From Paenibacillus ihumii (GTDB taxonomy: Bacteria > Bacillota > Bacilli > Paenibacillales > Paenibacillaceae): DNA of 64,000 nucleotides. The stretch covers positions 2,914,117 through 2,978,116 of the forward strand of contig NZ_LN884299.1 of assembly GCF_001403875.1 (NCBI RefSeq), given 5' to 3'. This document shows, piece after piece, positions 1-64,000 of this stretch. The notes under the pieces are model-generated. The model searched no databases. It had not been told where the DNA came from and worked only from the letters and a program-made list of their open reading frames with translations. Numbering within the stretch: the first letter of the stretch is position 1; each line of letters starts with the position of its first letter. Made by a program: the position numbers and the translations under genes.

Positions 1-906
1 GAGCGCTGCGGCAATGCAAATCTCTGCTCCATCATCCCCAACCTCCAGCTGAAGCTGGGTTATGATGTCATCCAGCCGGAGCAGCTGCAGCAGCTGACGA
101 ACACGGCCCGCTATGTCGGTGAAATCGCGAACGTGCATATGCCGGTAGGACAGCCTTTCGTCGGAACAGCGGCCTTTGCCCATAAAGGCGGCATCCACGT
201 GTCGGCCATTTTGCGGGATTCCCGCACGTACGAGCATATCGCTCCGGAGACGGTAGGAAATCGGCAGCGAGTGCTCGTATCCGAGCTTGCCGGACAGAGC
301 AACATTCTATCCAAAGCGCAGGAAATGGGCATCCAATTCGATCCGGAGAACGAGGAGACGCGGCAGGTCATTTCCAAAATCAAGGATCTGGAGCACCAGG
401 GCTACCAGTTCGAAGGCGCGGACGCTTCCCTGGAGCTGCTGCTCCGTCAGGCTAACGGCGAATTGAAGGAGCTGTTCGTCTTCGAATCCTTCAAAATGCT
501 CGTCGAGAAGTCGGCTGGAAAGCCCGTCGTGTCGGAAGCCTTCATCAAGCTGAACATCGACGGGAACAGCCTGTACACCGCTGCGGAAGGCAACGGTCCG
601 GTCAATGCGCTGGACAATGCGCTGCGCAAAGCGCTGATTTCTTATTATCCGGCCCTGAAGGACATCCACTTGTCCGACTATAAGGTCAGAGTGCTGGACG
701 ATAAGGATGCTACGGCTTCAAAAGTCAGGGTCCTGATCGAGTCGAAAGACGCGACTAATTCATGGAGCACGGTCGGCGTGTCCGGCAACGTCATTGAAGC
801 GAGTTGGGAAGCGCTTGTCGACAGCCTGCGCTACGCTCTGCTCGGCCATACGAAGCTGGAGTACGAAGAGGTTGTTTCCGCAGCCCAAGGATTGGTTAAT
901 CATTGA
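1..906 (+). CDS. cimA: Citramalate synthase, C-terminal part (5' end outside window)
   Basis: The frame is open from base 1 and ends in TGA at 904-906, so only the C-terminal ~301 residues are present. The visible start reads ERCGNANLCSIIPNL, then HMPVGQPFVG and AFAHKGGIHVSAI, which are signatures of the catalytic barrel of the 2-isopropylmalate synthase/citramalate synthase family; the long tail after about residue 200 matches the LeuA-type allosteric dimer domain. The family condenses pyruvate (citramalate synthase) or ketoisovalerate (LeuA) with acetyl-CoA. The GERCGNAN-type stretch and the tail favour CimA, which feeds 2-oxobutyrate to isoleucine synthesis. Sure of the family; fairly sure of CimA over LeuA. 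A strong terminator follows at 935-984. Confidence 0.88.
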   Translation, partial: ERCGNANLCSIIPNLQLKLGYDVIQPEQLQQLTNTARYVGEIANVHMPVGQPFVGTAAFAHKGGIHVSAILRDSRTYEHIAPETVGNRQRVLVSELAGQSNILSKAQEMGIQFDPENEETRQVISKIKDLEHQGYQFEGADASLELLLRQANGELKELFVFESFKMLVEKSAGKPVVSEAFIKLNIDGNSLYTAAEGNGPVNALDNALRKALISYYPALKDIHLSDYKVRVLDDKDATASKVRVLIESKDATNSWSTVGVSGNVIEASWEALVDSLRYALLGHTKLEYEEVVSAAQGLVNH

Positions 907-934
907 TTCGTAGTTAATGCATCATCAGCCATAG

Positions 935-984
935 CGCAGGAAGGCCCGGGTATCCTTTACCAAGGAACACCCGGGCCTTCCTGC
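935..984. terminator. Bidirectional rho-independent terminator
   Basis: A perfect 16-bp inverted repeat (935-950 against 969-984, GC-rich, core AAGGCCCGGG) encloses an 18-base loop. It lies between two convergent genes, cimA and the TlpA-like gene, and can end both transcripts. Confidence 0.8.
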
Positions 985-1005
985 CTTCATTTCCGCGCCA
1001 TCAGC

Positions 1006-1584
1006 TTATGAGGATTTCAGCAGCTTTTTGATCTTGGCCTCCAAATCCTTCGGGGGCACAATGCCGATGATAAGATCCTGGATTACCCCGTCCTTGTCAA
1101 TAAGGACATTCGTTGGAAAAGCCATGCCGTTGAACTTCTTGTAGGCCTCTTCCTTCTTGTCCAGCAGGATTGGAAACTTGATTCCGTATTCCTTGACGAA
1201 GGCCTCGGCCTTTTCCACAGTATCATAAGCCGTAACATTAACGCCGTAGATATCGAGACGATCCCCGTACTTCTCATAGAGCTTGACGAGATCGGGCGCC
1301 TCCTCCTGGCAGGGATCGCACCAGGAGGCCCAGAAATTGACCAGCACCGGCTTCTCCCGCTCTCCTCCTACCTGGTATGTACGCCCATCCAGCCCGCTCA
1401 AGGCGAAGGAAGGAGATGGGGAGCCCGGCTTTGGCGCGGACTCGGCGATCGCGGCGCCCAGCGTTTTCTTTTCTTTGCCGCCCACGCCCTTCACGAACGA
1501 GAGCAGGTCAGTACCGTAATTTTGAAACAAAGCGATTCCAAGCAATACGATCAGGACCGCAATTATCGGTGCATTTTTTCTCAT
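1006..1584 (-). CDS. TlpA/ResA-like membrane-anchored thioredoxin
   Basis: A 192-residue protein with an N-terminal hydrophobic segment (about residues 7-25) that acts as an uncleaved signal anchor or signal peptide, followed by a redoxin domain. The active site is WASWCDPC near residue 88, the CxxC of the TlpA/ResA group, and the cis-proline loop reads GMAFPTNVLID. Family members reduce disulfides on the outer face of the membrane, for instance in cytochrome c maturation or sporulation; which partner applies here is not visible. No ccdA or res genes are adjacent. The ATG follows AAGGAAGAG. It is divergent from the JAMM gene with an 86-bp gap. Confidence 0.85.
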   Translation of the reverse strand: MRKNAPIIAVLIVLLGIALFQNYGTDLLSFVKGVGGKEKKTLGAAIAESAPKPGSPSPSFALSGLDGRTYQVGGEREKPVLVNFWASWCDPCQEEAPDLVKLYEKYGDRLDIYGVNVTAYDTVEKAEAFVKEYGIKFPILLDKKEEAYKKFNGMAFPTNVLIDKDGVIQDLIIGIVPPKDLEAKIKKLLKSS

Positions 1585-1670
1585 GCGTACTCTTCCTTTA
1601 CTTGTTGTGTTATTATTGTACCCTGTTTTCCGATTTTGTTACAAATCGCTGGAAGAGGTGAATCCAAGTC

Positions 1671-2174
1671 ATGAGTATGTACGGCAAGCTTCCCACATGG
1701 ATCATCCCCCCATCCGTCTTTAAGGAGCTGGAGCTGGACAGTCTGGCCAGGTATCCTCAAGAGGCTTGCGGCGTCCTGCTGGGTGAAATCAAAGCTGGAA
1801 CTGCCGTTATTAATGAGTATGTACCGCTGCACAATGCTTCCGGCCAGCCGGAGCGGCATTTCGCGCTGGAGCCGAAGGAATGGGTCAGATACTGCTATCA
1901 TCCTAGGCTGCTGGGCCTGTATCACAGCCATCCTTCCGCCCCGCCGCAGCCTTCCCGTACCGATCTTGCAGAGCTGCCTCTATTTGCCGGCCTTCTGCAT
2001 TTATATGCCATCGGTTCCTGCTGCCCGAAGGCGACTTTAGAGAATCTGCCGGAACCATCCGCTTCTGCTGCTGCATTTATGATTCAAGGATATAACGTCA
2101 TCCGCGATCCGCAGGGAGCTGCAGCGCTGATAGAAGCTGAGCTTGCCCCAAGTATAGCGGAAAAAAGAAGCTAA
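1671..2174 (+). CDS. M67 family (JAMM/MPN) metallopeptidase
   Basis: This 167-residue protein carries the JAMM zinc motif: an upstream Glu in EACGVLLGE (about residue 29), then YHSHPSAPPQPSRTD with the H-x-H-P and the distal S and D that complete the metal site. Bacterial stand-alone members of M67 remove or process C-terminal peptides, for example on ThiS/MoaD-like sulfur carriers, but none is encoded nearby, so the substrate is unknown. The start ATG is 10 bases after GAGGTG. It is the first gene to the right of a divergent promoter region shared with the TlpA-like gene. Confidence 0.85.
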   Translation: MSMYGKLPTWIIPPSVFKELELDSLARYPQEACGVLLGEIKAGTAVINEYVPLHNASGQPERHFALEPKEWVRYCYHPRLLGLYHSHPSAPPQPSRTDLAELPLFAGLLHLYAIGSCCPKATLENLPEPSASAAAFMIQGYNVIRDPQGAAALIEAELAPSIAEKRS

Positions 2175-2206
2175 CGAAAGTTACTACCGAATAGAAAGCA
2201 TAACGT

Positions 2207-2236
2207 TTGACTGTATACTTACCGATCAGGTATCAT
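2207..2236 (+). promoter_or_regulatory. Candidate sigma-A promoter of the MerR gene
   Basis: TTGACT at 2207-2212 and TATCAT at 2231-2236 are separated by 18 bases, close to the sigma-A consensus and about 57 bases before the MerR start codon. MerR-family target promoters often have long spacers; this one is only slightly long. Confidence 0.5.
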
Positions 2237-2292
2237 TATTTTAAGAGACATATAATACTATATATCCTTAGGAGCGAGGTGAGCCTACCAGG

Positions 2293-2724
2293 ATGATGAA
2301 ACTGTACAGAATCGGCGAATTAGCCAAAGCCGCCAACGTAAGCGAAAGAACGATCGATTACTACACAAAGCTGAAGCTCATTACACCGGAGAAGCGTACG
2401 CAGACAAATTATCGCCTATACAGTATTGAAACCTTGAACCGTCTGAAACGTATTAATGAATTGAAACAAGAGAAGTATACATTAGAGGAAATTCGCTCGA
2501 AGCTGGAGCTGTGGAATAAAGTAAGCGACGAGCAGGTAACCGAGAAATTAACCTCCCTTGAGATCCATATGCAAAGATTGGAACGGGAAGTCAAGGAGCT
2601 TGAGCCGCTCTTATCGAACCTGAAGCCTGGCCAGGCCAGAAAGATGTTCTCCAGTCTCATGCCGCAAAGCCTTGCTTGCATCGAAGCGCTCTACATTCTA
2701 ATTAACCAAGGGCCAATTGCGTAA
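2293..2724 (+). CDS. MerR family transcriptional regulator
   Basis: A 143-residue protein. The N-terminal winged helix-turn-helix is clear (YRIGELAKAANVSERTIDYY, residues 5-24), followed by a KLITPEKRT wing and a long amphipathic coiled coil (about residues 60-115) typical of MerR dimers. No cysteine-rich metal loop or multidrug-binding domain follows, so the inducer cannot be predicted. ATG at 2293 is taken; a second ATG directly follows at 2296. The putative SD is GAGGTG about 12 bases upstream. The next gene starts 40 bases downstream and may be cotranscribed. Confidence 0.85.
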   Translation: MMKLYRIGELAKAANVSERTIDYYTKLKLITPEKRTQTNYRLYSIETLNRLKRINELKQEKYTLEEIRSKLELWNKVSDEQVTEKLTSLEIHMQRLEREVKELEPLLSNLKPGQARKMFSSLMPQSLACIEALYILINQGPIA

Positions 2725-2764
2725 CACAATAAATTATTTTTACAATAGGGGGATTGAGAGACAG

Positions 2765-3451
2765 ATGAACTCGAACATTATGTTTATTCCGTTATTATTC
2801 GCCATCGGTTTATCTTTCTGGGCGCAATTCAAAGTAAAGGGAACCTTTAATAAATACGCCAAGGTTCATAATATGTACGGACTAACCGGGCATGAGGCAG
2901 CGCGCCGCATGCTGGATGCTAACGGCTTGTATGATGTGCCGATCGAGCCTGTTCGCGGCTCCCTCACGGACCATTACGACCCAATGAAACGCGTCGTCCG
3001 CCTGTCCGAGCCCGTATATTACGAAAATTCAGTATCCGCGGTTGCTGTAGCCTGCCATGAGGTCGGCCACGCCATTCAGCATAAAGAATCTTATTCTATG
3101 CTGGTACTGCGCCACAAAATGTTCCCGATCGTCAACCTGACCTCCCAAGTGTCGCCGTTCCTTATTATTGCAGGCTTTCTGTTCGGCTCCCTGAACCTGC
3201 TTGGCGTCGGCATTATCTTCTTCTCGCTGGCCGTGCTGTTCCAGCTGGTAACCCTGCCGGTGGAATTTGACGCCTCCAACCGGGCACGCAGAGGCATGCT
3301 CAGCATGGGATTGGTATCGCAGAATGACGAACGCGGCGTAGGCAAGGTTCTGAATGCCGCTGCTTTGACTTATGTTGCCGCTGCATTGGTTTCCCTCTTC
3401 GAGCTTCTTCGTTTTATAATGATGTTTTTTCAAAGCCAAAACAGGGAATAA
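2765..3451 (+). CDS. Membrane zinc metallopeptidase, YugP-like
   Basis: A 228-residue membrane protein of the neutral zinc peptidase family typified by B. subtilis YugP. It has an N-terminal hydrophobic segment (residues 5-20), the zinc-binding helix CHEVGHAIQH near residue 99, two more hydrophobic segments around residues 120-165, and LPVEFDASNRA with the distal acidic ligand. I chose the ATG at 2765 because GGGGG lies 12 bases before it and because an upstream TTG would add 16 non-hydrophobic residues inside the preceding gene's stop region. The substrate is unknown. A terminator follows at 3469-3499. Confidence 0.88.
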   Translation: MNSNIMFIPLLFAIGLSFWAQFKVKGTFNKYAKVHNMYGLTGHEAARRMLDANGLYDVPIEPVRGSLTDHYDPMKRVVRLSEPVYYENSVSAVAVACHEVGHAIQHKESYSMLVLRHKMFPIVNLTSQVSPFLIIAGFLFGSLNLLGVGIIFFSLAVLFQLVTLPVEFDASNRARRGMLSMGLVSQNDERGVGKVLNAAALTYVAAALVSLFELLRFIMMFFQSQNRE

Positions 3452-3468
3452 CCTTTATGCCCGATAAC

Positions 3469-3499
3469 AAAGAGATTACAACTGGTAATCTCTTTTTTT
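3469..3499 (+). terminator. Rho-independent terminator after the zinc peptidase gene
   Basis: An 11-base stem AAAGAGATTAC / GTAATCTCTTT with a 5-base loop is followed by a run of T residues. Confidence 0.85.
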
Positions 3500-3532
3500 G
3501 TGCTGCCGCCGAGGCGCATAATCCTCCAATTA

Positions 3533-3562
3533 TTGAAATTATTGGGTGTATTGAGGTAGAAT
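3533..3562 (+). promoter_or_regulatory. Candidate sigma-A promoter of the two-component operon
   Basis: TTGAAA (3533-3538), an 18-base spacer and TAGAAT (3557-3562) lie 48 bases upstream of the response regulator start. Confidence 0.5.
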
Positions 3563-3609
3563 AGAGAGGGCTAGAATAGGAATCTAATGGACTTAGGAGG
3601 AATCAAATA

Positions 3610-4347
3610 TTGCTCAGGAATGAGAAAATACTCATGGTTGACGACGAGGAAGGCATTTTGAACCTGCTGGAAATCATCTTAAAGAAAGAAAGATTCCATG
3701 AAATCTACTCCTGCACTTCAGGGGAAGAAGCATTGAAGCTGATTGATCAGCATGCCTTTGATGTCATTTTACTGGATGTCATGCTTCCCGATACCCATGG
3801 GTTCGATCTATGCAACAAAATCAGAAGCGTGACAAGCACGCCCATTATTTTTATCAGCTCCTGCTCCAGCGATTTCGACAAATTAACGGGTCTCGGCATT
3901 GGCGGGGACGATTATATTACGAAGCCATTCAACCCGCTGGAGGTCGTAGCGAGAATCCAAAGCCTGCTCCGCAGACAGAACCTCAATCGGGCCATGCAGC
4001 AGCATGAGCACCATGATCATTATAAGGAGTACCGTTATGGCAACCTTGTGTTAAAGCCCGCGGACGCCCAGCTTATCGTCGACGATCGGGTGATCGAATG
4101 CACGGCCAAGGAGCTGGAGCTGCTGCATTTCTTCTTTAAGAATCCCAACCGGCTTTTTACGGCAACACAAATCTATCAGTTCGTTTGGGGGGAGGAGCCA
4201 AGCTACGGGGAAGAGAAAACCGTGGCCATGCATATTTCCAAAATAAGAAAGAAGCTCGAAGTCAAGCCGAAATCTCCCGCAATCATCATTAATCTAAAAG
4301 GAATTGGCTACAAATTCGTCCCTCCCGTTGAAAGGCAATCGCTATGA
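3610..4347 (+). CDS. OmpR-family response regulator
   Basis: A 245-residue DNA-binding response regulator. The receiver domain (residues ~5-120) has the acidic pair VDDEEG, the phospho-acceptor in DVILLDVMLPD (about Asp-56) and the conserved Lys in DDYITKPFNP. A winged-helix domain follows from about residue 140 (ECTAKELELLHFF ... GEEKTVAMHISKIRKKLE ... KGIGYKF). The start is the TTG at 3610, nine bases after a perfect AGGAGG; the first in-frame ATG would cut into beta-strand 1. It overlaps the histidine kinase gene by four bases (ATGA), so the two are translationally coupled. Confidence 0.93.
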   Translation: MLRNEKILMVDDEEGILNLLEIILKKERFHEIYSCTSGEEALKLIDQHAFDVILLDVMLPDTHGFDLCNKIRSVTSTPIIFISSCSSDFDKLTGLGIGGDDYITKPFNPLEVVARIQSLLRRQNLNRAMQQHEHHDHYKEYRYGNLVLKPADAQLIVDDRVIECTAKELELLHFFFKNPNRLFTATQIYQFVWGEEPSYGEEKTVAMHISKIRKKLEVKPKSPAIIINLKGIGYKFVPPVERQSL

Positions 4348-5447
4348 ATATCAAGCTTCGATTCAGCATCCATTTCATCGTCGGATTATTCACCTGGATA
4401 TTATGCATGGGAATCGTCATGATGCTTATCGTGGAAGGCGTACTGCCGATGCTTGGCCTATATGAAGGCATGAGCGGCTACGATTTGATATTGCTAATCC
4501 TGCTTGCAGCCGGGATCGTGATCTCCAGCCTTGTCTTCAGCTGGTACTTCAGCAATCCGATCTGGTTCATCATTTCCTGGATATCCAGCTTATCGCGCGG
4601 GGTTTACCAGGAGCCTCCCGACAGCCATAAGATTTACACGAAGAAAGAGAAGCTGAAGAGACCCTACCGTCTATATAGCGAAATCATTGCCAACATCCAT
4701 GAGCTGTCCATCAGCCTCCGTAAATCCCAGCAGGAAAGAGAGAAGCTGGAGCAGCTGAAGAAGGATTGGATCGCGGGCATTTCGCATGATCTCAAAACCC
4801 CGCTGACGTACATATCCGGCTACTCTGCATTGCTGTTGAACGAGGAGTATTCCTGGAGCGAAGAAGAGAAGCACTCATTTATGCAGGAAATATTGAAGAA
4901 GAGCAAGCATATGGAGGCCTTGATTCAGGATTTTAATCTATCCCTGCAGCTTCAGGAATCCAAGTCGCAGATTCCGCTGCGGCTGGAGGAGGGCAATCTG
5001 GTTGAATTCCTGAAGAGCCTGCTGGCAGATACGTGGAATGACCCGGAGCTCCAGGAATACGATTTAAGCTTCCACTGCGAAGAGGATGCGATTCCCTTCT
5101 CCTTCGATCGACGCTTGCTGTACCGGGCGATTCAGAACCTGCTTATGAATGCCGTACTGCATAACCCTCCCGGCACCGCAATTACGGTGCAGCTAACGAA
5201 TGTACAGAATCAATTCGTCAAAATTACGATTAAAGATAACGGTGTCGGCATGGACCGTATTACTTTGGAGAACCTGTTCAAGAAGTATTACCGCGGGGCG
5301 CCAAATACGCCTGACGCACGATATGGGCTTGGCCTGGGGATGTCGATCGTGAGAGACCTGATCATGGCCCACGGCGGGCATATTTCCGTGGACAGCGTCG
5401 TTTCGCAAGGCTCCTCCTTCTATATCACAATCCCTTTTGCCAAATAA
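4344..5447 (+). CDS. Sensor histidine kinase
   Basis: A 367-residue membrane kinase. Two transmembrane segments (about residues 8-32 and 46-70) leave only a very short extracellular loop, the layout of intramembrane-sensing kinases that often work with an ABC transporter. The phospho-acceptor is in GISHDLKTPLTYISGY (~His-150); the ATPase domain shows NLLMNAVLHN, DNGVGM and GLGLGMSIV. It partners with the response regulator just upstream. The convergent ABC transporter and DUF4097 lipoprotein are candidate partners; that link is inference from proximity. Confidence 0.92.
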   Translation: MNIKLRFSIHFIVGLFTWILCMGIVMMLIVEGVLPMLGLYEGMSGYDLILLILLAAGIVISSLVFSWYFSNPIWFIISWISSLSRGVYQEPPDSHKIYTKKEKLKRPYRLYSEIIANIHELSISLRKSQQEREKLEQLKKDWIAGISHDLKTPLTYISGYSALLLNEEYSWSEEEKHSFMQEILKKSKHMEALIQDFNLSLQLQESKSQIPLRLEEGNLVEFLKSLLADTWNDPELQEYDLSFHCEEDAIPFSFDRRLLYRAIQNLLMNAVLHNPPGTAITVQLTNVQNQFVKITIKDNGVGMDRITLENLFKKYYRGAPNTPDARYGLGLGMSIVRDLIMAHGGHISVDSVVSQGSSFYITIPFAK

Positions 5448-5450
5448 CAA

Positions 5451-5497
5451 TACCCGTCCTTCCCCAATGCAGCTTAAATGCTGGGAAAGGACGGGTA
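5451..5497. terminator. Bidirectional terminator between kinase and DUF4097 gene
   Basis: A long stem TACCCGTCCTTCCC / GGGAAAGGACGGGTA (one bulged base) sits between two convergent genes, with an inner GCAG/CTGC-like extension in the loop. Confidence 0.8.
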
Positions 5498-5500
5498 GCT

Positions 5501-6301
5501 TTATTTAAGATAGATGCTTCCAGACGAGGATTTGATCGTTAGACTTGGGGCACCAGCTGCCGAGCCGATCGTAGCCTTTAATTGCTGTCCTGCGCCTGCA
5601 GCATTTACGTCGGAGGCAGAGGCCAGAGAAGACTCGATCTTCCCTGATTCAGTTGAAGCGTTAATCTCCAGGGCGCTTGGCACATTATCGAATGTCATCT
5701 CGACCTTGCCGGTTCCAGTTCTGATGCTGCTTCCCTGAGCAAGCTTGCCTGTATGGGATACCTTTACGTTGCCTGCATCGTTCTCGATTTTGAAATCGCC
5801 CGCAACACCGCTTAGTTGGATGTCTCCAGCGACGATTTTTCCTTGAATCTGATTTCCCTCGAAGCCGTTGATCTCAAGGCTTCCTGAATCTCCTTGAAAG
5901 ACGAGCTCATCTGCTTTCAAGCCTTTTCCTTGAATTTTCCCCGCAAATGTCGTCAAGCTGATTTTTCGAAACTGCTTATCCGGCAGCTCGACCTGCAGAG
6001 TGTCTGTCTTAAGGTTGACTAGGTTCGAGGAGCTTCCGTAATTAATATCCAGCACCCCGCCGCTTAAATCAGCATGGATTTCTTTTCCTGCCTTGGTACT
6101 GACCTTTATTTCCCCACTGCCGGCCGGAAGTATTTCTATATTCTGCCCGTCCGTTTTTATAATGATTTCCTCCACTTGTCCCCCGTCAAATGTCTTTCCG
6201 GCACTGCTCGCTTTGGAACCGCAGCCAGCAAGAGTTAGAGCGAGAACCCCGGCTAATACCAGGGCCGTTATTTTTTTACTTCGACGAATCTTGGAACTCA
6301 T
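5501..6301 (-). CDS. DUF4097-type beta-strand lipoprotein
   Basis: A 266-residue protein with a lipoprotein signal: positively charged start, hydrophobic core and lipobox LALTLAGC (Cys ~27). The remainder consists of repeated short beta-strand units rich in G, D and S (for example LEINGFEGNQIQGKI, SGKIESSLASA), the pattern of the DUF4097/putative adhesin beta-helix group. Its job is unknown; such proteins commonly sit with two-component systems or ABC exporters as here. Its start codon overlaps the stop of the ABC permease gene by four bases, so it belongs to that leftward operon and is its last gene. Confidence 0.82.
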   Translation of the reverse strand: MSSKIRRSKKITALVLAGVLALTLAGCGSKASSAGKTFDGGQVEEIIIKTDGQNIEILPAGSGEIKVSTKAGKEIHADLSGGVLDINYGSSSNLVNLKTDTLQVELPDKQFRKISLTTFAGKIQGKGLKADELVFQGDSGSLEINGFEGNQIQGKIVAGDIQLSGVAGDFKIENDAGNVKVSHTGKLAQGSSIRTGTGKVEMTFDNVPSALEINASTESGKIESSLASASDVNAAGAGQQLKATIGSAAGAPSLTIKSSSGSIYLK

Positions 6302-7923
6302 GAAACTCCTCCTTTGTAATATTGCTTTGATTTGCTTTTGCTCGCGCCGCCTGCCGTTAGAACTCCAGCTTTGATCTGCTGGCCGATAAGGGCAGCGATC
6401 AGCAGAATGCCTGCCAATATACCGTACAACAGGGAATGGTTCGTCTCTCCGCCCAGGAAATTCAGATAAGGAAGATCATTCACTGCTCCCATATACCACC
6501 ATAGAATATAGACGACTTCGAACATTTTTCTCGACCCGCTCAGCGTCCCCAGGGCCATCGCCAAGGTCGGAATGAATAAGACGCTGACCAGCCAGGCTGT
6601 TAAGAGCGTCCATTGCCCGTCCAGAGCAAAGTGTACGAGTGCGCCCGAGAATACGAGCAGAGTGATAAGAATCCCCGCTATCCATACTGCCAGGAACCTT
6701 TTTAGCGGAGGGCAGCTGGACAGCAGCAGGTCCCGGGTAAAATAGTATTTCTCGCGGGTACCCATCTGCGACCAAATGGCAATCGGCCATAATGCCAGCA
6801 CAGGCAGCCAGGACAGCACTTTTTCCAGCGGGATCAGAAGGCTGGCAGCCATGCTGCCCAGTACCAGCAGATACCACCAAATTGAACAGTCCTTCAGCAT
6901 AATGTACATTTCTGCCCGAATGATTCTAGCAATACGAACCCCCTTCTCCTTCTTGACAGGAGACAGCGTAAAGTCATGGCTCTTCGCAGATTTGACGGCA
7001 ATCCCCTTCTTCGGTTCATAAATTACCGGCACATAGCTGCGCTTCGAATTATCCTTCATTCTGAACCGGTTAAAGACGAGAGAGGAAATGAGAATGATCA
7101 GCAGAGCAACGCCTACCCAAATCAGCCGGTCGATCAGCAGGCTCGAATTCCAATCAACGCCCTGCCAGACAAACGTTGGGCTGTTGCCTTCAACCGGATA
7201 ATATCCGAAGCTTCCCCCCTCCTCGCTTGTAGACAGGAACGAATATTCCTTCATTGCTTCCTGGACCATATCCGAACGGATAATGTCCAGCCCGAATACA
7301 TCCAGCGAGCTGTTCGGCGTAGCGATCGACACGATGCTGAAGAATACCCATATGGCAAAGAAGATCATATTCCCCACAACGCCTTTCAAGCCGGGCACGA
7401 CGTCAAATAGCACGGTCAGCGCGGCCAGGACGAACAGCGAAGGCATTACGATGAAGACGAAGGGCTGCCAATAGTCGGCGAACCGGATGTAGTAGTCTTC
7501 CCCCCGAATCAGCTGCATCCCCATAAAAGCCAGAAACAAAATCAGCTCGATCACCAGCAATACAACATAGTTGGAAATGGCTTTGCCGATGATATAACGA
7601 AAATTGGTGACCGGCGTAGCCGCAATAATCTGGCCGACTTTAAGCCTCTGGTCCTCGGAAATCTGGCTGCGCAGCATGAAAAAGGCAAACAGCCATATCA
7701 GCAGCGTGGACATCATCGTGACCATCCCGCCCAACCATGCGGAATTGTAAATCCCACGCACCCCGCCAATGTAGAACACCTGGTATCCGCTGGAAGGGGA
7801 TGGAACGCAGGCATATCCCAAGAACAGCGTCAGCAGGACGACGATCAAGAAAGAATAGCTTCTCGTTTGCTTGATCAAGTTGTTCTTAATCAGACAATAG
7901 TAGACGCTCCACATGTTGCTCAT
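6298..7923 (-). CDS. ABC-2 type transporter permease, large
   Basis: A 541-residue integral membrane protein with about a dozen hydrophobic segments in two groups separated by a charged loop (about residues 285-345), as in fused or large ABC-2 permeases. The first half has a big extracytoplasmic loop around residues 195-260. It overlaps the ATPase gene upstream and the DUF4097 gene downstream by four bases each, so the three proteins form one translationally coupled operon. The substrate is not visible; related operons export or confer tolerance to envelope-active peptides. Confidence 0.85.
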   Translation of the reverse strand: MSNMWSVYYCLIKNNLIKQTRSYSFLIVVLLTLFLGYACVPSPSSGYQVFYIGGVRGIYNSAWLGGMVTMMSTLLIWLFAFFMLRSQISEDQRLKVGQIIAATPVTNFRYIIGKAISNYVVLLVIELILFLAFMGMQLIRGEDYYIRFADYWQPFVFIVMPSLFVLAALTVLFDVVPGLKGVVGNMIFFAIWVFFSIVSIATPNSSLDVFGLDIIRSDMVQEAMKEYSFLSTSEEGGSFGYYPVEGNSPTFVWQGVDWNSSLLIDRLIWVGVALLIILISSLVFNRFRMKDNSKRSYVPVIYEPKKGIAVKSAKSHDFTLSPVKKEKGVRIARIIRAEMYIMLKDCSIWWYLLVLGSMAASLLIPLEKVLSWLPVLALWPIAIWSQMGTREKYYFTRDLLLSSCPPLKRFLAVWIAGILITLLVFSGALVHFALDGQWTLLTAWLVSVLFIPTLAMALGTLSGSRKMFEVVYILWWYMGAVNDLPYLNFLGGETNHSLLYGILAGILLIAALIGQQIKAGVLTAGGASKSKSKQYYKGGVS

Positions 7924-8795
7924 GACGCCCCTCCTAATGGGGACACTGCATACAGGTACGCATCCTCCAGCGTAGAAGGCAGCGGCGTAGCATTCTGGGA
8001 CGGGCGGAAATCAGAGACGATTCTAGCATGCACCCCGTCGCTCCGGTGTATGGCGCTGCTGATAATATACTTCTCCTGCAAATCATGCAGCTCCGAGGAT
8101 GGGATAATGCTCTGCCACACCTTATTGTCAGCCCCTTGGATCAAGCCTTCCGGCGTCGTAAAGGTCACCAATCTGCCCTTGAACAGTATCGCAATATTCG
8201 GTGCAATCGATTCGATGTCTGTCACGATATGTGTGGAGAGAATGACGATCCGGTTGGAGGACATCGTCGACAGCAAGTTTCTAAAGCGGATGCGTTCTTC
8301 AGGATCAAGCCCCACCGTCGGCTCATCGACAATAAGCAGTGACGGATCATTCAGGAGAGCCTGGGCAATGCCTACGCGCTGTCTCATTCCGCCGGAAAAG
8401 CCGCCCAGGAGCTTCTTGCGATCATTGGACAGATTCAATATTTCAAGCAGCTCGTCGATCCTCTTCCTCGCCGATTTCAATTTCAAGCCCTTCATTGCAG
8501 CCATATATTCCAGAAATTCTACGGGATTCATATTCGGGTACACGCCGAAGTCCTGCGGCAAATACCCGAGCTCGGTGCGGAGGATATCCGGATGCTGTGC
8601 TATATCTACACCGTTCCAAGTAATCACTCCGGATGTCGGCTTCTCTATGGTGGACAACATTCTCATTAAGGTAGACTTTCCTGCTCCATTCGGCCCCAGC
8701 AGTCCTAGAATGCCTGGCTTAAGATGCAAGGTGACCTGGTTCAGGACCTGTTTTGAGCCATAGGATTTAGTTACGTGCTCGATTTTCAATTCCAT
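7920..8795 (-). CDS. ABC transporter ATP-binding protein
   Basis: A 291-residue ATPase: Walker A GPNGAGKST (~residue 36), Q-loop LGYLPQDFG, signature FSGGMRQRVGIAQALL, Walker B LLIVDEPTVGLDPEER and H-loop STHIV. The C-terminal ~80 residues form an accessory domain as in ABC-2 drug/peptide exporters. I prefer the ATG at 8795, nine bases after GGTG; an upstream GTG at 8810 would add five residues and has its SD too close. First gene of the operon ATPase-permease-DUF4097 lipoprotein. Confidence 0.9.
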   Translation of the reverse strand: MELKIEHVTKSYGSKQVLNQVTLHLKPGILGLLGPNGAGKSTLMRMLSTIEKPTSGVITWNGVDIAQHPDILRTELGYLPQDFGVYPNMNPVEFLEYMAAMKGLKLKSARKRIDELLEILNLSNDRKKLLGGFSGGMRQRVGIAQALLNDPSLLIVDEPTVGLDPEERIRFRNLLSTMSSNRIVILSTHIVTDIESIAPNIAILFKGRLVTFTTPEGLIQGADNKVWQSIIPSSELHDLQEKYIISSAIHRSDGVHARIVSDFRPSQNATPLPSTLEDAYLYAVSPLGGAS

Positions 8796-8953
8796 GCTAC
8801 TCTTCACCACGCCTCATTCGATATTTATACAACCATTATTTTCATAACCTGATCCTAGTATACTGTGTCAAAGTAAAAGTATAGTAAAATCAGAACAAAT
8901 CTAATATAAAATACACAGAAGCGCTGGATCAGCCCTGGTTATAAGCCGAGAAA

Positions 8954-8991
8954 AGCCCAGTCAGACGGCCTATTCCCGCACTGACTGGGCT
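8954..8991 (-). terminator. Terminator of the NRPS operon
   Basis: An 11-bp perfect inverted repeat (AGCCCAGTCAG / CTGACTGGGCT) lies just beyond the stop codon of the last NRPS gene; on the minus strand it is followed by TTTT. Nothing else is evident in the 8796-9002 gap except an upstream TTGACA-like element (8866-8871, minus strand) that could drive the ABC operon. Confidence 0.75.
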
Positions 8992-9002
8992 CTACTTAAG
9001 TT

Positions 9003-12000
9003 CTAAATCCGCAGCAAATCTTCCTCGCTGCAATGCTCCGAAAGAAGCACTAGATGATGCCTGAACCGGCTGGCCAGCATGTCCATCGACCCTCTTGCAA
9101 TCCGCCGGCGGTTGAACCTTAGGGCGCATCTCAGCTGGCCGTTTACGATATGGGCGTTCAACTCCATTTGATACGGCCAGATCATGCTGTGATCGATTAA
9201 ATCTCCAAACGGAATGGAGGCTGATCTTACGCCTTCCTGCTTCAATCCATCCTGGAATTCCCCCAGATAGTTGAAGCAGATCTCGGGCGCGAATCCGAAA
9301 TCGATCCCTTCCTTGCGCTCCGGATCCGTCAGAAATTTCAGAATGCTGTAGCCGAAGCCTTTACGGGGAATGCTTCTATGATTCTCTCGAACCGTTTTAA
9401 GCACCGAGAGGAGGTTCCCTTCGGGAATCTCGTAAACTGCGGGATAAAGCGAAGTAAACCAGCCTACCGTTCTCGTCAAATCCTGATCCGGGCTGAATTC
9501 CGATCTTCCATGCCCTTCCAGGTCGATTGCAAACCTAGTATGGCCGCACCACTCGTTTAACGTTCTAAGATAGGCTGCAATGAGCAGGTCATTCATCTCT
9601 GTGCCCCATGCAGCGGGTGCCCTTCTGACCAGAATGCCCGTCTCTTCGGCCGTCAGATCGACTTCAATTTCCTCCATATCCCCGAAGGTATGGGATGTGC
9701 CTGCGTTTTGCCCGGCCGGCAAGCCCGGGACCTCCTTGCTGATAACTGACGACCAGTACTCAGCCTCCTCTAGGACGTCAGCCGTATTGGCATAACGCGC
9801 CAGCGCCTCGCTCCAAGCTTGGAATGAGGTCGTTTTAGCGGGAAGCTGCGGCGTCTCGCCGTGCTCATAGCATCCGTAGAGATACTCGAAATCTTCCATA
9901 ATAATGCGCCATGAGACCGCATCAACGACAAGATGATGAATAATAATTAGAAGATAGCTGCCGGCATCGGTACGGAACACGCCAAGCTTGGTCAGCGGCC
10001 CCTGCTCCAGCCGAATGCTGCGCTGCAGGCGATCAGCTTCCCGCTCGATCAAGCTCTCGGCGTCAGCACGGCCTTGGAAATCAAAGCATTCAAGGTCAAA
10101 GTGCCGGCCGGAAGCGCTCTGATTCTCCTGAATCATCCCGTGATCGTCAGGATAGTAAATCATGCGCAACGCATCGTGATGCTCCGTAATGCTCTGGAAC
10201 GCCGCGGTCACAGCATCAACGTTCCAGCTGTCTTCTCGCTCCAGCATGATCGCCTGATTCCAATGCTCCGGATGCCCCGCCAGCTGGAACACCCATTGCT
10301 GCACAGGAGTCAGCGGAACTCTCCCCTCCACAGCCGCCGTGCTTGCGCCGCTGGATTGCTTTACCAGCTTGGCCGACAGGCCTGCAATAGTCGGGCTCTC
10401 GAAAATATCCTTGATCCTGAACCGGAGGCTGCTCCGATTCAGCTTCGCTGAAATCTCAATCGCCTTGATGGAATCTCCGCCGAGTTCGAAGAAGTTGTCC
10501 TCTACGCCAATTTCATCTACAGCCAGCACCTCCTGCCATACCTTCAGCAGCTGCTCCTCCTGCGCGTTGCGCGGCGCTATCTTCTCCCGGGATCCCAGCT
10601 GCGGCTTCGGAAGCCGCTTGGCATCCACCTTCCCGTTCGCCGTCAGCGGCATTTGCTCCAGCGGCGTAAAGTAAGCGGGAATCATATACTCCGGAAGCTC
10701 CTCGCTCAAATGGCGGCGAAGCTCCGATGCGCCAATCGGCCCAACGGCTACGTAATAGGCAGCCAGCGCCGTGGTTCCCCCCTGCTGAACGGGAACCACG
10801 ACGGCCTCCCGGACAGATTCATGCCTAAGCAGGCAGTCGGAAATTTCCTCAAGCTCGATGCGATAGCCTCTGATTTTCACCTGATGATCCATTCTGCCTA
10901 AATATTCGATCTCTCCGTTCGGCAGCCAGCGGGCCAGATCTCCTGTCCTGTACAGCTGCGTTCCTGGCTGAAACGGATTGTCGATGAATTTCTCCGCGGT
11001 AAGCTCCGGACGATTCAAGTATCCCTTGGCCAGTCCTGCGCCGCCGATGCACAGCTCGCCGGGAACGCCGACCGGCTGCAGCTGGCGATAGGAATTCAGG
11101 ATATAGGCTTCGGTATTTTTAATTGGCTTCCCGATGGTAATCCGCTTTGTGCTCCTGCTGACAGGTGTCAGCGTGGAGCAGACGGTAGCTTCCGTAGGGC
11201 CGTAGGCATTGATCAATGTGCGTCCCTCGGCCCACTTCTCGATCAAATCCATCGTGCATGCTTCTCCGCCGGTCACCAGGGTATGCAAATCCGGCAGCTC
11301 TTCGTAAGGGATGCTCCGCAGAACGGACGGGAGAAGTGTAGCTACGTTGATCCGCTTCGCCTTCAGCCAGCTTCCGAGCCCCTGCTCCAGCAGCACGTTT
11401 CTGTCTTCGATATACAAAGTGGCTCCCCGCAGCAAGGTCATGAAAATTTCCCACACCGAGGCATCGAAGCTGAAGGAGGAGAACTGCAGAACCCGGCTGC
11501 CGCGCTGAATGCCCAGGGTATCCGACACTAGGGACAGATTGCACACGCTGTGATGCCTGATCATAACCCCCTTCGGCTTGCCCGTTGAACCGGAGGTATA
11601 GATGACGTAGGCTAAGTCATCTGGGGCGGCAGCATGCTCTGGATTCGGGCATTCCTCCTCTTCAAATGCCAAATCTTCCACGAGAAGCAGCTCCTGTTGG
11701 CCGGCCACCACCCGGTCCTCCATTCCTTCTCGGGTAAACAGCAGTCCAGCGCCGCTATCGCTCAGAAAATGATGAATCCGCTCGGCAGGATAGGTCGGAT
11801 CGATCGGCAAGTAAGCTCCGCCAGCTTTTAGAATCCCCAGCATGACAATGATCATTTCTGGAGACGGCGGCAGCATGATGCCTACGATTTGATTCCTCCC
11901 CACCCCTTTACGCCGCAGGATGTTGGCAATTTGATTCGCCTTGGAGTTGAGCTCACGGTAAGACAGGCTCTGCTCCCGCCAAAACAGAGCCGTATCATCC

Positions 12001-15000
12001 GGGTTTAAGCGAGCCTGATTCTCAAACAGACCAACTATCGTGGAATGCCGATGCTCGGTCGTTCCTCTGGCTGCATTGAAGCTCTGAAGAATCTGCTCCT
12101 CCTCTGGTGTAGCCAGGAGGATATCCTTAATCGCGATTTGCGGATTGCGAAGGACCTGGGCAACGATTGACTTGAAATGCCCCGCAAGCCGCTCCATCGT
12201 TGCTCTCTGGAACAGGCTCGTATTGTAGCAGAGATGAATGAACAGCTTCTCCCCGGTAACGATCTCCCAGGTCATGTCGAACTTGGCGGCCGGCTCGCCG
12301 AGCCTCAGCTCCCGAAGCTTTAATCCGCCGGCGTCAATGTCAACCTCTTCGATGTCCTGCAGCGTAAAAAGCGTATCAAACAGCGGATTGCGGCTCGGAT
12401 CACGCTGCAGGGACAAGCGCTTCACCAGCTCTTCCAGCGGATAGTCCCCGTGCTGGTATACCTTCAGAAGCTCGTTTCTTACATTTTGCAAATACTCGCT
12501 GAAGGTCTGGTCGAAGGAGAGCGGATTACGGAGAGGAACGACATTGGCGAACATGCCTGTCGTGTAGTCCAGTTGCTCCGACGGTCTTCCTGATAACGGC
12601 GTACCGACGATAACGTCGCGCTGTCCGCTATATTTTGCCAATAGAATATGGTATACCGCAAGCAGGGCCATGAATAGCGTAGCTTGCTGCTGCACGGCAA
12701 GGGATTTTAGCTCCTCCGTGCTTGCCTTATCGACCTCGAAGCCGAGCTGATCTCCCGCGAAGGTCTGAACCGGCGGCCGGGCGTAGTCGGTCGGAAAGTC
12801 CAGAATCGGGAGTTCCCCCGCAAAACGGCTTACCCAGAACTGCTCCTGTTTCGCGTATTCAGGCGAGCCGGCCCACCGCTCCTGCCAAACCGCGTAATCC
12901 TTATACTGCACTTGAATGACCGGCAGGGCTTTATCCTGGTAAAAGTGAAACAGATCATGCAGCAAAATGTTCATCGACAATCCGTCGCTGATGATGTGAT
13001 GAACGTCCAGCAGCAGAATATGCCGCTCGGGGCCGGCCTGAACGAGCCCTGCCCGGAACAGCGGGGCTTTATCCAGCTCGAAGGGCCGGATGAATTCCAT
13101 CATGATGCGCTCAAGCTCAGCCGGATCGGGAGCAGCGGCGAGCAGTGCAAGCCTGGTCTCCACCCGGTCGGCTACGTACTGTACGAGCCTGCCGTCCTCC
13201 GCGCGCAGCAAGGTTCGCAGGGACTCATGGCGGTCGGCGAGCCGCTGAAGAGATTGCTCAAGCTTGGGAATATCGAGGGCACCCGTAATCTCCAAGGCAA
13301 CCGGTATGTTATAGCTGACCCCGGACGGATCGAGCTCCTGAATGGAGTACAGTCTCTTTTGCTGCGAGGTTACCGGATATTGCGGCAGCTCAGGTGCAGG
13401 ATGAATGATCTTCATTTCCGGCAAGCCCTCTTCGGAGCGGATATAACGCGCTAAATCCCTCACGGTAGGGTTGGAGAACACCTCGCTTACCGGAACATTT
13501 GCACCCAAGGCCTTTCTGATCTTAGAGACCAGCATCGTCGCCTTGAGGGAGTGGCCGCCCAGTCTGAGAAAATGATCGGTCACACCGAGGTCCGCCATGC
13601 CGAGCACGTCCTGGTAAATGCCCAGCAGAGCAAGCTCCAGCTCGCTCTGCGGAGCCGCGTATTCCGTTGCGGACTTGCGGATATCGGCAGGGCTGGGCAG
13701 CGCATCCCGTCTGATTTTTCCATTTGGCGTCATAGGCAGGCGGTCCAGCTCAATGAAGAACGATGGCACCATGTACTGCGGCAATCGCTCCGACATATAC
13801 TCGCGCAGACTGTCCGTATGGATCGTCTGACTGGCCACAAAATAGGCGCATAAATAAGGGATTCCATCCCCGTCGCTTCTGGCAAGCACGATACCGTCCC
13901 GGATATGCTCGTGCAGAAGCAGCTGGGCGCTGACCTCCTCCAGCTCAATGCGGTGACCCCGGATTTTCACCTGATGGTCGATCCGGCCGAGATATTCCAT
14001 CTCTCCGCCAGGGAGCCATTTGACCAAATCCCCGGAGCGGTACATGCGCTCGCCGGGCGCGAAGGGATTCTCGATAAAGCGCTCTGCGGTCAGCTCGGCA
14101 CGGTTCAGATACCCGAGAGCCACGCCGTCGCCGCTAACGTAGAGCTCCCCGGGCACGCCTATAGGCAGCAGCTGCTGGCGCTCATCGAGCACATATGCCT
14201 GCAGCGTCGGGATCGCCCGGCCGATATTGCTGACATTGCTGTCAATCTCCCGCTTCGTGATTTCTTTGTAAGTGACATGAACGGTCGTTTCCGTAATACC
14301 GTACATATTGATCAATGCCGTAGACGGATATTTCTCATGCCAGGCCTTGAGCTGGATCGGCGACAGCGCCTCCCCGCCGAAGATAACCTTCCGGATATTC
14401 AGATGATCCTCATGAGCTGCCTCTTCGCTGGCCAGCATATTGAAGGCCGAAGGCGTCTGATTGAGGATCGTAACCCCCTCGCTGCGCAGCAGCGCCCGGA
14501 ATTCCCGGGCATCCCGCGCCGTGTCGGCCGGCACGATGACCAGCTTGCCGCCGTACAGCAGCGCCCCGTACATTTCCCATACCGAGAAATCGAAGCACAT
14601 GGAATGAAACATCGTCCACACATCATTCTCATTAAAATCAAACAAGTTATCGCTATTGAACAGCAGGCGCACGACGTTCTTGTGCTCGACCATGACTCCC
14701 TTCGGCTTCCCGGTTGAACCGGAAGTGTAAATAATATAGGCGCGGCTATCCGGCCTGTTCAGCTCCTCCAGACTGGAGGAATCCCCGCTCTTCCAGAAAT
14801 CGCCGTCCAGCGAAATGACGGCTCCGCGGTAAGAATTTGGGGCAGTCTGGCCTGAGGCTGCCAGCAGCAGCTCCGCTCCGCTGTCCTCCAGCATGTATTG
14901 AATCCGTTCGGCAGGATAAGCCGGGTCAATCGGCAGATATGTCGTACCAGCCTTCAAAGCTGCTAATATGGCAATAATCATGTCTGCCGAGCGATCGAGC

Positions 15001-16556
15001 AGAATGCCGACGATGGATTCGCGCTTTGCCCCTTGAGCCAGAATCTCCCGGGCCAGCCGGTTCGCCGCCTCATCCAGCTGCTGGTAGGTAAGGCTCTCCG
15101 CACCATGAACGACCGCGATGCGGTCCGGCGTCCTGCGAGCCTGTTCCCCGAACAGGCCATTTATTGTCTGCTGGCGCGGATAATCGGCCGCAGGAGGGTT
15201 AAATGCCAGCAGCTCCCGGCGCTCCGCATCATCCACTATATCGATCCGGTCCACCTCGATATCCCGATCGGCAGCAACGGCCTCGACGATATTTCTCAAA
15301 TGCCCGGACAGCCGTTCGATGAAATCGGGGGTATATGCCTCCTGATTGTAGGTCATGTTGAATTCAAGCTCTTCGCCGGGCTGGATGATGAGGCTGAAAT
15401 CATAGTTGTTGCGCTCGACCGAATCGCCTTGCCTGAACGTGAAGCCGAGCCTGCTGCTCAGCTCCCTTACAGAATCTAGAGAAGATACATAATTTTCAAA
15501 TACGACGATATGGTTTACCAGCTGTCCCCCGCATTCGGAATTGGCCTGAATATCGGCCAGGGAGCTGTACTCATAAGGCTTGGCTGCCAGGGAGCTGCGG
15601 TGCACGCTCGCTACGAGACTGGAGAAGGTCTGGCCCGGCTCTTTTTTGACGCGAACGGGTATCGTGTTAATGAATAGTCCTACGATATCCTGCACCCGCT
15701 CAAGCTCCGGGGGACGGCCTGATACTACGGAGCCGAAAACCACATCGTCGGCACGATTGTATTTATACAGAAGGATTGCCCAGGCCGTCTGGATCACGTT
15801 GTTCAAGGTCGTTTGCAATTCTTTGGCAAGCTGAGCAAGCCTGAAGGTGGTCTCCTTGCTTAGCCGGAATATGTGCTCCCGGTGCAGGTATTCGCTTCCC
15901 TGCCTTTTCTGCTGGCGGGGAATGACTGCCGCTTCCTCATAACCGCTCAAGTAATCGCTCCAGAACGCAGCGCTCTCCTTCGCATCCTGCCGCTGAAGCC
16001 ACTTCATGTAAGAGCTGTACTTCGGGGGCTGGCCAGGAGCCGGCTGCTGGCGGTTCAGCAGCCGGCCGTACGTCTCAAGCAAATCCTCGAACACGAGCCC
16101 CCAGCACCAGCCGTCCATGACGATATGATGGAAATTCCAGATCAGCTCATACCGGTCAGAGGACAGCTTGATCAAATGCAGCCGAATAAGCGGATCCTTG
16201 GCCAGCTGAAACGGCTTTTCTCGATCCGCCTCCTTGTATTCCGCCAAAAAGTGGGTCTGTTCCTCGGCAGACAGATGAGTGATATCCTCGTATTGCAGGG
16301 AAACCTCCCGCTTCTTCAGCACGATTTGCACCGGCTGCTGAAGGTTCTCATGCACGAAGGCGGTGCGCAGTACATCATATTTGTCGATCATGGCTTGAAA
16401 GCTGCTCTCTAGAACGCAGCGGTCCACGGTGCCCTCGAGAATGGCTGAACCTTGAACGAAATAGAAATTGTCCCGGCCGTCCCGGATCGCGTGAAACAGC
16501 ATTCCTTTCTGCATCGGTGTAAGTTCATATATATCCAGAACATTGCTCTTATCCAC
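9003..16556 (-). CDS. NRPS subunit D: C-A(Thr)-T-C-A(Phe-like)-T-E, terminal subunit
   Basis: 2517 residues, GTG start seven bases after GAGGAGG. Domains by motif: C1 (1-445, HHIVMDG at ~145, the MDGWC form seen after D-residues), A5 (465-955), T5 (LGGHSLKA ~1003), C2 (1062-1500, HHIISDG ~1186), A6 (1510-2000), T6 (LGGDSIKA ~2028), E (2086-2510, HHLVVDA ~2211, EGHGR, TVGWFTS). Hand-read A codes are DFWNIGMVHK (Thr) and DAWTVGAVCK (Phe-like). The N-terminus DIYELTPMQKGMLFH looks like a communication acceptor. The C-terminus stops at SEEDLLRI and lacks the LTPSDF-type donor tail found on subunits A and C. No thioesterase follows. It adds the last two residues, inferred Thr and D-Phe. Confidence 0.93.
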   Translation of the reverse strand: MDKSNVLDIYELTPMQKGMLFHAIRDGRDNFYFVQGSAILEGTVDRCVLESSFQAMIDKYDVLRTAFVHENLQQPVQIVLKKREVSLQYEDITHLSAEEQTHFLAEYKEADREKPFQLAKDPLIRLHLIKLSSDRYELIWNFHHIVMDGWCWGLVFEDLLETYGRLLNRQQPAPGQPPKYSSYMKWLQRQDAKESAAFWSDYLSGYEEAAVIPRQQKRQGSEYLHREHIFRLSKETTFRLAQLAKELQTTLNNVIQTAWAILLYKYNRADDVVFGSVVSGRPPELERVQDIVGLFINTIPVRVKKEPGQTFSSLVASVHRSSLAAKPYEYSSLADIQANSECGGQLVNHIVVFENYVSSLDSVRELSSRLGFTFRQGDSVERNNYDFSLIIQPGEELEFNMTYNQEAYTPDFIERLSGHLRNIVEAVAADRDIEVDRIDIVDDAERRELLAFNPPAADYPRQQTINGLFGEQARRTPDRIAVVHGAESLTYQQLDEAANRLAREILAQGAKRESIVGILLDRSADMIIAILAALKAGTTYLPIDPAYPAERIQYMLEDSGAELLLAASGQTAPNSYRGAVISLDGDFWKSGDSSSLEELNRPDSRAYIIYTSGSTGKPKGVMVEHKNVVRLLFNSDNLFDFNENDVWTMFHSMCFDFSVWEMYGALLYGGKLVIVPADTARDAREFRALLRSEGVTILNQTPSAFNMLASEEAAHEDHLNIRKVIFGGEALSPIQLKAWHEKYPSTALINMYGITETTVHVTYKEITKREIDSNVSNIGRAIPTLQAYVLDERQQLLPIGVPGELYVSGDGVALGYLNRAELTAERFIENPFAPGERMYRSGDLVKWLPGGEMEYLGRIDHQVKIRGHRIELEEVSAQLLLHEHIRDGIVLARSDGDGIPYLCAYFVASQTIHTDSLREYMSERLPQYMVPSFFIELDRLPMTPNGKIRRDALPSPADIRKSATEYAAPQSELELALLGIYQDVLGMADLGVTDHFLRLGGHSLKATMLVSKIRKALGANVPVSEVFSNPTVRDLARYIRSEEGLPEMKIIHPAPELPQYPVTSQQKRLYSIQELDPSGVSYNIPVALEITGALDIPKLEQSLQRLADRHESLRTLLRAEDGRLVQYVADRVETRLALLAAAPDPAELERIMMEFIRPFELDKAPLFRAGLVQAGPERHILLLDVHHIISDGLSMNILLHDLFHFYQDKALPVIQVQYKDYAVWQERWAGSPEYAKQEQFWVSRFAGELPILDFPTDYARPPVQTFAGDQLGFEVDKASTEELKSLAVQQQATLFMALLAVYHILLAKYSGQRDVIVGTPLSGRPSEQLDYTTGMFANVVPLRNPLSFDQTFSEYLQNVRNELLKVYQHGDYPLEELVKRLSLQRDPSRNPLFDTLFTLQDIEEVDIDAGGLKLRELRLGEPAAKFDMTWEIVTGEKLFIHLCYNTSLFQRATMERLAGHFKSIVAQVLRNPQIAIKDILLATPEEEQILQSFNAARGTTEHRHSTIVGLFENQARLNPDDTALFWREQSLSYRELNSKANQIANILRRKGVGRNQIVGIMLPPSPEMIIVMLGILKAGGAYLPIDPTYPAERIHHFLSDSGAGLLFTREGMEDRVVAGQQELLLVEDLAFEEEECPNPEHAAAPDDLAYVIYTSGSTGKPKGVMIRHHSVCNLSLVSDTLGIQRGSRVLQFSSFSFDASVWEIFMTLLRGATLYIEDRNVLLEQGLGSWLKAKRINVATLLPSVLRSIPYEELPDLHTLVTGGEACTMDLIEKWAEGRTLINAYGPTEATVCSTLTPVSRSTKRITIGKPIKNTEAYILNSYRQLQPVGVPGELCIGGAGLAKGYLNRPELTAEKFIDNPFQPGTQLYRTGDLARWLPNGEIEYLGRMDHQVKIRGYRIELEEISDCLLRHESVREAVVVPVQQGGTTALAAYYVAVGPIGASELRRHLSEELPEYMIPAYFTPLEQMPLTANGKVDAKRLPKPQLGSREKIAPRNAQEEQLLKVWQEVLAVDEIGVEDNFFELGGDSIKAIEISAKLNRSSLRFRIKDIFESPTIAGLSAKLVKQSSGASTAAVEGRVPLTPVQQWVFQLAGHPEHWNQAIMLEREDSWNVDAVTAAFQSITEHHDALRMIYYPDDHGMIQENQSASGRHFDLECFDFQGRADAESLIEREADRLQRSIRLEQGPLTKLGVFRTDAGSYLLIIIHHLVVDAVSWRIIMEDFEYLYGCYEHGETPQLPAKTTSFQAWSEALARYANTADVLEEAEYWSSVISKEVPGLPAGQNAGTSHTFGDMEEIEVDLTAEETGILVRRAPAAWGTEMNDLLIAAYLRTLNEWCGHTRFAIDLEGHGRSEFSPDQDLTRTVGWFTSLYPAVYEIPEGNLLSVLKTVRENHRSIPRKGFGYSILKFLTDPERKEGIDFGFAPEICFNYLGEFQDGLKQEGVRSASIPFGDLIDHSMIWPYQMELNAHIVNGQLRCALRFNRRRIARGSMDMLASRFRHHLVLLSEHCSEEDLLRI

Positions 16557-16585
16557 TTTCCTACCTCCTCGACATCATTTACCAG

Positions 16586-19500
16586 CTATTGTTTTAATGC
16601 TTCAAAGATATCGTCTAGCTCCTCCAAACTGAGCTCCCGGGCCGAGAAATCGCTCGGCGTCAGCTCGGTGCCCTCTGCCTCTGCGCAGTGTTGGATCACT
16701 TGCTCCAGATGTTCCTTGAAGGAATTGCGCAGCTCTTCCATCGTACGAAGGTCGAATTTGGCGGCATCATATCCAATGACGAGCCTCAGCTCCCCGTTCA
16801 CGACCATCCCGTTGATCTCAAGCCAGTAGAGCGGCTCCACATAGTCGCTCGCCGCACTGCCGGCCGGTGCATCGGATAGCTTGAAGCCGCCTTCTTCCCC
16901 GGCCCCCAGCTGACCCAAATAATTGAATAGAATCCGGGGCTGCGAACAGAAGCGGTGATGTCCCTTGCTGCCCGGTGAGGTCATGTACCGCAGAATGCCG
17001 TACCCCGCTCCCTTATGCGGAACACTGCGCAGCGTCTCCTTGACCGCCTTGATGACATGCGGAATGGCGCTGCTCTGCAAGCGGAACACGACGGGATACA
17101 GGCTGGTAAACCAGCCTACCGTTCTGGACAGGTCGACCCCGGCCATCAGCTGCTCCCGGCCATGCCCTTCCAGACTAACAGCCATGCTCTCCTCTCCGGT
17201 CCACCGGGTGACTGCCAGCGTCAGCGCAGCCAGCAGAATATCATTGACTTCAGTTCGGTACGCCTGATGAATGGTCGTCAGCAGCTGTTCGGTAAAGTGC
17301 CCGTCCAGCTTCAGCTCGACCTCTTTATAACGCTGTCCAGCTTCACAGGCATGGACCCCGGCAGGCAGAGCAGCACATGCCTCGACCTGGGAATCGATAT
17401 CCTTCCAATAGGACAGCTGATTCAGGAATTCATCGCTATCGGCATAATCCTGAAGCTGCTTGCTCCAGTCGAGGAAGGAGGTCGTCTTTGCCGGCAGCCG
17501 AACCGGCTGGCCGGAATCGATTTGGCCGTAAACAGCGGCAAAGTCCTCCAGCAGTATGCTCCATGACACGCCGTCCACGATCAAATGGTGCATGACAATA
17601 AGCAGATATTCACCCTCGCCGCTTCTGAAATGACCTAACCGGATCAGCGGCCCCTCCTCGATGTCCAGCGATCGATGCAGCTCGTCACCTTTCTCCCGAA
17701 TCCAAGCGGTAATGTCGTTATCCTCATCGATCACCCAGCTGTCAAAGCCGAAAATTTCGGCATCCGGATCCCGGTGGGTGAAGCTGCGGCCGCCCTCCTC
17801 CTCGCGGAAGACGATGCGCAGCGCGTCGTGATGCTCCGTCAGCCTGCTCCACGCCTGCTTGACCGCCTCGATGTCCCATCCGCTCGCACGCTGCAGCAGC
17901 ACCGATTGATTCCAATGATTGCGATTGGAGACCGGCTGTTCAAAGAACCATTGCTGGATAGGGGTTAGTGTTCCGTCGCCGCGCACAATGCCTTGCTCGG
18001 CCCGAATCGTTCCTTCCTTGAGCAGAGGAGCAAGGGCTCGCACGGTCGGGTTCTGGAAGAACTCCGTCATATCAATCTTCAATTCATGCTGATTCAGCTG
18101 TGCTGCCACATGAATCGCTTTAATCGAATCCCCGCCCAGCTCGAAGAAGTTATCATTGACGCCTACGCGGCCGACATGCAGAACCTTCTCCCATATTTCA
18201 ACAAGCAGCCGTTCCTTCTCACTCTCCGGAGCTTCATACTCCTTCTCCACGGTGAAGGCCGGCTCAGGCAGTGCCTTCCGGTCCAGCTTGCCGTTATGGT
18301 TCACTGGCAGCGCCGGCATTTCAATGAAGTGGGCAGGCACCATATAATCAGGCAATGACCGGAGCAGCTCGCTTTTCATTGCTGCAGGCTGAAGAATCCC
18401 CTGCTCGGCGCCGACATAATACGCGCATAAATAAGGAGCTCCTCCTGCGTCCTGCCTGGCTATCGCGGCGGCTTCGCGAACGCCCTCAATTTCCAGAAGC
18501 CTGGTGGTGATTTCATCCAGCTCGATCCGGTAGCCGCGAATCTTCACCTGATTATCAATGCGTCCTAAATATTCGATGTTTCCGTCCGGCAGCCATCGGG
18601 CCAAATCCCCGGTCCGGTACATCAGCTGCCCCTCCAGATATGGATTTGGGACGAAGCTGGCGAGCGTCAGGTCATCCCTGTTCATATAACCCCGGGCCAG
18701 ACAGGCTCCAGAGATGCACAGCTCCCCGGGAACCCCGACCGGCTGAAGCTGATCCTGACGGTTAAGAATGAACAGCTGCACATTATCGATCGGTTTGCCG
18801 ATCGGAACCGTTCTCGGCTCTCCCTGCACGGGACAGTGATAGTAAGACACGTCGATCGTCGCTTCGGTAGGGCCGTAGAGATTGTAGAGCCGGGCCTGAG
18901 CATGTCCGGCCTGCTGAAATCTTGCCACATGGCTGGGCAGCAAAGCCTCTCCGCTAGTAAAGATTCTTCGCAAACGGGCAAGCTGTCCCATATAGGCCGG
19001 CATTTCCATGAAATCAAGGAAGCTGCCCAGCATGGACGGGACAAAATGAATGCTCGTGACCCCGCTGCGATGCATGCAATCGATCATCCGGTCAGGCGCC
19101 TTCTCTTCTCCGGCAGGAAGCAGGCAAAGGCTTGCTCCTGTAAAAAACCACATGAACAGCTCCCATACCGAAACATCAAACACATAAGGTGTCTTTTGCA
19201 GAAAAACATCCTCCCGGCTGATGCCGTATTCCTTCACCATCCAGGCGATCCGGTTATACACCGTATAGTGCTCGATCATGACACCCTTCGGCCTGCCCGT
19301 CGATCCGGAGGTATACAGGATGTAAGCCAAGTCCCGCTCCTGATGGATATGCGCCAGATTGCTGCCGTCCTCGCCATAAGCTTCCGGCTGATCGGCATAA
19401 ATCGTGACGGATGCCAGCCCCTCCGCCAGATCCGCATATTTCCGCTCCGTCAGCAGAAGCTTGATGCGGCTGTTCGAAGCCATGTATTCGATCCGCTCCC

Positions 19501-22500
19501 GCGGAAACTCCGGGGACAGCGGCATATAGGCACCGCCGGCCTTTAATACCGCCAGTATGCTGATCATCATTTCAAAGGAACGGTCGAACAGGATGCCAAC
19601 GGCCTGATCCCTGCCTACGCCATGTGCCCTTAACCTTCTGCCCAGCTGATTAGCGCGTTCATTCACTTCCCGGTAGGTCATTTGCCCGCCGCCGTACAGC
19701 AGCGCCACCGCATCCGGCGTCTGCTCCGCCTGCTCCTCAAAAATAACGTGCAGCGGACGAAACGGCGGATACGCAAACCGGGTGTTGTTAAAGTCCGTCA
19801 ATATTTGCCGGCGTTCGCCCTCTGTAATGCATGCGAGCTCTTGAATCGCCGCTTGCGGGTTGTCAATTGCTTGGGCCAATAGCTGAAGGTAGTGTCCGGC
19901 CATTCTTTGAATCGTCGCCTTCATGAACAGCTGCGTGCTGTATTCCACCAAAATTTGCAGTTGGCCCGAGGCCCCCTCCTGCACGTACCAGGTCAAATCC
20001 AGCTTGGAATACTTCCAGCTTGGATTATGGAGATTATGCTCGATCCCCATAAATCGTTCGCTGCTAGCACTATGAGCTTCCAGAACGAACATGGTATCGA
20101 ACAATGGATTTCTGCTGATGTCCCGCTGCAGCCCCAGCCTGCGGATCAACTCCTCCAGCGGGTATTCCTCATGCTCAAGAGCGCCGAATACCGTTTCCTT
20201 CACCTGGGCCAGAAATTCAGCAAACGGCTTGGAAGCATCCGGATACAACCGCAGACCAAGCGTATTCGCGAACATGCCGACGACGGATTCAAGATCCGGA
20301 TGAGAGCGGCCCGCCGTCGTCGTACCGACGACGATATCCTCCTCATTCGCGTACTTGGACAGCATGATGCCATAGACGGACAGCAGCGTTGCGTACAGGG
20401 ATGCTTGGTGCTCCTCCATGAACCGGGCCAGCTTCGCTTTCAATTCCTCCGGCAGCGGCACGGTGACGAGATCTCCGTCAAATTTCTTGATGGCCGGCCG
20501 CGGATAATCCGCAGGCAGCTCCAAGGCCGGGAGCGGACCCTTGAACTGCTCCAGCCAATATTCCTCATGCCGTTTCATGCCGCCCTTCTCCAGCGCATTA
20601 TGCTGCCAAACCGCATAGTCTTTATATTGAATCGGCAAGGCAGGAAGAATCTCGCCGCGATAGAGCTTCATCAGCTCGTCCAGCACCGTATCGCCGGACA
20701 GGCCATCGTAAACAATGTGGTTGGCATCCATCAGCAAATAATGCTTATGCCGGCCAAGCTCGACGATGGCAGCACGGAAAAGCGGAGCCCGGCTCAAATC
20801 GAACGGTCTCGTAAACCCTTCCGCATAAGCCTCCAGCTCCTCGTCAGAGCCCACTGACCCGAATTCCACGCGAAAATCGACCTCTTCATGGATCTGCTGC
20901 ATCAGCTCGCCCTGTACGAGATGAAAGGAGGTGCGAAACGCCTCATGTCTCCGTACCAGCGCATGCAGCGCTTCAGCCAAGCGTTCCTTCTGCAGCGGTC
21001 CTCTCAGCTCCAGAAGCAGCGGAATGTGGTAGCTGGTTCCGATCCCCGCGAACTGCTGCACGGAATACAATCTTTGCTGTACAGAGGTGACCGGATAATA
21101 GGCTTGCTGCTCGGCTGGGCTGATTGCTTGGTACGAGATGCTTTGAGCCTGCTTAATATAGCCGGCCAGCTCCTCGATCGTCGGGTGGGCGAGAATAGCC
21201 TGCAAACTGATTTCCACTTGAAAAATTTTCTGTATCCGCGACAATAGCGTCATCGCCCGCAGCGAATGGCCGCCGACGGCAAAGAAATCCTCCCGCAGGC
21301 CGATCTGCTCGCGTCCGAGGATTTCCTGCCAGATCCGAAGCAGCTGCTCCTCCGTCCGATTCCGTACAGCACGGGAGCTGATCCCCGCCTCCAAGCCGGA
21401 ATGCCGCTCGGCATCGGAGCCCCCCTCAGCGTCCGGCAAACCGAGCTCCCCGATGTATTGCAATTCGCCATTCTCCAAATATCTGGCGAGAATGCCGGTT
21501 CGGATCAGCTTCGCTCCGGGCACCCAAGGATGATCGACGAGGCGTTCAGGCATCCCGTTCTCATACAAGGCCAGCTCCATCCCCGCAGCACCTGCATACA
21601 GCTCACCGGGAATTCCCGGCGGCATCAGCTGCAGCCAGTCGTTCAGGACATAGAGCTCTTTGCCGGGAAGCGGCAGCCCCGTACTAGCACTGGAGCAAGA
21701 CTCGCTGTAATACGCATGGATAAGCGGACCTGCTCCGGCAGCCCCATAGAGGACGGAGAAGCTTCTATGCTCTGCCCACGCATGAATCAGCTCCGGGGAC
21801 ACCGTCCGGGAATTCGTGGTGACCAGCCTCAGGCAGGGCAGCTCCTCCTGCGGTACAGCCCGGAGCTCGTCCTCGCCAAGATGCGCAACGGCGATGCTAT
21901 TCTCCTGTAAATACTGTGCGGATCGTTCTGCCGGCAGCCCGCTTTTCTCCGGCAAGCAGAGTGTGGCTCCGTGAAGCAGCGGCAGAAGCATCTCCTGACA
22001 GGAAGCATCCATATAGGCAGAGTCGCTCTGATAAATGCGCTCTCCGGGCCGAATCGAATAAGCTTCCGCCAACGCTTGACTGTCCAGGAGCGCATGGTGC
22101 GTAACCTTCGCGCTCATCCGTACCACGGGATGCCGTCCGCCTCCCAGACCCTCAATCCCAGCCGCCACCTCGGCTTGAATATGCTGCTGCAAGGCGCCGG
22201 GCTGAGGCAGTGCCTTCCGGTCGACCTTCCCGTTTGCCGTTAACGGCAGCTTGTCCATCGCGATAAAATAGGAAGGTATCATATAATCAGGCAGGCTGGC
22301 GGATAGCCGTTCTCGCCAGTCGCTGCCCCGGATCGGCCGATCTGCGACGTAATAGGCGCACAGCGCCTTCTCCCCGCTCTCCTCCTCGCGGACCGCCACG
22401 ACGACTTCCCGGACCGAAGGCTCCTTCTGCATATGAGCCTCGACTTCCCCCACCTCGATGCGGTAGCCTCTGATTTTAGCCTGATGATCCATCCGTCCGA

Positions 22501-24481
22501 CGAAATCCACATTACCGTCAGGCATCCAGCGGGCCAAATCTCCGGTTCGATACAGCCTTTCTCCAGGCACGAAGGGGCTGGCGATGAACTTCTCGGCCGT
22601 CAGCTCCGGGCGCTTCCAATAACCTTTTGCTACGCCGTCCCCGCCGATGCACAATTCCCCCAACACGCCGATGGGAACAGGCTGCAGCGCTTCGTCTACA
22701 ATATAGAAGCGCGCGTTCAGAACAGCCCGGCCAATCGGGACGCTCCCCGAATCCGGCAGCTTGGAGAGCGGCTCGTCATACAGGCTGGAATCTATCGCAG
22801 CCTCCGTTACTCCATAGCTGTTAATAATGCGGAATTGCGAGCCGAACCGCTCTTGAAGCCAGCGGTAATCCTTCACGCTGCAGCTGTCCGAGCTCGTAAT
22901 GAGCAGTTTCATGGAGCTCAGGGCGAGCCCCTGATCGGCCACATGCTTCATAAATGGAATAATCAGGGCTGGCGTCGATTCAAAGACGGTAATTTGCTGG
23001 TCGCGAATCCAGCGGAATAATCGATTCGGATCAATGCGGTCCTCTTTAGGACAAATGACCATGGCTCCCCCGTTATAGAACGTCCGGGCTATGTCGCCGA
23101 CGAATACGTCGAAGGAGAAGCTGGCCAATTGCAGCAGCCGCACCGGGAAATCGCCCAGTCTGAATTCCCTGCGGTAGCCGGCAGCGGTATTCATGAAGCT
23201 GAAGTGGTCTATCATAACCCCTTTGGGACGGCCGGTTGTCCCCGAAGTATAAATGACGTAAGCCAGGTCAGTGGTTTGCTGGACTGGCTTCAGATTCGCT
23301 GTTTCGTCGTCATAGATCCCTTCATCCTCCAGATAGAGCACCCCGCTGCCTTCCTTGCCGGCCGCACTCGACCAGTCGGCGGCCAGTTTCTGCAGATGGC
23401 GCTGGGTAAGCAGAACTGACGCCTCGCTATCCTCCAGCATGAACCGGATCCGCTCCTCGGGATACTCGGGATCGATCGGGACGTAAGCCGCACCGGATTT
23501 CCACACTGCAAGCACGGAGACTACCATGCCGACGCAGCGCTCCACGAGTATGCCGACCAATTCATTCGGCTTCACCCCGCATTGGCGCAGCGTCCGTGCC
23601 AGCTGGTTTGCCCTGGCATTCAGCTCCCGGTATGTCAGCCGTTCTTCCTTGTATTGGACTGCGATCGCATCGGGATGACGCTCAGCCTCGGCTTCGAACC
23701 ATTGATGGAACATAACCTCCTTCGGGTAATCCATATCATGGCGGTTAAAGTTATCAAGCACGAGCTTCTTCTCCTGCGCCGACAGCATGTCCAGGACAAG
23801 AAGCTCTGTTTGCCGATTCTTCAAGGCTGCTTGCAAGAGCCGTTCTAAATGGCTCGATGCCTGCTCGATGAAGGCCTGTTCATACAAATCCGCGCGATAG
23901 AGGAAACCCAGGTACAGAGCGCCGCCCCGCTCCTCCAGCTCGATGGCAAGATCCGCCAGAGCCAAATCGCTATCCTCGAAATGATAAAAATTGCTCAGTC
24001 CCGCCAGAACAGGGGTCCGAAGCTGCCCGGAAAGCCTCCGCAAGCAAAGCTCCTCCGCCCGTTCTTCCAGCGGCAATCCCTGCGCTGCGGATAACAGCAA
24101 AGCTAGCTGCCGATTGCCTTCGATCATCAGCTCAAAGGTATCCTTCGCGCTTATTGGCCGGGAATGCAGCAGAATATGCATCCTCCCGCCGGCATTCTCC
24201 GAATCGGCATAGGGAAGACCAATGGTGATCTGACTGTCCCCGGTATACCGGTAGAGCAAGCCTTGGATGCCAGCCAGCAGGAACGCCAGGAGCTCGCTGT
24301 AATCATGCCGGCATTCTTCGAGCAGGCTGACAGACAGCTCCTCTTCGAGCGTCCGGACTGCCTTCATCCAGGTTGTATTCTTGCCGCCGAGCGCTTTGCT
24401 GTATGGAATCATCGTAGGTGCGAGCTCTTCGCCGCCCGGCGAATGATTTTGCCATAGTATGATTTTTTTATTTTCAGCCAT
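16586..24481 (-). CDS. NRPS subunit C: half-C-A(Dab)-ghost A-T-C-A(Ser)-T-E
   Basis: 2631 residues. The ATG at 24481 follows GAGAGGGG; longer in-frame extensions run antisense-like into gene B and are rejected. Domains: C-terminal half of a condensation domain only (1-255, no HHxxxDG), complete A3 (256-755, YTSGTTGRPKG, NGKVDRK; code DVGEISSIDK = Dab), a 30-residue linker, a degenerate A core fragment (790-1010), T3 (VGGHSLRA ~1072), C (1130-1575, motif NHIVYDG ~1257), A4 (1580-2080; code DVWHFSLIDK = Ser), T4 (LGGDSIKA ~2115), E (2176-2600, HHLIVDG ~2300). The tail LTPSDFSARELSLEELDDIF is a typical communication donor for subunit D. Inferred to add Dab and D-Ser. Confidence 0.92.
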   Translation of the reverse strand: MAENKKIILWQNHSPGGEELAPTMIPYSKALGGKNTTWMKAVRTLEEELSVSLLEECRHDYSELLAFLLAGIQGLLYRYTGDSQITIGLPYADSENAGGRMHILLHSRPISAKDTFELMIEGNRQLALLLSAAQGLPLEERAEELCLRRLSGQLRTPVLAGLSNFYHFEDSDLALADLAIELEERGGALYLGFLYRADLYEQAFIEQASSHLERLLQAALKNRQTELLVLDMLSAQEKKLVLDNFNRHDMDYPKEVMFHQWFEAEAERHPDAIAVQYKEERLTYRELNARANQLARTLRQCGVKPNELVGILVERCVGMVVSVLAVWKSGAAYVPIDPEYPEERIRFMLEDSEASVLLTQRHLQKLAADWSSAAGKEGSGVLYLEDEGIYDDETANLKPVQQTTDLAYVIYTSGTTGRPKGVMIDHFSFMNTAAGYRREFRLGDFPVRLLQLASFSFDVFVGDIARTFYNGGAMVICPKEDRIDPNRLFRWIRDQQITVFESTPALIIPFMKHVADQGLALSSMKLLITSSDSCSVKDYRWLQERFGSQFRIINSYGVTEAAIDSSLYDEPLSKLPDSGSVPIGRAVLNARFYIVDEALQPVPIGVLGELCIGGDGVAKGYWKRPELTAEKFIASPFVPGERLYRTGDLARWMPDGNVDFVGRMDHQAKIRGYRIEVGEVEAHMQKEPSVREVVVAVREEESGEKALCAYYVADRPIRGSDWRERLSASLPDYMIPSYFIAMDKLPLTANGKVDRKALPQPGALQQHIQAEVAAGIEGLGGGRHPVVRMSAKVTHHALLDSQALAEAYSIRPGERIYQSDSAYMDASCQEMLLPLLHGATLCLPEKSGLPAERSAQYLQENSIAVAHLGEDELRAVPQEELPCLRLVTTNSRTVSPELIHAWAEHRSFSVLYGAAGAGPLIHAYYSESCSSASTGLPLPGKELYVLNDWLQLMPPGIPGELYAGAAGMELALYENGMPERLVDHPWVPGAKLIRTGILARYLENGELQYIGELGLPDAEGGSDAERHSGLEAGISSRAVRNRTEEQLLRIWQEILGREQIGLREDFFAVGGHSLRAMTLLSRIQKIFQVEISLQAILAHPTIEELAGYIKQAQSISYQAISPAEQQAYYPVTSVQQRLYSVQQFAGIGTSYHIPLLLELRGPLQKERLAEALHALVRRHEAFRTSFHLVQGELMQQIHEEVDFRVEFGSVGSDEELEAYAEGFTRPFDLSRAPLFRAAIVELGRHKHYLLMDANHIVYDGLSGDTVLDELMKLYRGEILPALPIQYKDYAVWQHNALEKGGMKRHEEYWLEQFKGPLPALELPADYPRPAIKKFDGDLVTVPLPEELKAKLARFMEEHQASLYATLLSVYGIMLSKYANEEDIVVGTTTAGRSHPDLESVVGMFANTLGLRLYPDASKPFAEFLAQVKETVFGALEHEEYPLEELIRRLGLQRDISRNPLFDTMFVLEAHSASSERFMGIEHNLHNPSWKYSKLDLTWYVQEGASGQLQILVEYSTQLFMKATIQRMAGHYLQLLAQAIDNPQAAIQELACITEGERRQILTDFNNTRFAYPPFRPLHVIFEEQAEQTPDAVALLYGGGQMTYREVNERANQLGRRLRAHGVGRDQAVGILFDRSFEMMISILAVLKAGGAYMPLSPEFPRERIEYMASNSRIKLLLTERKYADLAEGLASVTIYADQPEAYGEDGSNLAHIHQERDLAYILYTSGSTGRPKGVMIEHYTVYNRIAWMVKEYGISREDVFLQKTPYVFDVSVWELFMWFFTGASLCLLPAGEEKAPDRMIDCMHRSGVTSIHFVPSMLGSFLDFMEMPAYMGQLARLRRIFTSGEALLPSHVARFQQAGHAQARLYNLYGPTEATIDVSYYHCPVQGEPRTVPIGKPIDNVQLFILNRQDQLQPVGVPGELCISGACLARGYMNRDDLTLASFVPNPYLEGQLMYRTGDLARWLPDGNIEYLGRIDNQVKIRGYRIELDEITTRLLEIEGVREAAAIARQDAGGAPYLCAYYVGAEQGILQPAAMKSELLRSLPDYMVPAHFIEMPALPVNHNGKLDRKALPEPAFTVEKEYEAPESEKERLLVEIWEKVLHVGRVGVNDNFFELGGDSIKAIHVAAQLNQHELKIDMTEFFQNPTVRALAPLLKEGTIRAEQGIVRGDGTLTPIQQWFFEQPVSNRNHWNQSVLLQRASGWDIEAVKQAWSRLTEHHDALRIVFREEEGGRSFTHRDPDAEIFGFDSWVIDEDNDITAWIREKGDELHRSLDIEEGPLIRLGHFRSGEGEYLLIVMHHLIVDGVSWSILLEDFAAVYGQIDSGQPVRLPAKTTSFLDWSKQLQDYADSDEFLNQLSYWKDIDSQVEACAALPAGVHACEAGQRYKEVELKLDGHFTEQLLTTIHQAYRTEVNDILLAALTLAVTRWTGEESMAVSLEGHGREQLMAGVDLSRTVGWFTSLYPVVFRLQSSAIPHVIKAVKETLRSVPHKGAGYGILRYMTSPGSKGHHRFCSQPRILFNYLGQLGAGEEGGFKLSDAPAGSAASDYVEPLYWLEINGMVVNGELRLVIGYDAAKFDLRTMEELRNSFKEHLEQVIQHCAEAEGTELTPSDFSARELSLEELDDIFEALKQ
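21452..22114 (-). other. Degenerate distal half of a split adenylation domain (inside NRPS C)
   Basis: After the complete Dab A domain, the protein resumes in the middle of a second A domain. KVTHHALL matches the region just after motif A3; MDASCQEM matches A4; LYGAAGAG replaces the expected YGPTE of A5; RTGILARYLENG replaces RTGDLARWLPDG of A7; the A8 to A10 lobe including the catalytic Lys is missing. So it has lost ATP-binding and catalytic residues but stays in frame. It complements the A1-A2 half at the end of gene B. Confidence 0.8.
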
Positions 24482-24512
24482 TGCCACGTCCCCTCTCTTG
24501 CATTGCATCTTT

Positions 24513-24995
24513 TTACTGAAAAACGATGTACGCCGGATCCTCCGGCACACTGTCAGCGTCCCCCGGTACGCTGGCCGGCTCCAGCTGCTGCGCTGCCGCT
24601 GCCAAGCCCTCCCCCTCTGTCTCCTCCATCCAGAGCATGCCGGCCTGAATGCCGGGTAACGGAGCAAGCTCCCTGCTGCTGATGACGTACTCAGATGAGC
24701 TGTAATGAAGCATGGCGTTGACTCTTTCCACCGGCTCCTCCGGCATAATCGGCACATACGCCGCGCCGGCCTTCAATACGGCGAGCATCGCGATAACCAT
24801 TTGCACCGACCGCTCCAGACGGAGGCCTACATAATCGCCTCTTCGGATTCCCAGCTTTTGCAGTCTCCTAGCCAGCACAAGAACCTGGCGGTTTAACTCG
24901 GCATACGTGTACTTCTCATCCCCCATCATGACGGCGGTCTGATCCGGGTAAAGCCGAACCTGCTCCTCAAAGCGCCCGATTACTGTCTCCTTCTG
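24513..24995 (-). other. Proximal half of the split adenylation domain (end of NRPS B)
   Basis: Residues ~465-624 of subunit B align with the A-domain N-terminal core through motif A2 and end at the first residues of A3. The missing remainder of this domain is found in subunit C (21452-22114), separated by about 2.4 kb that encode a half-C and a complete Dab A domain. Confidence 0.75.
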
Positions 24996-26387
24996 GCGCC
25001 CTTCTTCACTCCGTCCCTGGGAATTGAATTTCCGCAAAATTCGCTTCCTCTCCTCTTCCGGCAACAATTCAATCTCCCTTATGTGCATGGATGGGCTGCT
25101 GGTGACCTGTTGAATGATCTGCTCCAGATGCATTCCGATGCTTGATACGAAGCTGTTGCTGTACATATGCTCGTTAAAAGTAAAGACGATCTTGAGGCGT
25201 TCGCCTGGATAGACGGTTAAATCTAAATCGTAATTCGTCTGCTCGAAGGCTTCGATCCCGGCAATCTCAAACGGGCACCGGGCCTGGGCCTGAAGCTCTT
25301 GAAGATCAAGCGGATAATTCTCGAAAACGAGCACATGATCGATTCCGCCTCCCTGGACGCTGACCGGCTCCATCATCTCGGGCAAGGAAACATAGCTGTA
25401 TTGCTCGGATTCCAGCATATGCCGCTGTATGCCAGCCATCAGCTCGAGGATGGTGCTCCCGTCCTCTCCCTTTACGCGAACAGGGATAGTGTTGATGAAC
25501 AAACCGACCATTTCATCAATGCCAGGTACGGGTGCCGATCTTCCAGAAATAACGGAACCGAAGACAGCATCCTCCGTGTTATTGTATTTTTGCAGCAAAA
25601 TCCCCCACACCGTCTGGAAAGCCGAGCTCATCGTAACCTGGGCAGCCTGGGCCAGCTTCGCGAGCCGGCCGGTTAAATCCTCGCCGATTTCATAAGTGAC
25701 CTGGGCAAACGCATAATCGGCAGACTTCCCCGCTTTCTGCAAGGGAATGCCGGTACGGCCTTTATACCCCCGCAAATAACTGCCCCAATGTTGCTTCGCT
25801 GCCTGATCATTCTGCTGCTGCAGCCATTTGACGTAGCTGCTGTACGGAGCCGGCTGCTGGGGGGAGGCTGAACTGCCGCTTGCGGATGCGCTGCTGTAAT
25901 GCTGCAGCAAATCCTTCAATATAATGCCGATGCACCAGCCGTCCATCAGAATATGGTGATGGCTCCAGAGCAGCTTGTATTCCTCATCCTCCCATTTGAG
26001 CAGCTTAAACCTTAGCAGCGCATCCGAGGTCAGGTTAAAGCCTTGATTGCGGTCGCTTACCTTGAGCCTCTCTAGATGCTCTTCTCTGCTCCGGTGATCC
26101 AGCCCGGAAATATCCTCATATTGAAGCGGGAGCCTCCGCTCCTTGAGCACGATCTGCACCGGATTCTTGAAGGAGCTGTAATCAAATACCGTTCTGAATA
26201 TGTCGTAAGTCTGAATCAGTGCATTCAGGCTCTGCTCGAGCCGGCTCGCCTCGACTGGACCTTTGAGCGTCAACGTCATTTGCTCGAAATAAGAATGGGA
26301 TTCCTGATTTTGCAAATAGTGAAACAATATGCCCCGCTGCAGCGGGGACAGCTCGTATATGTCCTTAATATTTTTTTTCTCTATCAC
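24513..26387 (-). CDS. NRPS subunit B: C domain with truncated A domain
   Basis: 624 residues, GTG start after AAAGGTG. A complete condensation domain (1-435) has the acceptor-like N-terminus DIYELSPLQRGILFH and the catalytic HHILMDGWC (~146), the form expected to accept a D-residue donor, which subunit A supplies. From ~465 an A domain begins: YTYAEL (A1) and LKAGAAYVPI (A2). It stops with AYIVFQ then TAA, precisely where other modules continue YTSGSTG (A3). None of the three frames beyond the stop encodes A3, so this is not a simple frameshift. It has no carrier domain and no donor tail, and must work in trans with subunit C, whose gene starts 31 bases later. Confidence 0.9.
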   Translation of the reverse strand: MIEKKNIKDIYELSPLQRGILFHYLQNQESHSYFEQMTLTLKGPVEASRLEQSLNALIQTYDIFRTVFDYSSFKNPVQIVLKERRLPLQYEDISGLDHRSREEHLERLKVSDRNQGFNLTSDALLRFKLLKWEDEEYKLLWSHHHILMDGWCIGIILKDLLQHYSSASASGSSASPQQPAPYSSYVKWLQQQNDQAAKQHWGSYLRGYKGRTGIPLQKAGKSADYAFAQVTYEIGEDLTGRLAKLAQAAQVTMSSAFQTVWGILLQKYNNTEDAVFGSVISGRSAPVPGIDEMVGLFINTIPVRVKGEDGSTILELMAGIQRHMLESEQYSYVSLPEMMEPVSVQGGGIDHVLVFENYPLDLQELQAQARCPFEIAGIEAFEQTNYDLDLTVYPGERLKIVFTFNEHMYSNSFVSSIGMHLEQIIQQVTSSPSMHIREIELLPEEERKRILRKFNSQGRSEEGRQKETVIGRFEEQVRLYPDQTAVMMGDEKYTYAELNRQVLVLARRLQKLGIRRGDYVGLRLERSVQMVIAMLAVLKAGAAYVPIMPEEPVERVNAMLHYSSSEYVISSRELAPLPGIQAGMLWMEETEGEGLAAAAQQLEPASVPGDADSVPEDPAYIVFQ

Positions 26388-26423
26388 AAAATCACACCTT
26401 TGATCTATTTATAATAGAAGGAA

Positions 26424-29400
26424 TTAATTCAGCCCGGCCAGGAAGAGATCCAATTCGTTCTGATCGATTCCAGAGGCGCTAATGTCACTGGAAGTGAGCG
26501 CCCGCTCTTTTTGCTCCAGGCAATGGTCTTTAATTTCGCATAAGGAGCTGTAGAAGCGGCTGGACAGCTCTTCCATCGTCTCCGGCTTGAAGCAATAAGG
26601 GTTGTACCGGAAAGTAAAATGAAGCTCGCCTCCAAGAAGCGCACCGTTAATCTCGATGGGGGCCGCCATCTTCGTTAATGGGCTGATGGAGTCGCCGATG
26701 GATACCGCCGCCGATTGGCTCAACCCTTCAAGCACCTCCCCGGCCTCAAAAGCGCCCAGGTAGTTAAAGCTTACTTCGGGAGCTGGGAATCCGGTCTGAG
26801 CATATGCAGCCCGGCCTGGTCCGAAATACTTCCATACCCCGTAACCCGCACCTTTGTTCGGAACCTCCCTTACCGCGTTCTTGACCAGCTTGATCGTCTC
26901 TCCGATCTCGCTTGACGCCAGGCACAGCACCAGCGGATGCATAGACGTGAACCACCCTACCGTCCGGGTTACGCGAATATCCGGGAGCATCTCCTCCCTT
27001 CCGTGTCCCTCCAGCTGGATCGCGATCGAGCGGACATTCATACCGTGATAGAGCGCCAAAGCGAGGGCGCTAAGCAGAATATCATTCGCTTCCGTCCCGT
27101 AGGCATGATGCGTCTTGGTCAGAAGCTCGTCGCTCTCCGCCGCAGGAATTACCATCGTTACGAGCTTGCTCTCCTGAAGCGTGCAGTCCCTTGCCCCGGG
27201 ACCGTCCTTCGGCAGGGCCTCCAGTGACGTCTCCGCGAGCCTCTCCCAATAACGTGCTTCAGTCAGGAAGGCTTCCGTCTGTACGTACTCCTGCAGAGCC
27301 TCGCTCCACGCTTTATAAGAATCCGTCTTTGGAGGGAGAGAGAGCGGCTGGCCCTGCTGAAGCTGTCTGTACAGCGCGTGGAAATCCTCCAGCAGAATGC
27401 GCCAGGATACGCCGTCCACGACCAGATGATGCACCGCGATCATCAGATAGTCGCTGTCCGCGGCATGAAAAATCGCGGCCTGAATGAGAATTCCCTGCTC
27501 CAGGTTCATTCTGCGCTGCAAGGCACCGGCCTCTTGTTCAATCCGCTGCGCGGCATCCCCGCCGCTCTCAAGCTGAAATTCTCTGAGCTCGAAGCAGAAG
27601 GCCGCCTCCTCTACAGGCCGGTTCATTTGAAGGATGTGATCTGGTGCATCGATCCGATCTCCTGCGCCTGTATTAGTGATATCCTCATTGCCTTGTCCGC
27701 GTCTGCTATATATCATCCGCAGCGCATCATGATGCTCCGCCAGCTTGACCAGGGCTCTCCGGATCCATTGCTCCTCCCATCTCTCCTCAGAATGCAGCAG
27801 GACCGATTGATTCCAGTGCTGCTCGTCGGGAAGCTTCTGCTCGAAGAACCAACGCTGAATCGGGGTCAAGCAAACCTCGCCCGCTACAGGCTGCTGGCTT
27901 GTCTCTTTGGTGATCCGTTTGAGTTGCGGCGCTAGCTCGGCAATTGTCGGATATTTATATAAATGAGAGATTTCCAGCTGATAATGCCGGGCGCTTAGCC
28001 TTGCCGCGATTTGAATTCCTTTGATGGAATCTCCGCCAAGCGCGAGAAAATGATCCGTCACGCCAACCCTCGGCAGCTTCAAGACGTCCTGCCATATTTC
28101 CGCCAGCAGCATTTCCGTTTCATTCCCGGGCGCAGCATAGTCGTCCTTCGTCTGTACCGCTCCCCTTGGGTCAGGAAGTGCCTGGCGATCGATTTTATGG
28201 TTGGGCGTTAAAGGCAGCTCCGGCAGTACGGTCAGGTAGGACGGGATCATGTATTCCGGCAGCAGCTCCTGCAGATATGGCCGGATGGCATCCTGATCCC
28301 CTGCTTCCTTTAGTACAATATAAGCTGCAAGATAAGCCTTGCCATCATCCTTCCGGTCGACAACGATTGCTTCTTTAACATGAGGATGGCTCAGCAGAGT
28401 CTCCGTTATCTCGTTCAATTCGATTCGATGCCCGTTGATCTTCAACTGATGATCGATTCTTCCCAGGTACTCGATGGAGCCATCCGGCAGCCAGCGGGCC
28501 AAATCTCCTGTTTTATAAATGCGGCCTTCATGGAACGGATTGGGGATAAATTTGTCCGCGGTCAGTTCCGGTCTGTTCCAATAGCCCCTCGCTATGCCTG
28601 CCCCGCCGATGCAGAGCTCTCCCGGAACGCCGATCGGCTGAAGCTGATGCTCCGCGTTCAGAATGTATATTTTTTTATTCCACATCGGTTTTCCAATCGT
28701 GACCTTGCCTTCCGTCCCGGACAAAATCGCAAGCGTAGCTCCTACGGTCGCTTCCGTCGGGCCGTATCCATTAACAAATGTGCGCCCTTGGCCCCAGATT
28801 TCTACCAGCTCCCGCGAGCACTCCTCCCCAGCCGTTACGATCGTCCCCAGCTTGGGCAGCGGTGAATAATCAATCGCGCGCAGCAGGCTTGGCGGCAGGA
28901 TGACCGTAGTGATTTCGTGTGCTCTTAGATAGGCCGGCAAATCCCGGAGAACTGTATCCTTGGTGTCTACGTACAATGTCGCTCCGCTAAGGAGAGCATG
29001 GAATATTTCACAGACGGACGCATCGAAGCTGAATGGAGCAAATTGCAGGACATGGCTCCCTTCTTTGATTCCGAAGGCCTCCGCTATAAGGGCGAAATTG
29101 CACACTCCCTGGTGCTCGATCATCACGCCCTTCGGCTTGCCTGTGGAGCCGGAGGTATAAATCATATAGGCAAGGTCATTCGCCATATTTACATGATCCA
29201 GATTGTCGCAGGGCCGCGCATCGATGTCTTTTCCGTCCAGCTCCAGCAGTTCGCCCACATAGCCCGAAGGCCGTGCGCTATGCCGGTCTTTAATCAGCAG
29301 CTTGGCCCCGCTGTCTGCGAGCATATAGTCAATGCGTTCCGCCGGGTAATTCGGGTCGATCGGGATATAGGCTCCTCCCGCCTTCAACACACCCAGGACG

Positions 29401-32400
29401 GCGGCAATCATACCGATCGACTTGTCCATCATGATGCCGATGAACTCATCCCGCTGAATGCCCCTCTCAAAGCGCAGCTCTGCGGCAATGCGATTGGCCC
29501 AATAGTTCAGCTCGAGATAGGTCACGCTCCTTCCGTCCGATACAACGGCTTTGCGGTCCGGATGCAGTCTGACCTGCTCTTCAAACCATTCATGCAGCGT
29601 CTTATCGTGCGGATAAGCCCTCGCTGTGTCATTGAAATCAGACAGGAGCAGCTGTCTCTGGCTCTCGTTGAGCAGTTCAATCTCCGCTAAGGCCTTGTCC
29701 GGCTCATCGGCGATTTGTCCGAGCACGGTTATGAACAGCTCGACCGTCTGCTCGATCGTCGGCTCAGAGAATAGGGCCGTATTATACTCCACATAGCCGA
29801 CCAGGCTGGTCCGGTCATAGAACTCCCAGGAGAGGTCAAGCTTGGAATAGCTGCGCTCCACCTGAAGCGGCCTGACGTCGGTATCGGGAAATTCAGGTTC
29901 GTGCTGCCCCATGTTTTGTAAAACAAGCATCGTGTCAAACAGCGGATTTCTGCTCGCATCGCGGCGGGTTCCGAGATCCTGGACGATCCGCTCAAAAGGA
30001 TATTCCGCATGATCGAAAGCCTCCAGAACCGCTTCCTTCACGGATTGCAGAAACTCGGAGAAGCTCTGTCCGGCATGCGATGTATTCCTTAGAGGAACTG
30101 TATTAACAAACATCCCGACGACTCTTTCCAAATCCGGGTGATTGCGGCCGGCGACAGGCGTGCCGATCACGATGTCCTCCTGCTCGGTCAGCTTGGACAG
30201 AAGGACGTGATAAGCGGCCAGCAGCAGCATGAACAGGGTGGCTCCCTGGTGCTCCGCAGCAGCCTTCAGCCGCTCCGTCAGTGCTGGCGGAATCGTGAAG
30301 CACAGCCTGCTGCCCGAGAAATCCTGAACCGGAGGCCGAGGATAATCCGCCGGCAGATTGAGCACAGGCAGCTCGCCTCCAAGCCGCTGCAGCCAATACT
30401 GCTGCAATGTCCGCATATCGCCTGACCTGTGGGATTCCTCATGCCAAACCGCGTAATCCTTATAGCTAATAGCTGGTGAATCAGGCTCCATTCCTGCATA
30501 CAGAGCCGCCAGCTCCTCCATGATGATGTTCATCGAAATTCCGTCTGTTACGATATGATGAATATCCAGGACGAACACGGTCTCATCCTCGTCGACATGG
30601 ATGCAGCCTGCACGCAGAAGCGGAGCGCTCGACAGGTCAAAGGGCCGCACTAAATCAGCGGCAAGTTCATGGATGCTGCGGTCCCCGTCTGAGGAAATCA
30701 GTTGCAGCGTCCACGGGACATCCTTATGAATCTGCTGAACCAATTCCCCCTGGACGTAATGGAATGAAGTTCTGAGGCTGTCGTGACGCTGAATGAGCTG
30801 TCTTATGGCTTGCTCTAACCGACCGGTATCCAGCCGCCCTCTCACACTATACGCATTCGTCACGTTATATCCGGTGCTGAGCGGATTCAGCTGCTGGACG
30901 GTAAACATGGTCTTCTGAGCGGAAGTAACCGGATAATAGGCCTGCTCCTTGGCAGCTGGCAGCGCCTTGGAGACTGCCTGCCTGGGCAAGGCATCGATAT
31001 AGGAAGCCAGGTCTGACAGGACAGGCCTTTGAAAAATCTCCCGGATGGGGAGAGTGACGCCAAATTCAGTCCGCGCCTGGGATATTAGCATCATCGCTTT
31101 AAGCGATTGGCCGCCCCTCTCGAAAAAGTGATCCCTTCGGCCGATCCGATCCGCCGTTAAAATTTGCTTCCAGATATCCGAAAGCGTGCGCTCGGTGTCG
31201 CTCTGCGGGGCTTCATACGGAATATCGCTTTGCTGGGAGGCGGAAGGATCGGGCAGCGCCTTTCGATTCACTTTGCCATTCGGCGTCAGGGGCAGGCTAT
31301 CCAGAGCGACGAAGTAAGCCGGTATCATGTATTCGGGCAGCGATTCAGACAAGTATTGCCTTAAAGGAAGCTCCATTCCAGGGCTGCCGCTAACATAGTA
31401 AGCGCATAAATAAGCATGTCCGCTGTCATCCTTCCGGGCGGTTACAATCGCTTCCTTCACGCCGGAATGCTGGCGCAGCTGCTTTTCTATTTCTCCCAGC
31501 TCAATGCGGTGTCCCCGGATTTTGACCTGATGGTCTATCCGGTCTATGAACTCTATGCTGCCATCCTCGTTCCAACGCGCCAGATCGCCCGTTCGGTACA
31601 TTCGTTCTCCCGGTGAGAAGGGGTTCTCTACGAAGGTCACTGCGGTTAATTCCTCTCTGTTCAAGTACCCTTCGGCCAAGCCTTCGCCGCTTATGCACAA
31701 TTCTCCAGGCACCCCGACCGGCTGAAGCTGATTCAGCGGATCCAGAATATACACCTGGGTATTATGGATCGGCCTTCCGATCGGAACTATTTCCATCTCC
31801 ATAATGTCATGGCCAACCGGATAGTAAGTAGCGAACACCGTCGTCTCCGTTGGGCCGTATACGTGGATAATCCGGTCATCCCCCAGGATTTCATAAGCCC
31901 TCTGCACATGCTTGATGCTGGCATTCTCCCCGCCGAACAATATTTTGCGCATGCTCTTGAAGCAGGAGACGTCCAGGTCGACAAGCATGTTGAACAGCGC
32001 TGTTGTAATGAACGTAACGGTAATTTCCTCTCGGCGGATCAGCTCCGTTAAATGCAGCGGGTTAAGCAAGGTCTCCTTCGGTACAAGCACTAATGTGGAA
32101 CCGTTCAGGAGCGCGCCGAAAATATCGAATGTCGAGCCATCGAACACATAATTGGACAGCTGAAGCACTTTATCGCGGCGATCCAGCTCGATATATCCGC
32201 AGTTGATCATGGTCTTCACGATGTTGCGATGCGTGGTTACGATGCCTTTGGGCATCCCGGTGGAGCCGGAGGTATAAATTACGTAGGCTGGCAGGGACGA
32301 ATCCAAATGACTTGGCTCCCGCCGGGCAGGCTCTGCTCCGGCTTGCAAAGCATCCTCAATGGCTGCCGAAGCGATCCCCCACTGGCCATGCTTCATCAGA

Positions 32401-33458
32401 TGCTTGTCCAGCAACAGGAGCTCAGCGCCGCTGTCCTGCAGCATGTATTCTATCCGCTCCCGCGGATAATCCGGGTCGATGGGCACATAAGCTGCACCGG
32501 TCTTCAATATCCCCAGAATCGAAATGATCATCCCGGGCGAGCGCTCCGCCATTAATCCCACCCTGCATCCGGGCTTGACACCGCTCTGCAGCAAATACGA
32601 GGCAGCTTTATCCGAAGCCTCATCCAGTTCGCGATAGCTTATATTTCTATTCTCAAACACAAGGGCGGTTCTGTCCGGCTCGCGTTCGGCCTGTTGTTTG
32701 AATAAATCACCGATGGTCCGGTTATGGGGAAATTTTACTTTATTTTTATTTACCTGCATCAATCGTTGAACTTCCGTTAACTTAAGCAGGCTGATCTCCT
32801 GAAGGAGCTTGGCGGGCTGTAAAGCTATTTGTCGTAAAATATTAAGAAAGTGTAAAGTCATGGAGCGAACAAACGAGGTAGTATAAACATTGTGTTTATA
32901 AATAAAGCTTATAATTAAATCAGCGTCTTTATCAGCGTCTTTCGTAAATTTTGCAGCGATGACAAAATCGTGGTTGTGGATCTGAGGAAGTTGATATAAG
33001 TCCTGCGTTTCAGTATCTGCCGTTATGAATAGAGTTGAAAATAATTCTGGCTCGGAGCTTGAAGCATCAAAATACGCTCTATATTTATATGCCTGAGCAG
33101 CATTCTCGGCCGTACGCTTAAGAAGCTCAAGCAAGGATTCGTGCGGGGCGGAAGTAATCCGAACCGGATAAGGCTGCAGAGGCTCTTTAATCCCCGCTGC
33201 CCCGAATACGACATCATGCGTATTATTATATCTCTGGAGGAGAATTCCCCAGACCGTGTGCAGCACGGATTCTAAACTCACTTTATGTTCTGCAGCCAAG
33301 CGCTCTAACGCTGTAATAATTTCCAAATCCGGCTTTAAGTTAATTTTACTATTTTTTGGTTTTTCTTCGCGATGCCTATGAAGCTTTGATGTCGGCTTCG
33401 GTATTTCAATGTATTGCTCATAGCCTGCCAGGTAGTTGTCCCAATATTTAACCTCCAT
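26424..33458 (-). CDS. NRPS subunit A: half-C-A(Ile)-T-C-A(unassigned)-T-E, initiating subunit
   Basis: 2344 residues from the ATG at 33458 (SD GAGGAGAGG); an upstream in-frame start at 33518 lacks an SD and is rejected. Domains: C-terminal half of a condensation domain (1-235; begins at KYWDNYLAGYE, no HHxxxDG), A1 (240-740; code DGFFLGVVFK, one change from the bacitracin-type Ile code), T1 (ERGGQSLKA ~783), C (841-1275, HHIVTDG ~969), A2 (1283-1775; code DACIVAGVGK, not assigned), T2 (LGGDSIKG ~1809), E (1866-2310, HHLVVDG ~2013). The tail LTSSDISASGIDQNELDLF is a donor communication segment. With no lipid-loading C or FAAL domain, it should start with free Ile and pass Ile-D-Xaa to subunit B. 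Confidence 0.93.
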   Translation of the reverse strand: MEVKYWDNYLAGYEQYIEIPKPTSKLHRHREEKPKNSKINLKPDLEIITALERLAAEHKVSLESVLHTVWGILLQRYNNTHDVVFGAAGIKEPLQPYPVRITSAPHESLLELLKRTAENAAQAYKYRAYFDASSSEPELFSTLFITADTETQDLYQLPQIHNHDFVIAAKFTKDADKDADLIISFIYKHNVYTTSFVRSMTLHFLNILRQIALQPAKLLQEISLLKLTEVQRLMQVNKNKVKFPHNRTIGDLFKQQAEREPDRTALVFENRNISYRELDEASDKAASYLLQSGVKPGCRVGLMAERSPGMIISILGILKTGAAYVPIDPDYPRERIEYMLQDSGAELLLLDKHLMKHGQWGIASAAIEDALQAGAEPARREPSHLDSSLPAYVIYTSGSTGMPKGIVTTHRNIVKTMINCGYIELDRRDKVLQLSNYVFDGSTFDIFGALLNGSTLVLVPKETLLNPLHLTELIRREEITVTFITTALFNMLVDLDVSCFKSMRKILFGGENASIKHVQRAYEILGDDRIIHVYGPTETTVFATYYPVGHDIMEMEIVPIGRPIHNTQVYILDPLNQLQPVGVPGELCISGEGLAEGYLNREELTAVTFVENPFSPGERMYRTGDLARWNEDGSIEFIDRIDHQVKIRGHRIELGEIEKQLRQHSGVKEAIVTARKDDSGHAYLCAYYVSGSPGMELPLRQYLSESLPEYMIPAYFVALDSLPLTPNGKVNRKALPDPSASQQSDIPYEAPQSDTERTLSDIWKQILTADRIGRRDHFFERGGQSLKAMMLISQARTEFGVTLPIREIFQRPVLSDLASYIDALPRQAVSKALPAAKEQAYYPVTSAQKTMFTVQQLNPLSTGYNVTNAYSVRGRLDTGRLEQAIRQLIQRHDSLRTSFHYVQGELVQQIHKDVPWTLQLISSDGDRSIHELAADLVRPFDLSSAPLLRAGCIHVDEDETVFVLDIHHIVTDGISMNIIMEELAALYAGMEPDSPAISYKDYAVWHEESHRSGDMRTLQQYWLQRLGGELPVLNLPADYPRPPVQDFSGSRLCFTIPPALTERLKAAAEHQGATLFMLLLAAYHVLLSKLTEQEDIVIGTPVAGRNHPDLERVVGMFVNTVPLRNTSHAGQSFSEFLQSVKEAVLEAFDHAEYPFERIVQDLGTRRDASRNPLFDTMLVLQNMGQHEPEFPDTDVRPLQVERSYSKLDLSWEFYDRTSLVGYVEYNTALFSEPTIEQTVELFITVLGQIADEPDKALAEIELLNESQRQLLLSDFNDTARAYPHDKTLHEWFEEQVRLHPDRKAVVSDGRSVTYLELNYWANRIAAELRFERGIQRDEFIGIMMDKSIGMIAAVLGVLKAGGAYIPIDPNYPAERIDYMLADSGAKLLIKDRHSARPSGYVGELLELDGKDIDARPCDNLDHVNMANDLAYMIYTSGSTGKPKGVMIEHQGVCNFALIAEAFGIKEGSHVLQFAPFSFDASVCEIFHALLSGATLYVDTKDTVLRDLPAYLRAHEITTVILPPSLLRAIDYSPLPKLGTIVTAGEECSRELVEIWGQGRTFVNGYGPTEATVGATLAILSGTEGKVTIGKPMWNKKIYILNAEHQLQPIGVPGELCIGGAGIARGYWNRPELTADKFIPNPFHEGRIYKTGDLARWLPDGSIEYLGRIDHQLKINGHRIELNEITETLLSHPHVKEAIVVDRKDDGKAYLAAYIVLKEAGDQDAIRPYLQELLPEYMIPSYLTVLPELPLTPNHKIDRQALPDPRGAVQTKDDYAAPGNETEMLLAEIWQDVLKLPRVGVTDHFLALGGDSIKGIQIAARLSARHYQLEISHLYKYPTIAELAPQLKRITKETSQQPVAGEVCLTPIQRWFFEQKLPDEQHWNQSVLLHSEERWEEQWIRRALVKLAEHHDALRMIYSRRGQGNEDITNTGAGDRIDAPDHILQMNRPVEEAAFCFELREFQLESGGDAAQRIEQEAGALQRRMNLEQGILIQAAIFHAADSDYLMIAVHHLVVDGVSWRILLEDFHALYRQLQQGQPLSLPPKTDSYKAWSEALQEYVQTEAFLTEARYWERLAETSLEALPKDGPGARDCTLQESKLVTMVIPAAESDELLTKTHHAYGTEANDILLSALALALYHGMNVRSIAIQLEGHGREEMLPDIRVTRTVGWFTSMHPLVLCLASSEIGETIKLVKNAVREVPNKGAGYGVWKYFGPGRAAYAQTGFPAPEVSFNYLGAFEAGEVLEGLSQSAAVSIGDSISPLTKMAAPIEINGALLGGELHFTFRYNPYCFKPETMEELSSRFYSSLCEIKDHCLEQKERALTSSDISASGIDQNELDLFLAGLN

Positions 33459-33548
33459 GGAATCCTCTCCTCTTTTTGATAGATTAATCGGGATTGCAAG
33501 CGACCTAGATAATACCATTTTCCCCCTTTAAAGGTTAAACTAACTATC

Positions 33549-33577
33549 AAACTACTTTAACTTTCATTTTATGTCAA
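33549..33577 (-). promoter_or_regulatory. Candidate promoter of the NRPS operon
   Basis: On the minus strand a perfect TTGACA (33572-33577) is followed after 17 bases by TAGTTT (33549-33554), a weak -10. It lies in a very AT-rich divergent region (33520-33690) between the NRPS operon and the MFS gene. The -10 is poor, so an activator may be needed; no operator is obvious. Confidence 0.4.
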
Positions 33578-33691
33578 TATTTATTTTTTTTATAAATATA
33601 TGTTTTTTACTTGAATTTTATGTGGTTTTTTGTTACTTTCTTGTCAGTTAGTAATAAATTTACAAGATTATTTCGATAGAGGGGGAATTTA

Positions 33692-34951
33692 ATGCAAACA
33701 CAATCCGCGCTTCCCAGAGAAGCGCAGGCCATGGCCGAGGAAGCTCCCTTGTTTAAGAACAAAGTATTCATGCTGGCCTTCCTCTCTCTTATTCTGAACA
33801 GCCTGAGCACCTCTGTTTTTTTATTGACCGAATCCTGGTACATCGTAAATTATTTGGGCAAAGGCAGTTCCCTGGGCATTGTGCTTATGATGGCGGCGAT
33901 TCCTCGTTTGCTGCTTATGCCGATCGGGGGCGTAATTGCCGACCGATTTAAGAAGACCCATATTATGTTTCTTTCGGATGCTTCAAGAAGCATTTTATTG
34001 GTTATTATGCTGGTCGCCTTCCAGATGAATACCCTATCCTTGGCATGGATGGCATCTTTCGCGCTTGTCTTCGGAATCCTGGATGCCTTTTATTGGCCTG
34101 CTTCACAGTCTCTCATCCCTACTGTAGTCTCGGAGAACCGGCTTGCCCAAGCTAACTCTGTCTACCAAGTCGTACAGCAGGTATTCTACCTAACCGGGCC
34201 GTTAATCGGCGGCCTGATCCTGACCTTCGGCACCTACACTACCTTATTTGGCACGATATCAATTATGCTGCTCTTAGGAGGCATTCTCTCTCTCTACCTG
34301 GGCAAATTTCTGGCCAAAGAGAAGGAGGGGGATGCTGCGGCTCCATCCTTTAAACAGGAAATGCTTGAAGGGCTGCGTTACGTCAAAGGCCAGACCTTCA
34401 TCAAAATTTTAATGCTGATTCTGATCGTGGCCGGCTTCTTCCTGTCCGGTCCGCTGTCCGTAGCCATTCCACTGCTTGTGGACTCGGTTCTGCAGGGTAA
34501 TGCCCTTACTTTGAGTTACCTGGAAATATCGGTATCTGTCGGCATGATTCTCGGCGGGGCCGTGATCGCCCTCACTAAGCTAAGGCAGCGCAGGGCCTTA
34601 ATCTCCGTTCTAAGTCTGGCGCTATGCGGGATATGCCTTATCCTGCTAGGACTCACCTCTAGCTTCCTCATCATGATGCTGCTGCTGGCGACCTGCGGTA
34701 TGGTCCTGTCATTCAGCAATACTTTCTTTATAACGCTGCTGCAAGAAAGAACTTCTACAGACAAAATCGGCCGTGTCATGAGCCTAGTGACCACCGCCAC
34801 GACCGGCTTGCTTCCACTGTCCCATGCGGTTATTTCGTTCTCTATGCATAGCGGTGTTACCATTTCCAATCTCTTAATCTTATTTGGCTCGATCGTTGCT
34901 GCTTATTGCTTCCTCTTAATTTATTGTTCCAAGTCCGTTCGGACGGTCTAG
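33692..34951 (+). CDS. MFS exporter, macrolide-efflux-like, of the peptide locus
   Basis: A 419-residue, 12-segment major facilitator. Features include GGVIADRFKKTHIMFLSD (the loop 2-3 GxxxDRxxR/K motif), the PASQSLIPTVV segment common to the MefA/EntS-like group, and GPLIGG in helix 5. The ATG at 33692 follows GAGGGGG. It is divergent from the NRPS operon and followed by the Dab aminotransferase with a 69-base gap. It is the only exporter directly attached to the locus, so it probably exports the peptide or protects the producer; this is inference from position. Confidence 0.85.
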   Translation: MQTQSALPREAQAMAEEAPLFKNKVFMLAFLSLILNSLSTSVFLLTESWYIVNYLGKGSSLGIVLMMAAIPRLLLMPIGGVIADRFKKTHIMFLSDASRSILLVIMLVAFQMNTLSLAWMASFALVFGILDAFYWPASQSLIPTVVSENRLAQANSVYQVVQQVFYLTGPLIGGLILTFGTYTTLFGTISIMLLLGGILSLYLGKFLAKEKEGDAAAPSFKQEMLEGLRYVKGQTFIKILMLILIVAGFFLSGPLSVAIPLLVDSVLQGNALTLSYLEISVSVGMILGGAVIALTKLRQRRALISVLSLALCGICLILLGLTSSFLIMMLLLATCGMVLSFSNTFFITLLQERTSTDKIGRVMSLVTTATTGLLPLSHAVISFSMHSGVTISNLLILFGSIVAAYCFLLIYCSKSVRTV

Positions 34952-35020
34952 AAGCTTCTTGGCTAGAACCTAATAAACAAGTGATTATTCCAGAATAGAT
35001 GAATCGGAGGATGAGGCGAA

Positions 35021-36343
35021 ATGAATCTATTTGAACAATGGGAGTCCAATGTTCGTTCCTACTGCAGAAGTTTTCCGGCTGTTTTTGACCGGGCCAAGGG
35101 AGAGCTGCTATACTCGGAGGACGATAAAGCGTATATCGATTTTTTTGCGGGAGCGGGGGCTTTGAATTACGGACATAACAACATGTACATCAAGGAGCAA
35201 ATTCTTGATTACCTGCATTCGGATCGGATCATGCACGGCTTGGATATGTATACCAAAGCAAAGCTGGAGTTCATCCAGACCTTCACAGAGCGAATTCTTC
35301 TTCCAAAAAAACTGGACTACAAGCTGCAATTCTGCGGCCCGACAGGAACGAACGCAGTCGAGGCAGCGCTTAAGCTGGCCAGAAAAGTAACCGGACGCTC
35401 AGGAGTCTTTGCCTTTATGGGCGGATTTCACGGCATGTCCCTCGGCAGCCTCTCGGTGACGAGCAGCAAATCGTTAAGGGCAGGCGCGGGACTTCCCCTG
35501 GATCGCGTGACCTTCATGCCGTTCCCTGGGGAAGCCTTCTCGGAGCATGACTCCTTGGCTTATATCAGGCAGGTCTTGAAGGATACTCATTCCGGCGTGG
35601 ATATCCCGGCAGCTATCATCCTGGAGACGATCCAGGCGGAAGGCGGAATTAATGTCGCCAGCGCATCCTGGCTTCAGCAGCTCCGGCTTCTGTGCGACGA
35701 GCATCAAATTTTGCTAATCGTTGATGAAATCCAGGTCGGCTGCGGGCGGACAGGCCCTTTCTTCTCCTTCGAGCGGGCAGGCATCGTGCCCGATCTCGTT
35801 ACGCTGTCCAAATCGATCAGCGGATACGGCCTGCCGATGTCCTTGCTGCTGCTTAAGCCTGAACTCGATATTTGGGGTCCGGGGGAGCATAACGGAACCT
35901 TTCGCGGCAACCAGCTGGCCTTCATCGCGGCCAAGGCAGCGCTTGAATACCGCAGCATGGTGGATTTGGAGAAGCAAGTCCAGCAGAAGGAGGAGTTCGT
36001 GAGGAGCTTCCTGATCAATGAGATCATGCCCCTGCATCAAAACATCGACGTTCGAGGCATGGGCTTGATTTGGGGGATCGATGTATCAGGATTCGCAGAC
36101 GAACGACGCGCAGCCTTGATCAGCTCCAAATGCTTCGAGAATGGTTTGATTATCGAGCGTGCGGGGCGAAACGATACCGTTCTTAAGATTATGCCCCCGC
36201 TGACGATCAGCCTCGAGAGCCTGGAGGCAGGCTGCCTTATATTAAAGTCTGCCTTGCAGCAAGTCATTGCGGATTCTGAGCTGGATATTCGCGCTGAGGC
36301 CAGCCGCCATGCGGCTGCAGAGCCAAGCATGGCTCGGAATTAA
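35021..36343 (+). CDS. L-2,4-diaminobutyrate:2-oxoglutarate aminotransferase
   Basis: A 440-residue class III PLP aminotransferase close to the EctB/Dat group, which makes L-2,4-diaminobutyrate from aspartate semialdehyde and glutamate. Visible: FCGPTGTNAVEAALKLARK (PLP phosphate loop), GGFHGMSLGSLSVT, the Asp in LLIVDEIQVGCGRTG, and the PLP-lysine in TLSKSISGYGLP. The SD GGAGGATGAGG precedes the ATG. Dab supply matches the Dab code read in subunit C, so it is probably a dedicated precursor gene. No other ectoine genes are present. A terminator follows immediately. Confidence 0.92.
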   Translation: MNLFEQWESNVRSYCRSFPAVFDRAKGELLYSEDDKAYIDFFAGAGALNYGHNNMYIKEQILDYLHSDRIMHGLDMYTKAKLEFIQTFTERILLPKKLDYKLQFCGPTGTNAVEAALKLARKVTGRSGVFAFMGGFHGMSLGSLSVTSSKSLRAGAGLPLDRVTFMPFPGEAFSEHDSLAYIRQVLKDTHSGVDIPAAIILETIQAEGGINVASASWLQQLRLLCDEHQILLIVDEIQVGCGRTGPFFSFERAGIVPDLVTLSKSISGYGLPMSLLLLKPELDIWGPGEHNGTFRGNQLAFIAAKAALEYRSMVDLEKQVQQKEEFVRSFLINEIMPLHQNIDVRGMGLIWGIDVSGFADERRAALISSKCFENGLIIERAGRNDTVLKIMPPLTISLESLEAGCLILKSALQQVIADSELDIRAEASRHAAAEPSMARN

Positions 36344-36350
36344 ACCAAAA

Positions 36351-36394
36351 AAGACGGCTGTTCCCGGATTCGATTCGGAGCAGCCGTCTTCTTC
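36351..36394 (+). terminator. Terminator of the MFS - Dab aminotransferase unit
   Basis: A perfect 10-bp stem AAGACGGCTG / CAGCCGTCTT (36351-36360, 36381-36390) is followed by a T-rich tail and preceded by an A run. Confidence 0.8.
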
Positions 36395-36420
36395 GTTATG
36401 GCATTTTTATGATAGGCGTT

Positions 36421-36456
36421 CAAAAACAACGCCGCCAGGCCTTAGCTTGGCGGCGT
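36421..36456 (-). terminator. Terminator overlapping the LysR stop codon
   Basis: The stem ACGCCGCCA / TGGCGGCGT (36429-36437, 36448-36456) is followed on the minus strand by TTGTTTTTG. The stop codon of the LysR gene lies in its loop. Confidence 0.75.
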
Positions 36457-37350
36457 GTCCGGTTGTAATCCGAAATATTCTAGCAGAAATATACGGAATG
36501 ATTGCGCGACTAGCGGCAGTTTATCGTCAGTTCGATGAATAAGCCCAATCGTTCTCGTTACCTTTGGAGTGGAAATGCGTACCCTGGCCGGCTGCAGCGT
36601 AAAGCTCTGGAATAACGCCACCTCAGGCAGCAGGCTTACCCCCATCCCAGCAGCTACAAGACCGCGGATTGTGTCCGTTTCTTCGCCTTCAAACGCTATT
36701 TTCGGTGTAAAGCCCGCCTCCAGGCAAGCATGCCACACAATCGGCCTTAACGAGTAGCCTTTACTGAACAGGATGAATTTGTCGTCCTTCAATTGATTCA
36801 GTTTAATGCTCTGCTCGTTGGCGAGCGGATGGCCTGGCGGCAATATCGCCACCAAATCCTCGGTCAATACGACATTTCCCGTAACCTGATTATGGTTCTC
36901 TGGAAACGGAGAGATAAAGGCCAAATCCACCTCGGCTGATACGACATCGCGAATGAGAGTAGGGTACATCCCCTGCTTGAATCGGAACTTCACATTGGGA
37001 TATAGCTTACGGAATTCGGCAACTACACTCGGTATAACATGGACGCCCAGGCTGTGTGGAAACCCGAGTCGAATTTCGCCTTGCTCCGGATCAATAAACT
37101 CGTGAACTTCATTTACGGCGCGATCCAAATCCTTGAGGATCGTTTCGACCCGGCTGCAGAACAGCTGCCCTACCGCAGTCAAATGCAGGTTCCTGCCCTT
37201 TTGCATGAATAAGTCGACGCCAAGCTCCTGCTCCAATTGGTGAATTTGCCTGCTTACCGCGGATTGGGCTACATGAAGCTCCTCGGCCGCCTGGGTAACA
37301 TGCTCCTTCTTCGCCACCTTCACAAAGTATTGCAGTTGTCTTAATTCCAC
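36442..37350 (-). CDS. LysR family regulator, GltC-like
   Basis: 302 residues from GTG at 37350, chosen because the protein then starts at the family-typical MELRQLQYF. A GGAG lies 11 bases upstream; the longer reading adds 19 unconserved residues. The winged HTH contains HVTQAAEELHVAQSAVSRQI (residues 17-36), followed by a substrate-binding domain with GFPHSLGVHVIPSV and GLVAAGMGVSLLPE. Overall pattern resembles B. subtilis GltC (glutamate synthase control), but no gltAB is near. Whether it touches the NRPS locus is unknown; it is convergent with that locus and separated from it by two terminators. Confidence 0.87.
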   Translation of the reverse strand: MELRQLQYFVKVAKKEHVTQAAEELHVAQSAVSRQIHQLEQELGVDLFMQKGRNLHLTAVGQLFCSRVETILKDLDRAVNEVHEFIDPEQGEIRLGFPHSLGVHVIPSVVAEFRKLYPNVKFRFKQGMYPTLIRDVVSAEVDLAFISPFPENHNQVTGNVVLTEDLVAILPPGHPLANEQSIKLNQLKDDKFILFSKGYSLRPIVWHACLEAGFTPKIAFEGEETDTIRGLVAAGMGVSLLPEVALFQSFTLQPARVRISTPKVTRTIGLIHRTDDKLPLVAQSFRIFLLEYFGLQPDTPPS

Positions 37351-37447
37351 GAATCTGATCGCTCCATTTCGATTCCTGTCATACCCATATGGGTGACTTG
37401 CCATCATATTTGCTCTAACATAACTTTACCATTTACTTTCAAGGGGT

Positions 37448-38050
37448 TCAACGTCGTTTTAACAGCCGGATAATTAATCCGTAGATAAAGAAGCCGCCGA
37501 TGAAGCCGCCAAGATGCCCTACCCAGTTGATTTGGGGTACGAGAATAGAGAACACGACTCCGATCATTAGCAGGGCGTACAGTGTCTTGCGCGAAGCCTC
37601 ATCTATCAAATGCCGCTGCAGCAGTACAACGTACATAAAGGCTCCGTAAATTCCGTAAATGGCTCCTGATGCCCCCGCAGACACATGCAGATCGGTTGTA
37701 TTTTGAAAGTACCCCGCTGTGATCAGATTGCCGATCATTCCGCTGCCTACATACAGCAGAATATACCGCCAGGAACCAAGCAGCCGCTCCATGGGCGGGG
37801 TAAAGACAAGAATACCGAAGCTGTTCGAGAGCAGATGGTGGAAATCAAAATGCAGAAATGTCGAGGCAATGTAACGCCACCATTCGCTGGCATAAGGCTC
37901 TGCATTCAGCATGGCTCCATAATCAAGGATGGCTGTCTCCCGCCCTATGGCAGTTAAGATAAACATCACAATATTAGCGGCGAGAATAAGACAGGTAACG
38001 GGGTACGACTTCAAATACGTTCTCCAATTCTCGTATCGGATAAAAATCAT
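37448..38050 (-). CDS. Rhomboid family intramembrane serine protease
   Basis: A 200-residue protein with about six hydrophobic segments. The catalytic serine is in GASGAIYGIYG (~residue 125) and the catalytic histidine in NWVGHLGGFIGG (~residue 178), giving the Ser-His dyad; the HFDFHHLLSNSFG stretch in segment 2 is also typical. It cleaves within transmembrane helices; the substrate is unknown. ATG follows GGAAGAAAGG. Divergent from tpx. Confidence 0.92.
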   Translation of the reverse strand: MIFIRYENWRTYLKSYPVTCLILAANIVMFILTAIGRETAILDYGAMLNAEPYASEWWRYIASTFLHFDFHHLLSNSFGILVFTPPMERLLGSWRYILLYVGSGMIGNLITAGYFQNTTDLHVSAGASGAIYGIYGAFMYVVLLQRHLIDEASRKTLYALLMIGVVFSILVPQINWVGHLGGFIGGFFIYGLIIRLLKRR

Positions 38051-38098
38051 AAAATCGAACCTTTCTTCCTAATGTTGGACAATCTCTTTCTAAAAAGA

Positions 38099-38113
38099 TT
38101 ATAATTAAAATAA
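38099..38113 (+). promoter_or_regulatory. Possible PerR-like operator overlapping the tpx -10
   Basis: TTATAATTAAAATAA differs at two positions from the PerR box consensus TTATAATnATTATAA and overlaps a perfect TATAAT (38100-38105) about 43 bases before tpx. The sequence is AT-rich, so chance is possible. Confidence 0.4.
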
Positions 38114-38147
38114 GGTGCATTCACAAAATTGTTAGGAGGAGATATAT

Positions 38148-38669
38148 TTGGCACAAGAACGTACTAATGCCGCAACTTTTAAAGGCAATCCAATCACTCT
38201 GGTAGGTCCGGAATTGAAGGTTGGCGACACAGCTCCGGACTTCCGGTTAAGTAAAAACCTGCTCGAGGAAGCTACTCTTCAGGATTTCGCAGGCAAAATC
38301 AAGCTGATCAGTGTCGTTCCCTCCCTGGATACAGGCGTATGCGACGCACAAACTCGCCGCTTTAATGAAGAAGCTGCCAGCCTTGGCGACGACGTCGTCA
38401 TCCTCACCGTAAGCGTGGACCTTCCATTCGCTCAAGCCCGCTGGTGCGGCGCGGCCGGCGTTGACCGTGTCGTTACGCTGTCCGACTATAAGGACAACTC
38501 CTTCGGCCAAGCCTACGGCGTACTGATCAAGGAATTCAAATTGGATCAGCGGTCCGTGTTCGTGGTCGACAAAGACAACAAAATCACTTATGTTGAGTAC
38601 TTAAGCGAAATGACAGAGCATCCGAATTACGATAATGCAGTAGCTGCAGTCAAAGCGCTTTTGTCATAA
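38148..38669 (+). CDS. tpx: Thiol peroxidase (Tpx)
   Basis: A 173-residue atypical 2-Cys peroxiredoxin that reduces hydroperoxides using thioredoxin. The peroxidatic Cys is in [14 protein letters not shown] (~residue 60) and the resolving Cys in ARWCGAAGV (~residue 94). The start is a TTG at 38148 seven bases after GGAGGAG; no in-frame ATG lies near. Divergent from the rhomboid gene, with a possible peroxide-responsive operator in the promoter. Confidence 0.95.
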
Positions 38670-38690
38670 AACTGCAGATTTGAAAGAACA

Positions 38691-38732
38691 ACAAAAGCGA
38701 GTAAGAGGCGGAAGCCCTCTGCTCGCTTTTGT
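38691..38732. terminator. Bidirectional terminator between tpx and DUF1499 gene
   Basis: The stem ACAAAAGCGAG / CTCGCTTTTGT with inner GAGGGC-like pairing (AGAGGC/GCCCTCT) lies between convergent genes and carries T runs both ways. Confidence 0.85.
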
Positions 38733-38736
38733 CTGT

Positions 38737-39129
38737 TTAAGGAGTTACTTTATATGCTCCGAGCTTCTTGTCCAGCGCGGCGAAGAGGTTAAGGATATTG
38801 CGGTAATTGCTGCCCAAATCCCCCAGTGAGCCGCGGGTAGCCGAATAAATATCCACGGCGCTGCGAAGCGGCCCCGTAGAGACGATCGATACGGTAATAT
38901 CCATCGTTCGGCCCAGAGCTGTTTTCTTCTCCAATGTAATTTCTCCGACAGATTGAACCTCATGCAGTACTTTATAGCCAGGAATTTTCTTCAGCGTTGA
39001 AGAGACTTCCTCCCAAATTTTATCCTTGGACAATTGATAATACCTTGTTTTCATCTCAGGCACTTTCGCGCGGTCACTCGTTCCTTCCTGGCTGCGGAAT
39101 ATGCCGATGAGCGTTCTTTTTAATGACAC
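38737..39129 (-). CDS. DUF1499 family protein
   Basis: A 130-residue soluble protein. YYQLSKDKIWEEVSSTL, the VDIYSATRGSLGDLGSNYRNI stretch (split here by position ~95-115) and the closing FAALDKKL are the pattern of DUF1499. Function unknown. It is monocistronic: terminator downstream, and upstream lies the 6S RNA transcription unit in the same direction, ended by its own terminator. Confidence 0.7.
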   Translation of the reverse strand: MSLKRTLIGIFRSQEGTSDRAKVPEMKTRYYQLSKDKIWEEVSSTLKKIPGYKVLHEVQSVGEITLEKKTALGRTMDITVSIVSTGPLRSAVDIYSATRGSLGDLGSNYRNILNLFAALDKKLGAYKVTP

Positions 39130-39252
39130 GGTGCTTCCTCCTTCGTTACTCGTGACGAGCCATAGAGTATATGTACTTCTTCTGTATCTAGTTTAACATT
39201 GTTGCGTAACAAACAAAAGCAAAGTCATCCTGCCGCTTACTATAAAATTGAA

Positions 39253-39300
39253 CAAAAAAAGCACCCTGCCGCCTTTAATCAATAAAGGGGTGCAAGGTGC
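39253..39300 (-). terminator. Terminator downstream of the 6S RNA gene
   Basis: On the minus strand GCACCTTGC pairs with GCAGGGTGC (nine pairs, one G-U) around an inner CCTTTA/TAAAGG stem, followed by seven T residues. Confidence 0.85.
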
Positions 39301-39323
39301 CCGTCCACTATTGAAATTATGTA

Positions 39324-39509
39324 GACCCGCCTATGCCGTCCGGTTGCACTGCCTCGAACCTGCATCAGCAGGTGGGTGACCGCAGCAGCGCCTTTGAAGT
39401 CCCCTTATCGCAAGTGATAGGGCCTTTCAGCAGCGATGCAATGTAAGTCTCCCTGGACATTGTCATTGGTTCAAAACAACATGGAACCGAAACGCACATC
39501 GCAGGACGT
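39324..39509 (-). ncRNA. ssrS: 6S RNA
   Basis: About 186 nt of unannotated sequence with a very strong promoter and its own terminator. The 5' end reads GTCCTGCGATGTGCG and the 3' end CGGCATAGGCGGGTC; these pair as a closing stem and resemble the ends of known 6S RNAs (E. coli CUGAGAUGUUCG and CGGCAUCUCGGAGA). In between lie long imperfect self-complementary segments, fitting the open-promoter mimic that 6S RNA uses to bind sigma-A RNA polymerase. No open reading frame of note is in it. The exact 3' end may lie further down, at the terminator 39253. Confidence 0.78.
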
Positions 39510-39515
39510 AAAACT

Positions 39516-39544
39516 ATTATAGTCCTTCTGCTTCCAAATGTAAA
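39516..39544 (-). promoter_or_regulatory. Strong sigma-A promoter of the 6S RNA
   Basis: On the minus strand TTTACA (39539-39544), exactly 17 bases, then a perfect TATAAT (39516-39521). Transcription would begin near 39509. Confidence 0.85.
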
Positions 39545-39577
39545 CCTAATATCATGACAGCCTAAAAAATGTAAAAA

Positions 39578-40435
39578 TTATGACTGATATCTGGAGTTAT
39601 CCTTGTCACTGCGATCCGGCAGCCCGGCCTCTTGGCCGTCGCGCTCGGCAGGCTCTCCGTGGTCTTCGCGGTTCTCGCCGTTCTGCTCGTCGCTATCCGA
39701 ATTCTCCTCGCTGCCCTTCGCGCCCTCTTCCTTCTGGCGCATCTTCTCTACCTTCTCCTGGAGCTTGTTGTAGCTGATATTAAAATTGTAGAAGGCAACG
39801 AACGCGGTAAGCGTGCCGAAGCCGAATAAAATCAACCATGTAAATTGCATGGTGATGAATCCAAGGGCAATGACGCAAAGCACGGTCGATAATACGCGGA
39901 ACGGCCGCAGTATCGTCAAGAGGATCGCATTTTTGATCAGCAGTGTAGTCTTCAAATGATAATGCGCCACCAAAGAAAAGAAATTAAACAGGGAAACCGA
40001 CAGCAAAATCAAGAAAATCAACATGATGATTCCGATGATTTGCATGTTGGTGAATTGCTTCATATATACGTTATAGTCGACGATCATGATGATAATCAAC
40101 AGCGTATAGAAGATTCCGCCGATCATGCTTTGCTTATAGTTCTCTTTGTACCCTTTAAAATACACCTTAACAACGCTGACATCCGTATCCCCCATCACCC
40201 ATTTGCGTGTTACGGAGAATAGCGCCGCTGTTGCCGGGAAAAGTGTAAACGGTGCCAATATCGCTAAAATCCAGGCGATCTGAATCCACATTTCGATGTC
40301 AGGGGTCAACAATCCCGTAAGCACGAAAAACAGAAAAGGCGACGAACAGAGAAGCCAGAGCAGATTGCTTCCCGAAATTCTCATGATCCACTCGGTTACT
40401 TTGTAGAAACCGCTCATTAGTCCTTTGTATTCCAA
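39578..40435 (-). CDS. DUF624/YesL family membrane protein
   Basis: A 285-residue protein with five to six hydrophobic segments between residues 15 and 215, and a hydrophilic C-terminal tail (~220-285) dominated by E, D, K, N and G. The pattern NLLWLLCSSP ... FPATAALFSVTRKW matches DUF624 (YesL), a family often encoded with sugar uptake systems; none is nearby. The charged tail is long for the family. The 174-bp region upstream contains no other gene. Confidence 0.8.
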   Translation of the reverse strand: MEYKGLMSGFYKVTEWIMRISGSNLLWLLCSSPFLFFVLTGLLTPDIEMWIQIAWILAILAPFTLFPATAALFSVTRKWVMGDTDVSVVKVYFKGYKENYKQSMIGGIFYTLLIIIMIVDYNVYMKQFTNMQIIGIIMLIFLILLSVSLFNFFSLVAHYHLKTTLLIKNAILLTILRPFRVLSTVLCVIALGFITMQFTWLILFGFGTLTAFVAFYNFNISYNKLQEKVEKMRQKEEGAKGSEENSDSDEQNGENREDHGEPAERDGQEAGLPDRSDKDNSRYQS

Positions 40436-40609
40436 AAAAAATTCTCCCTCCAGTAAGGTTTATGTCTATTAATAATACTATACATGATTAAATGAGCTCT
40501 ATCCAGCGCCTATTTTGCATCAGTCTAGGTTAACGTCTAATCTTGTTGAACAATTACACCATAGTATATACCGTAACTTCAAAAACAACACTTTTAAGGA
40601 GGTTATCTC

Positions 40610-40714
40610 ATGTCCAACGTAGGCGGAGGATATGGCGGTTTCTGGACTTCTACAGGTACTATTCTCGTATTGTTCATTCTGCTCGTTATTGTGAGCCGTT
40701 CCGTGCTGTACTAA
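40610..40714 (+). CDS. YjcZ family sporulation microprotein
   Basis: A 34-residue ORF with a perfect AAGGAGG seven bases before ATG. The protein starts MSNVGGGYGGFW, then a single hydrophobic helix (ILVLFILLVIV) and ends SRSVLY. This Gly/Tyr-rich head plus one membrane helix is the form of the YjcZ family of small sporulation membrane proteins of Bacillales. Ended by a terminator at 40725. Confidence 0.85.
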   Translation: MSNVGGGYGGFWTSTGTILVLFILLVIVSRSVLY

Positions 40715-40724
40715 TCTCCAATAG

Positions 40725-40763
40725 CAAGAAGACGGAGTGCCCTTGAGGGCCTCCGTCTTCTTG
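40725..40763. terminator. Bidirectional terminator
   Basis: A 13-bp stem CAAGAAGACGGAG / CTCCGTCTTCTTG with inner GCCC/GGGC lies between the convergent YjcZ and helicase genes. Confidence 0.88.
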
Positions 40764-40782
40764 GTTATGCGTTCGTAATTCA

Positions 40783-42363
40783 TTACTTATCGAACGATGG
40801 GTTGTCATTGCGTCTGGTCGGTCTGCGCTCTCCTCCGCTGCTCGCTGGACGCGGCTTGCGGTCCGAGGAGGAGGAGCGGTAGGAATCCCGTCCGCCGTCC
40901 CGGTTGTAGCCGCCCTTGCTGCCATAGCCGCCGCGGCCGCCGCCATCGCGGTTATCCCTGCGGTAGCCGCCTCCGCCGCGATTGCCGTAACCGTATGGCT
41001 TGCGCCCGCTGGAGCGAATGTCCGGGTTGCGGCGCTTGACGCGAATCGGTTCCTCTGGCGTCAGCTCAATATTTGCTTTATCGGCCTTATCGCCCGTAAT
41101 GAGCTTAAACGCCGCTGCGAGCAGATTGACTGAATCGTACTGCTCCAGAAGCGAAATTGCGATTCCCTTATATTCGTTCAGTTCACCGGCTTCCACGAGC
41201 TCAAGAATCCGCTCCGCCGTAATGCGCTGCTTCCCTTCAATAGCCTCGGCGATCGAAGGCAGCGGCTTGCGCGCAATCTTCTGGCGGGTAATCCGCTCGA
41301 TGAAATGCAGATGGTCGATTTCACGCGGGGTGACAAATGACCAGGCCACGCCCTCTTTACCGGCACGACCCGTACGGCCAATGCGGTGTACATAGCTCTC
41401 CGGATCCTGCGGCAGGTCGAAGTTCACAACGTGGGTTACGCCGGATACATCCAGACCGCGGGCCGCTACGTCCGTTGCGACGAGCACGTCGATGCTGCCG
41501 TCCCGGAATTTGCGCATCACGTTATCGCGCTGGTTCTGGGACAAATCGCCATGCAGGCCGTCCGCGGAATACCCGCGCTTCTGCAGTGCCTCCGCCAGCT
41601 CGTCGACACGGCGCTTCGTCCGTCCGAAGACGATAGCCAGCTCCGGCGATTCCATGTCCAGCAAACGGGTCAGCGCGTCGAATTTCTGGCGCTCATGTAC
41701 TTCGATATAAGCCTGATCGATCAGCGGTGCGCTGACTTGCTTAGGAATGACGGATACATGCTCCGGGTTTTTGAGAAATTGCTGGGCAAGCCTTTGGATA
41801 TTTGCCGGCATTGTAGCGGAAAATAGCATTGTTTGGCGCTCTTCGGGGACAAGCTTCAGAATCGACTGAATATCGTCCATGAAGCCCATATCCAGCATTT
41901 CATCGGCTTCATCCAGTACGACAGTCTGTACGTCATCAAGCTTAATCGTCTTGCGATTAATGTGGTCGAGCAAGCGGCCAGGGGTTCCGATAATAATCTG
42001 AGGTTTCTTCTTCAAAGCTCGAATTTGTCTTACGATGTCCTGTCCGCCGTAAATCGGCAGGGAACGAATTCCTTTGAAGCGGGACAGCTTTCCGATCTCT
42101 TCCGCCACCTGAATGGCGAGCTCCCGGGTTGGGGTCATGACCAGAGCGACGATTCGCTCCTCGTTGGTTGGAATTTTGCTGATCAGCGGAAGGCCGAACG
42201 CTGCCGTCTTCCCTGTACCTGTCTGGGCTTGTCCGATCAGGTCGCGACCTGTCATCGCAATCGGAATCGATTTGGATTGAATCGGGGTGGCCTCTTCAAA
42301 TCCGAGTTCTGTTATTGCCTGTAGAACTTTAGGCTCTAGGCCGAAATCTGCAAATGTGCTCAA
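40783..42363 (-). CDS. DEAD-box RNA helicase with Gly/Arg-rich tail
   Basis: 526 residues: Q motif ([13 protein letters not shown]), Walker [20 protein letters not shown] box [12 protein letters not shown], and [12 protein letters not shown]-terminal RNA-binding extension ends in ~90 residues rich in RGG, YGS and RDGG, as in CshA-type cold-adaptation and mRNA-decay helicases. I chose TTG at 42363, ten bases after AAGGAG; the ATG at 42372 is only one base from that SD. The protein then starts at (M)[11 protein letters not shown], matching relatives. The gap 42364-42637 shows no further gene. Confidence 0.92.
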
Positions 42364-42637
42364 AATATTCATACTCCTTCTATATAGTGGACATCCCACC
42401 ATCTTGACTGTATTCTTAAGTAGCATTGGAACGTTTATAGGCTATCCCATCAACCCATAAATTTTACATAGCATACGGATCTTTTGACAAATTGCACAGA
42501 TCACTATACATTCTTAACCATTTTTCATGGAAAAGGATACCTACTCAAGAATATCTCAAACATTATAGCACAAAACATGAAAAGAACACCAGCAAGCTGT
42601 CAGGCATATTTCTACATCATCAAGAGGTGGTTTATAG

Positions 42638-43465
42638 ATGCTCAAAACAATTTGGAACAGCCTAGTCATCGTGTTCGGAGCGGCATTGATCGCGGCAGGC
42701 TTCAATCTGTTTCTTGTTCCGCATCATCTGCTAAGCGGCGGAGTGTCGGGTTTGTCCATGCTGACCGGTTACTTTACCCCCCTCAGCCTCAGCCTACTAT
42801 ATCTCGTGTATAACATCCCGATTCTGATCGCCGGACTGTTTCTGCTTGGGAGAAGGTTCATTCTCCTCAGCATTCTCTCGGTCGCATCCGTGACGTGGTT
42901 CATCGCCCTGATTCCCGTACGGGAAGTTCCGATTACGACCGATACGTTCCTGTCTGCGGTCGTCGGAGGGGTGCTGGTCGGGATCGGCAGCGGAATATCG
43001 TTCCGGGCCGGGGGCTCCTCCGGCGGCTTTGACATCATAGGCTCGATCATTACAAGATACCGTGACTTTCCAGTCGGCAGTGTCCTTGTGGCGATGAATG
43101 CCACCGTTATTCTAGCCATGGGCTATATCGAGGGGGACTGGAACCTCGCCCTTGCATCCATGGTATCCATCTACCTCAGCGGCAAGGTGGTCGATCTTCT
43201 CCATGTCAGCCATACCAAAGTTACCTTGTTCATTATAACGGACAAGACTGAGGAATTGCTAAGCAAACTTTTAAAGCTTCCGCGAGGCGTTACGCTGATC
43301 AAGACGCAGGGCGCTTTTTCACATAAGGAGAAGGATATGCTGATGACTGTAACGACCCGCTATGAGCTGACTGAGCTCAAAAACATCATCAAAAAAACCG
43401 ATTCCTCCGCCTTCGTCAACATCGTCGAGACCGTGGGCGTAATGGGCTCGTTCCGAAAGAAGTAA
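42638..43465 (+). CDS. YitT family membrane protein
   Basis: A 275-residue protein with five to six transmembrane segments (to ~residue 185) and a C-terminal DUF2179 cytoplasmic domain (LLKLPRGVTLIKTQGAF ... TTRYELTEL). The SGGVSGLSM and FRAGGSSGGFDIIG glycine motifs are characteristic of YitT/YvjA proteins. Function not established; likely a transporter or regulator. ATG follows GAGGTGG. Confidence 0.88.
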   Translation: MLKTIWNSLVIVFGAALIAAGFNLFLVPHHLLSGGVSGLSMLTGYFTPLSLSLLYLVYNIPILIAGLFLLGRRFILLSILSVASVTWFIALIPVREVPITTDTFLSAVVGGVLVGIGSGISFRAGGSSGGFDIIGSIITRYRDFPVGSVLVAMNATVILAMGYIEGDWNLALASMVSIYLSGKVVDLLHVSHTKVTLFIITDKTEELLSKLLKLPRGVTLIKTQGAFSHKEKDMLMTVTTRYELTELKNIIKKTDSSAFVNIVETVGVMGSFRKK

Positions 43466-43644
43466 TTTTTCCCATCAGCCTGTCCGCCGTGCCAAAGTAT
43501 TCCGCGTTATGTTATAATGAATTATGCGCGGTTCCTTCGTCAATTTCATAGGATTTCAGCTTTACCCGATTTCACAGGCTTTGTGCTTTTCCGTTTAAGA
43601 ATGATTCTCTACGCGAATGATTCTAGAAGGAAAGGGTGATTGAT

Positions 43645-43839
43645 GTGGAAATGGAAACGGTAAAACTGGCACAAATCGTCATGAAGTGGTTCCCCGACAT
43701 GCTTCCCTTCTTTAACGAGAAGGAGCTGGACTCCATGATCATCCTCCGGGACGGTATGAGCTTCTTGGAACCGAATGATGCCATGGAGATTATTCAATTT
43801 AGCATTTGTGAGCTCCAGGATACTAATTTGCTTCATTAA
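43645..43839 (+). CDS. Hypothetical small acidic protein
   Basis: A 64-residue ORF, soluble and rich in M, E, D and L (KWFPDMLPFFNEKELDSM). I place the start at GTG 43645, nine bases after GGAAAGG; a GTG at 43636 is too close to that SD and an ATG at 43651 is also possible. It matches no family I recognise. A short GC hairpin with T run follows, supporting a real transcription unit. Confidence 0.55.
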   Translation: MEMETVKLAQIVMKWFPDMLPFFNEKELDSMIILRDGMSFLEPNDAMEIIQFSICELQDTNLLH

Positions 43840-43870
43840 TATTAGTCTCTGCGGGCTTCAGATTTATAAC

Positions 43871-43895
43871 GCAGCACCCAGGCTGCTTTCTTTTG
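43871..43895 (+). terminator. Short terminator hairpin
   Basis: GCAGC and GCTGC around a six-base loop followed by TTTCTTTT, 31 bases past the stop codon. The rest of the gap to 44101 shows no gene. Confidence 0.6.
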
Positions 43896-44101
43896 TCTCG
43901 GCAGAAGAAGGCGGCCTTTTTTCGATTAAGAGGGCTTGATGGGTTAAAAACGTCATTTTTCGCTGCTTTGCTTAATTCCGGTTTCAAACGGGAGACATTG
44001 TGTTAAAAGAGTAAAGCCGCGGTTCAATATAGCGCAAGCAATAACAATCTGTTTAATAGGGACAGCATACATAACCAGAATCATATTGGGGAGAGAAAAC
44101 G

Positions 44102-45295
44102 ATGCACATCATTTGGAGCATTTTACTGCTGGCTTTAGCCACAGGGGGCGGGGACAACAGCAGCCCTGTCCTGACGGGAACCTCTTACAACAGAATGCCG
44201 GGTATTCTGCAATCATCCTATCATACCTTCATCGCCAATGCCGCCCAAGGACGGCTCGATAACCCGCTGCCGCCCAAGATGCTAGCGGTCAACCCTCAGA
44301 CGGAAGCGCCGGTCGTCAAAGGAATCTACGTAACGGCTTACAGCGCTGGCGGCGCCCGGATGGATCAGCTTATTGACCTGCTGGACAGCACCGAGTTGAA
44401 TTCGATGGTTATTGATGTGAAGGATGATACGGGCTACATTACTTATAAGACAGACCAGCCGAAGCTTCAGGAGCTCGGCAATCCTCAGCCCTTTATTCGC
44501 GATATCCATGCGCTGATGGAGCGTCTGGAGAAGCACGACATCTATCCTATAGCCCGCGTGGTCGTCTTCAAAGACAGCATTCTTGCCAAGAAGCACCCGG
44601 AATATTCATTCGTACATAACGACGGCTCCGTCTGGAGCAACAACAAAGGAGATTCCTTCGTCAATCCGTACAGCCAGGAGGTATGGGAATACAACCTTGA
44701 AATCGCCAAGGAAGCGGCCAAGCTCGGATTCAAGGAAATCCAGTTTGATTATGTCCGCTTTCCAGAAGGTTTTGAGAAACGGGCCGATTCTTTGAAGTAC
44801 CGGAAGGATGAGCGCAGCCGCGTGGGCGCTGTGACCTCCTTTGTCAAATACGCCAAAGAAGAGCTGGAGCCGCTGAGAATCAAGGTATCCGTGGATATAT
44901 TCGGTTACGCTGCATCCGTTCCTGCCGCCGAAGGAATCGGCCAGGATTTCGTGAAAATCTCGGAGCATGTAGACATTATCTGCCCGATGATCTACCCCAG
45001 CCATTACACGACGGGCTGGTTCAATGCCAAGGATCCGGACAAAGCTCCTTATCAGACGATACGGGGAGCAACGATGGATACGCAGAAGAAGCTGGAGCCC
45101 TTGGGCGATAAGCAGCCGTTGATCCGTCCCTGGATTCAGGACTTTACCGCAAGCTGGCTTGGCAAGGACCGCTATATCCATTACGGCAAGCATGAGATCG
45201 AGGAGCAGATCCGAGCGCTTAAGGATTTGAACGTCGATGAATATTTGCTCTGGAACGCCTCGAACCGATATACGTCGGGCGTCACATACAAATAA
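44102..45295 (+). CDS. Putative glycoside hydrolase, DUF4015 family, secreted
   Basis: A 397-residue protein with a short N-terminal hydrophobic segment (IIWSILLLALA) that acts as signal or anchor. From residue ~77 it follows the putative glycosyl hydrolase family PF13200/COG1306: VKGIYVTAYSAGG, SMVIDVKDDTGYITY, FDYVRFPE, DIFGY and CPMIYPSHY. The fold is a TIM barrel related to GH enzymes and the DYVRFP and DIFGY blocks line its active site. Substrate unknown, presumably cell wall or exopolysaccharide. Start supported by GGGGAGAG upstream. Confidence 0.85.
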   Translation: MHIIWSILLLALATGGGDNSSPVLTGTSYNRMPGILQSSYHTFIANAAQGRLDNPLPPKMLAVNPQTEAPVVKGIYVTAYSAGGARMDQLIDLLDSTELNSMVIDVKDDTGYITYKTDQPKLQELGNPQPFIRDIHALMERLEKHDIYPIARVVVFKDSILAKKHPEYSFVHNDGSVWSNNKGDSFVNPYSQEVWEYNLEIAKEAAKLGFKEIQFDYVRFPEGFEKRADSLKYRKDERSRVGAVTSFVKYAKEELEPLRIKVSVDIFGYAASVPAAEGIGQDFVKISEHVDIICPMIYPSHYTTGWFNAKDPDKAPYQTIRGATMDTQKKLEPLGDKQPLIRPWIQDFTASWLGKDRYIHYGKHEIEEQIRALKDLNVDEYLLWNASNRYTSGVTYK

Positions 45296-45379
45296 AACAG
45301 GACCGGCGCAGATTCGCCAAGCGGGCGCTTCAGCCGAAGCCCGAATATCTGCCATGTGAAAATGAACTTATTCAACACA

Positions 45380-45421
45380 AAAAGGGAAATCCAATGACAA
45401 CATTCATTGGATTTCCCTTTT
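45380..45421. terminator. Strong bidirectional terminator
   Basis: An 18-bp perfect inverted repeat (45380-45397 / 45404-45421, core GGGAAATCCAATGA) with a 6-base loop and A/T runs at the ends lies between the convergent hydrolase and pfkA genes. Confidence 0.92.
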
Positions 45422-45472
45422 GAATTCCTGCCGCTATACAAGGCTGCGAGGCGCCCTTTCTGCCGCAGCCCC

Positions 45473-46444
45473 TTATTGGGACAAGCGGGAAGCGAGCTCG
45501 TACAAGCTCATGTCAAAGCTCTTCTTGGTGGATACGACCTTCTCGATATCGGTTAGCACCATTTCTCCGCCGATCATGCCGCAGGCTTTGTTCGATTCAC
45601 CTTCGATCAGCTTGCGTACAGCGAAGTCGCCGAGACGGCTGGCCAGGTTGCGGTCGAACGGAGTCGGAGATCCGCCGCGCTGAATATGGCCTAGCACTGT
45701 CGCGCGAGGCTCCAGGGACGGCTGGCGCTCCTTGATCGCTCTGACGACTTCCTCTCCCGTACCCACGCCTTCGGCCACGATGACAATACTATGTCTCTTG
45801 CCGTTATCGAAATTCGCTCTCATTCGGTCAGCAACCTCATTCAGGTCGAAAGGCACCTCCGGGATAAGAATCGTCTCCGCGCCGGCCGCCAAACCCGCAT
45901 GCAGAGCAATGTCTCCGGAGTGGCGGCCCATCACTTCAACGACGGACGCCCGTTCATGGGAAGACATCGTATCGCGCAATTTATTGACGGCATCGACCAC
46001 GATGCCTACCGCTGTATCGAAACCAATCGTATAATCGGTAAAAGAAATATCATTATCGATCGTACCGGGAAGGCCCATCGTTTTGATTCCAAGCTGGCTG
46101 AGCTTCGCCGCCCCGTGATAAGAGCCGTCTCCGCCGATGACGACCAGGCCGTCAATGCCGCGATCGCGTAAAATTTGAGCACCCTTCTGCTGGCCCTCAG
46201 GCGTTTTGAATTCCGTGCAGCGCGCCGATTGCAGGATCGTTCCTCCGCGCTGGATGATATCGCCTACGCTTCTAAGATCCATGGAGAAGATGTCATTATT
46301 GAGCAGTCCCTGGTACCCCCGTTGAATCCCGAATACTTCAAGCCCATAGTACAATCCGCTTCGCACGACTGCACGTACGGCTGCGTTCATGCCCTGGGAG
46401 TCACCGCCACTGGTGAGAACTGCTATTTTTTTTACTGCTGACAT
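45473..46444 (-). CDS. pfkA: ATP-dependent 6-phosphofructokinase
   Basis: A 323-residue enzyme that phosphorylates fructose 6-phosphate in glycolysis. Visible: TSGGDSQGMNAAVRA (ATP site), GGDGSYHGA, PGTIDNDI with the catalytic Asp, MGRHSGDIAL, and GHIQRGGSPTPFDR. SQGMN stands where enterobacterial enzymes have APGMN, which appears normal for this bacterial group. AGGAGG lies seven bases before ATG. Unlike in Bacillus, it is not followed by pyk nor preceded by accA here. The leader contains an array of tandem hairpins at 46460-46657. Confidence 0.95.
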   Translation of the reverse strand: MSAVKKIAVLTSGGDSQGMNAAVRAVVRSGLYYGLEVFGIQRGYQGLLNNDIFSMDLRSVGDIIQRGGTILQSARCTEFKTPEGQQKGAQILRDRGIDGLVVIGGDGSYHGAAKLSQLGIKTMGLPGTIDNDISFTDYTIGFDTAVGIVVDAVNKLRDTMSSHERASVVEVMGRHSGDIALHAGLAAGAETILIPEVPFDLNEVADRMRANFDNGKRHSIVIVAEGVGTGEEVVRAIKERQPSLEPRATVLGHIQRGGSPTPFDRNLASRLGDFAVRKLIEGESNKACGMIGGEMVLTDIEKVVSTKKSFDMSLYELASRLSQ

Positions 46445-46459
46445 AATGATTCCTCCTAA

Positions 46460-46657
46460 TAGTTTTGTGAAACAAAACTTTGCTTCATAAGCATCTGCTT
46501 AGTTTTGTGAAACAAAACTTTGCTTCGTAAGCATCTGCTTAGTTTTGTGAAGCAAAACTTTGCTTCGTAAGCAATCTGCTTAGGGATATGAAACAAACTT
46601 GCCTCGTAAGCATCCGCTTAGGTCTGTAAAGCATAACTTGCTTGGTAAGCCTTCGCT
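46460..46657 (-). repeat. Five tandem ~40-bp hairpin units upstream of pfkA
   Basis: Units at 46460-46499, 46500-46539, 46540-46580, 46581-46618 and 46619-46657 (40, 40, 41, 38, 39 bp). The three nearest pfkA are almost identical; the outer two have drifted. Each unit holds a palindrome AGTTTTGT-GAA-ACAAAACT followed by a second small inverted repeat GCTT-CGT-AAGC. They fill the space between ytpB and pfkA, ending 15 bp from the pfkA start codon. Confidence 0.92.
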
Positions 46658-46683
46658 TATGGTGTTGTGAAATAAGAAACCAG

Positions 46684-47766
46684 CTATTTCAAACGTTTGC
46701 GGATCCAGCGGCTGTTCACGAAGAAGAACAATCGCATGAGCGAGCTTCTTCTCATCAATCGTTTGGAAACTCCTCGAATTTCTTGCTGCTCACTGACTTT
46801 GGGATCGGATAAATACAGAGCCAGCAGCCCTTCGATAATCATCACATGAAATGACGACGCCGGCAGAACGGCGACATCCCTCCTGGCCTCCTCGACCATG
46901 AATACTATGCGCTGAAGCATCGTCTCTTTATTATCGTAATAGCTGCAGAAATTCAAATCTCCGCCAATTTCATCTTCGGCCTGATCAATCAGATAGTCAA
47001 GCATTATATGTAATCCGCATACATAAGGAAAATAAGCGTCCTGGACCGACCTGGCGCCAGCCTCGTCCAATTGCTCGTCGCTGGCCGACAGAAACAGCAT
47101 GAATACGCCTAAGGTCGAGCCCGTTGCCGCTGCAAACTCATTCCATTCCAGCTGCGGTGCCCGCGATTGGTGAAGCTTCCACCACGAGACAAGGGCATCC
47201 TCGCGGAGACTCGGGTCGATATGCTTGTACACCTGCAAATCCGTGTACAGCTGCACCAGCTCGGTAATGAACGGCTGAGCCGCAGAATATCCGGGCAGCC
47301 TGGCAATCTGATCCTGGCAGGTCAAGACGAGACGGTGCAGGTATCCCCCATCCTCGCGCTCATCCCGCAGTGCGTAATAATCGGTCAGTTCTGCCTGTGG
47401 ATCAATGGCATCCAGCATGCTTTGATGAAGCAGGCGGAAATCCCCCTCATCCATCGAAGTGCTGCGGTCACAAAGATTATCCAAATAATCACTGATCGTT
47501 TGAAACGCTACGATTAAAGGGATCAGAATATGACGCTTCGGCAAATTGGCAGCCGCATATACAGCGCCCCCCTGACAGTGGAATTCCTTGGTCTCAATAC
47601 TAGCAAGCGCTTGTCTTCTTAGCTCAGGGTCGGGAATCAGTCCCGCATCCTTCCTCCAGCCATTAAGTTCCTTGCGAACATCAGGCAAAATGAATTTATA
47701 CACCCGGCTCATCAGCCTGATCGGCTCTTTAGGAAACTGGTTTCGGCTTTGCTTCGGTTCAATCAA
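46684..47766 (-). CDS. ytpB: YtpB family tetraprenyl-beta-curcumene synthase-like protein
   Basis: A 360-residue protein of the DUF2600 family, whose B. subtilis member YtpB cyclises C35 polyprenyl diphosphate to a sesquarterpene precursor. Recognisable: FHCQGGAVYA, the acidic TISDYLDNLCDR, and LIDQAEDEIGGDLNFCSYY, candidate metal-diphosphate sites. TTG start at 47766, seven bases after GGAGG. The cyclase partner (SqhC) is not visible in the window. It reads toward pfkA, with the tandem repeat in between. Confidence 0.9.
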   Translation of the reverse strand: MIEPKQSRNQFPKEPIRLMSRVYKFILPDVRKELNGWRKDAGLIPDPELRRQALASIETKEFHCQGGAVYAAANLPKRHILIPLIVAFQTISDYLDNLCDRSTSMDEGDFRLLHQSMLDAIDPQAELTDYYALRDEREDGGYLHRLVLTCQDQIARLPGYSAAQPFITELVQLYTDLQVYKHIDPSLREDALVSWWKLHQSRAPQLEWNEFAAATGSTLGVFMLFLSASDEQLDEAGARSVQDAYFPYVCGLHIMLDYLIDQAEDEIGGDLNFCSYYDNKETMLQRIVFMVEEARRDVAVLPASSFHVMIIEGLLALYLSDPKVSEQQEIRGVSKRLMRRSSLMRLFFFVNSRWIRKRLK

Positions 47767-47856
47767 TGGCCTGCCTCCACTAGTTTGTTAGATATAGCGA
47801 GTTTTAAACCAGTCTATATTATAATATGATCCCTCTCTTTGCACAAATTAACTTAA

Positions 47857-48177
47857 TCACAGATGAACTTTGGCCGTCGGCTCATCCTGCGACACGCGGT
47901 ACCATATTTGCAGATCATGAATCTGACTGGCTAATTCGGCGATTTCCCCGTTGATCTGACAGCTTCTCTCGAAATCGTTCTCATTCCCCATCTCGGACAG
48001 CTTCCGCTCAATCAGCCGTTCCAGCGCCATGATCTTGGTCGGAATTCGCCCGCGAATGCTCTCCCAGTTCTCGATCATCGCCAGTCTTTCCTCCATGCCG
48101 TAGTCTTCGAAGGGACGGTTTAGTGACGGGATATGAATATCCAATCGTTCGTCATATACGAAGCAGGAATGATACAT
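47857..48177 (-). CDS. Hypothetical protein, 106 aa
   Basis: A soluble, charged protein beginning MYHSCFVYDERLDIHIP with a helical middle (ALERLIERKLSEMG, residues ~50-63) and a second helix (INGEIAELASQIHDLQIWY). A clear GGGGGG SD lies upstream. No known domain recognised; a coiled-coil regulator or small structural protein is possible but unproven. Confidence 0.7.
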   Translation of the reverse strand: MYHSCFVYDERLDIHIPSLNRPFEDYGMEERLAMIENWESIRGRIPTKIMALERLIERKLSEMGNENDFERSCQINGEIAELASQIHDLQIWYRVSQDEPTAKVHL

Positions 48178-48342
48178 GTTGATTCCCCCCTATCCGAGGC
48201 AATATATTGCTAAGTTATATTATAACTAATTTAATATGTTAACAAAACTTTTTTAGTTAAGGTTATGATATACTATCCATGTTATAGCTCAACCGCATGA
48301 TGCTTGCGAACTAAATCACCCTGAACGGAGTACATATCTACG

Positions 48343-49530
48343 ATGAAATCACATGACTTGGCCCGCTCCGAAGTATCCTGGCTTAGGGCTCTTATCTTTA
48401 CGATTTATGGAACGAGTGCGCTGGTCGCCTCCTATTTTCCTCTTTTCTATGCAGAGCTCGGATTCTCCAGAACGCAGATCGGCTACATCTATGCCGTTGG
48501 TCCGATGATCTCTTTGATATCCAATCTACTGTGGAGCTATGCAAGCGACCGCTACCGGACGATTAAGAAAATACTCTTCATCCTGCTGGCAGGACAAATA
48601 CTGATGTCCTTCTTCCTTTCGATGACGACGCAGTTTGGAGTCATTATGCTTATCATTACCTTATATTATTCCTTCTTTTATCCTGTGCTTCCGCTGTCCG
48701 ATTCACTCGCAATTTCGACAGCGAACCGCCATCATCGCAACTTTCTATCGATCCGTATTTTCGGCTCGATCGGCTTTGCGATTTTTGCACTGCTCATCGG
48801 TTACGTGCTGTCAGCCATACCTTCCATAACGACGATGGGCGTATCGATGATTATCGCTGGGGCAGCGCTGTTCTTTACATTATTCGTTAAAGATCAGGCA
48901 GCCAGCGTAGCGAGGGTCGATTTCTCAGGCGTCTTATCGATTCTAAAGCAAAAGGAGTTGCTCTGGTTTCTGGGCTGCGTTTTCTGCCTCGCCTTGGGCA
49001 TGCGGATGAACGACGCTTTCCTATCGATCACGCTGCATGATCTTGGGGCCGGGGAGGAATTGATCGGCTGGGCTATGCTTATGTCGGCCTTCTCGGAAAT
49101 ACCGATTTTTCTGCTGCTTACCAAATACGGCTCAAAACTCAAGGAGCTCCCCCTGCTGCTGATGGCAAGCCTGATGTTTGCACTAAGATTCCTCCTGGTA
49201 GGCATCTCGGATTCGGCAACCAGCGTTCTGCTCATACAGCTGATGCACGGCGTATCCTTCGGCATATTCTACGTCACGGCCATACGGATGCTCTCTCGCC
49301 TCATCCCGCCCCAGTTCCAGGCTACTGGACTGGCCCTGTTCACGGTCATGTGGTCGAGCTTGTCCGGGCTATGCAGCGGAGCCTTTGGCGGTATGCTGTT
49401 CGAGAATTTCGGCAGGGAAAATTTCTATTTTGCTGCGATGGGCACAGCTTTACTGGCCGCTATCGGCTTTGCCAGCCGCTATTTCTATAGAGCCAAACCC
49501 AAGAAACATAGCAAAGAATTCACGTCTTAG
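48343..49530 (+). CDS. MFS transporter, HcaT/PPP-like
   Basis: A 395-residue, 12-segment transporter. YGTSALVASYFPLFYAELGFSRTQIGYI-like first helices (broken here into two parts), SYASDRYRTIKK in loop 2-3 and the pattern IRIFGSIGFA in helix 5 match the 3-phenylpropionate (HcaT)/LacY-like branch of MFS. The substrate cannot be named. It stands alone between divergent and tandem genes. Confidence 0.85.
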   Translation: MKSHDLARSEVSWLRALIFTIYGTSALVASYFPLFYAELGFSRTQIGYIYAVGPMISLISNLLWSYASDRYRTIKKILFILLAGQILMSFFLSMTTQFGVIMLIITLYYSFFYPVLPLSDSLAISTANRHHRNFLSIRIFGSIGFAIFALLIGYVLSAIPSITTMGVSMIIAGAALFFTLFVKDQAASVARVDFSGVLSILKQKELLWFLGCVFCLALGMRMNDAFLSITLHDLGAGEELIGWAMLMSAFSEIPIFLLLTKYGSKLKELPLLLMASLMFALRFLLVGISDSATSVLLIQLMHGVSFGIFYVTAIRMLSRLIPPQFQATGLALFTVMWSSLSGLCSGAFGGMLFENFGRENFYFAAMGTALLAAIGFASRYFYRAKPKKHSKEFTS

Positions 49531-49625
49531 CATGAATAAACGATTCTGTTCAAAGACTTACACATAAGTTATAATTAAGAGCAGCTTATAGTACCAAGTG
49601 TTAATTGAAATGAAGGTGGGATATT

Positions 49626-50273
49626 ATGGATTTTAATCAATTCCGGGAAATCGTCGCTACCCGCCGAAGCATCCGGGACTTTACAGAGGAGCCTGTTGCA
49701 GTGTCGGATATCGAGGAAATTATCGATTGCGCCCGCTATGCACCTAGCGATACGAACTCGCAGACCTGGGAATTCATTGCTGTTGTCAATAAGGAGAAAA
49801 TTAAGCACATTGAGGATTTCACCTGGGAGAAGCTGCATGAGATTGCCGCTCGTGCCGAAGGCGACGGACTGGCAAGAGAAGCCAAGCTGCTCGTCAAGTC
49901 CTTTGGTCCTTATGCTACTGCCTTCTCAGGAGCACCTGTGCTGATCGTCTGTCTAGCTACGCCGTATACCTCAAAGTTCAGGGAGCGGATCTTTGACCCG
50001 ATTTCGTTTGTAGCGCCTGAAATATGGACAGAGGAAGGCTTGAAGAGCAGCTGTCTAGCTGCGCAAAACTTGATGCTCGCTGCCCATGCAAAAGGACTTG
50101 CGACTTGTCCGATGACAGGACCTGTGCTTCTGGCGGAGGACAAGCTTCGCGAATTTCTTGATATCCCAGACGACCGGGTAGTAAATATGGTCATTGCGCT
50201 GGGCCGCCCTGCCATATCACCCAAGGCGACACCGCGCAAGGAAGTAGCGGATATACTTAGAATCGTAGAATAA
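49626..50273 (+). CDS. Nitroreductase family protein
   Basis: A 215-residue FMN-dependent oxidoreductase. Family marks: TRRSIRDFTEEPV (FMN phosphate), RYAPSDTNSQTWEF, and the C-terminal half LAAQNLMLAAHAKGLATCPMTG with IALGRPA. Such enzymes reduce nitro compounds, quinones or flavins with NAD(P)H. SD AAGGTGGG lies upstream. A terminator follows at 50342. Confidence 0.92.
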   Translation: MDFNQFREIVATRRSIRDFTEEPVAVSDIEEIIDCARYAPSDTNSQTWEFIAVVNKEKIKHIEDFTWEKLHEIAARAEGDGLAREAKLLVKSFGPYATAFSGAPVLIVCLATPYTSKFRERIFDPISFVAPEIWTEEGLKSSCLAAQNLMLAAHAKGLATCPMTGPVLLAEDKLREFLDIPDDRVVNMVIALGRPAISPKATPRKEVADILRIVE

Positions 50274-50341
50274 ACAACAACCAGGAAGACGTCCATCGAA
50301 TTGTTTTATATTGCTTTAAATTCATAGATTCTTTAATGGAT

Positions 50342-50383
50342 AACGGACTGAGCCGGGCATGGATCCCTAACCAGTCCGTTTTT
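50342..50383 (+). terminator. Terminator of the nitroreductase gene
   Basis: AACGGACTG / CAGTCCGTT stem (50342-50350, 50372-50380) and a T run. Confidence 0.85.
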
Positions 50384-50405
50384 CGTCAATCTATTCTATA
50401 CTCCC

Positions 50406-51302
50406 TTATAATCGTCCATAGGCCTGGAGCGTCAAGAGATGATTTACCGTCACGTATCCCCGCCACTCCTGCTCCGAGGCTGTACTGACGGCTGGCCACG
50501 CAATCGGCCAACCGCCGTCAGACTGCTGCCGCCGCTGGAGCTCGTCCAAATGCAGCTCCACCTCATCCTGCGTTACAAAGCGATAGGCATAGCTTGCTGG
50601 AGTAGGGGCGTAATCGAGCACTTTGTGTACATACCCTTCCGCATGCGGATTCCGTTCTATAACCCCTGGTGTGCTGAGCCAATCGTCAAGCACCGGGTAG
50701 AGCTCGGCTGCTCGCGCGGTGTCCGGGGCGTGGGCCAGAAACACCATCCATTGCTCGCCATCGTGATAATCGTTCGGGCGGCTACTCTCCAAAGCCTGCC
50801 AAAGAAATGCCTGATGAGCTTGGAACCAATCCTGATCCCATAATCGCTCGCGCAGCGGGCTGCCTAACAGCATGCCCACGATCTTTCCAGTGGGATTCAA
50901 GGCTGGGATGCCGTCTGCTTCCGTTGCCCACCAGGGAGCATGCCCATAGCGATTGACGGCGGTCGTAGCCCGCGGGAGACCTCCGCCGGGGAGTGTCAGC
51001 TTTTGCAGGTAAGCTAGTAGCGGCGGAACCAGCTCTGAATCCCACGCGTCAATCTCTTTAATCAGCGTGATTGCCATCTCCGAAGCCACCGGTTGACTAT
51101 CCGGACAGCGCATATCCGGCTCCAGAGCTTGCCCAAACCCGCCGTCCTCATTCTGGTACAGCCCAAGCGCACGAATGACATTCTCCCTGGAGCCGTTCTC
51201 AAAGTGGTAAGCAAAACGCATTCGATCCAGCAGGCGGGCGCTGTTATAAATAAAGCTCCTTGCCCGCTCTATTGTTTCTTGGCCTTTTATAGGGTCAATC
51301 AT
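50406..51302 (-). CDS. Prenyltransferase/squalene-cyclase-like repeat protein
   Basis: 298 residues from the ATG at 51302, nine bases after GGAGG; a longer frame adds 23 unlikely residues. It has alpha/alpha-toroid repeats: ALGLYQNEDGGFGQALEPDM (residues ~44-63) and LQRRQQSDGGWPIAW near the end, both QxxDGG(F/W) motifs of the squalene cyclase/prenyltransferase beta superfamily. It lacks an obvious DXDD cyclase motif. It is possibly a non-catalytic or polysaccharide-lyase-like barrel. It lies downstream of the WYL regulator with a 115-bp gap. Confidence 0.75.
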   Translation of the reverse strand: MIDPIKGQETIERARSFIYNSARLLDRMRFAYHFENGSRENVIRALGLYQNEDGGFGQALEPDMRCPDSQPVASEMAITLIKEIDAWDSELVPPLLAYLQKLTLPGGGLPRATTAVNRYGHAPWWATEADGIPALNPTGKIVGMLLGSPLRERLWDQDWFQAHQAFLWQALESSRPNDYHDGEQWMVFLAHAPDTARAAELYPVLDDWLSTPGVIERNPHAEGYVHKVLDYAPTPASYAYRFVTQDEVELHLDELQRRQQSDGGWPIAWPAVSTASEQEWRGYVTVNHLLTLQAYGRL

Positions 51303-51417
51303 ATCCTTGTTCCTCCCCATCCTAATAATTCGAAACAGGCAGTGGCTGCCCGTTGCAAAGCAAAATGGCATGCCGGTCCGGGCGATGCATTCCTTCCATC
51401 ATCCATCTAGCTCCCGT

Positions 51418-52386
51418 TCAATCCATCCCCCCTGTCTCCCTCTGCCGGTAAGCATCATAACGCTCCGCAACCTGACGGGCCCGCTCCAGAATATCCGCTC
51501 TCAAACGCTGGGGCTCCAGCACCTCTGCATCCATTCCGAGTCCGTAGAACAAAGAGACTGCCCAGCTCCACTCCGTTCTGGGACAGAGGAAATCCGCCTC
51601 CCATAGGTCGTCTCCGATCTGCTTCACATGATGGCCCATATGAACATCCTGCTCGACCAGGAGCGCCCCTCTATAGGTCAGCTTGACCCGGATACGAACC
51701 ACTTCTGTCAGCTCACCGGTATCGGCCTTCATTCCGGAATTATCAGCTTCCGCTGCTTCCGCTGGCTCACAGATTCGTTGAACCTCATCCATCCGGTCAA
51801 TCCGGAAAGTACGCTCCTCGCGATGCTGCACCGAATAGGCTTCACAGTACCAAAATCCATGGGCGGCATAAATGCGAAGCGGCTTTATTTCAAGATATCG
51901 GGAACGATTTTGGGACCGGTAATAAATCCGCAGCCATTCTCCCTCTGCAGCAGAATGCATCACCGCTGTCAAAAAAGACGTCTTGTAGCGTCGATCCGGC
52001 ACCTCCAGCTCGACATGGCTCAGCAGCGGGCTTACTTCGGACAGCGTGCCCTCGGGGAGAACCGCTTTGATCTTGTCCATTACCGTCCATCTCGCCCGAT
52101 GGAATGGCCCGTCCGCGTATTTGGCCATTCCTTCTAGCGCCAGCAGCACGGTCATCGCCTCCTCCGCGTCCAATTGAAGCGGCGGCACGGTATACCCGTC
52201 CATCAAACGGTAACCGCCGCCGGGCCCGCTCTCCGCATAGAGGGGAACCCCCATTTCGGAAAGCGCCTGCATATCCCTCAGCACCGTTCGCCGCGATACC
52301 TCAAGCTTATCGGCCAAGGACTGTGCTGTTTCCGGCCGCTGCTGCAGCGCCAGGATCACAGCCAGCATTCGATCTATCTTTTTCAT
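51418..52386 (-). CDS. YafY-type HTH-WYL transcriptional regulator
   Basis: 322 residues from ATG 52386 (SD GGGGCG). The N-terminal HTH_11 domain (KKIDRMLAVILALQQRPETA, LEVSRRTVLRDMQAL) is followed by a WYL domain with LRIYYRSQNRSRY and FWYCEAYSVQHREERTFRIDRM (given in parts), then a WCX-like C-terminus. WYL proteins sense nucleic-acid or nucleotide ligands in some cases. Target unknown. Confidence 0.9.
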   Translation of the reverse strand: MKKIDRMLAVILALQQRPETAQSLADKLEVSRRTVLRDMQALSEMGVPLYAESGPGGGYRLMDGYTVPPLQLDAEEAMTVLLALEGMAKYADGPFHRARWTVMDKIKAVLPEGTLSEVSPLLSHVELEVPDRRYKTSFLTAVMHSAAEGEWLRIYYRSQNRSRYLEIKPLRIYAAHGFWYCEAYSVQHREERTFRIDRMDEVQRICEPAEAAEADNSGMKADTGELTEVVRIRVKLTYRGALLVEQDVHMGHHVKQIGDDLWEADFLCPRTEWSWAVSLFYGLGMDAEVLEPQRLRADILERARQVAERYDAYRQRETGGMD

Positions 52387-52469
52387 AGCGATATCGCCCC
52401 GATTCATTGACATCATAACAAGGGATCAGTGACAACAGCATGTCACCAAATATGTAATATTCAACAAAA

Positions 52470-52504
52470 ATAAAGGGACTCGAATTTCATGGATTCGCAG
52501 TCCC
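52470..52504 (-). terminator. Second minus-strand terminator in the csp-WYL gap
   Basis: GGGACT-CGAAT pairs with ATTCG-C-AGTCCC (one bulge); on the minus strand it is followed by TTTATTTTTG. Confidence 0.7.
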
Positions 52505-52624
52505 ATTGTGCAAGCTATCTGTTTCTGTCTTTCAGTTTATCATTCACTGTCCAAGCGGGTCAAAAGGAGTGAGGCGACGCCCCTTCCTGCCTTTCTGCTT
52601 TCATGCCTGCCATTTGGGTCAGCA

Positions 52625-52660
52625 CAAAAAAACACAGCCCAATAATGAGCTGTGTCTTTC
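52625..52660 (-). terminator. Terminator of the cold-shock gene
   Basis: On the minus strand ACACAGC pairs with GCTGTGT and is followed by a TTTTTTT run. Confidence 0.82.
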
Positions 52661-52718
52661 ATATTTAAGCCTTCTTGGAACCAAACTTTATAAGTGATCC
52701 GCTCCTGCGGAAGGGTTC

Positions 52719-52916
52719 TTATAATTTGATTACGTTAGCGGCTTGAGGACCACGGTTACCGTCGGTGATTTCGAACTCAACGGCTTGGCCTTCTTCTAGT
52801 GTTTTGAATCCTTCGCCTTGAATCGCGGAGAAATGCACGAATACGTCTTCGCCGCCTTCAACTTGGATGAAGCCATAGCCTTTTTCTGCGTTAAACCATT
52901 TAACTGTACCTTTCAA
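52719..52916 (-). CDS. Cold-shock protein (CspA/CspB family)
   Basis: A 65-residue single-stranded nucleic-acid-binding protein. RNP1 is KGYGFIQV and RNP2 is VFVHFSAI; the C-terminus reads [13 protein letters not shown]. It destabilises RNA structure and assists translation. The start is a TTG at 52916, eight bases after a perfect AGGAGG, giving the usual MKGTVKWFN beginning. The promoter gives only a ~40-base leader, so the long cold-shock leader of E. coli cspA is absent. Confidence 0.96.
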
Positions 52917-52962
52917 ATGAACAACCTCCTAAAAATAATCGCCATCATTGACGAATATCCAT

Positions 52963-52991
52963 ATTATACTCCATGGTTTGATACATTGCAA
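52963..52991 (-). promoter_or_regulatory. Strong promoter of the cold-shock gene
   Basis: On the minus strand TTGCAA (52986-52991), 17 bases, TATAAT (52963-52968). The inverted repeat GATAC-N8-GTATC (52980-52997) covers the -35. Confidence 0.82.
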
Positions 52992-53130
52992 CGTATCATT
53001 TACCCAGCGGGCAAGCATTTTTTGCGAAAGACGCTCCCGCCGTTTTTATTTGCTTTCGGACGGGGCGTGAGTTATCATTTTACATAAAAAATACAACTAC
53101 TAAATAAAGCAGGATCGGAGAACGGCCAAA

Positions 53131-53364
53131 ATGATCAAAAAACACGAAATATACAAAAGAGACAAATGGAATATGATGACTGTAGAGGTTCAAGGGAAGT
53201 ATATCGTCCTTCGGGAGATTTCCGATCAATGGGGCGAGGAATCGCACACGTTTCTCAGCCGTCCTGCCCTCATGAACTGGGCGGAGAGCCGCTTCCCTAA
53301 AGAGGAATTTGTCGGAAGGGAAGAGGAGTGGAACGACATCATGAATGCGTTCAAGCAAGTATAA
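53131..53364 (+). CDS. Hypothetical protein, 77 aa
   Basis: A small soluble basic-start, acidic-end protein (KWNMMTVEVQGKYIVLREISD; EEFVGREEEWNDIMNAF). The regular beta-strand then helix pattern suggests a folded domain but I recognise no family. GGAG lies upstream. The next small membrane protein gene starts 40 bases downstream, so the two may form an operon. Confidence 0.65.
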   Translation: MIKKHEIYKRDKWNMMTVEVQGKYIVLREISDQWGEESHTFLSRPALMNWAESRFPKEEFVGREEEWNDIMNAFKQV

Positions 53365-53404
53365 ATGCGTCTTATTACCTTTAAAAAGGAGAACTTATCA
53401 AGCG

Positions 53405-53575
53405 ATGGACAGTTCTAACTATCTGATCTTTATCATTTCCGCCTTTGCTCTCGGTATCGTGCTGATCCTGAGCAAGAATCAAGTTCAACCCCGAATCAGG
53501 CGTTGGCTCGCCATTTTCGCCAGCGTGATGATTGCCTTTGCGTTCGGTCTGATCATTTACAGCTTGCTGGTATAG
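53405..53575 (+). CDS. Small two-helix membrane protein, 56 aa
   Basis: From ATG 53405 the protein has two hydrophobic segments (residues 5-22 and 35-55) joined by a basic loop KNQVQPRIRRW. AAGGAG stands about 13 bases upstream; a longer reading from 53345 overlaps the preceding gene and is less likely. No family recognised. Confidence 0.6.
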   Translation: MDSSNYLIFIISAFALGIVLILSKNQVQPRIRRWLAIFASVMIAFAFGLIIYSLLV

Positions 53576-53721
53576 ACGGCGGAAGGCACAGGTTGGCGGC
53601 AGGAATCCAGCCGAGAGGATCATCGGGATCCGATATCCATAAACAGCCCGGTTCCCAGAGTAGATGCCGGGAGAGAAGGATATACTAGGATAATCTCCAT
53701 TTATGATCAAGGGAGGTTCCT

Positions 53722-55641
53722 ATGAAAATAACACCCTTATCCCTGCTACCTCTCCTGCTGTCCTCCTCTCTGCTGATATCGGCAGTATTCAGCGGCATGG
53801 CCGGCGCGAATGACCGGCCGAAGGCTCATCCAATACAAAGGAGGATACCTATGACTACATTACCTAAACGTTCTGAAGTGCAGCCAGAGAATAGCTGGCA
53901 ATTAGAAGACTTGTTCCCGAGCCAGAAGGATTGGGACGCCGCATATGAGGAGCTGAAGCAGCTGAAGAATAAAGCGGCGGATTTCGAGGGCAAGCTGAAC
54001 ACGCCCGATAACGTCAAAGCGGTATTCGCTCTGGAGGACGATCTCTCCCTGCGCATTGAGCGCCTGTACGTATATGCCCACCTAAGCCATGACCAGGATA
54101 CGACGAACCCTACATACCAAGCCCTCGTCCAAAAAGCGAAGAAGCTCAGCGTCGAGGTCAGCGAAGCGCTGTCGTTCATTACGCCGGAAATTCTGGCTTT
54201 GCCTGAGCAGCAGCTGGACAGTTACATCAACGACCCTGGGCTCGCTGACTACAAGTTCACCTTGCAGGAAATCAAACGCGAGAAAGCGCATGTCCTTAGC
54301 AAGACCGAGGAGGCCTTGCTCGCCCAGGTTGGCAATCTGTCGCAAGCGCCGCAGCAAATTTTTGGCATGATCAACAATGCCGACATGAAATTCCCGAGGA
54401 TCAAAGACGAGCATGGCAACGAAGTCGAGCTGACGCACGGCAGCTATATTCAATTTCTGGAGAACCCGAATCGGGAGGTTCGGGAGCGGGCCTTCAAGGC
54501 TGTATACGAAACCTACGGCAAACAGAAGAATACGATTGCCGCGACCCTCAGCGCTAACATTAACAAGAACATGTTCTATTCCCGGGTTCGCAAATACCCT
54601 TCCGTACTTGAAATGTCGCTCTACGGCGACAACATTCCAAAGGAAGTGTACACGAACCTGATCGATACGATCCACGAGAGCCTGCCTCTGCTGCACCGCT
54701 ATTTGAAGCTGCGGAAGAAGCTGCTCGGCGTGAATGAGCTGCATATGTACGACCTATTCGCGCCGCTGGTGGAAGAATACAAATGGGACATCACGTATGA
54801 AGAAGCCAAAGGGATGCTGCTGGAGGGCCTGAAGCCGCTTGGCGAGAATTATCTGAGCGTACTTCGCGAAGGCTTGAGCAACCGCTGGATCGATGTATAC
54901 GAGAATGAAGGCAAGCGCACAGGAGCTTACAGCTGGGGCGCTTACGGCACGCATCCATATGTGCTGCTGAACCACAAGAATAACCTGAACAGCATGTTCA
55001 CGCTGGCGCATGAGATGGGCCACGCCCTGCATTCCTACTTCTCCGACGAGAACTTGAAATACCGGGATGCCCAATATACGATCTTCCTGGCTGAAGTAGC
55101 CTCGACGACGAACGAAGCGCTGCTCATGGATTATTTATTGAACAAATCGACCGATCCGAAGCAGAAGCTGTACTTGCTCACCTATTACGCCGATCAATTC
55201 CGGACTACGGTATTCCGCCAGACGATGTTTGCAGAATTCGAGAAGCTGATCCACGAGCGTGCCGAATCCGGGGAATCCCTGACACCGCAGGAGCTGTCCA
55301 AGATCTACTATGATCTCAACGTGAAGTATCACGGCAAAGAGATGACCGTCGATCAGGACATCGAGATGGAATGGGCTCGGATTCCACATTTCTACACCAG
55401 TTTCTATGTGTACAAATACGCTACCGGCTTTAGTGCGGCAACGAGCTTCTCCAAGCAGATTCTGGAGGAAGGCCAGCCTGCCGTTGACCGTTATCTCGGC
55501 TTCCTCAAAAGCGGAGGCAGCGACTATTCGATCAATATCCTTAAGAAGGCCGGCGTAGACATGTCCTCGCCGGAGCCAATTCGCGAAGCGATGAGCGTAT
55601 TCCGGGAGCTGGTTGAGCAAATGGAGAAATTAACCCAATAG
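53722..55641 (+). CDS. pepF: Oligoendopeptidase F, with possible secreted and cytosolic starts
   Basis: An M3 zinc metallopeptidase: HEMGHALHSYF (HExxH) at ~residue 430 with the distal Glu in FLAEVASTTNEALL, and the family end YKYATGFSAATSFSKQI. It cleaves short peptides. Two starts are equally well equipped. ATG 53722 follows GGGAGG by five bases and adds 43 residues that read as a signal peptide (PLSLLPLLLSSSLLISAVF, then GAN). ATG 53851 follows AAAGGAGG by six bases and gives the usual cytosolic protein (MTTLPKRSEV, 596 aa). I report the longer form; both may be made. Confidence 0.92.
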   Translation: MKITPLSLLPLLLSSSLLISAVFSGMAGANDRPKAHPIQRRIPMTTLPKRSEVQPENSWQLEDLFPSQKDWDAAYEELKQLKNKAADFEGKLNTPDNVKAVFALEDDLSLRIERLYVYAHLSHDQDTTNPTYQALVQKAKKLSVEVSEALSFITPEILALPEQQLDSYINDPGLADYKFTLQEIKREKAHVLSKTEEALLAQVGNLSQAPQQIFGMINNADMKFPRIKDEHGNEVELTHGSYIQFLENPNREVRERAFKAVYETYGKQKNTIAATLSANINKNMFYSRVRKYPSVLEMSLYGDNIPKEVYTNLIDTIHESLPLLHRYLKLRKKLLGVNELHMYDLFAPLVEEYKWDITYEEAKGMLLEGLKPLGENYLSVLREGLSNRWIDVYENEGKRTGAYSWGAYGTHPYVLLNHKNNLNSMFTLAHEMGHALHSYFSDENLKYRDAQYTIFLAEVASTTNEALLMDYLLNKSTDPKQKLYLLTYYADQFRTTVFRQTMFAEFEKLIHERAESGESLTPQELSKIYYDLNVKYHGKEMTVDQDIEMEWARIPHFYTSFYVYKYATGFSAATSFSKQILEEGQPAVDRYLGFLKSGGSDYSINILKKAGVDMSSPEPIREAMSVFRELVEQMEKLTQ

Positions 55642-55660
55642 CCTTTCCGGCAGAAATGAA

Positions 55661-55695
55661 TAAATCCCTTGCCCTTTTGGGGTAAGGGATTTTAC
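55661..55695 (+). terminator. Terminator of pepF
   Basis: AATCCCTTGCCC and GGGGTAAGGGATT form a stem-loop (one mismatch) with TTTT at the loop and after the stem. Confidence 0.7.
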
Positions 55696-55725
55696 ACTGT
55701 ATACAAGAAGGAAGGTGACACGAAT

Positions 55726-56088
55726 ATGAAAATGCAATGGTCTCTCATTCTTGCTCTCGTCTTCGCCCTGATTACAGCGGTATTTGCTGTCATTAACGTG
55801 GAGCCGGTTCAAGTCAATCTGCTGTTCAATTCCGTACATATCCCGCTGATTCTGCTTATTCTGGGCTCGACCCTGCTCGGCGGAATTATCGTAGGCTCCT
55901 TCGGAATTTACCGGGGATACCGGCTGCAGAAGGAAGTCAAACAATTAAGCGCCAAGCTGGCGCAAATTCAGGAGGCCACGGGCTACGAATTTCCCGAGAA
56001 CCCGACATCCGCTTCAGAGCCGCAGGAGAATGCCGAGGGGGATGCCAGGGAGAATGCCGATGCCGCAAACCCGAGTTCACAAGCTTAG
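55726..56088 (+). CDS. LapA domain (DUF1049) membrane protein
   Basis: 120 residues from ATG 55726 (GAAGGTG SD). Two hydrophobic segments (about residues 5-24 and 38-62) flank NVEPVQVNLLF, the typical LapA/YciS core, then a coiled coil (QKEVKQLSAKLAQIQ) and an acidic disordered tail rich in E, N and A. Family members help assemble lipopolysaccharide in Gram-negatives; in Gram-positives their role is unclear. Confidence 0.85.
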   Translation: MKMQWSLILALVFALITAVFAVINVEPVQVNLLFNSVHIPLILLILGSTLLGGIIVGSFGIYRGYRLQKEVKQLSAKLAQIQEATGYEFPENPTSASEPQENAEGDARENADAANPSSQA

Positions 56089-56189
56089 CTCGGTCTGATT
56101 CGTCGATGCGGTTCATCGTTGCGGTTGATCGATTCGAGTCATCGATTCGGTTCATACTTACGATCCATTTTTCAATTAGGAGGCCTGCT

Positions 56190-57227
56190 ATGAATATTCA
56201 ACTCAATGAAGCCTACATACTGGATTTGCTGGTCAAGCTCCTGAATACGCCGAGCCCCAGCGGCTTCACGCATCGCATCATGAAAGGGATTGAAGCTGAA
56301 GCAATAGCGCTCGGCTATGCCGTTACATGGAACGAGAAAGGCGGAGCCATCATTACCTTGAAAGGGAAAGACTCGTCACGGCGCATAGCCCTCAGCGCTC
56401 ATGTCGACACGCTGGGCGCGATGGTACGCTCCATTAACTCCCAAGGCACGCTGGCGATTACCTCTGTGGGCGGATTCATGATGCAGAGCATCGAGAACGA
56501 ATACTGTACGATTCATACGCGAAGCGGCAAGACCTATACCGGCACGATATTGACTTCCCGCCCATCGGTTCATGTGTATAGCGATGCCCGGGAATTCAAC
56601 CGAGAAGAGAAGCATATGGAAATCCGCATCGACGAGCTGGTGAACAACAAGGAGGACGTCATGAAGCTGGGCATTATGGCCGGCGATTACGTGTCCTTCG
56701 ATGCCCGGCCGGTCATAACGCCGAGCGGCTACGTGAAATCCCGGCACCTCGACGACAAGGCGAGCGTTGCGGCCCTCTTCGGGCTGCTGGAATCGAGCCG
56801 CCGCGAGGGCTGGCTGCCTGCGCATGACGTAGTGCTGCTCATCTCCAATTACGAGGAGGTTGGTCATGGCGCTTCGTGGATACCTGGCGGCATCCACGAG
56901 ATGATCGCTGTAGACATGGGAGCGATTGGCGACGATCTAAGCTGCAAGGAAACGGATGTATCGATTTGCGCCAAGGATTCCACCGGACCCTACGACTACG
57001 ATATGACCGGCAGGCTGATCCAGCTTGCCCAAAAGCTGAACATTCCTTTTGCGGTCGACATCTACCCTCACTATGGCTCCGACGCATCCGCAGCACTGCG
57101 CGGCGGCAGCAACATTCGGGCCGCTCTGCTCGGTCCGGGCGTGCATGCTTCACATGCCATGGAGCGAACGCATAAGCAAGCGATATTCAACACGGCCAGA
57201 CTTCTCGCCGCTTATATTGCGGGCTGA
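56190..57227 (+). CDS. M42 family glutamyl aminopeptidase/deblocking peptidase
   Basis: 345 residues from ATG 56190, six bases after AGGAGG. Metal and catalytic sites: LSAHVDTLGAMV (first His/Asp), HLDDKASVAAL, NYEEVGHGAS (Glu pair), VDMGAIGDD, and the closing VHASHAMERTH. Such enzymes form large tetrahedral aminopeptidases that trim peptides in the cytosol. Related to YsdC/FrvX-like proteins. Confidence 0.93.
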   Translation: MNIQLNEAYILDLLVKLLNTPSPSGFTHRIMKGIEAEAIALGYAVTWNEKGGAIITLKGKDSSRRIALSAHVDTLGAMVRSINSQGTLAITSVGGFMMQSIENEYCTIHTRSGKTYTGTILTSRPSVHVYSDAREFNREEKHMEIRIDELVNNKEDVMKLGIMAGDYVSFDARPVITPSGYVKSRHLDDKASVAALFGLLESSRREGWLPAHDVVLLISNYEEVGHGASWIPGGIHEMIAVDMGAIGDDLSCKETDVSICAKDSTGPYDYDMTGRLIQLAQKLNIPFAVDIYPHYGSDASAALRGGSNIRAALLGPGVHASHAMERTHKQAIFNTARLLAAYIAG

Positions 57228-57335
57228 CGCCTCAGCAGAGATTTTTGCAGGCATGCAGCCTGAATAACAATGCTGGAACAATGGCTTCAGTGACCTAAGG
57301 TCAACGCCGCGGGCCGGTGATCATCAGACAACCAA

Positions 57336-57379
57336 AAAGAGCACCCTGGCAGATCATCAGTCCCTGCCAGGGTGCTCTT
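57336..57379. terminator. Strong bidirectional terminator
   Basis: AAAGAGCACCCTGGCAG pairs with CTGCCAGGGTGCTCTT (16 pairs) between convergent genes. Confidence 0.92.
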
Positions 57380-57390
57380 CATATCTTCTG

Positions 57391-59412
57391 TTAATTCCGC
57401 TGAGCTGCGATTTTCTCGGCCAGCTCGTTCAAATACGTCCAGCGGTCCATCAGCCGCTCGAGCTCGGCTTCCGCTTCCTGCTGCTGCTGCATGAGCTCCT
57501 GCAGCCGGGAGGCGTCGCTGGAGGCCTGCTCCATCGCCGCGGCAATATCGGCGAGCCGCTGCTCTGCGGCTTCCACCAGGCCATCGATCGCATCGTATTC
57601 CCGCTGCTCATTATAACTGAACTTCACCCGCTCTGCACGGGATGGGTCTTTGCCGCTGCCTGATGCGCCTGATCCGCCTGGTGCTCCCGAGCCACTCGTA
57701 CCGCTCGAGCTGCTCGAAGCCGAGCCCGGGGAGCTTCCCAAAGCCGCCGCAGAGGCCGCCTTGCCTTTGGAAACCGAGCCGCCCCCTGCCGAACCGCCAT
57801 CAGCGGACTTGGCAGACTGCTGTGTCCGCTCCGCATAATCGCTGTAATCGCCGACATGAACGGCCACGACGCCATCCCCCTCGAACGCCATAATTTTATC
57901 TACGGTTCGATCCAGAAAATAGCGGTCATGGGATACGACGAACACGGCGCCCGGAAACTCGTCCAGATAGGCCTCCAGCACGGTCAGCGTCTGAATGTCG
58001 AGATCGTTCGTCGGCTCATCGAGCAGAAGCACGTTCGGTGCGCCCATGAGAACGCGGAGCAAATACAGCCGCCGTTTCTCACCGCCCGACAGCTTCCCGA
58101 TAGGCGTCCACTGCATCGCCGGCGGGAACAGGAACCGCTCGAGCATCTGCGCAGCCGTAATCCGCGATCCGTCCGCCGTCGTGACGACCTCCGCTTCCTC
58201 CTTGATGTACTCGATAACCCTCTGCTTGTCATCCATCTCCTGATGCTCCTGCGTGAAGAAGCCCAGCTTCACCGTCTGCCCCAGCTCGACATAGCCATGA
58301 TCCGGCTCGATACGCCCAGCGATCATATTCAGCAGCGTCGACTTGCCGCTGCCATTCGGCCCAACGATGCCGACGCGGTCACCGGGAACGGCGGTATAGG
58401 TCAGCTCCCGGATCAGGAGGCGATCCCCTGCCGATTTGCTAAGCTCGGAAATTTCCACGATTTTGCGACCCAGCCGGGTAGAGGCCACCGAAATATCCAG
58501 CTGGTCGCTCTTGTACTCCGTTCTCTCCTGCTGCAGCTTCTCAAAGCGCTCAATTCTTGCCTTCTGCTTCGTCGTCCGGGCTCTTGCCCCCCGGCGAATC
58601 CAGGCCAGCTCTGTGCGCAGCAGATTCTGCCGCTTCTGCTCTGCCGAAGCCTCCCGCTCCTCCCGTTCGCTCTTCAGCTCCAGAAACCGGCTATAGTTCG
58701 CTTCATAGCGGAACAGGCGCCCATGATCCAGCTCCAGCATGACATTGCATACCCGGTCCAGGAAATACCGGTCATGCGTAATGAGAAGCAGAGCGCCGCG
58801 GCGTCTCTGCAAATAGGACTCCAGCCAGGCTACTGATTCGTTATCGATATGGTTCGTCGGCTCGTCCAGAATCAGCAGCTCAGACGGGACGATAAGCGCG
58901 GATGCCAAGGCGATCCGCTTGCGCTGTCCGCCGGACAGCTCCCCGACTTTAGCGCCGAAAGCGGTAATTCCCAGCCGGGACAGCACGCTCTTCGCTTCGC
59001 TCTCCAGACTCCATGCCTGAAGCCGGTCCATCGCCTCGCTCAATCTTGCTACCTCGGCCTGCAGCCGCTCATCCGCGGGATTCAGCTCAAGCCGGTCCAC
59101 CGCTTCGATATATGCGGATACAGTTTGCAGCATCGGGTCACCGCCCTGAAATACCTGCCGCAGCACCGTTGTTTCCGGGTCAAAATCCGGATTCTGGGGC
59201 AGGCAGGCAATCCGTACATCGTTGTTTACGGCGACGCGTCCGGAATCCGGCGCCTCCAGCCCGGCAACAATGCGCAGAAAAGTAGACTTCCCCGTTCCAT
59301 TGACACCGATAACACCGATTTTATCATGCTCCTCCATCCCGAAGGAGGCATCCTCGAACAGCACCTTTTCCCCATAGCTCTTTGCTATTTGTTCAACCGT
59401 TAAAATATTCAT
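57391..59412 (-). CDS. ABC-F ATP-binding protein, Uup-like
   Basis: 673 residues from ATG 59412 (SD GTAGGGA). Two ABC domains: GVNGTGKST, LSGGQRKRIALASAL, LILDEPTNHID and then GPNGSGKST, LSGGEKRRLYLLRVLM, LLLDEPTNDLD, joined by the ABC-F linker rich in R, K and E. No membrane segments, so not a transporter; the family acts on ribosomes or DNA repair. A Ser/Gly-rich stretch (about residues 530-595) separates the second ABC from a Uup-type C-terminal coiled coil. Confidence 0.93.
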   Translation of the reverse strand: MNILTVEQIAKSYGEKVLFEDASFGMEEHDKIGVIGVNGTGKSTFLRIVAGLEAPDSGRVAVNNDVRIACLPQNPDFDPETTVLRQVFQGGDPMLQTVSAYIEAVDRLELNPADERLQAEVARLSEAMDRLQAWSLESEAKSVLSRLGITAFGAKVGELSGGQRKRIALASALIVPSELLILDEPTNHIDNESVAWLESYLQRRRGALLLITHDRYFLDRVCNVMLELDHGRLFRYEANYSRFLELKSEREEREASAEQKRQNLLRTELAWIRRGARARTTKQKARIERFEKLQQERTEYKSDQLDISVASTRLGRKIVEISELSKSAGDRLLIRELTYTAVPGDRVGIVGPNGSGKSTLLNMIAGRIEPDHGYVELGQTVKLGFFTQEHQEMDDKQRVIEYIKEEAEVVTTADGSRITAAQMLERFLFPPAMQWTPIGKLSGGEKRRLYLLRVLMGAPNVLLLDEPTNDLDIQTLTVLEAYLDEFPGAVFVVSHDRYFLDRTVDKIMAFEGDGVVAVHVGDYSDYAERTQQSAKSADGGSAGGGSVSKGKAASAAALGSSPGSASSSSSGTSGSGAPGGSGASGSGKDPSRAERVKFSYNEQREYDAIDGLVEAAEQRLADIAAAMEQASSDASRLQELMQQQQEAEAELERLMDRWTYLNELAEKIAAQRN

Positions 59413-59540
59413 TTTGTTCCCTACTTTGCATAAATTACGAAGGCTCACCGTCGATCACGCCAATTTCCGCAGCCTGGCCGGAGTGGCGTGCTGGTTAACG
59501 GATGAGGACTCTTCAGATTGCCTAAATTCCAATCCATTCT

Positions 59541-60356
59541 CTAGAGCAGCCAGCTTCCCAGCGCTAGAGCAATAATGCCCGCCGCAAGCGAACTGATCAT
59601 ATTCACCATGTCATTATTCATCCAGCCCCAGCCTCGCAGAGGCACCGTATTCTCGCCGCAGTGCTTGGGAACTTCGACGCTGCGCCCGCAGACCGTACAG
59701 CGGTACATGCTCTGCAGCGTCGCTCCCATGTAAGAATCAAGCATCGCACCGGCAAATCCAGACAAGCCGCCGATTATGATCCAGCCCAGCAGCGGCAGCT
59801 CCGTGTAACCTTCCAGGCCGCTCCATAAAGCCAGCAGCCAGGCCGCGCCTCCGATGATAACCGCTCCAGCCAAGGCCGCGAAGCTGCCGAGCAGCGATAC
59901 CCCGCCGGACGTGCCCGGGGCAATCCGCTGTCCGCTAAGAATTGACCTGGGCGGCTTCCGGCTCAGGCTGCCCCATTCCGTAGCCCAGGTGTCTGCAGTT
60001 ACCGAGGCCATCGCCCCGATAAAAAACATGGCCCATCCGGGATGGGGCCAAAGGGCGTTTCCTATACAGGCAGCCATTCCCAGCCCGCCGTTGGCCAGCA
60101 CTTGCCCCGCATCCCGAGTGCCTGATTTGGCGTAGCTTTTCTCCGCCTCCTGCTTCCGGCTTGCCTTCAGCTTGGAGAACGCGCTTGAAGAAATGAAAAA
60201 TAGCAGCAGGATCCCGAACCAAAACAAGTTGCCGGCGCCGAAGTACACCGTTCCCATGACGGCCGCCGCCGCCATGCCCGACAGGCTGAGCGACCGCTTC
60301 CAGTACGCTGCCGCCGATACGGCAATCGCGCATACTGCTCCGATGATCCAACTCAT
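59541..60356 (-). CDS. DUF92 family membrane protein
   Basis: A 271-residue protein with about six hydrophobic segments and the DUF92 blocks GNLFWFGILLLFF, ADTWATEWGSLS and FAGAMLDSYMGATLQ. A Cys pair CTVCG and later Cys near residue 220 occur in a loop. Related to TMEM19 and archaeal proteins; proposed role in phytyl/isoprenoid phosphate handling is not proven for this branch. It overlaps the upstream FAH gene by four bases, so the two are coupled. Confidence 0.85.
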   Translation of the reverse strand: MSWIIGAVCAIAVSAAAYWKRSLSLSGMAAAAVMGTVYFGAGNLFWFGILLLFFISSSAFSKLKASRKQEAEKSYAKSGTRDAGQVLANGGLGMAACIGNALWPHPGWAMFFIGAMASVTADTWATEWGSLSRKPPRSILSGQRIAPGTSGGVSLLGSFAALAGAVIIGGAAWLLALWSGLEGYTELPLLGWIIIGGLSGFAGAMLDSYMGATLQSMYRCTVCGRSVEVPKHCGENTVPLRGWGWMNNDMVNMISSLAAGIIALALGSWLL

Positions 60357-61000
60357 CTCGCTGAACTCGAAGAGCCGAGCTGTACGGTGCAGCTGCCCAG
60401 AGCCCGTCCGCCATACAGCAGCTCCAGCTGGTCTCCGGTGGCTACGGGCCCGACCCCCTCGGGCGTGCCTGTGAAGATCAGATCACCCTCGCCAAGCCCA
60501 TAATTTTCTGCAATGTAATCCACAATTTCCTGCAGCGGAAAAATCATATTGCCGATATTTCCCCGTTGGACGACCTCGCCGTTCTTGCGAAGCTCGAAAT
60601 CCTCTGCGGCCGTATCCGCCGCGCCGGGAAAAACGGTATACGGCGTCAGCGGCGCCGAATTCAGGAAGGCTTTGGCCGCCGTCCATGGATGGCCTTTATC
60701 CTTCAGCTTGTTCTGAACATCGCGCAGCGTAAAATCTATGCCAAATGCCATGACGTCGACCAGCTCGTCCACGGCCATCCCGGGCCGGTAATCCCGGGCG
60801 ATGCGAAGGACGAGCTCAGCTTCATAATGCACCTCGCCGCGTCCCCCAGGCAGCGCGATTGTGCTGCCATCCATCGGCACTATGGCATGCGAGGGCTTCA
60901 TAAAAATCATCGGCTCGGACGGAACGGAATTTCCCAATTCCTCGGCATGCAGCCTGTAGTTCCTGCCGACGCAGTATACGTTACGGATCAGTTGTTTCAT
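60353..61000 (-). CDS. Fumarylacetoacetate hydrolase (FAH) family protein
   Basis: 215 residues from ATG 61000, preceded by AGGAGG at 11 bases; longer starts run into the end of the GDPD gene. Motifs: VYCVGRNYRLHAEELG, PMIFMKPSHAI, GEVHYEAELVLRI (metal-binding E-x-E), and DLIFTGTPEGVGPV. The family cleaves or decarboxylates beta-diketo acids, for example oxaloacetate or acylpyruvates; the specific substrate is not visible. Confidence 0.92.
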   Translation of the reverse strand: MKQLIRNVYCVGRNYRLHAEELGNSVPSEPMIFMKPSHAIVPMDGSTIALPGGRGEVHYEAELVLRIARDYRPGMAVDELVDVMAFGIDFTLRDVQNKLKDKGHPWTAAKAFLNSAPLTPYTVFPGAADTAAEDFELRKNGEVVQRGNIGNMIFPLQEIVDYIAENYGLGEGDLIFTGTPEGVGPVATGDQLELLYGGRALGSCTVQLGSSSSAR

Positions 61001-61035
61001 CTCTTGAAGCGCCTCCTCATCATTCATATCCCAAA

Positions 61036-61764
61036 TTAAGTCAGCATGACTTCTTGCCATAAGTCAGGCCGGTTCGTGCAAATGAGAATATCCTTATGCA
61101 GCGCAGCGACCCGCCTCATTGTCCGCGCATCGTCGATCGTCCAGGCCATGACCGCGATCCCCAGCTTGGCCGCCCGGGAGGCCAGATCCGCCGTTAAGTA
61201 ACGATGGCTGATCGATAGAAAGGAGCAGCGAAGCAATTGCATACGCAGCAGCAGATCCTCAGGCCTGCTATCGATGATGAGGCCGGTGCGGATGCCGCAG
61301 GCAATTTCCTTGATTCTGGCCAGGATGCGCGGCTCAAAGGAGGTGAGCACCACATCATGCTCCATCCGGTGCCTCTGGATCTCTGCGATGACCTTCTCTT
61401 CAATCCCCGGGTACATATTTCCCTTAGTCTTGATTTCAATGTTGGCCCGCAGCCTGCCGCATACCGCCTTCAGGAATTCACCCAGTGTTATCAGCCGCTC
61501 CCCCTTGAACATCTTCGACTTCCAGCTCCCGGCATCCAGCCTCCTCAATTCCTCCCACGTCCTCTCCCCTACAGGACCCCGTCCATTCGTCGTCCGATTC
61601 AAGGTGAAGTCATGGATAAGTATCGGAATACCGTCTTTGGTAAGCTGTACGTCTACTTCAACCCACTGCACATAGGGGTCCTGCATGGCCATCTCCATCG
61701 CGGCCATCGTATTCTCCGGCGCCTTGCCCGAGAAGCCCCGGTGGGCCACGCACAAATTGTTCAT
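61036..61764 (-). CDS. Glycerophosphodiester phosphodiesterase
   Basis: A 242-residue GDPD TIM barrel with AHRGFSGKAPENTMAA, VEVDVQLTKDGIPILIHD, and the acidic EIKTKG block. It hydrolyses deacylated phospholipids to glycerol 3-phosphate and an alcohol. No signal peptide, so cytosolic. First of a leftward set GDPD-FAH-DUF92 with short gaps. Confidence 0.93.
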   Translation of the reverse strand: MNNLCVAHRGFSGKAPENTMAAMEMAMQDPYVQWVEVDVQLTKDGIPILIHDFTLNRTTNGRGPVGERTWEELRRLDAGSWKSKMFKGERLITLGEFLKAVCGRLRANIEIKTKGNMYPGIEEKVIAEIQRHRMEHDVVLTSFEPRILARIKEIACGIRTGLIIDSRPEDLLLRMQLLRCSFLSISHRYLTADLASRAAKLGIAVMAWTIDDARTMRRVAALHKDILICTNRPDLWQEVMLT

Positions 61765-61818
61765 TCTGGAGCCTCCTTCAGCCCGTCAACAGATATCACG
61801 CTCCGCCGAAGTATATCA

Positions 61819-63174
61819 TTAACCGTCAATCAAGCTATGCACCGCTCCGTTAGCGTCGATAGCGATGTTCCTGGACAAGCTCTCCACCTTCTTTAAAATC
61901 CGGGCCCCTTCCTCGCCCTGAAGCGGAACAGGCTGACCGACTTCCGTGCGGAACGGCAGCAGTCTCATCCGGCAATCCCCGTGCTTCGTGCATTTCGCTT
62001 CAAATACGGCAGTATCCCAGGTATCCTCAGCTGAAGCTTTCTTGGTAAAAATAAAATTGCCCGTACTGTAGGCGATCCATTTGCCTTTATAGCGCTCCAG
62101 GCCTTGAAGCACATGCGGGTGTCCGCCGATGACCAGATCCGCGCCCGCATCAACAAATTCGCGAGCCAGCGTGGTCTGGTGCTTCTCCAGCTTCGTCGTC
62201 CGCTCCTTTCCCCAGTGGGTCATGACGATGACAAGATCGGCGTTCTGCCGGGCGCCCTGCACCGCCTTGACCGCCTCCGCAGAATCGTAAGCCACAGCAA
62301 GGCCCGGCTTGTTCTTGCCGGCTGCCCAATCCGCCTTGGGGATGACCCGGCTGAATCCGCAGAGCGCAATTTTGATCCCTTTGCGTTCCAGATATACGGG
62401 AGCATAGGCTTCCTGCTTATTAGTCCCCGCTCCGAAATAATGAATGCCGCTATCCTTCAAATGCTTCATCGTATCGAGCAGCCCTTCGACGCCTTGATCC
62501 AGCGTATGATTGTTAGCCAGACTAACGGCATCGACTCCTGCTTGATGCATTGAAGACAGCGCTTTGGGCGGCGCCTTGAATACGAAGGATTTATCTTCCG
62601 CCGGCGTTCCGCGAGTTGTAACCGGTGTCTCGAGATTCAGCACGCTTAAGTCGTCGTTTTCGAACAATTCACGAACGTATTCATAAGGATAATGATAGCC
62701 TTCCTTCTTCAGCTTCGATTCGACGCTTCCCGAGAAAATCACGTCTCCGGCAAAATGCAGATGCACAAGCTCCCCATCCTCCGGCTCGCCAGGCACAGGC
62801 GCTCCTCCTCCCTCATCCGCAGACAGGTCGGGCTGGATCAAATCCGTCCCCTCGTCCATACTGCCGCCGGCCGGATCAATGCTATGCTCCGGCTCCAGCT
62901 TCGGGTCAGGCTTCGGATCTTCCTCGGCGGTCCCGGACGGGTCAGTTCGCCCGCTCTGCTCTTCCGCGGAAGAATCAGCGGGAGATTCAACGGGGATCGC
63001 GTCCCCTGAGCTTCCTTCGCTCGCCGGAGCCATCCGATCCTCTACGAAGTAATATGCGCCCAGCGCGAGAATCGCAATGATCAGCGACACATTTAGCGTA
63101 AGCCAGAAGCGGCTTTGCCTGCGCTGCTTATCTTTTTTTCGCTTCCGGTATTTCTCTGATCTTGGTGGGAACAT
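61819..63174 (-). CDS. CapA family metallophosphatase-like surface protein
   Basis: A 451-residue protein: a basic N-terminus, one membrane anchor (~residues 25-42), an acidic P/E/S/D-rich linker (~50-130), then the PGA_cap/CapA domain with LHFAGDVIFSG, LNLETPVTTRG, SLANNHTLDQG, VIVMTHWGKE and IGGHPHVLQG, the metal-site motifs of a calcineurin-like fold. CapA proteins take part in poly-gamma-glutamate work; without capBC nearby the true role is unclear. Confidence 0.9.
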   Translation of the reverse strand: MFPPRSEKYRKRKKDKQRRQSRFWLTLNVSLIIAILALGAYYFVEDRMAPASEGSSGDAIPVESPADSSAEEQSGRTDPSGTAEEDPKPDPKLEPEHSIDPAGGSMDEGTDLIQPDLSADEGGGAPVPGEPEDGELVHLHFAGDVIFSGSVESKLKKEGYHYPYEYVRELFENDDLSVLNLETPVTTRGTPAEDKSFVFKAPPKALSSMHQAGVDAVSLANNHTLDQGVEGLLDTMKHLKDSGIHYFGAGTNKQEAYAPVYLERKGIKIALCGFSRVIPKADWAAGKNKPGLAVAYDSAEAVKAVQGARQNADLVIVMTHWGKERTTKLEKHQTTLAREFVDAGADLVIGGHPHVLQGLERYKGKWIAYSTGNFIFTKKASAEDTWDTAVFEAKCTKHGDCRMRLLPFRTEVGQPVPLQGEEGARILKKVESLSRNIAIDANGAVHSLIDG

Positions 63175-63338
63175 CGCAAACTCCTTTATACCTCGTTCAT
63201 GTATGCCTCATTCATACACCGTGAACGAACCGTCATTCTAAACTTGCCTTGATTTAAAAAGAATCTATACTCCTAAATCTAGGAACAAAACCATTGCACC
63301 AATGATTTTATTATATCAGGTAACCTCAAATAAATAGA

Positions 63339-63368
63339 ACCCCTCGCCTATTTTGCGGCGAAAGGGGT
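63339..63368 (-). terminator. Terminator downstream of protoporphyrinogen oxidase gene
   Basis: ACCCCTCGCC and GGCGAAAGGGGT form an imperfect stem (one unpaired region) just after the stop; the T run on the minus strand is weak. No gene is seen in the remaining gap 63175-63338. Confidence 0.5.
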
Positions 63369-63388
63369 CCTTATTCCATCGGTTATTG

Positions 63389-64000
63389 CTAACGGGCCAG
63401 CAGCCTGTCTGCCATTTGCCCGGCCAGCTCCTTGGCTTGGCGGATGCAGTCCGGCAGGCCGACGCCTTCAAAGGCCGCTCCGGTCGCATACACACCGGGC
63501 AGCGTTCGATCCAGCCGGGATCTGAACTCAGCGATTTGCCGCAAATGATTCACGGGGTACTGAGGCATGGATTTCGGCAGGCGGGTAATTTCCGCAAACA
63601 GCGGCTCGGCCGTAATATTCATCAGCTCCCGCAAATCCTTCCGCACCAGCCCGATTAGCTCCTCGTCCGGATAAGACACCTTCTCCTCATCGCCAAAGCG
63701 TCCGACGTAGCAGCGAAGCAGCATCTTATCTTCGGGACTGGTGTGCAACCACTTCACGCCCGTCCAAGTACAGGCTGTGATGTTGCGCCCTTCCTTGCGG
63801 GGAACCAGGAAGCCGGAGCCGTCAAACGACCCGCTGACCTCCTCCCGCTCGAAGGCCAGCACAACGTTCGCTACGGATACATAATTGATCGCATCCAGCT
63901 CGCTTACGTCCACGAGCGGCCGCAGCAATGCAGCGGCGGCAAAGGCCGGGGTGGTGACCACCACATCATCGGCCGCGATCCTCTCGCCGGAGGCCAGAAC
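63389..64000 (-). CDS. hemY: Protoporphyrinogen oxidase, C-terminal part (5' end outside window)
   Basis: Frame stays open to the edge at 64000, leaving ~203 C-terminal residues. DDVVVTTPAFAAAALL, SVANVVLAFE, GSGFLVPRKE and the FAD-binding end PGVYATGAAFEGVGLPDCIRQA are characteristic of the Gram-positive HemY protoporphyrinogen/coproporphyrinogen oxidase. It oxidises the porphyrinogen in heme synthesis with FAD. The N-terminal nucleotide-binding part is beyond the window. Confidence 0.92.
   Translation of the reverse strand, partial: VLASGERIAADDVVVTTPAFAAAALLRPLVDVSELDAINYVSVANVVLAFEREEVSGSFDGSGFLVPRKEGRNITACTWTGVKWLHTSPEDKMLLRCYVGRFGDEEKVSYPDEELIGLVRKDLRELMNITAEPLFAEITRLPKSMPQYPVNHLRQIAEFRSRLDRTLPGVYATGAAFEGVGLPDCIRQAKELAGQMADRLLAR

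Follow-up and report, generated by a model that had tools for sequence, protein, structure and literature searches.

Gene cluster and the split A domain

The window, a 64,000-nucleotide stretch of Paenibacillus ihumii (contig NZ_LN884299.1, positions 2,914,117 to 2,978,116), contains an NRPS cluster of four synthetase genes, A to D, all open and all on the minus strand (Table 1). The domain HMM did not separate C from E domains, and the terminal domains are called E-type by their low C score and their place at the chain end, and further by the motif HHLxVDGVSW, which we take to mark such domains. The last domain of the line is of the E-type, and genes A–D showed no TE domain; the orthologs described below end likewise. 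Gene A also starts with a half-C domain (32730–33518), of the ordinary C-domain kind. No upstream subunit was seen for it, and the orthologs have the same arrangement.

Table 1. Features of the NRPS cluster, in window positions.
Feature	Position	Strand	Remarks
ABC exporter trio (ATPase, 541-aa likely permease, DUF4097)	5501..8810	-	also in ortholog clusters
Gene D: C, A (DFWNIGMVH), T, C, A (DAWTVGAVC), T, E-type; modules 5–6	9003..16556	-	
Gene C, remainder: C, A (DVWHFSLID), T, E-type; module 4	16586..21163	-	
Module 3 T domain, GGHSL at residue 1070	21164..21379	-	54–59% identity to orthologs
Gene C residues 792–1015: core remnant of the interrupted A domain (A4–A8 region)	21437..22108	-	A5 and A7 lost, Asub missing
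Gene C residues 761–791: linker of no recognised origin	22109..22201	-	right edge of insert
Gene C residues 244–760: complete A domain, code DVGEISSID (Dab)	22202..23752	-	
Gene C residues 1–243: half-C (C-lobe), PmxA/PmxB N-terminal type	23753..24481	-	
Gene C leader with ribosome-binding site	24482..24512	-	11-mer AAGAGAGGGGA at 24489–24499, also at pmxA-like starts; possible GTG start 24487
Gene B residues 456–624: N-terminal half of the interrupted A domain	24516..25022	-	stops at A3 (AYIVFQ-stop)
Gene B residues 1–455: complete C domain of module 3	25023..26387	-	HHILMDG at residue 144; 51–52% identity to orthologs
Gene A: half-C, A (DGFFLGVVF), T, C, A (DACIVAGVG), T, E-type; modules 1–2	26424..33518	-	orthologs in G139, G147, G084
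MFS exporter	33692..34951	+	common to ortholog clusters
Diaminobutyrate--2-oxoglutarate transaminase (EctB type)	35021..36343	+	no match in three fetched ortholog regions

The gene B product, 624 residues long, matches Pfam Condensation over residues 8–451 and AMP-binding over residues 473–623, the latter covering positions 1–169 of the 384-position profile. It ends in EDPAYIVFQ, directly followed by the stop codon, at motif A3. Gene C, starting at 24481 or at the GTG at 24487, encodes in order a half-C (residues 1–243), a complete A domain (243–760) with motifs A3, A7, A8 and A10 present, a second A match (793–1012), a T domain (1035–1106), C-A-T and a C/E-type domain. The second A match corresponds to columns 176–410 of the 507-column A HMM; the remnant starts again at residue 792 as KVTHHALL, and its A5 and A7 read YGAAGAG and RTGI. 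About 2.4 kb lie between the gene B stop and the resumed core, and the first A domain of gene C is separated from its T domain by ≈275 residues. The motifs checked in the module 3 C domain, the cassette A domain and the T domain were all kept.

The first-pass annotation had read this region as an A domain broken off at A3 in gene B and resumed just past A3 in gene C, behind a half-C and a Dab-activating A domain, with A5 and A7 destroyed, the lobe after the core (Asub) gone and an interruption of about 2.4 kb; its coordinates and motif readings hold on all of these points. Its statement that the two halves together equal one A domain stands in part. Against the ortholog in genome G139, both remnants map to one A domain, at residues 467–589 and 627–851, but ≈10–11 residues of A3 and the whole Asub lobe (≈105 residues) are missing from the combined halves, which therefore make up the greater part of an A core but fall short of a whole A domain.

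Uninterrupted orthologs and the replaced module 3 code

A search of 394 family genomes with gene B, in which three candidates were scored per genome, gave matches in 23 genomes at E up to 1e-140. Apart from the window itself, the strongest matches were in G139, G147 and G084, from another genus of the family, each with 49% identity over residues 1–575 or 1–589. The clusters in these three genomes have the same gene order, half-C-A-T-C-A-T-E, then C-A-T-C-A-T-E as a single gene, then C-A-T-C-A-T-E, and the counterpart of genes B and C is one intact gene of 2541–2546 residues. The uninterrupted relative that the first-pass annotation had suggested looking for thus exists in three genomes. In the three ortholog clusters the ABC trio lies next to the MFS gene; in the window it is downstream of gene D.

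By segment, identity to G139 was 52% for the C domain of gene B, 41% for its A half (aligned part), 34% for the core remnant, 59% for the T domain, 51% for the next C domain and 64% for the next A domain. The cassette half-C had no counterpart at the corresponding place in G139. Scans of other collections with gene B yielded only four loci among wider genome contigs, all distant NRPSs (35–41%), no match among viral contigs, and 963 plasmid records, every one under 60%. Since the family searches scored a part of each genome's candidates (three for gene B, six for the half-C and for the remnant-to-T segment, two in another search), statements of absence apply to the candidates scored. Within that scope, the segment from the remnant core through the T domain had no listed match besides the window itself in the 394 family genomes (six candidates per genome, E up to 1e-22), and a search of 40 genomes of its own genus gave no second copy of the broken domain among the matches listed.

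The nine-position codes of modules 1–6 are DGFFLGVVF, DACIVAGVG, DVGEISSID, DVWHFSLID, DFWNIGMVH and DAWTVGAVC in the window, and DGFFLGVVF, DGAI(T/A)VGIG, DAGQSGAVD, DVWHFSLVD, DFWNIGMVH and DALIIGAVC in the orthologs. Modules 1, 4 and 5 kept their codes, bar one I/V change. The codes of modules 2 and 6 drifted, yet in the tree these domains group with or next to their own orthologs. Module 3 is the only module in which the code was replaced, with a Dab-type code in the place of DAGQSGAVD. Where module codes are read as Ile or Ser, we assume these readings. The code table of PMC3708778 gives DVGEISSI as L-Dab and DFWNIGMV as L-Thr. Together, the intact orthologs, the code shift and the placement of the cassette A domain in a Dab clade (below) bear out the main proposal of the first-pass annotation, that a half-C and Dab-A cassette disrupted an older A domain, with the gene divided, the predicted residue altered and a remnant left behind.

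Kinship of the cassette and of the B–C junction

The cassette A domain carries a code of the Dab form DVGEIS(S/A)ID and fell in a clade of 20 Dab-coded A domains with a support of 99, in a quick tree with long branches. When the family genomes were searched with the half-C, PmxA-like starts ranked first, with matches in 54 of 394 genomes at E up to 1e-14, and the alignment to PmxA-like N-termini begins at the start codon. The cassette half-C scored 168–266 against 28 PmxA/PmxB-like N-terminal half-Cs (excluding L117, a frame that is the cut end of an upstream gene), and at best 164 against 48 ordinary C/E domains, although its identity to the PmxA half-C is only ≈30%. The half-C of gene A differs, scoring 237 to ordinary C domains and 206 to PmxA/PmxB-like half-Cs.

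The window has a single copy of the leader 11-mer AAGAGAGGGGA, against 0.03 expected from shuffled sequence. The 11-mer was found in 16 of 129 loci, either as the window's own insert (3) or before a pmxA-like start (13 loci in 11 genomes); many of the 129 loci had been chosen for half-C starts, so this count shows a match of kind and is not an unbiased frequency. Among the five genomes searched, the closest copies of the Dab transaminase, 76% (G147) and 75% (G009) identical, lie 0.6–0.8 kb upstream of pmxA-like starts. The G084 homologue of the transaminase (G084:C1:4868388-4869623) has an internal TAA. The source genome contains another Dab-like A domain, with code DVGEIGSID (L004), which the transaminase may also serve.

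By these comparisons, the cassette resembles the 5' end of a gene for a polymyxin-type subunit. None of the 28 PmxA/PmxB-like half-Cs examined was directly followed by a Dab-coded A domain (seven of the codes were partial); an exact donor was thus not among them, and the cassette is perhaps itself a chimera.

G147 has a polymyxin-type synthetase in which a complete C domain with a short tail closes the PmxE-like and the PmxA-like protein, and a half-C plus A domain opens the PmxA-like and the PmxB-like one. Of 17 stretches hand-picked from the half-C matches, 16 had both an upstream complete-C end and a downstream half-C start, and the last had the upstream end only. All 19 tails of natural upstream partners have F as their last residue, and in 15 the ending reads I[DE]FxF; across all sequence compared, overlapping loci included, this ending occurred in 17 of 218 open segments of at least 300 residues. 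These patterns suggest that the upstream C tail and the downstream half-C may form a docking pair. We found no description of the half-C junction in the open-licence literature.

The downstream side of the B–C junction is of the same type, in that gene C starts with a PmxA/PmxB-type half-C followed by an A domain. The upstream side is not: gene B consists of a C domain and half an A domain and ends in PAYIVFQ, in place of a C domain with an I[DE]FxF-like tail. The first-pass annotation had seen no normal communication segment at either end, which is correct for gene B, as it lacks the usual partner tail, but not for gene C with its half-C. In the relatives, such half-Cs come after subunits with a complete C domain at their end; through the insertion, a C-A joint in cis has therefore plausibly become a C//half-C-A joint in trans.

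Junctions of this kind, a C domain with an I[DE]FxF or similar tail followed by half-C and A, recur at L113–L125, L127–L129 and G147:C84. At L113 (G273:C3:211500-216500), the C-A-T-C subunit has an A domain that lacks HMM columns 75–466 in frame; the stretch contains 10 Ns, and this may be an assembly effect.

Decay of the old A domain and the state of module 3

Within the columns of the remnant itself, identity to G139 was 35% for the N-terminal part and 32% for the core, whereas functional neighbours compared with their own G139 orthologs in the same columns gave 46–53% and 64–73%, respectively. Of the nearly invariant residues, 15 of 30 remain in the core and 17 of 21 in the half in gene B; for the conserved hydrophobic columns, the counts are 45 of 54 and 38 of 41, respectively. 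The end branch of the core in the tree is 3.8. The second codon position of the remnant has a GC content of 0.45, compared to 0.41–0.43 in A domains; codon-position GC did not discriminate.

The descent of the core from module 3 rests mainly on its position, since pairwise scores and tree slightly favour the gene D domain: the core scored 342 to the second A domain of gene D and 311–314 to the module 3 A domain of the orthologs, and the tree placed it nearest the A domain of gene D and the module-6 orthologs. For the half in gene B, the similarity comparisons singled out no parent A domain. Two trees were made, both quick and with long branches, and the alignment behind the one that places the cassette A domain and the core had extra columns from misplaced first residues of the remnant.

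The first-pass annotation had suggested that the two halves might still associate and so dock B to C; on this view they would fold together into a dead A core divided between the two subunits. The retained hydrophobic columns could be taken in its favour, as could the active two-gene split A domain known from corallorazine Crz1/Crz2 (excerpts of PMC11342130). However, simulated unconstrained drift matched the retention seen in 16–177 of 200 runs and, for the core, in 50–298 of 300 runs. Drift from related domains gave similar or slightly lower hydrophobic retention, and higher from some starts; with module 1 as the start, the simulated core retained more hydrophobic columns than the remnant. 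For the half in gene B, hydrophobic retention weakly exceeded that under drift with one of the four starts (13 and 10 of 300 runs). As drift gives like retention, no constraint on the remnant need be assumed. AlphaFold2 still built the core as an A-core lobe (pLDDT 66.8), and a Foldseek search with this model matched TycA at a TM score of 0.70, but the alignment used consisted of intact homologues, so that the models say little, and the core of gene D, used as a control, had a confidence of 56.2, below that of the remnant, so that they do not rank fold quality. With half of the conserved positions of the core gone, A3 and Asub absent, the low identity and long branch given above and drift sufficient to account for the decay, docking through the remnant appears quite improbable.

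The same decay bears on two other explanations. One is that the arrangement is an assembly or sequencing artefact that joined repeated NRPS pieces, and repetitive A domains are indeed prone to misassembly. Such a join would leave intact A halves, whereas A3, A5, A7, Asub and half of the conserved residues are lost here; moreover, positions 16000–37000 contain zero Ns and the window is an internal part of a long contig in an assembly of 9 contigs, so an artefact is hardly credible. The other is that the insertion broke module 3 and that the cluster makes no peptide, as might be suspected from a split joint without the usual gene B tail and from a remnant lying between the A and T domains. We consider this unlikely, since all four genes are open and the motifs checked in the C, A and T domains of module 3 are present; the remnant is old enough for half of its conserved residues to have gone, and over that time a dead line should have decayed elsewhere too.

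The sequence comparisons thus give good support to an insertion into a gene that is intact in the orthologs, to the code shift, to the kinship of the half-C, A domain and leader with polymyxin-type genes, and to the decay of the old A domain. The reading that we favour, and consider likely, is that this nested insertion rebuilt module 3, which presumably still works, and one amino acid of the product was probably swapped for diaminobutyric acid. The ancestor would have been a hexamodular NRPS with one bimodular gene (C-A-T-C-A-T-E) for modules 3–4. The 5' end of a polymyxin-type subunit gene, comprising leader, start codon, half-C and Dab A domain, would have entered the module 3 A domain at A3 and cut the gene into B, with the C domain and the first old A half, and C, with the half-C, the Dab A domain, the rest of the old A domain, the T domain and what follows. 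The predicted residue of module 3 would thereby have become Dab and the old A domain would have been free to decay; a gene for a Dab-making transaminase would also have been gained. In the rebuilt module, the C domain of B would join the upstream peptide to Dab loaded by the A domain of C onto the T domain of C, through a protein–protein contact copying the polymyxin-type C//half-C-A junctions, and the core remnant would be a tolerated linker between A and T.

A more speculative extension, which we hold to be possible but doubtful, is that a polymyxin-type half-C and A start is a portable unit, which in any A domain would swap the residue and make a working trans joint, the half-C catching the upstream C-terminus with the exposed A3 strand YIVF standing in for I[DE]FxF. 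If this were true, the locus would be a natural cut-and-dock experiment, revealing an undescribed C//A docking pair in such NRPSs. Should the module prove functional, cutting and bridging would be tolerated at the C-A joint, which is often regarded as rigid, and the half-C-A start would be a candidate part for engineering. The residue change proposed here would have been made in nature by a subunit start inserted inside an A domain and not by a subdomain swap, and both the uninterrupted ancestor-type gene and the donor lineage are in hand. The locus also draws attention to a C//half-C-A junction that recurs and has a conserved tail, for which no account was found in the open-licence literature.

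Several known systems share parts of this arrangement. Interrupted A domains carry a nested auxiliary domain, and excerpts of PMC8097286 and PMC8949500 describe insertion points between A2 and A3. The window likewise has a foreign domain nested in one A domain. However, a complete A domain, a half-C and a separate start codon make up the insert here, the host A domain is dead, and the gene is cut in two; the host motifs and Asub of the bifunctional type are not together on one chain, as the A3 core, A5, A7 and Asub are gone. We found no description of an A domain nested within an A domain in the open-licence literature. Corallorazine Crz1/Crz2 also has a single A domain on two genes, but, according to the excerpts of PMC11342130, that domain is active and split between A8 and A9. 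In the window, the split is made by another A domain, and the two parts do not jointly hold all A motifs and cannot adenylate, with A3 and Asub missing. Acore subdomain swapping, as outlined in part of PMC8097286, similarly changes the residue by recombination within the A core; it leaves one A domain, whereas here the old one stays as two halves. The PmxE/PmxA/PmxB polymyxin synthetases, whose modules are given in excerpts of PMC3708778 as A-T-C, A-T-E-C or A-T-TE, share with the window the half-C start, the Dab A domain, the leader, the Dab transaminase and the cut between subunits at C/A. Their upstream subunit has a clean C end with an I[DE]FxF-like tail, in contrast to the C domain followed by half an A domain in gene B.
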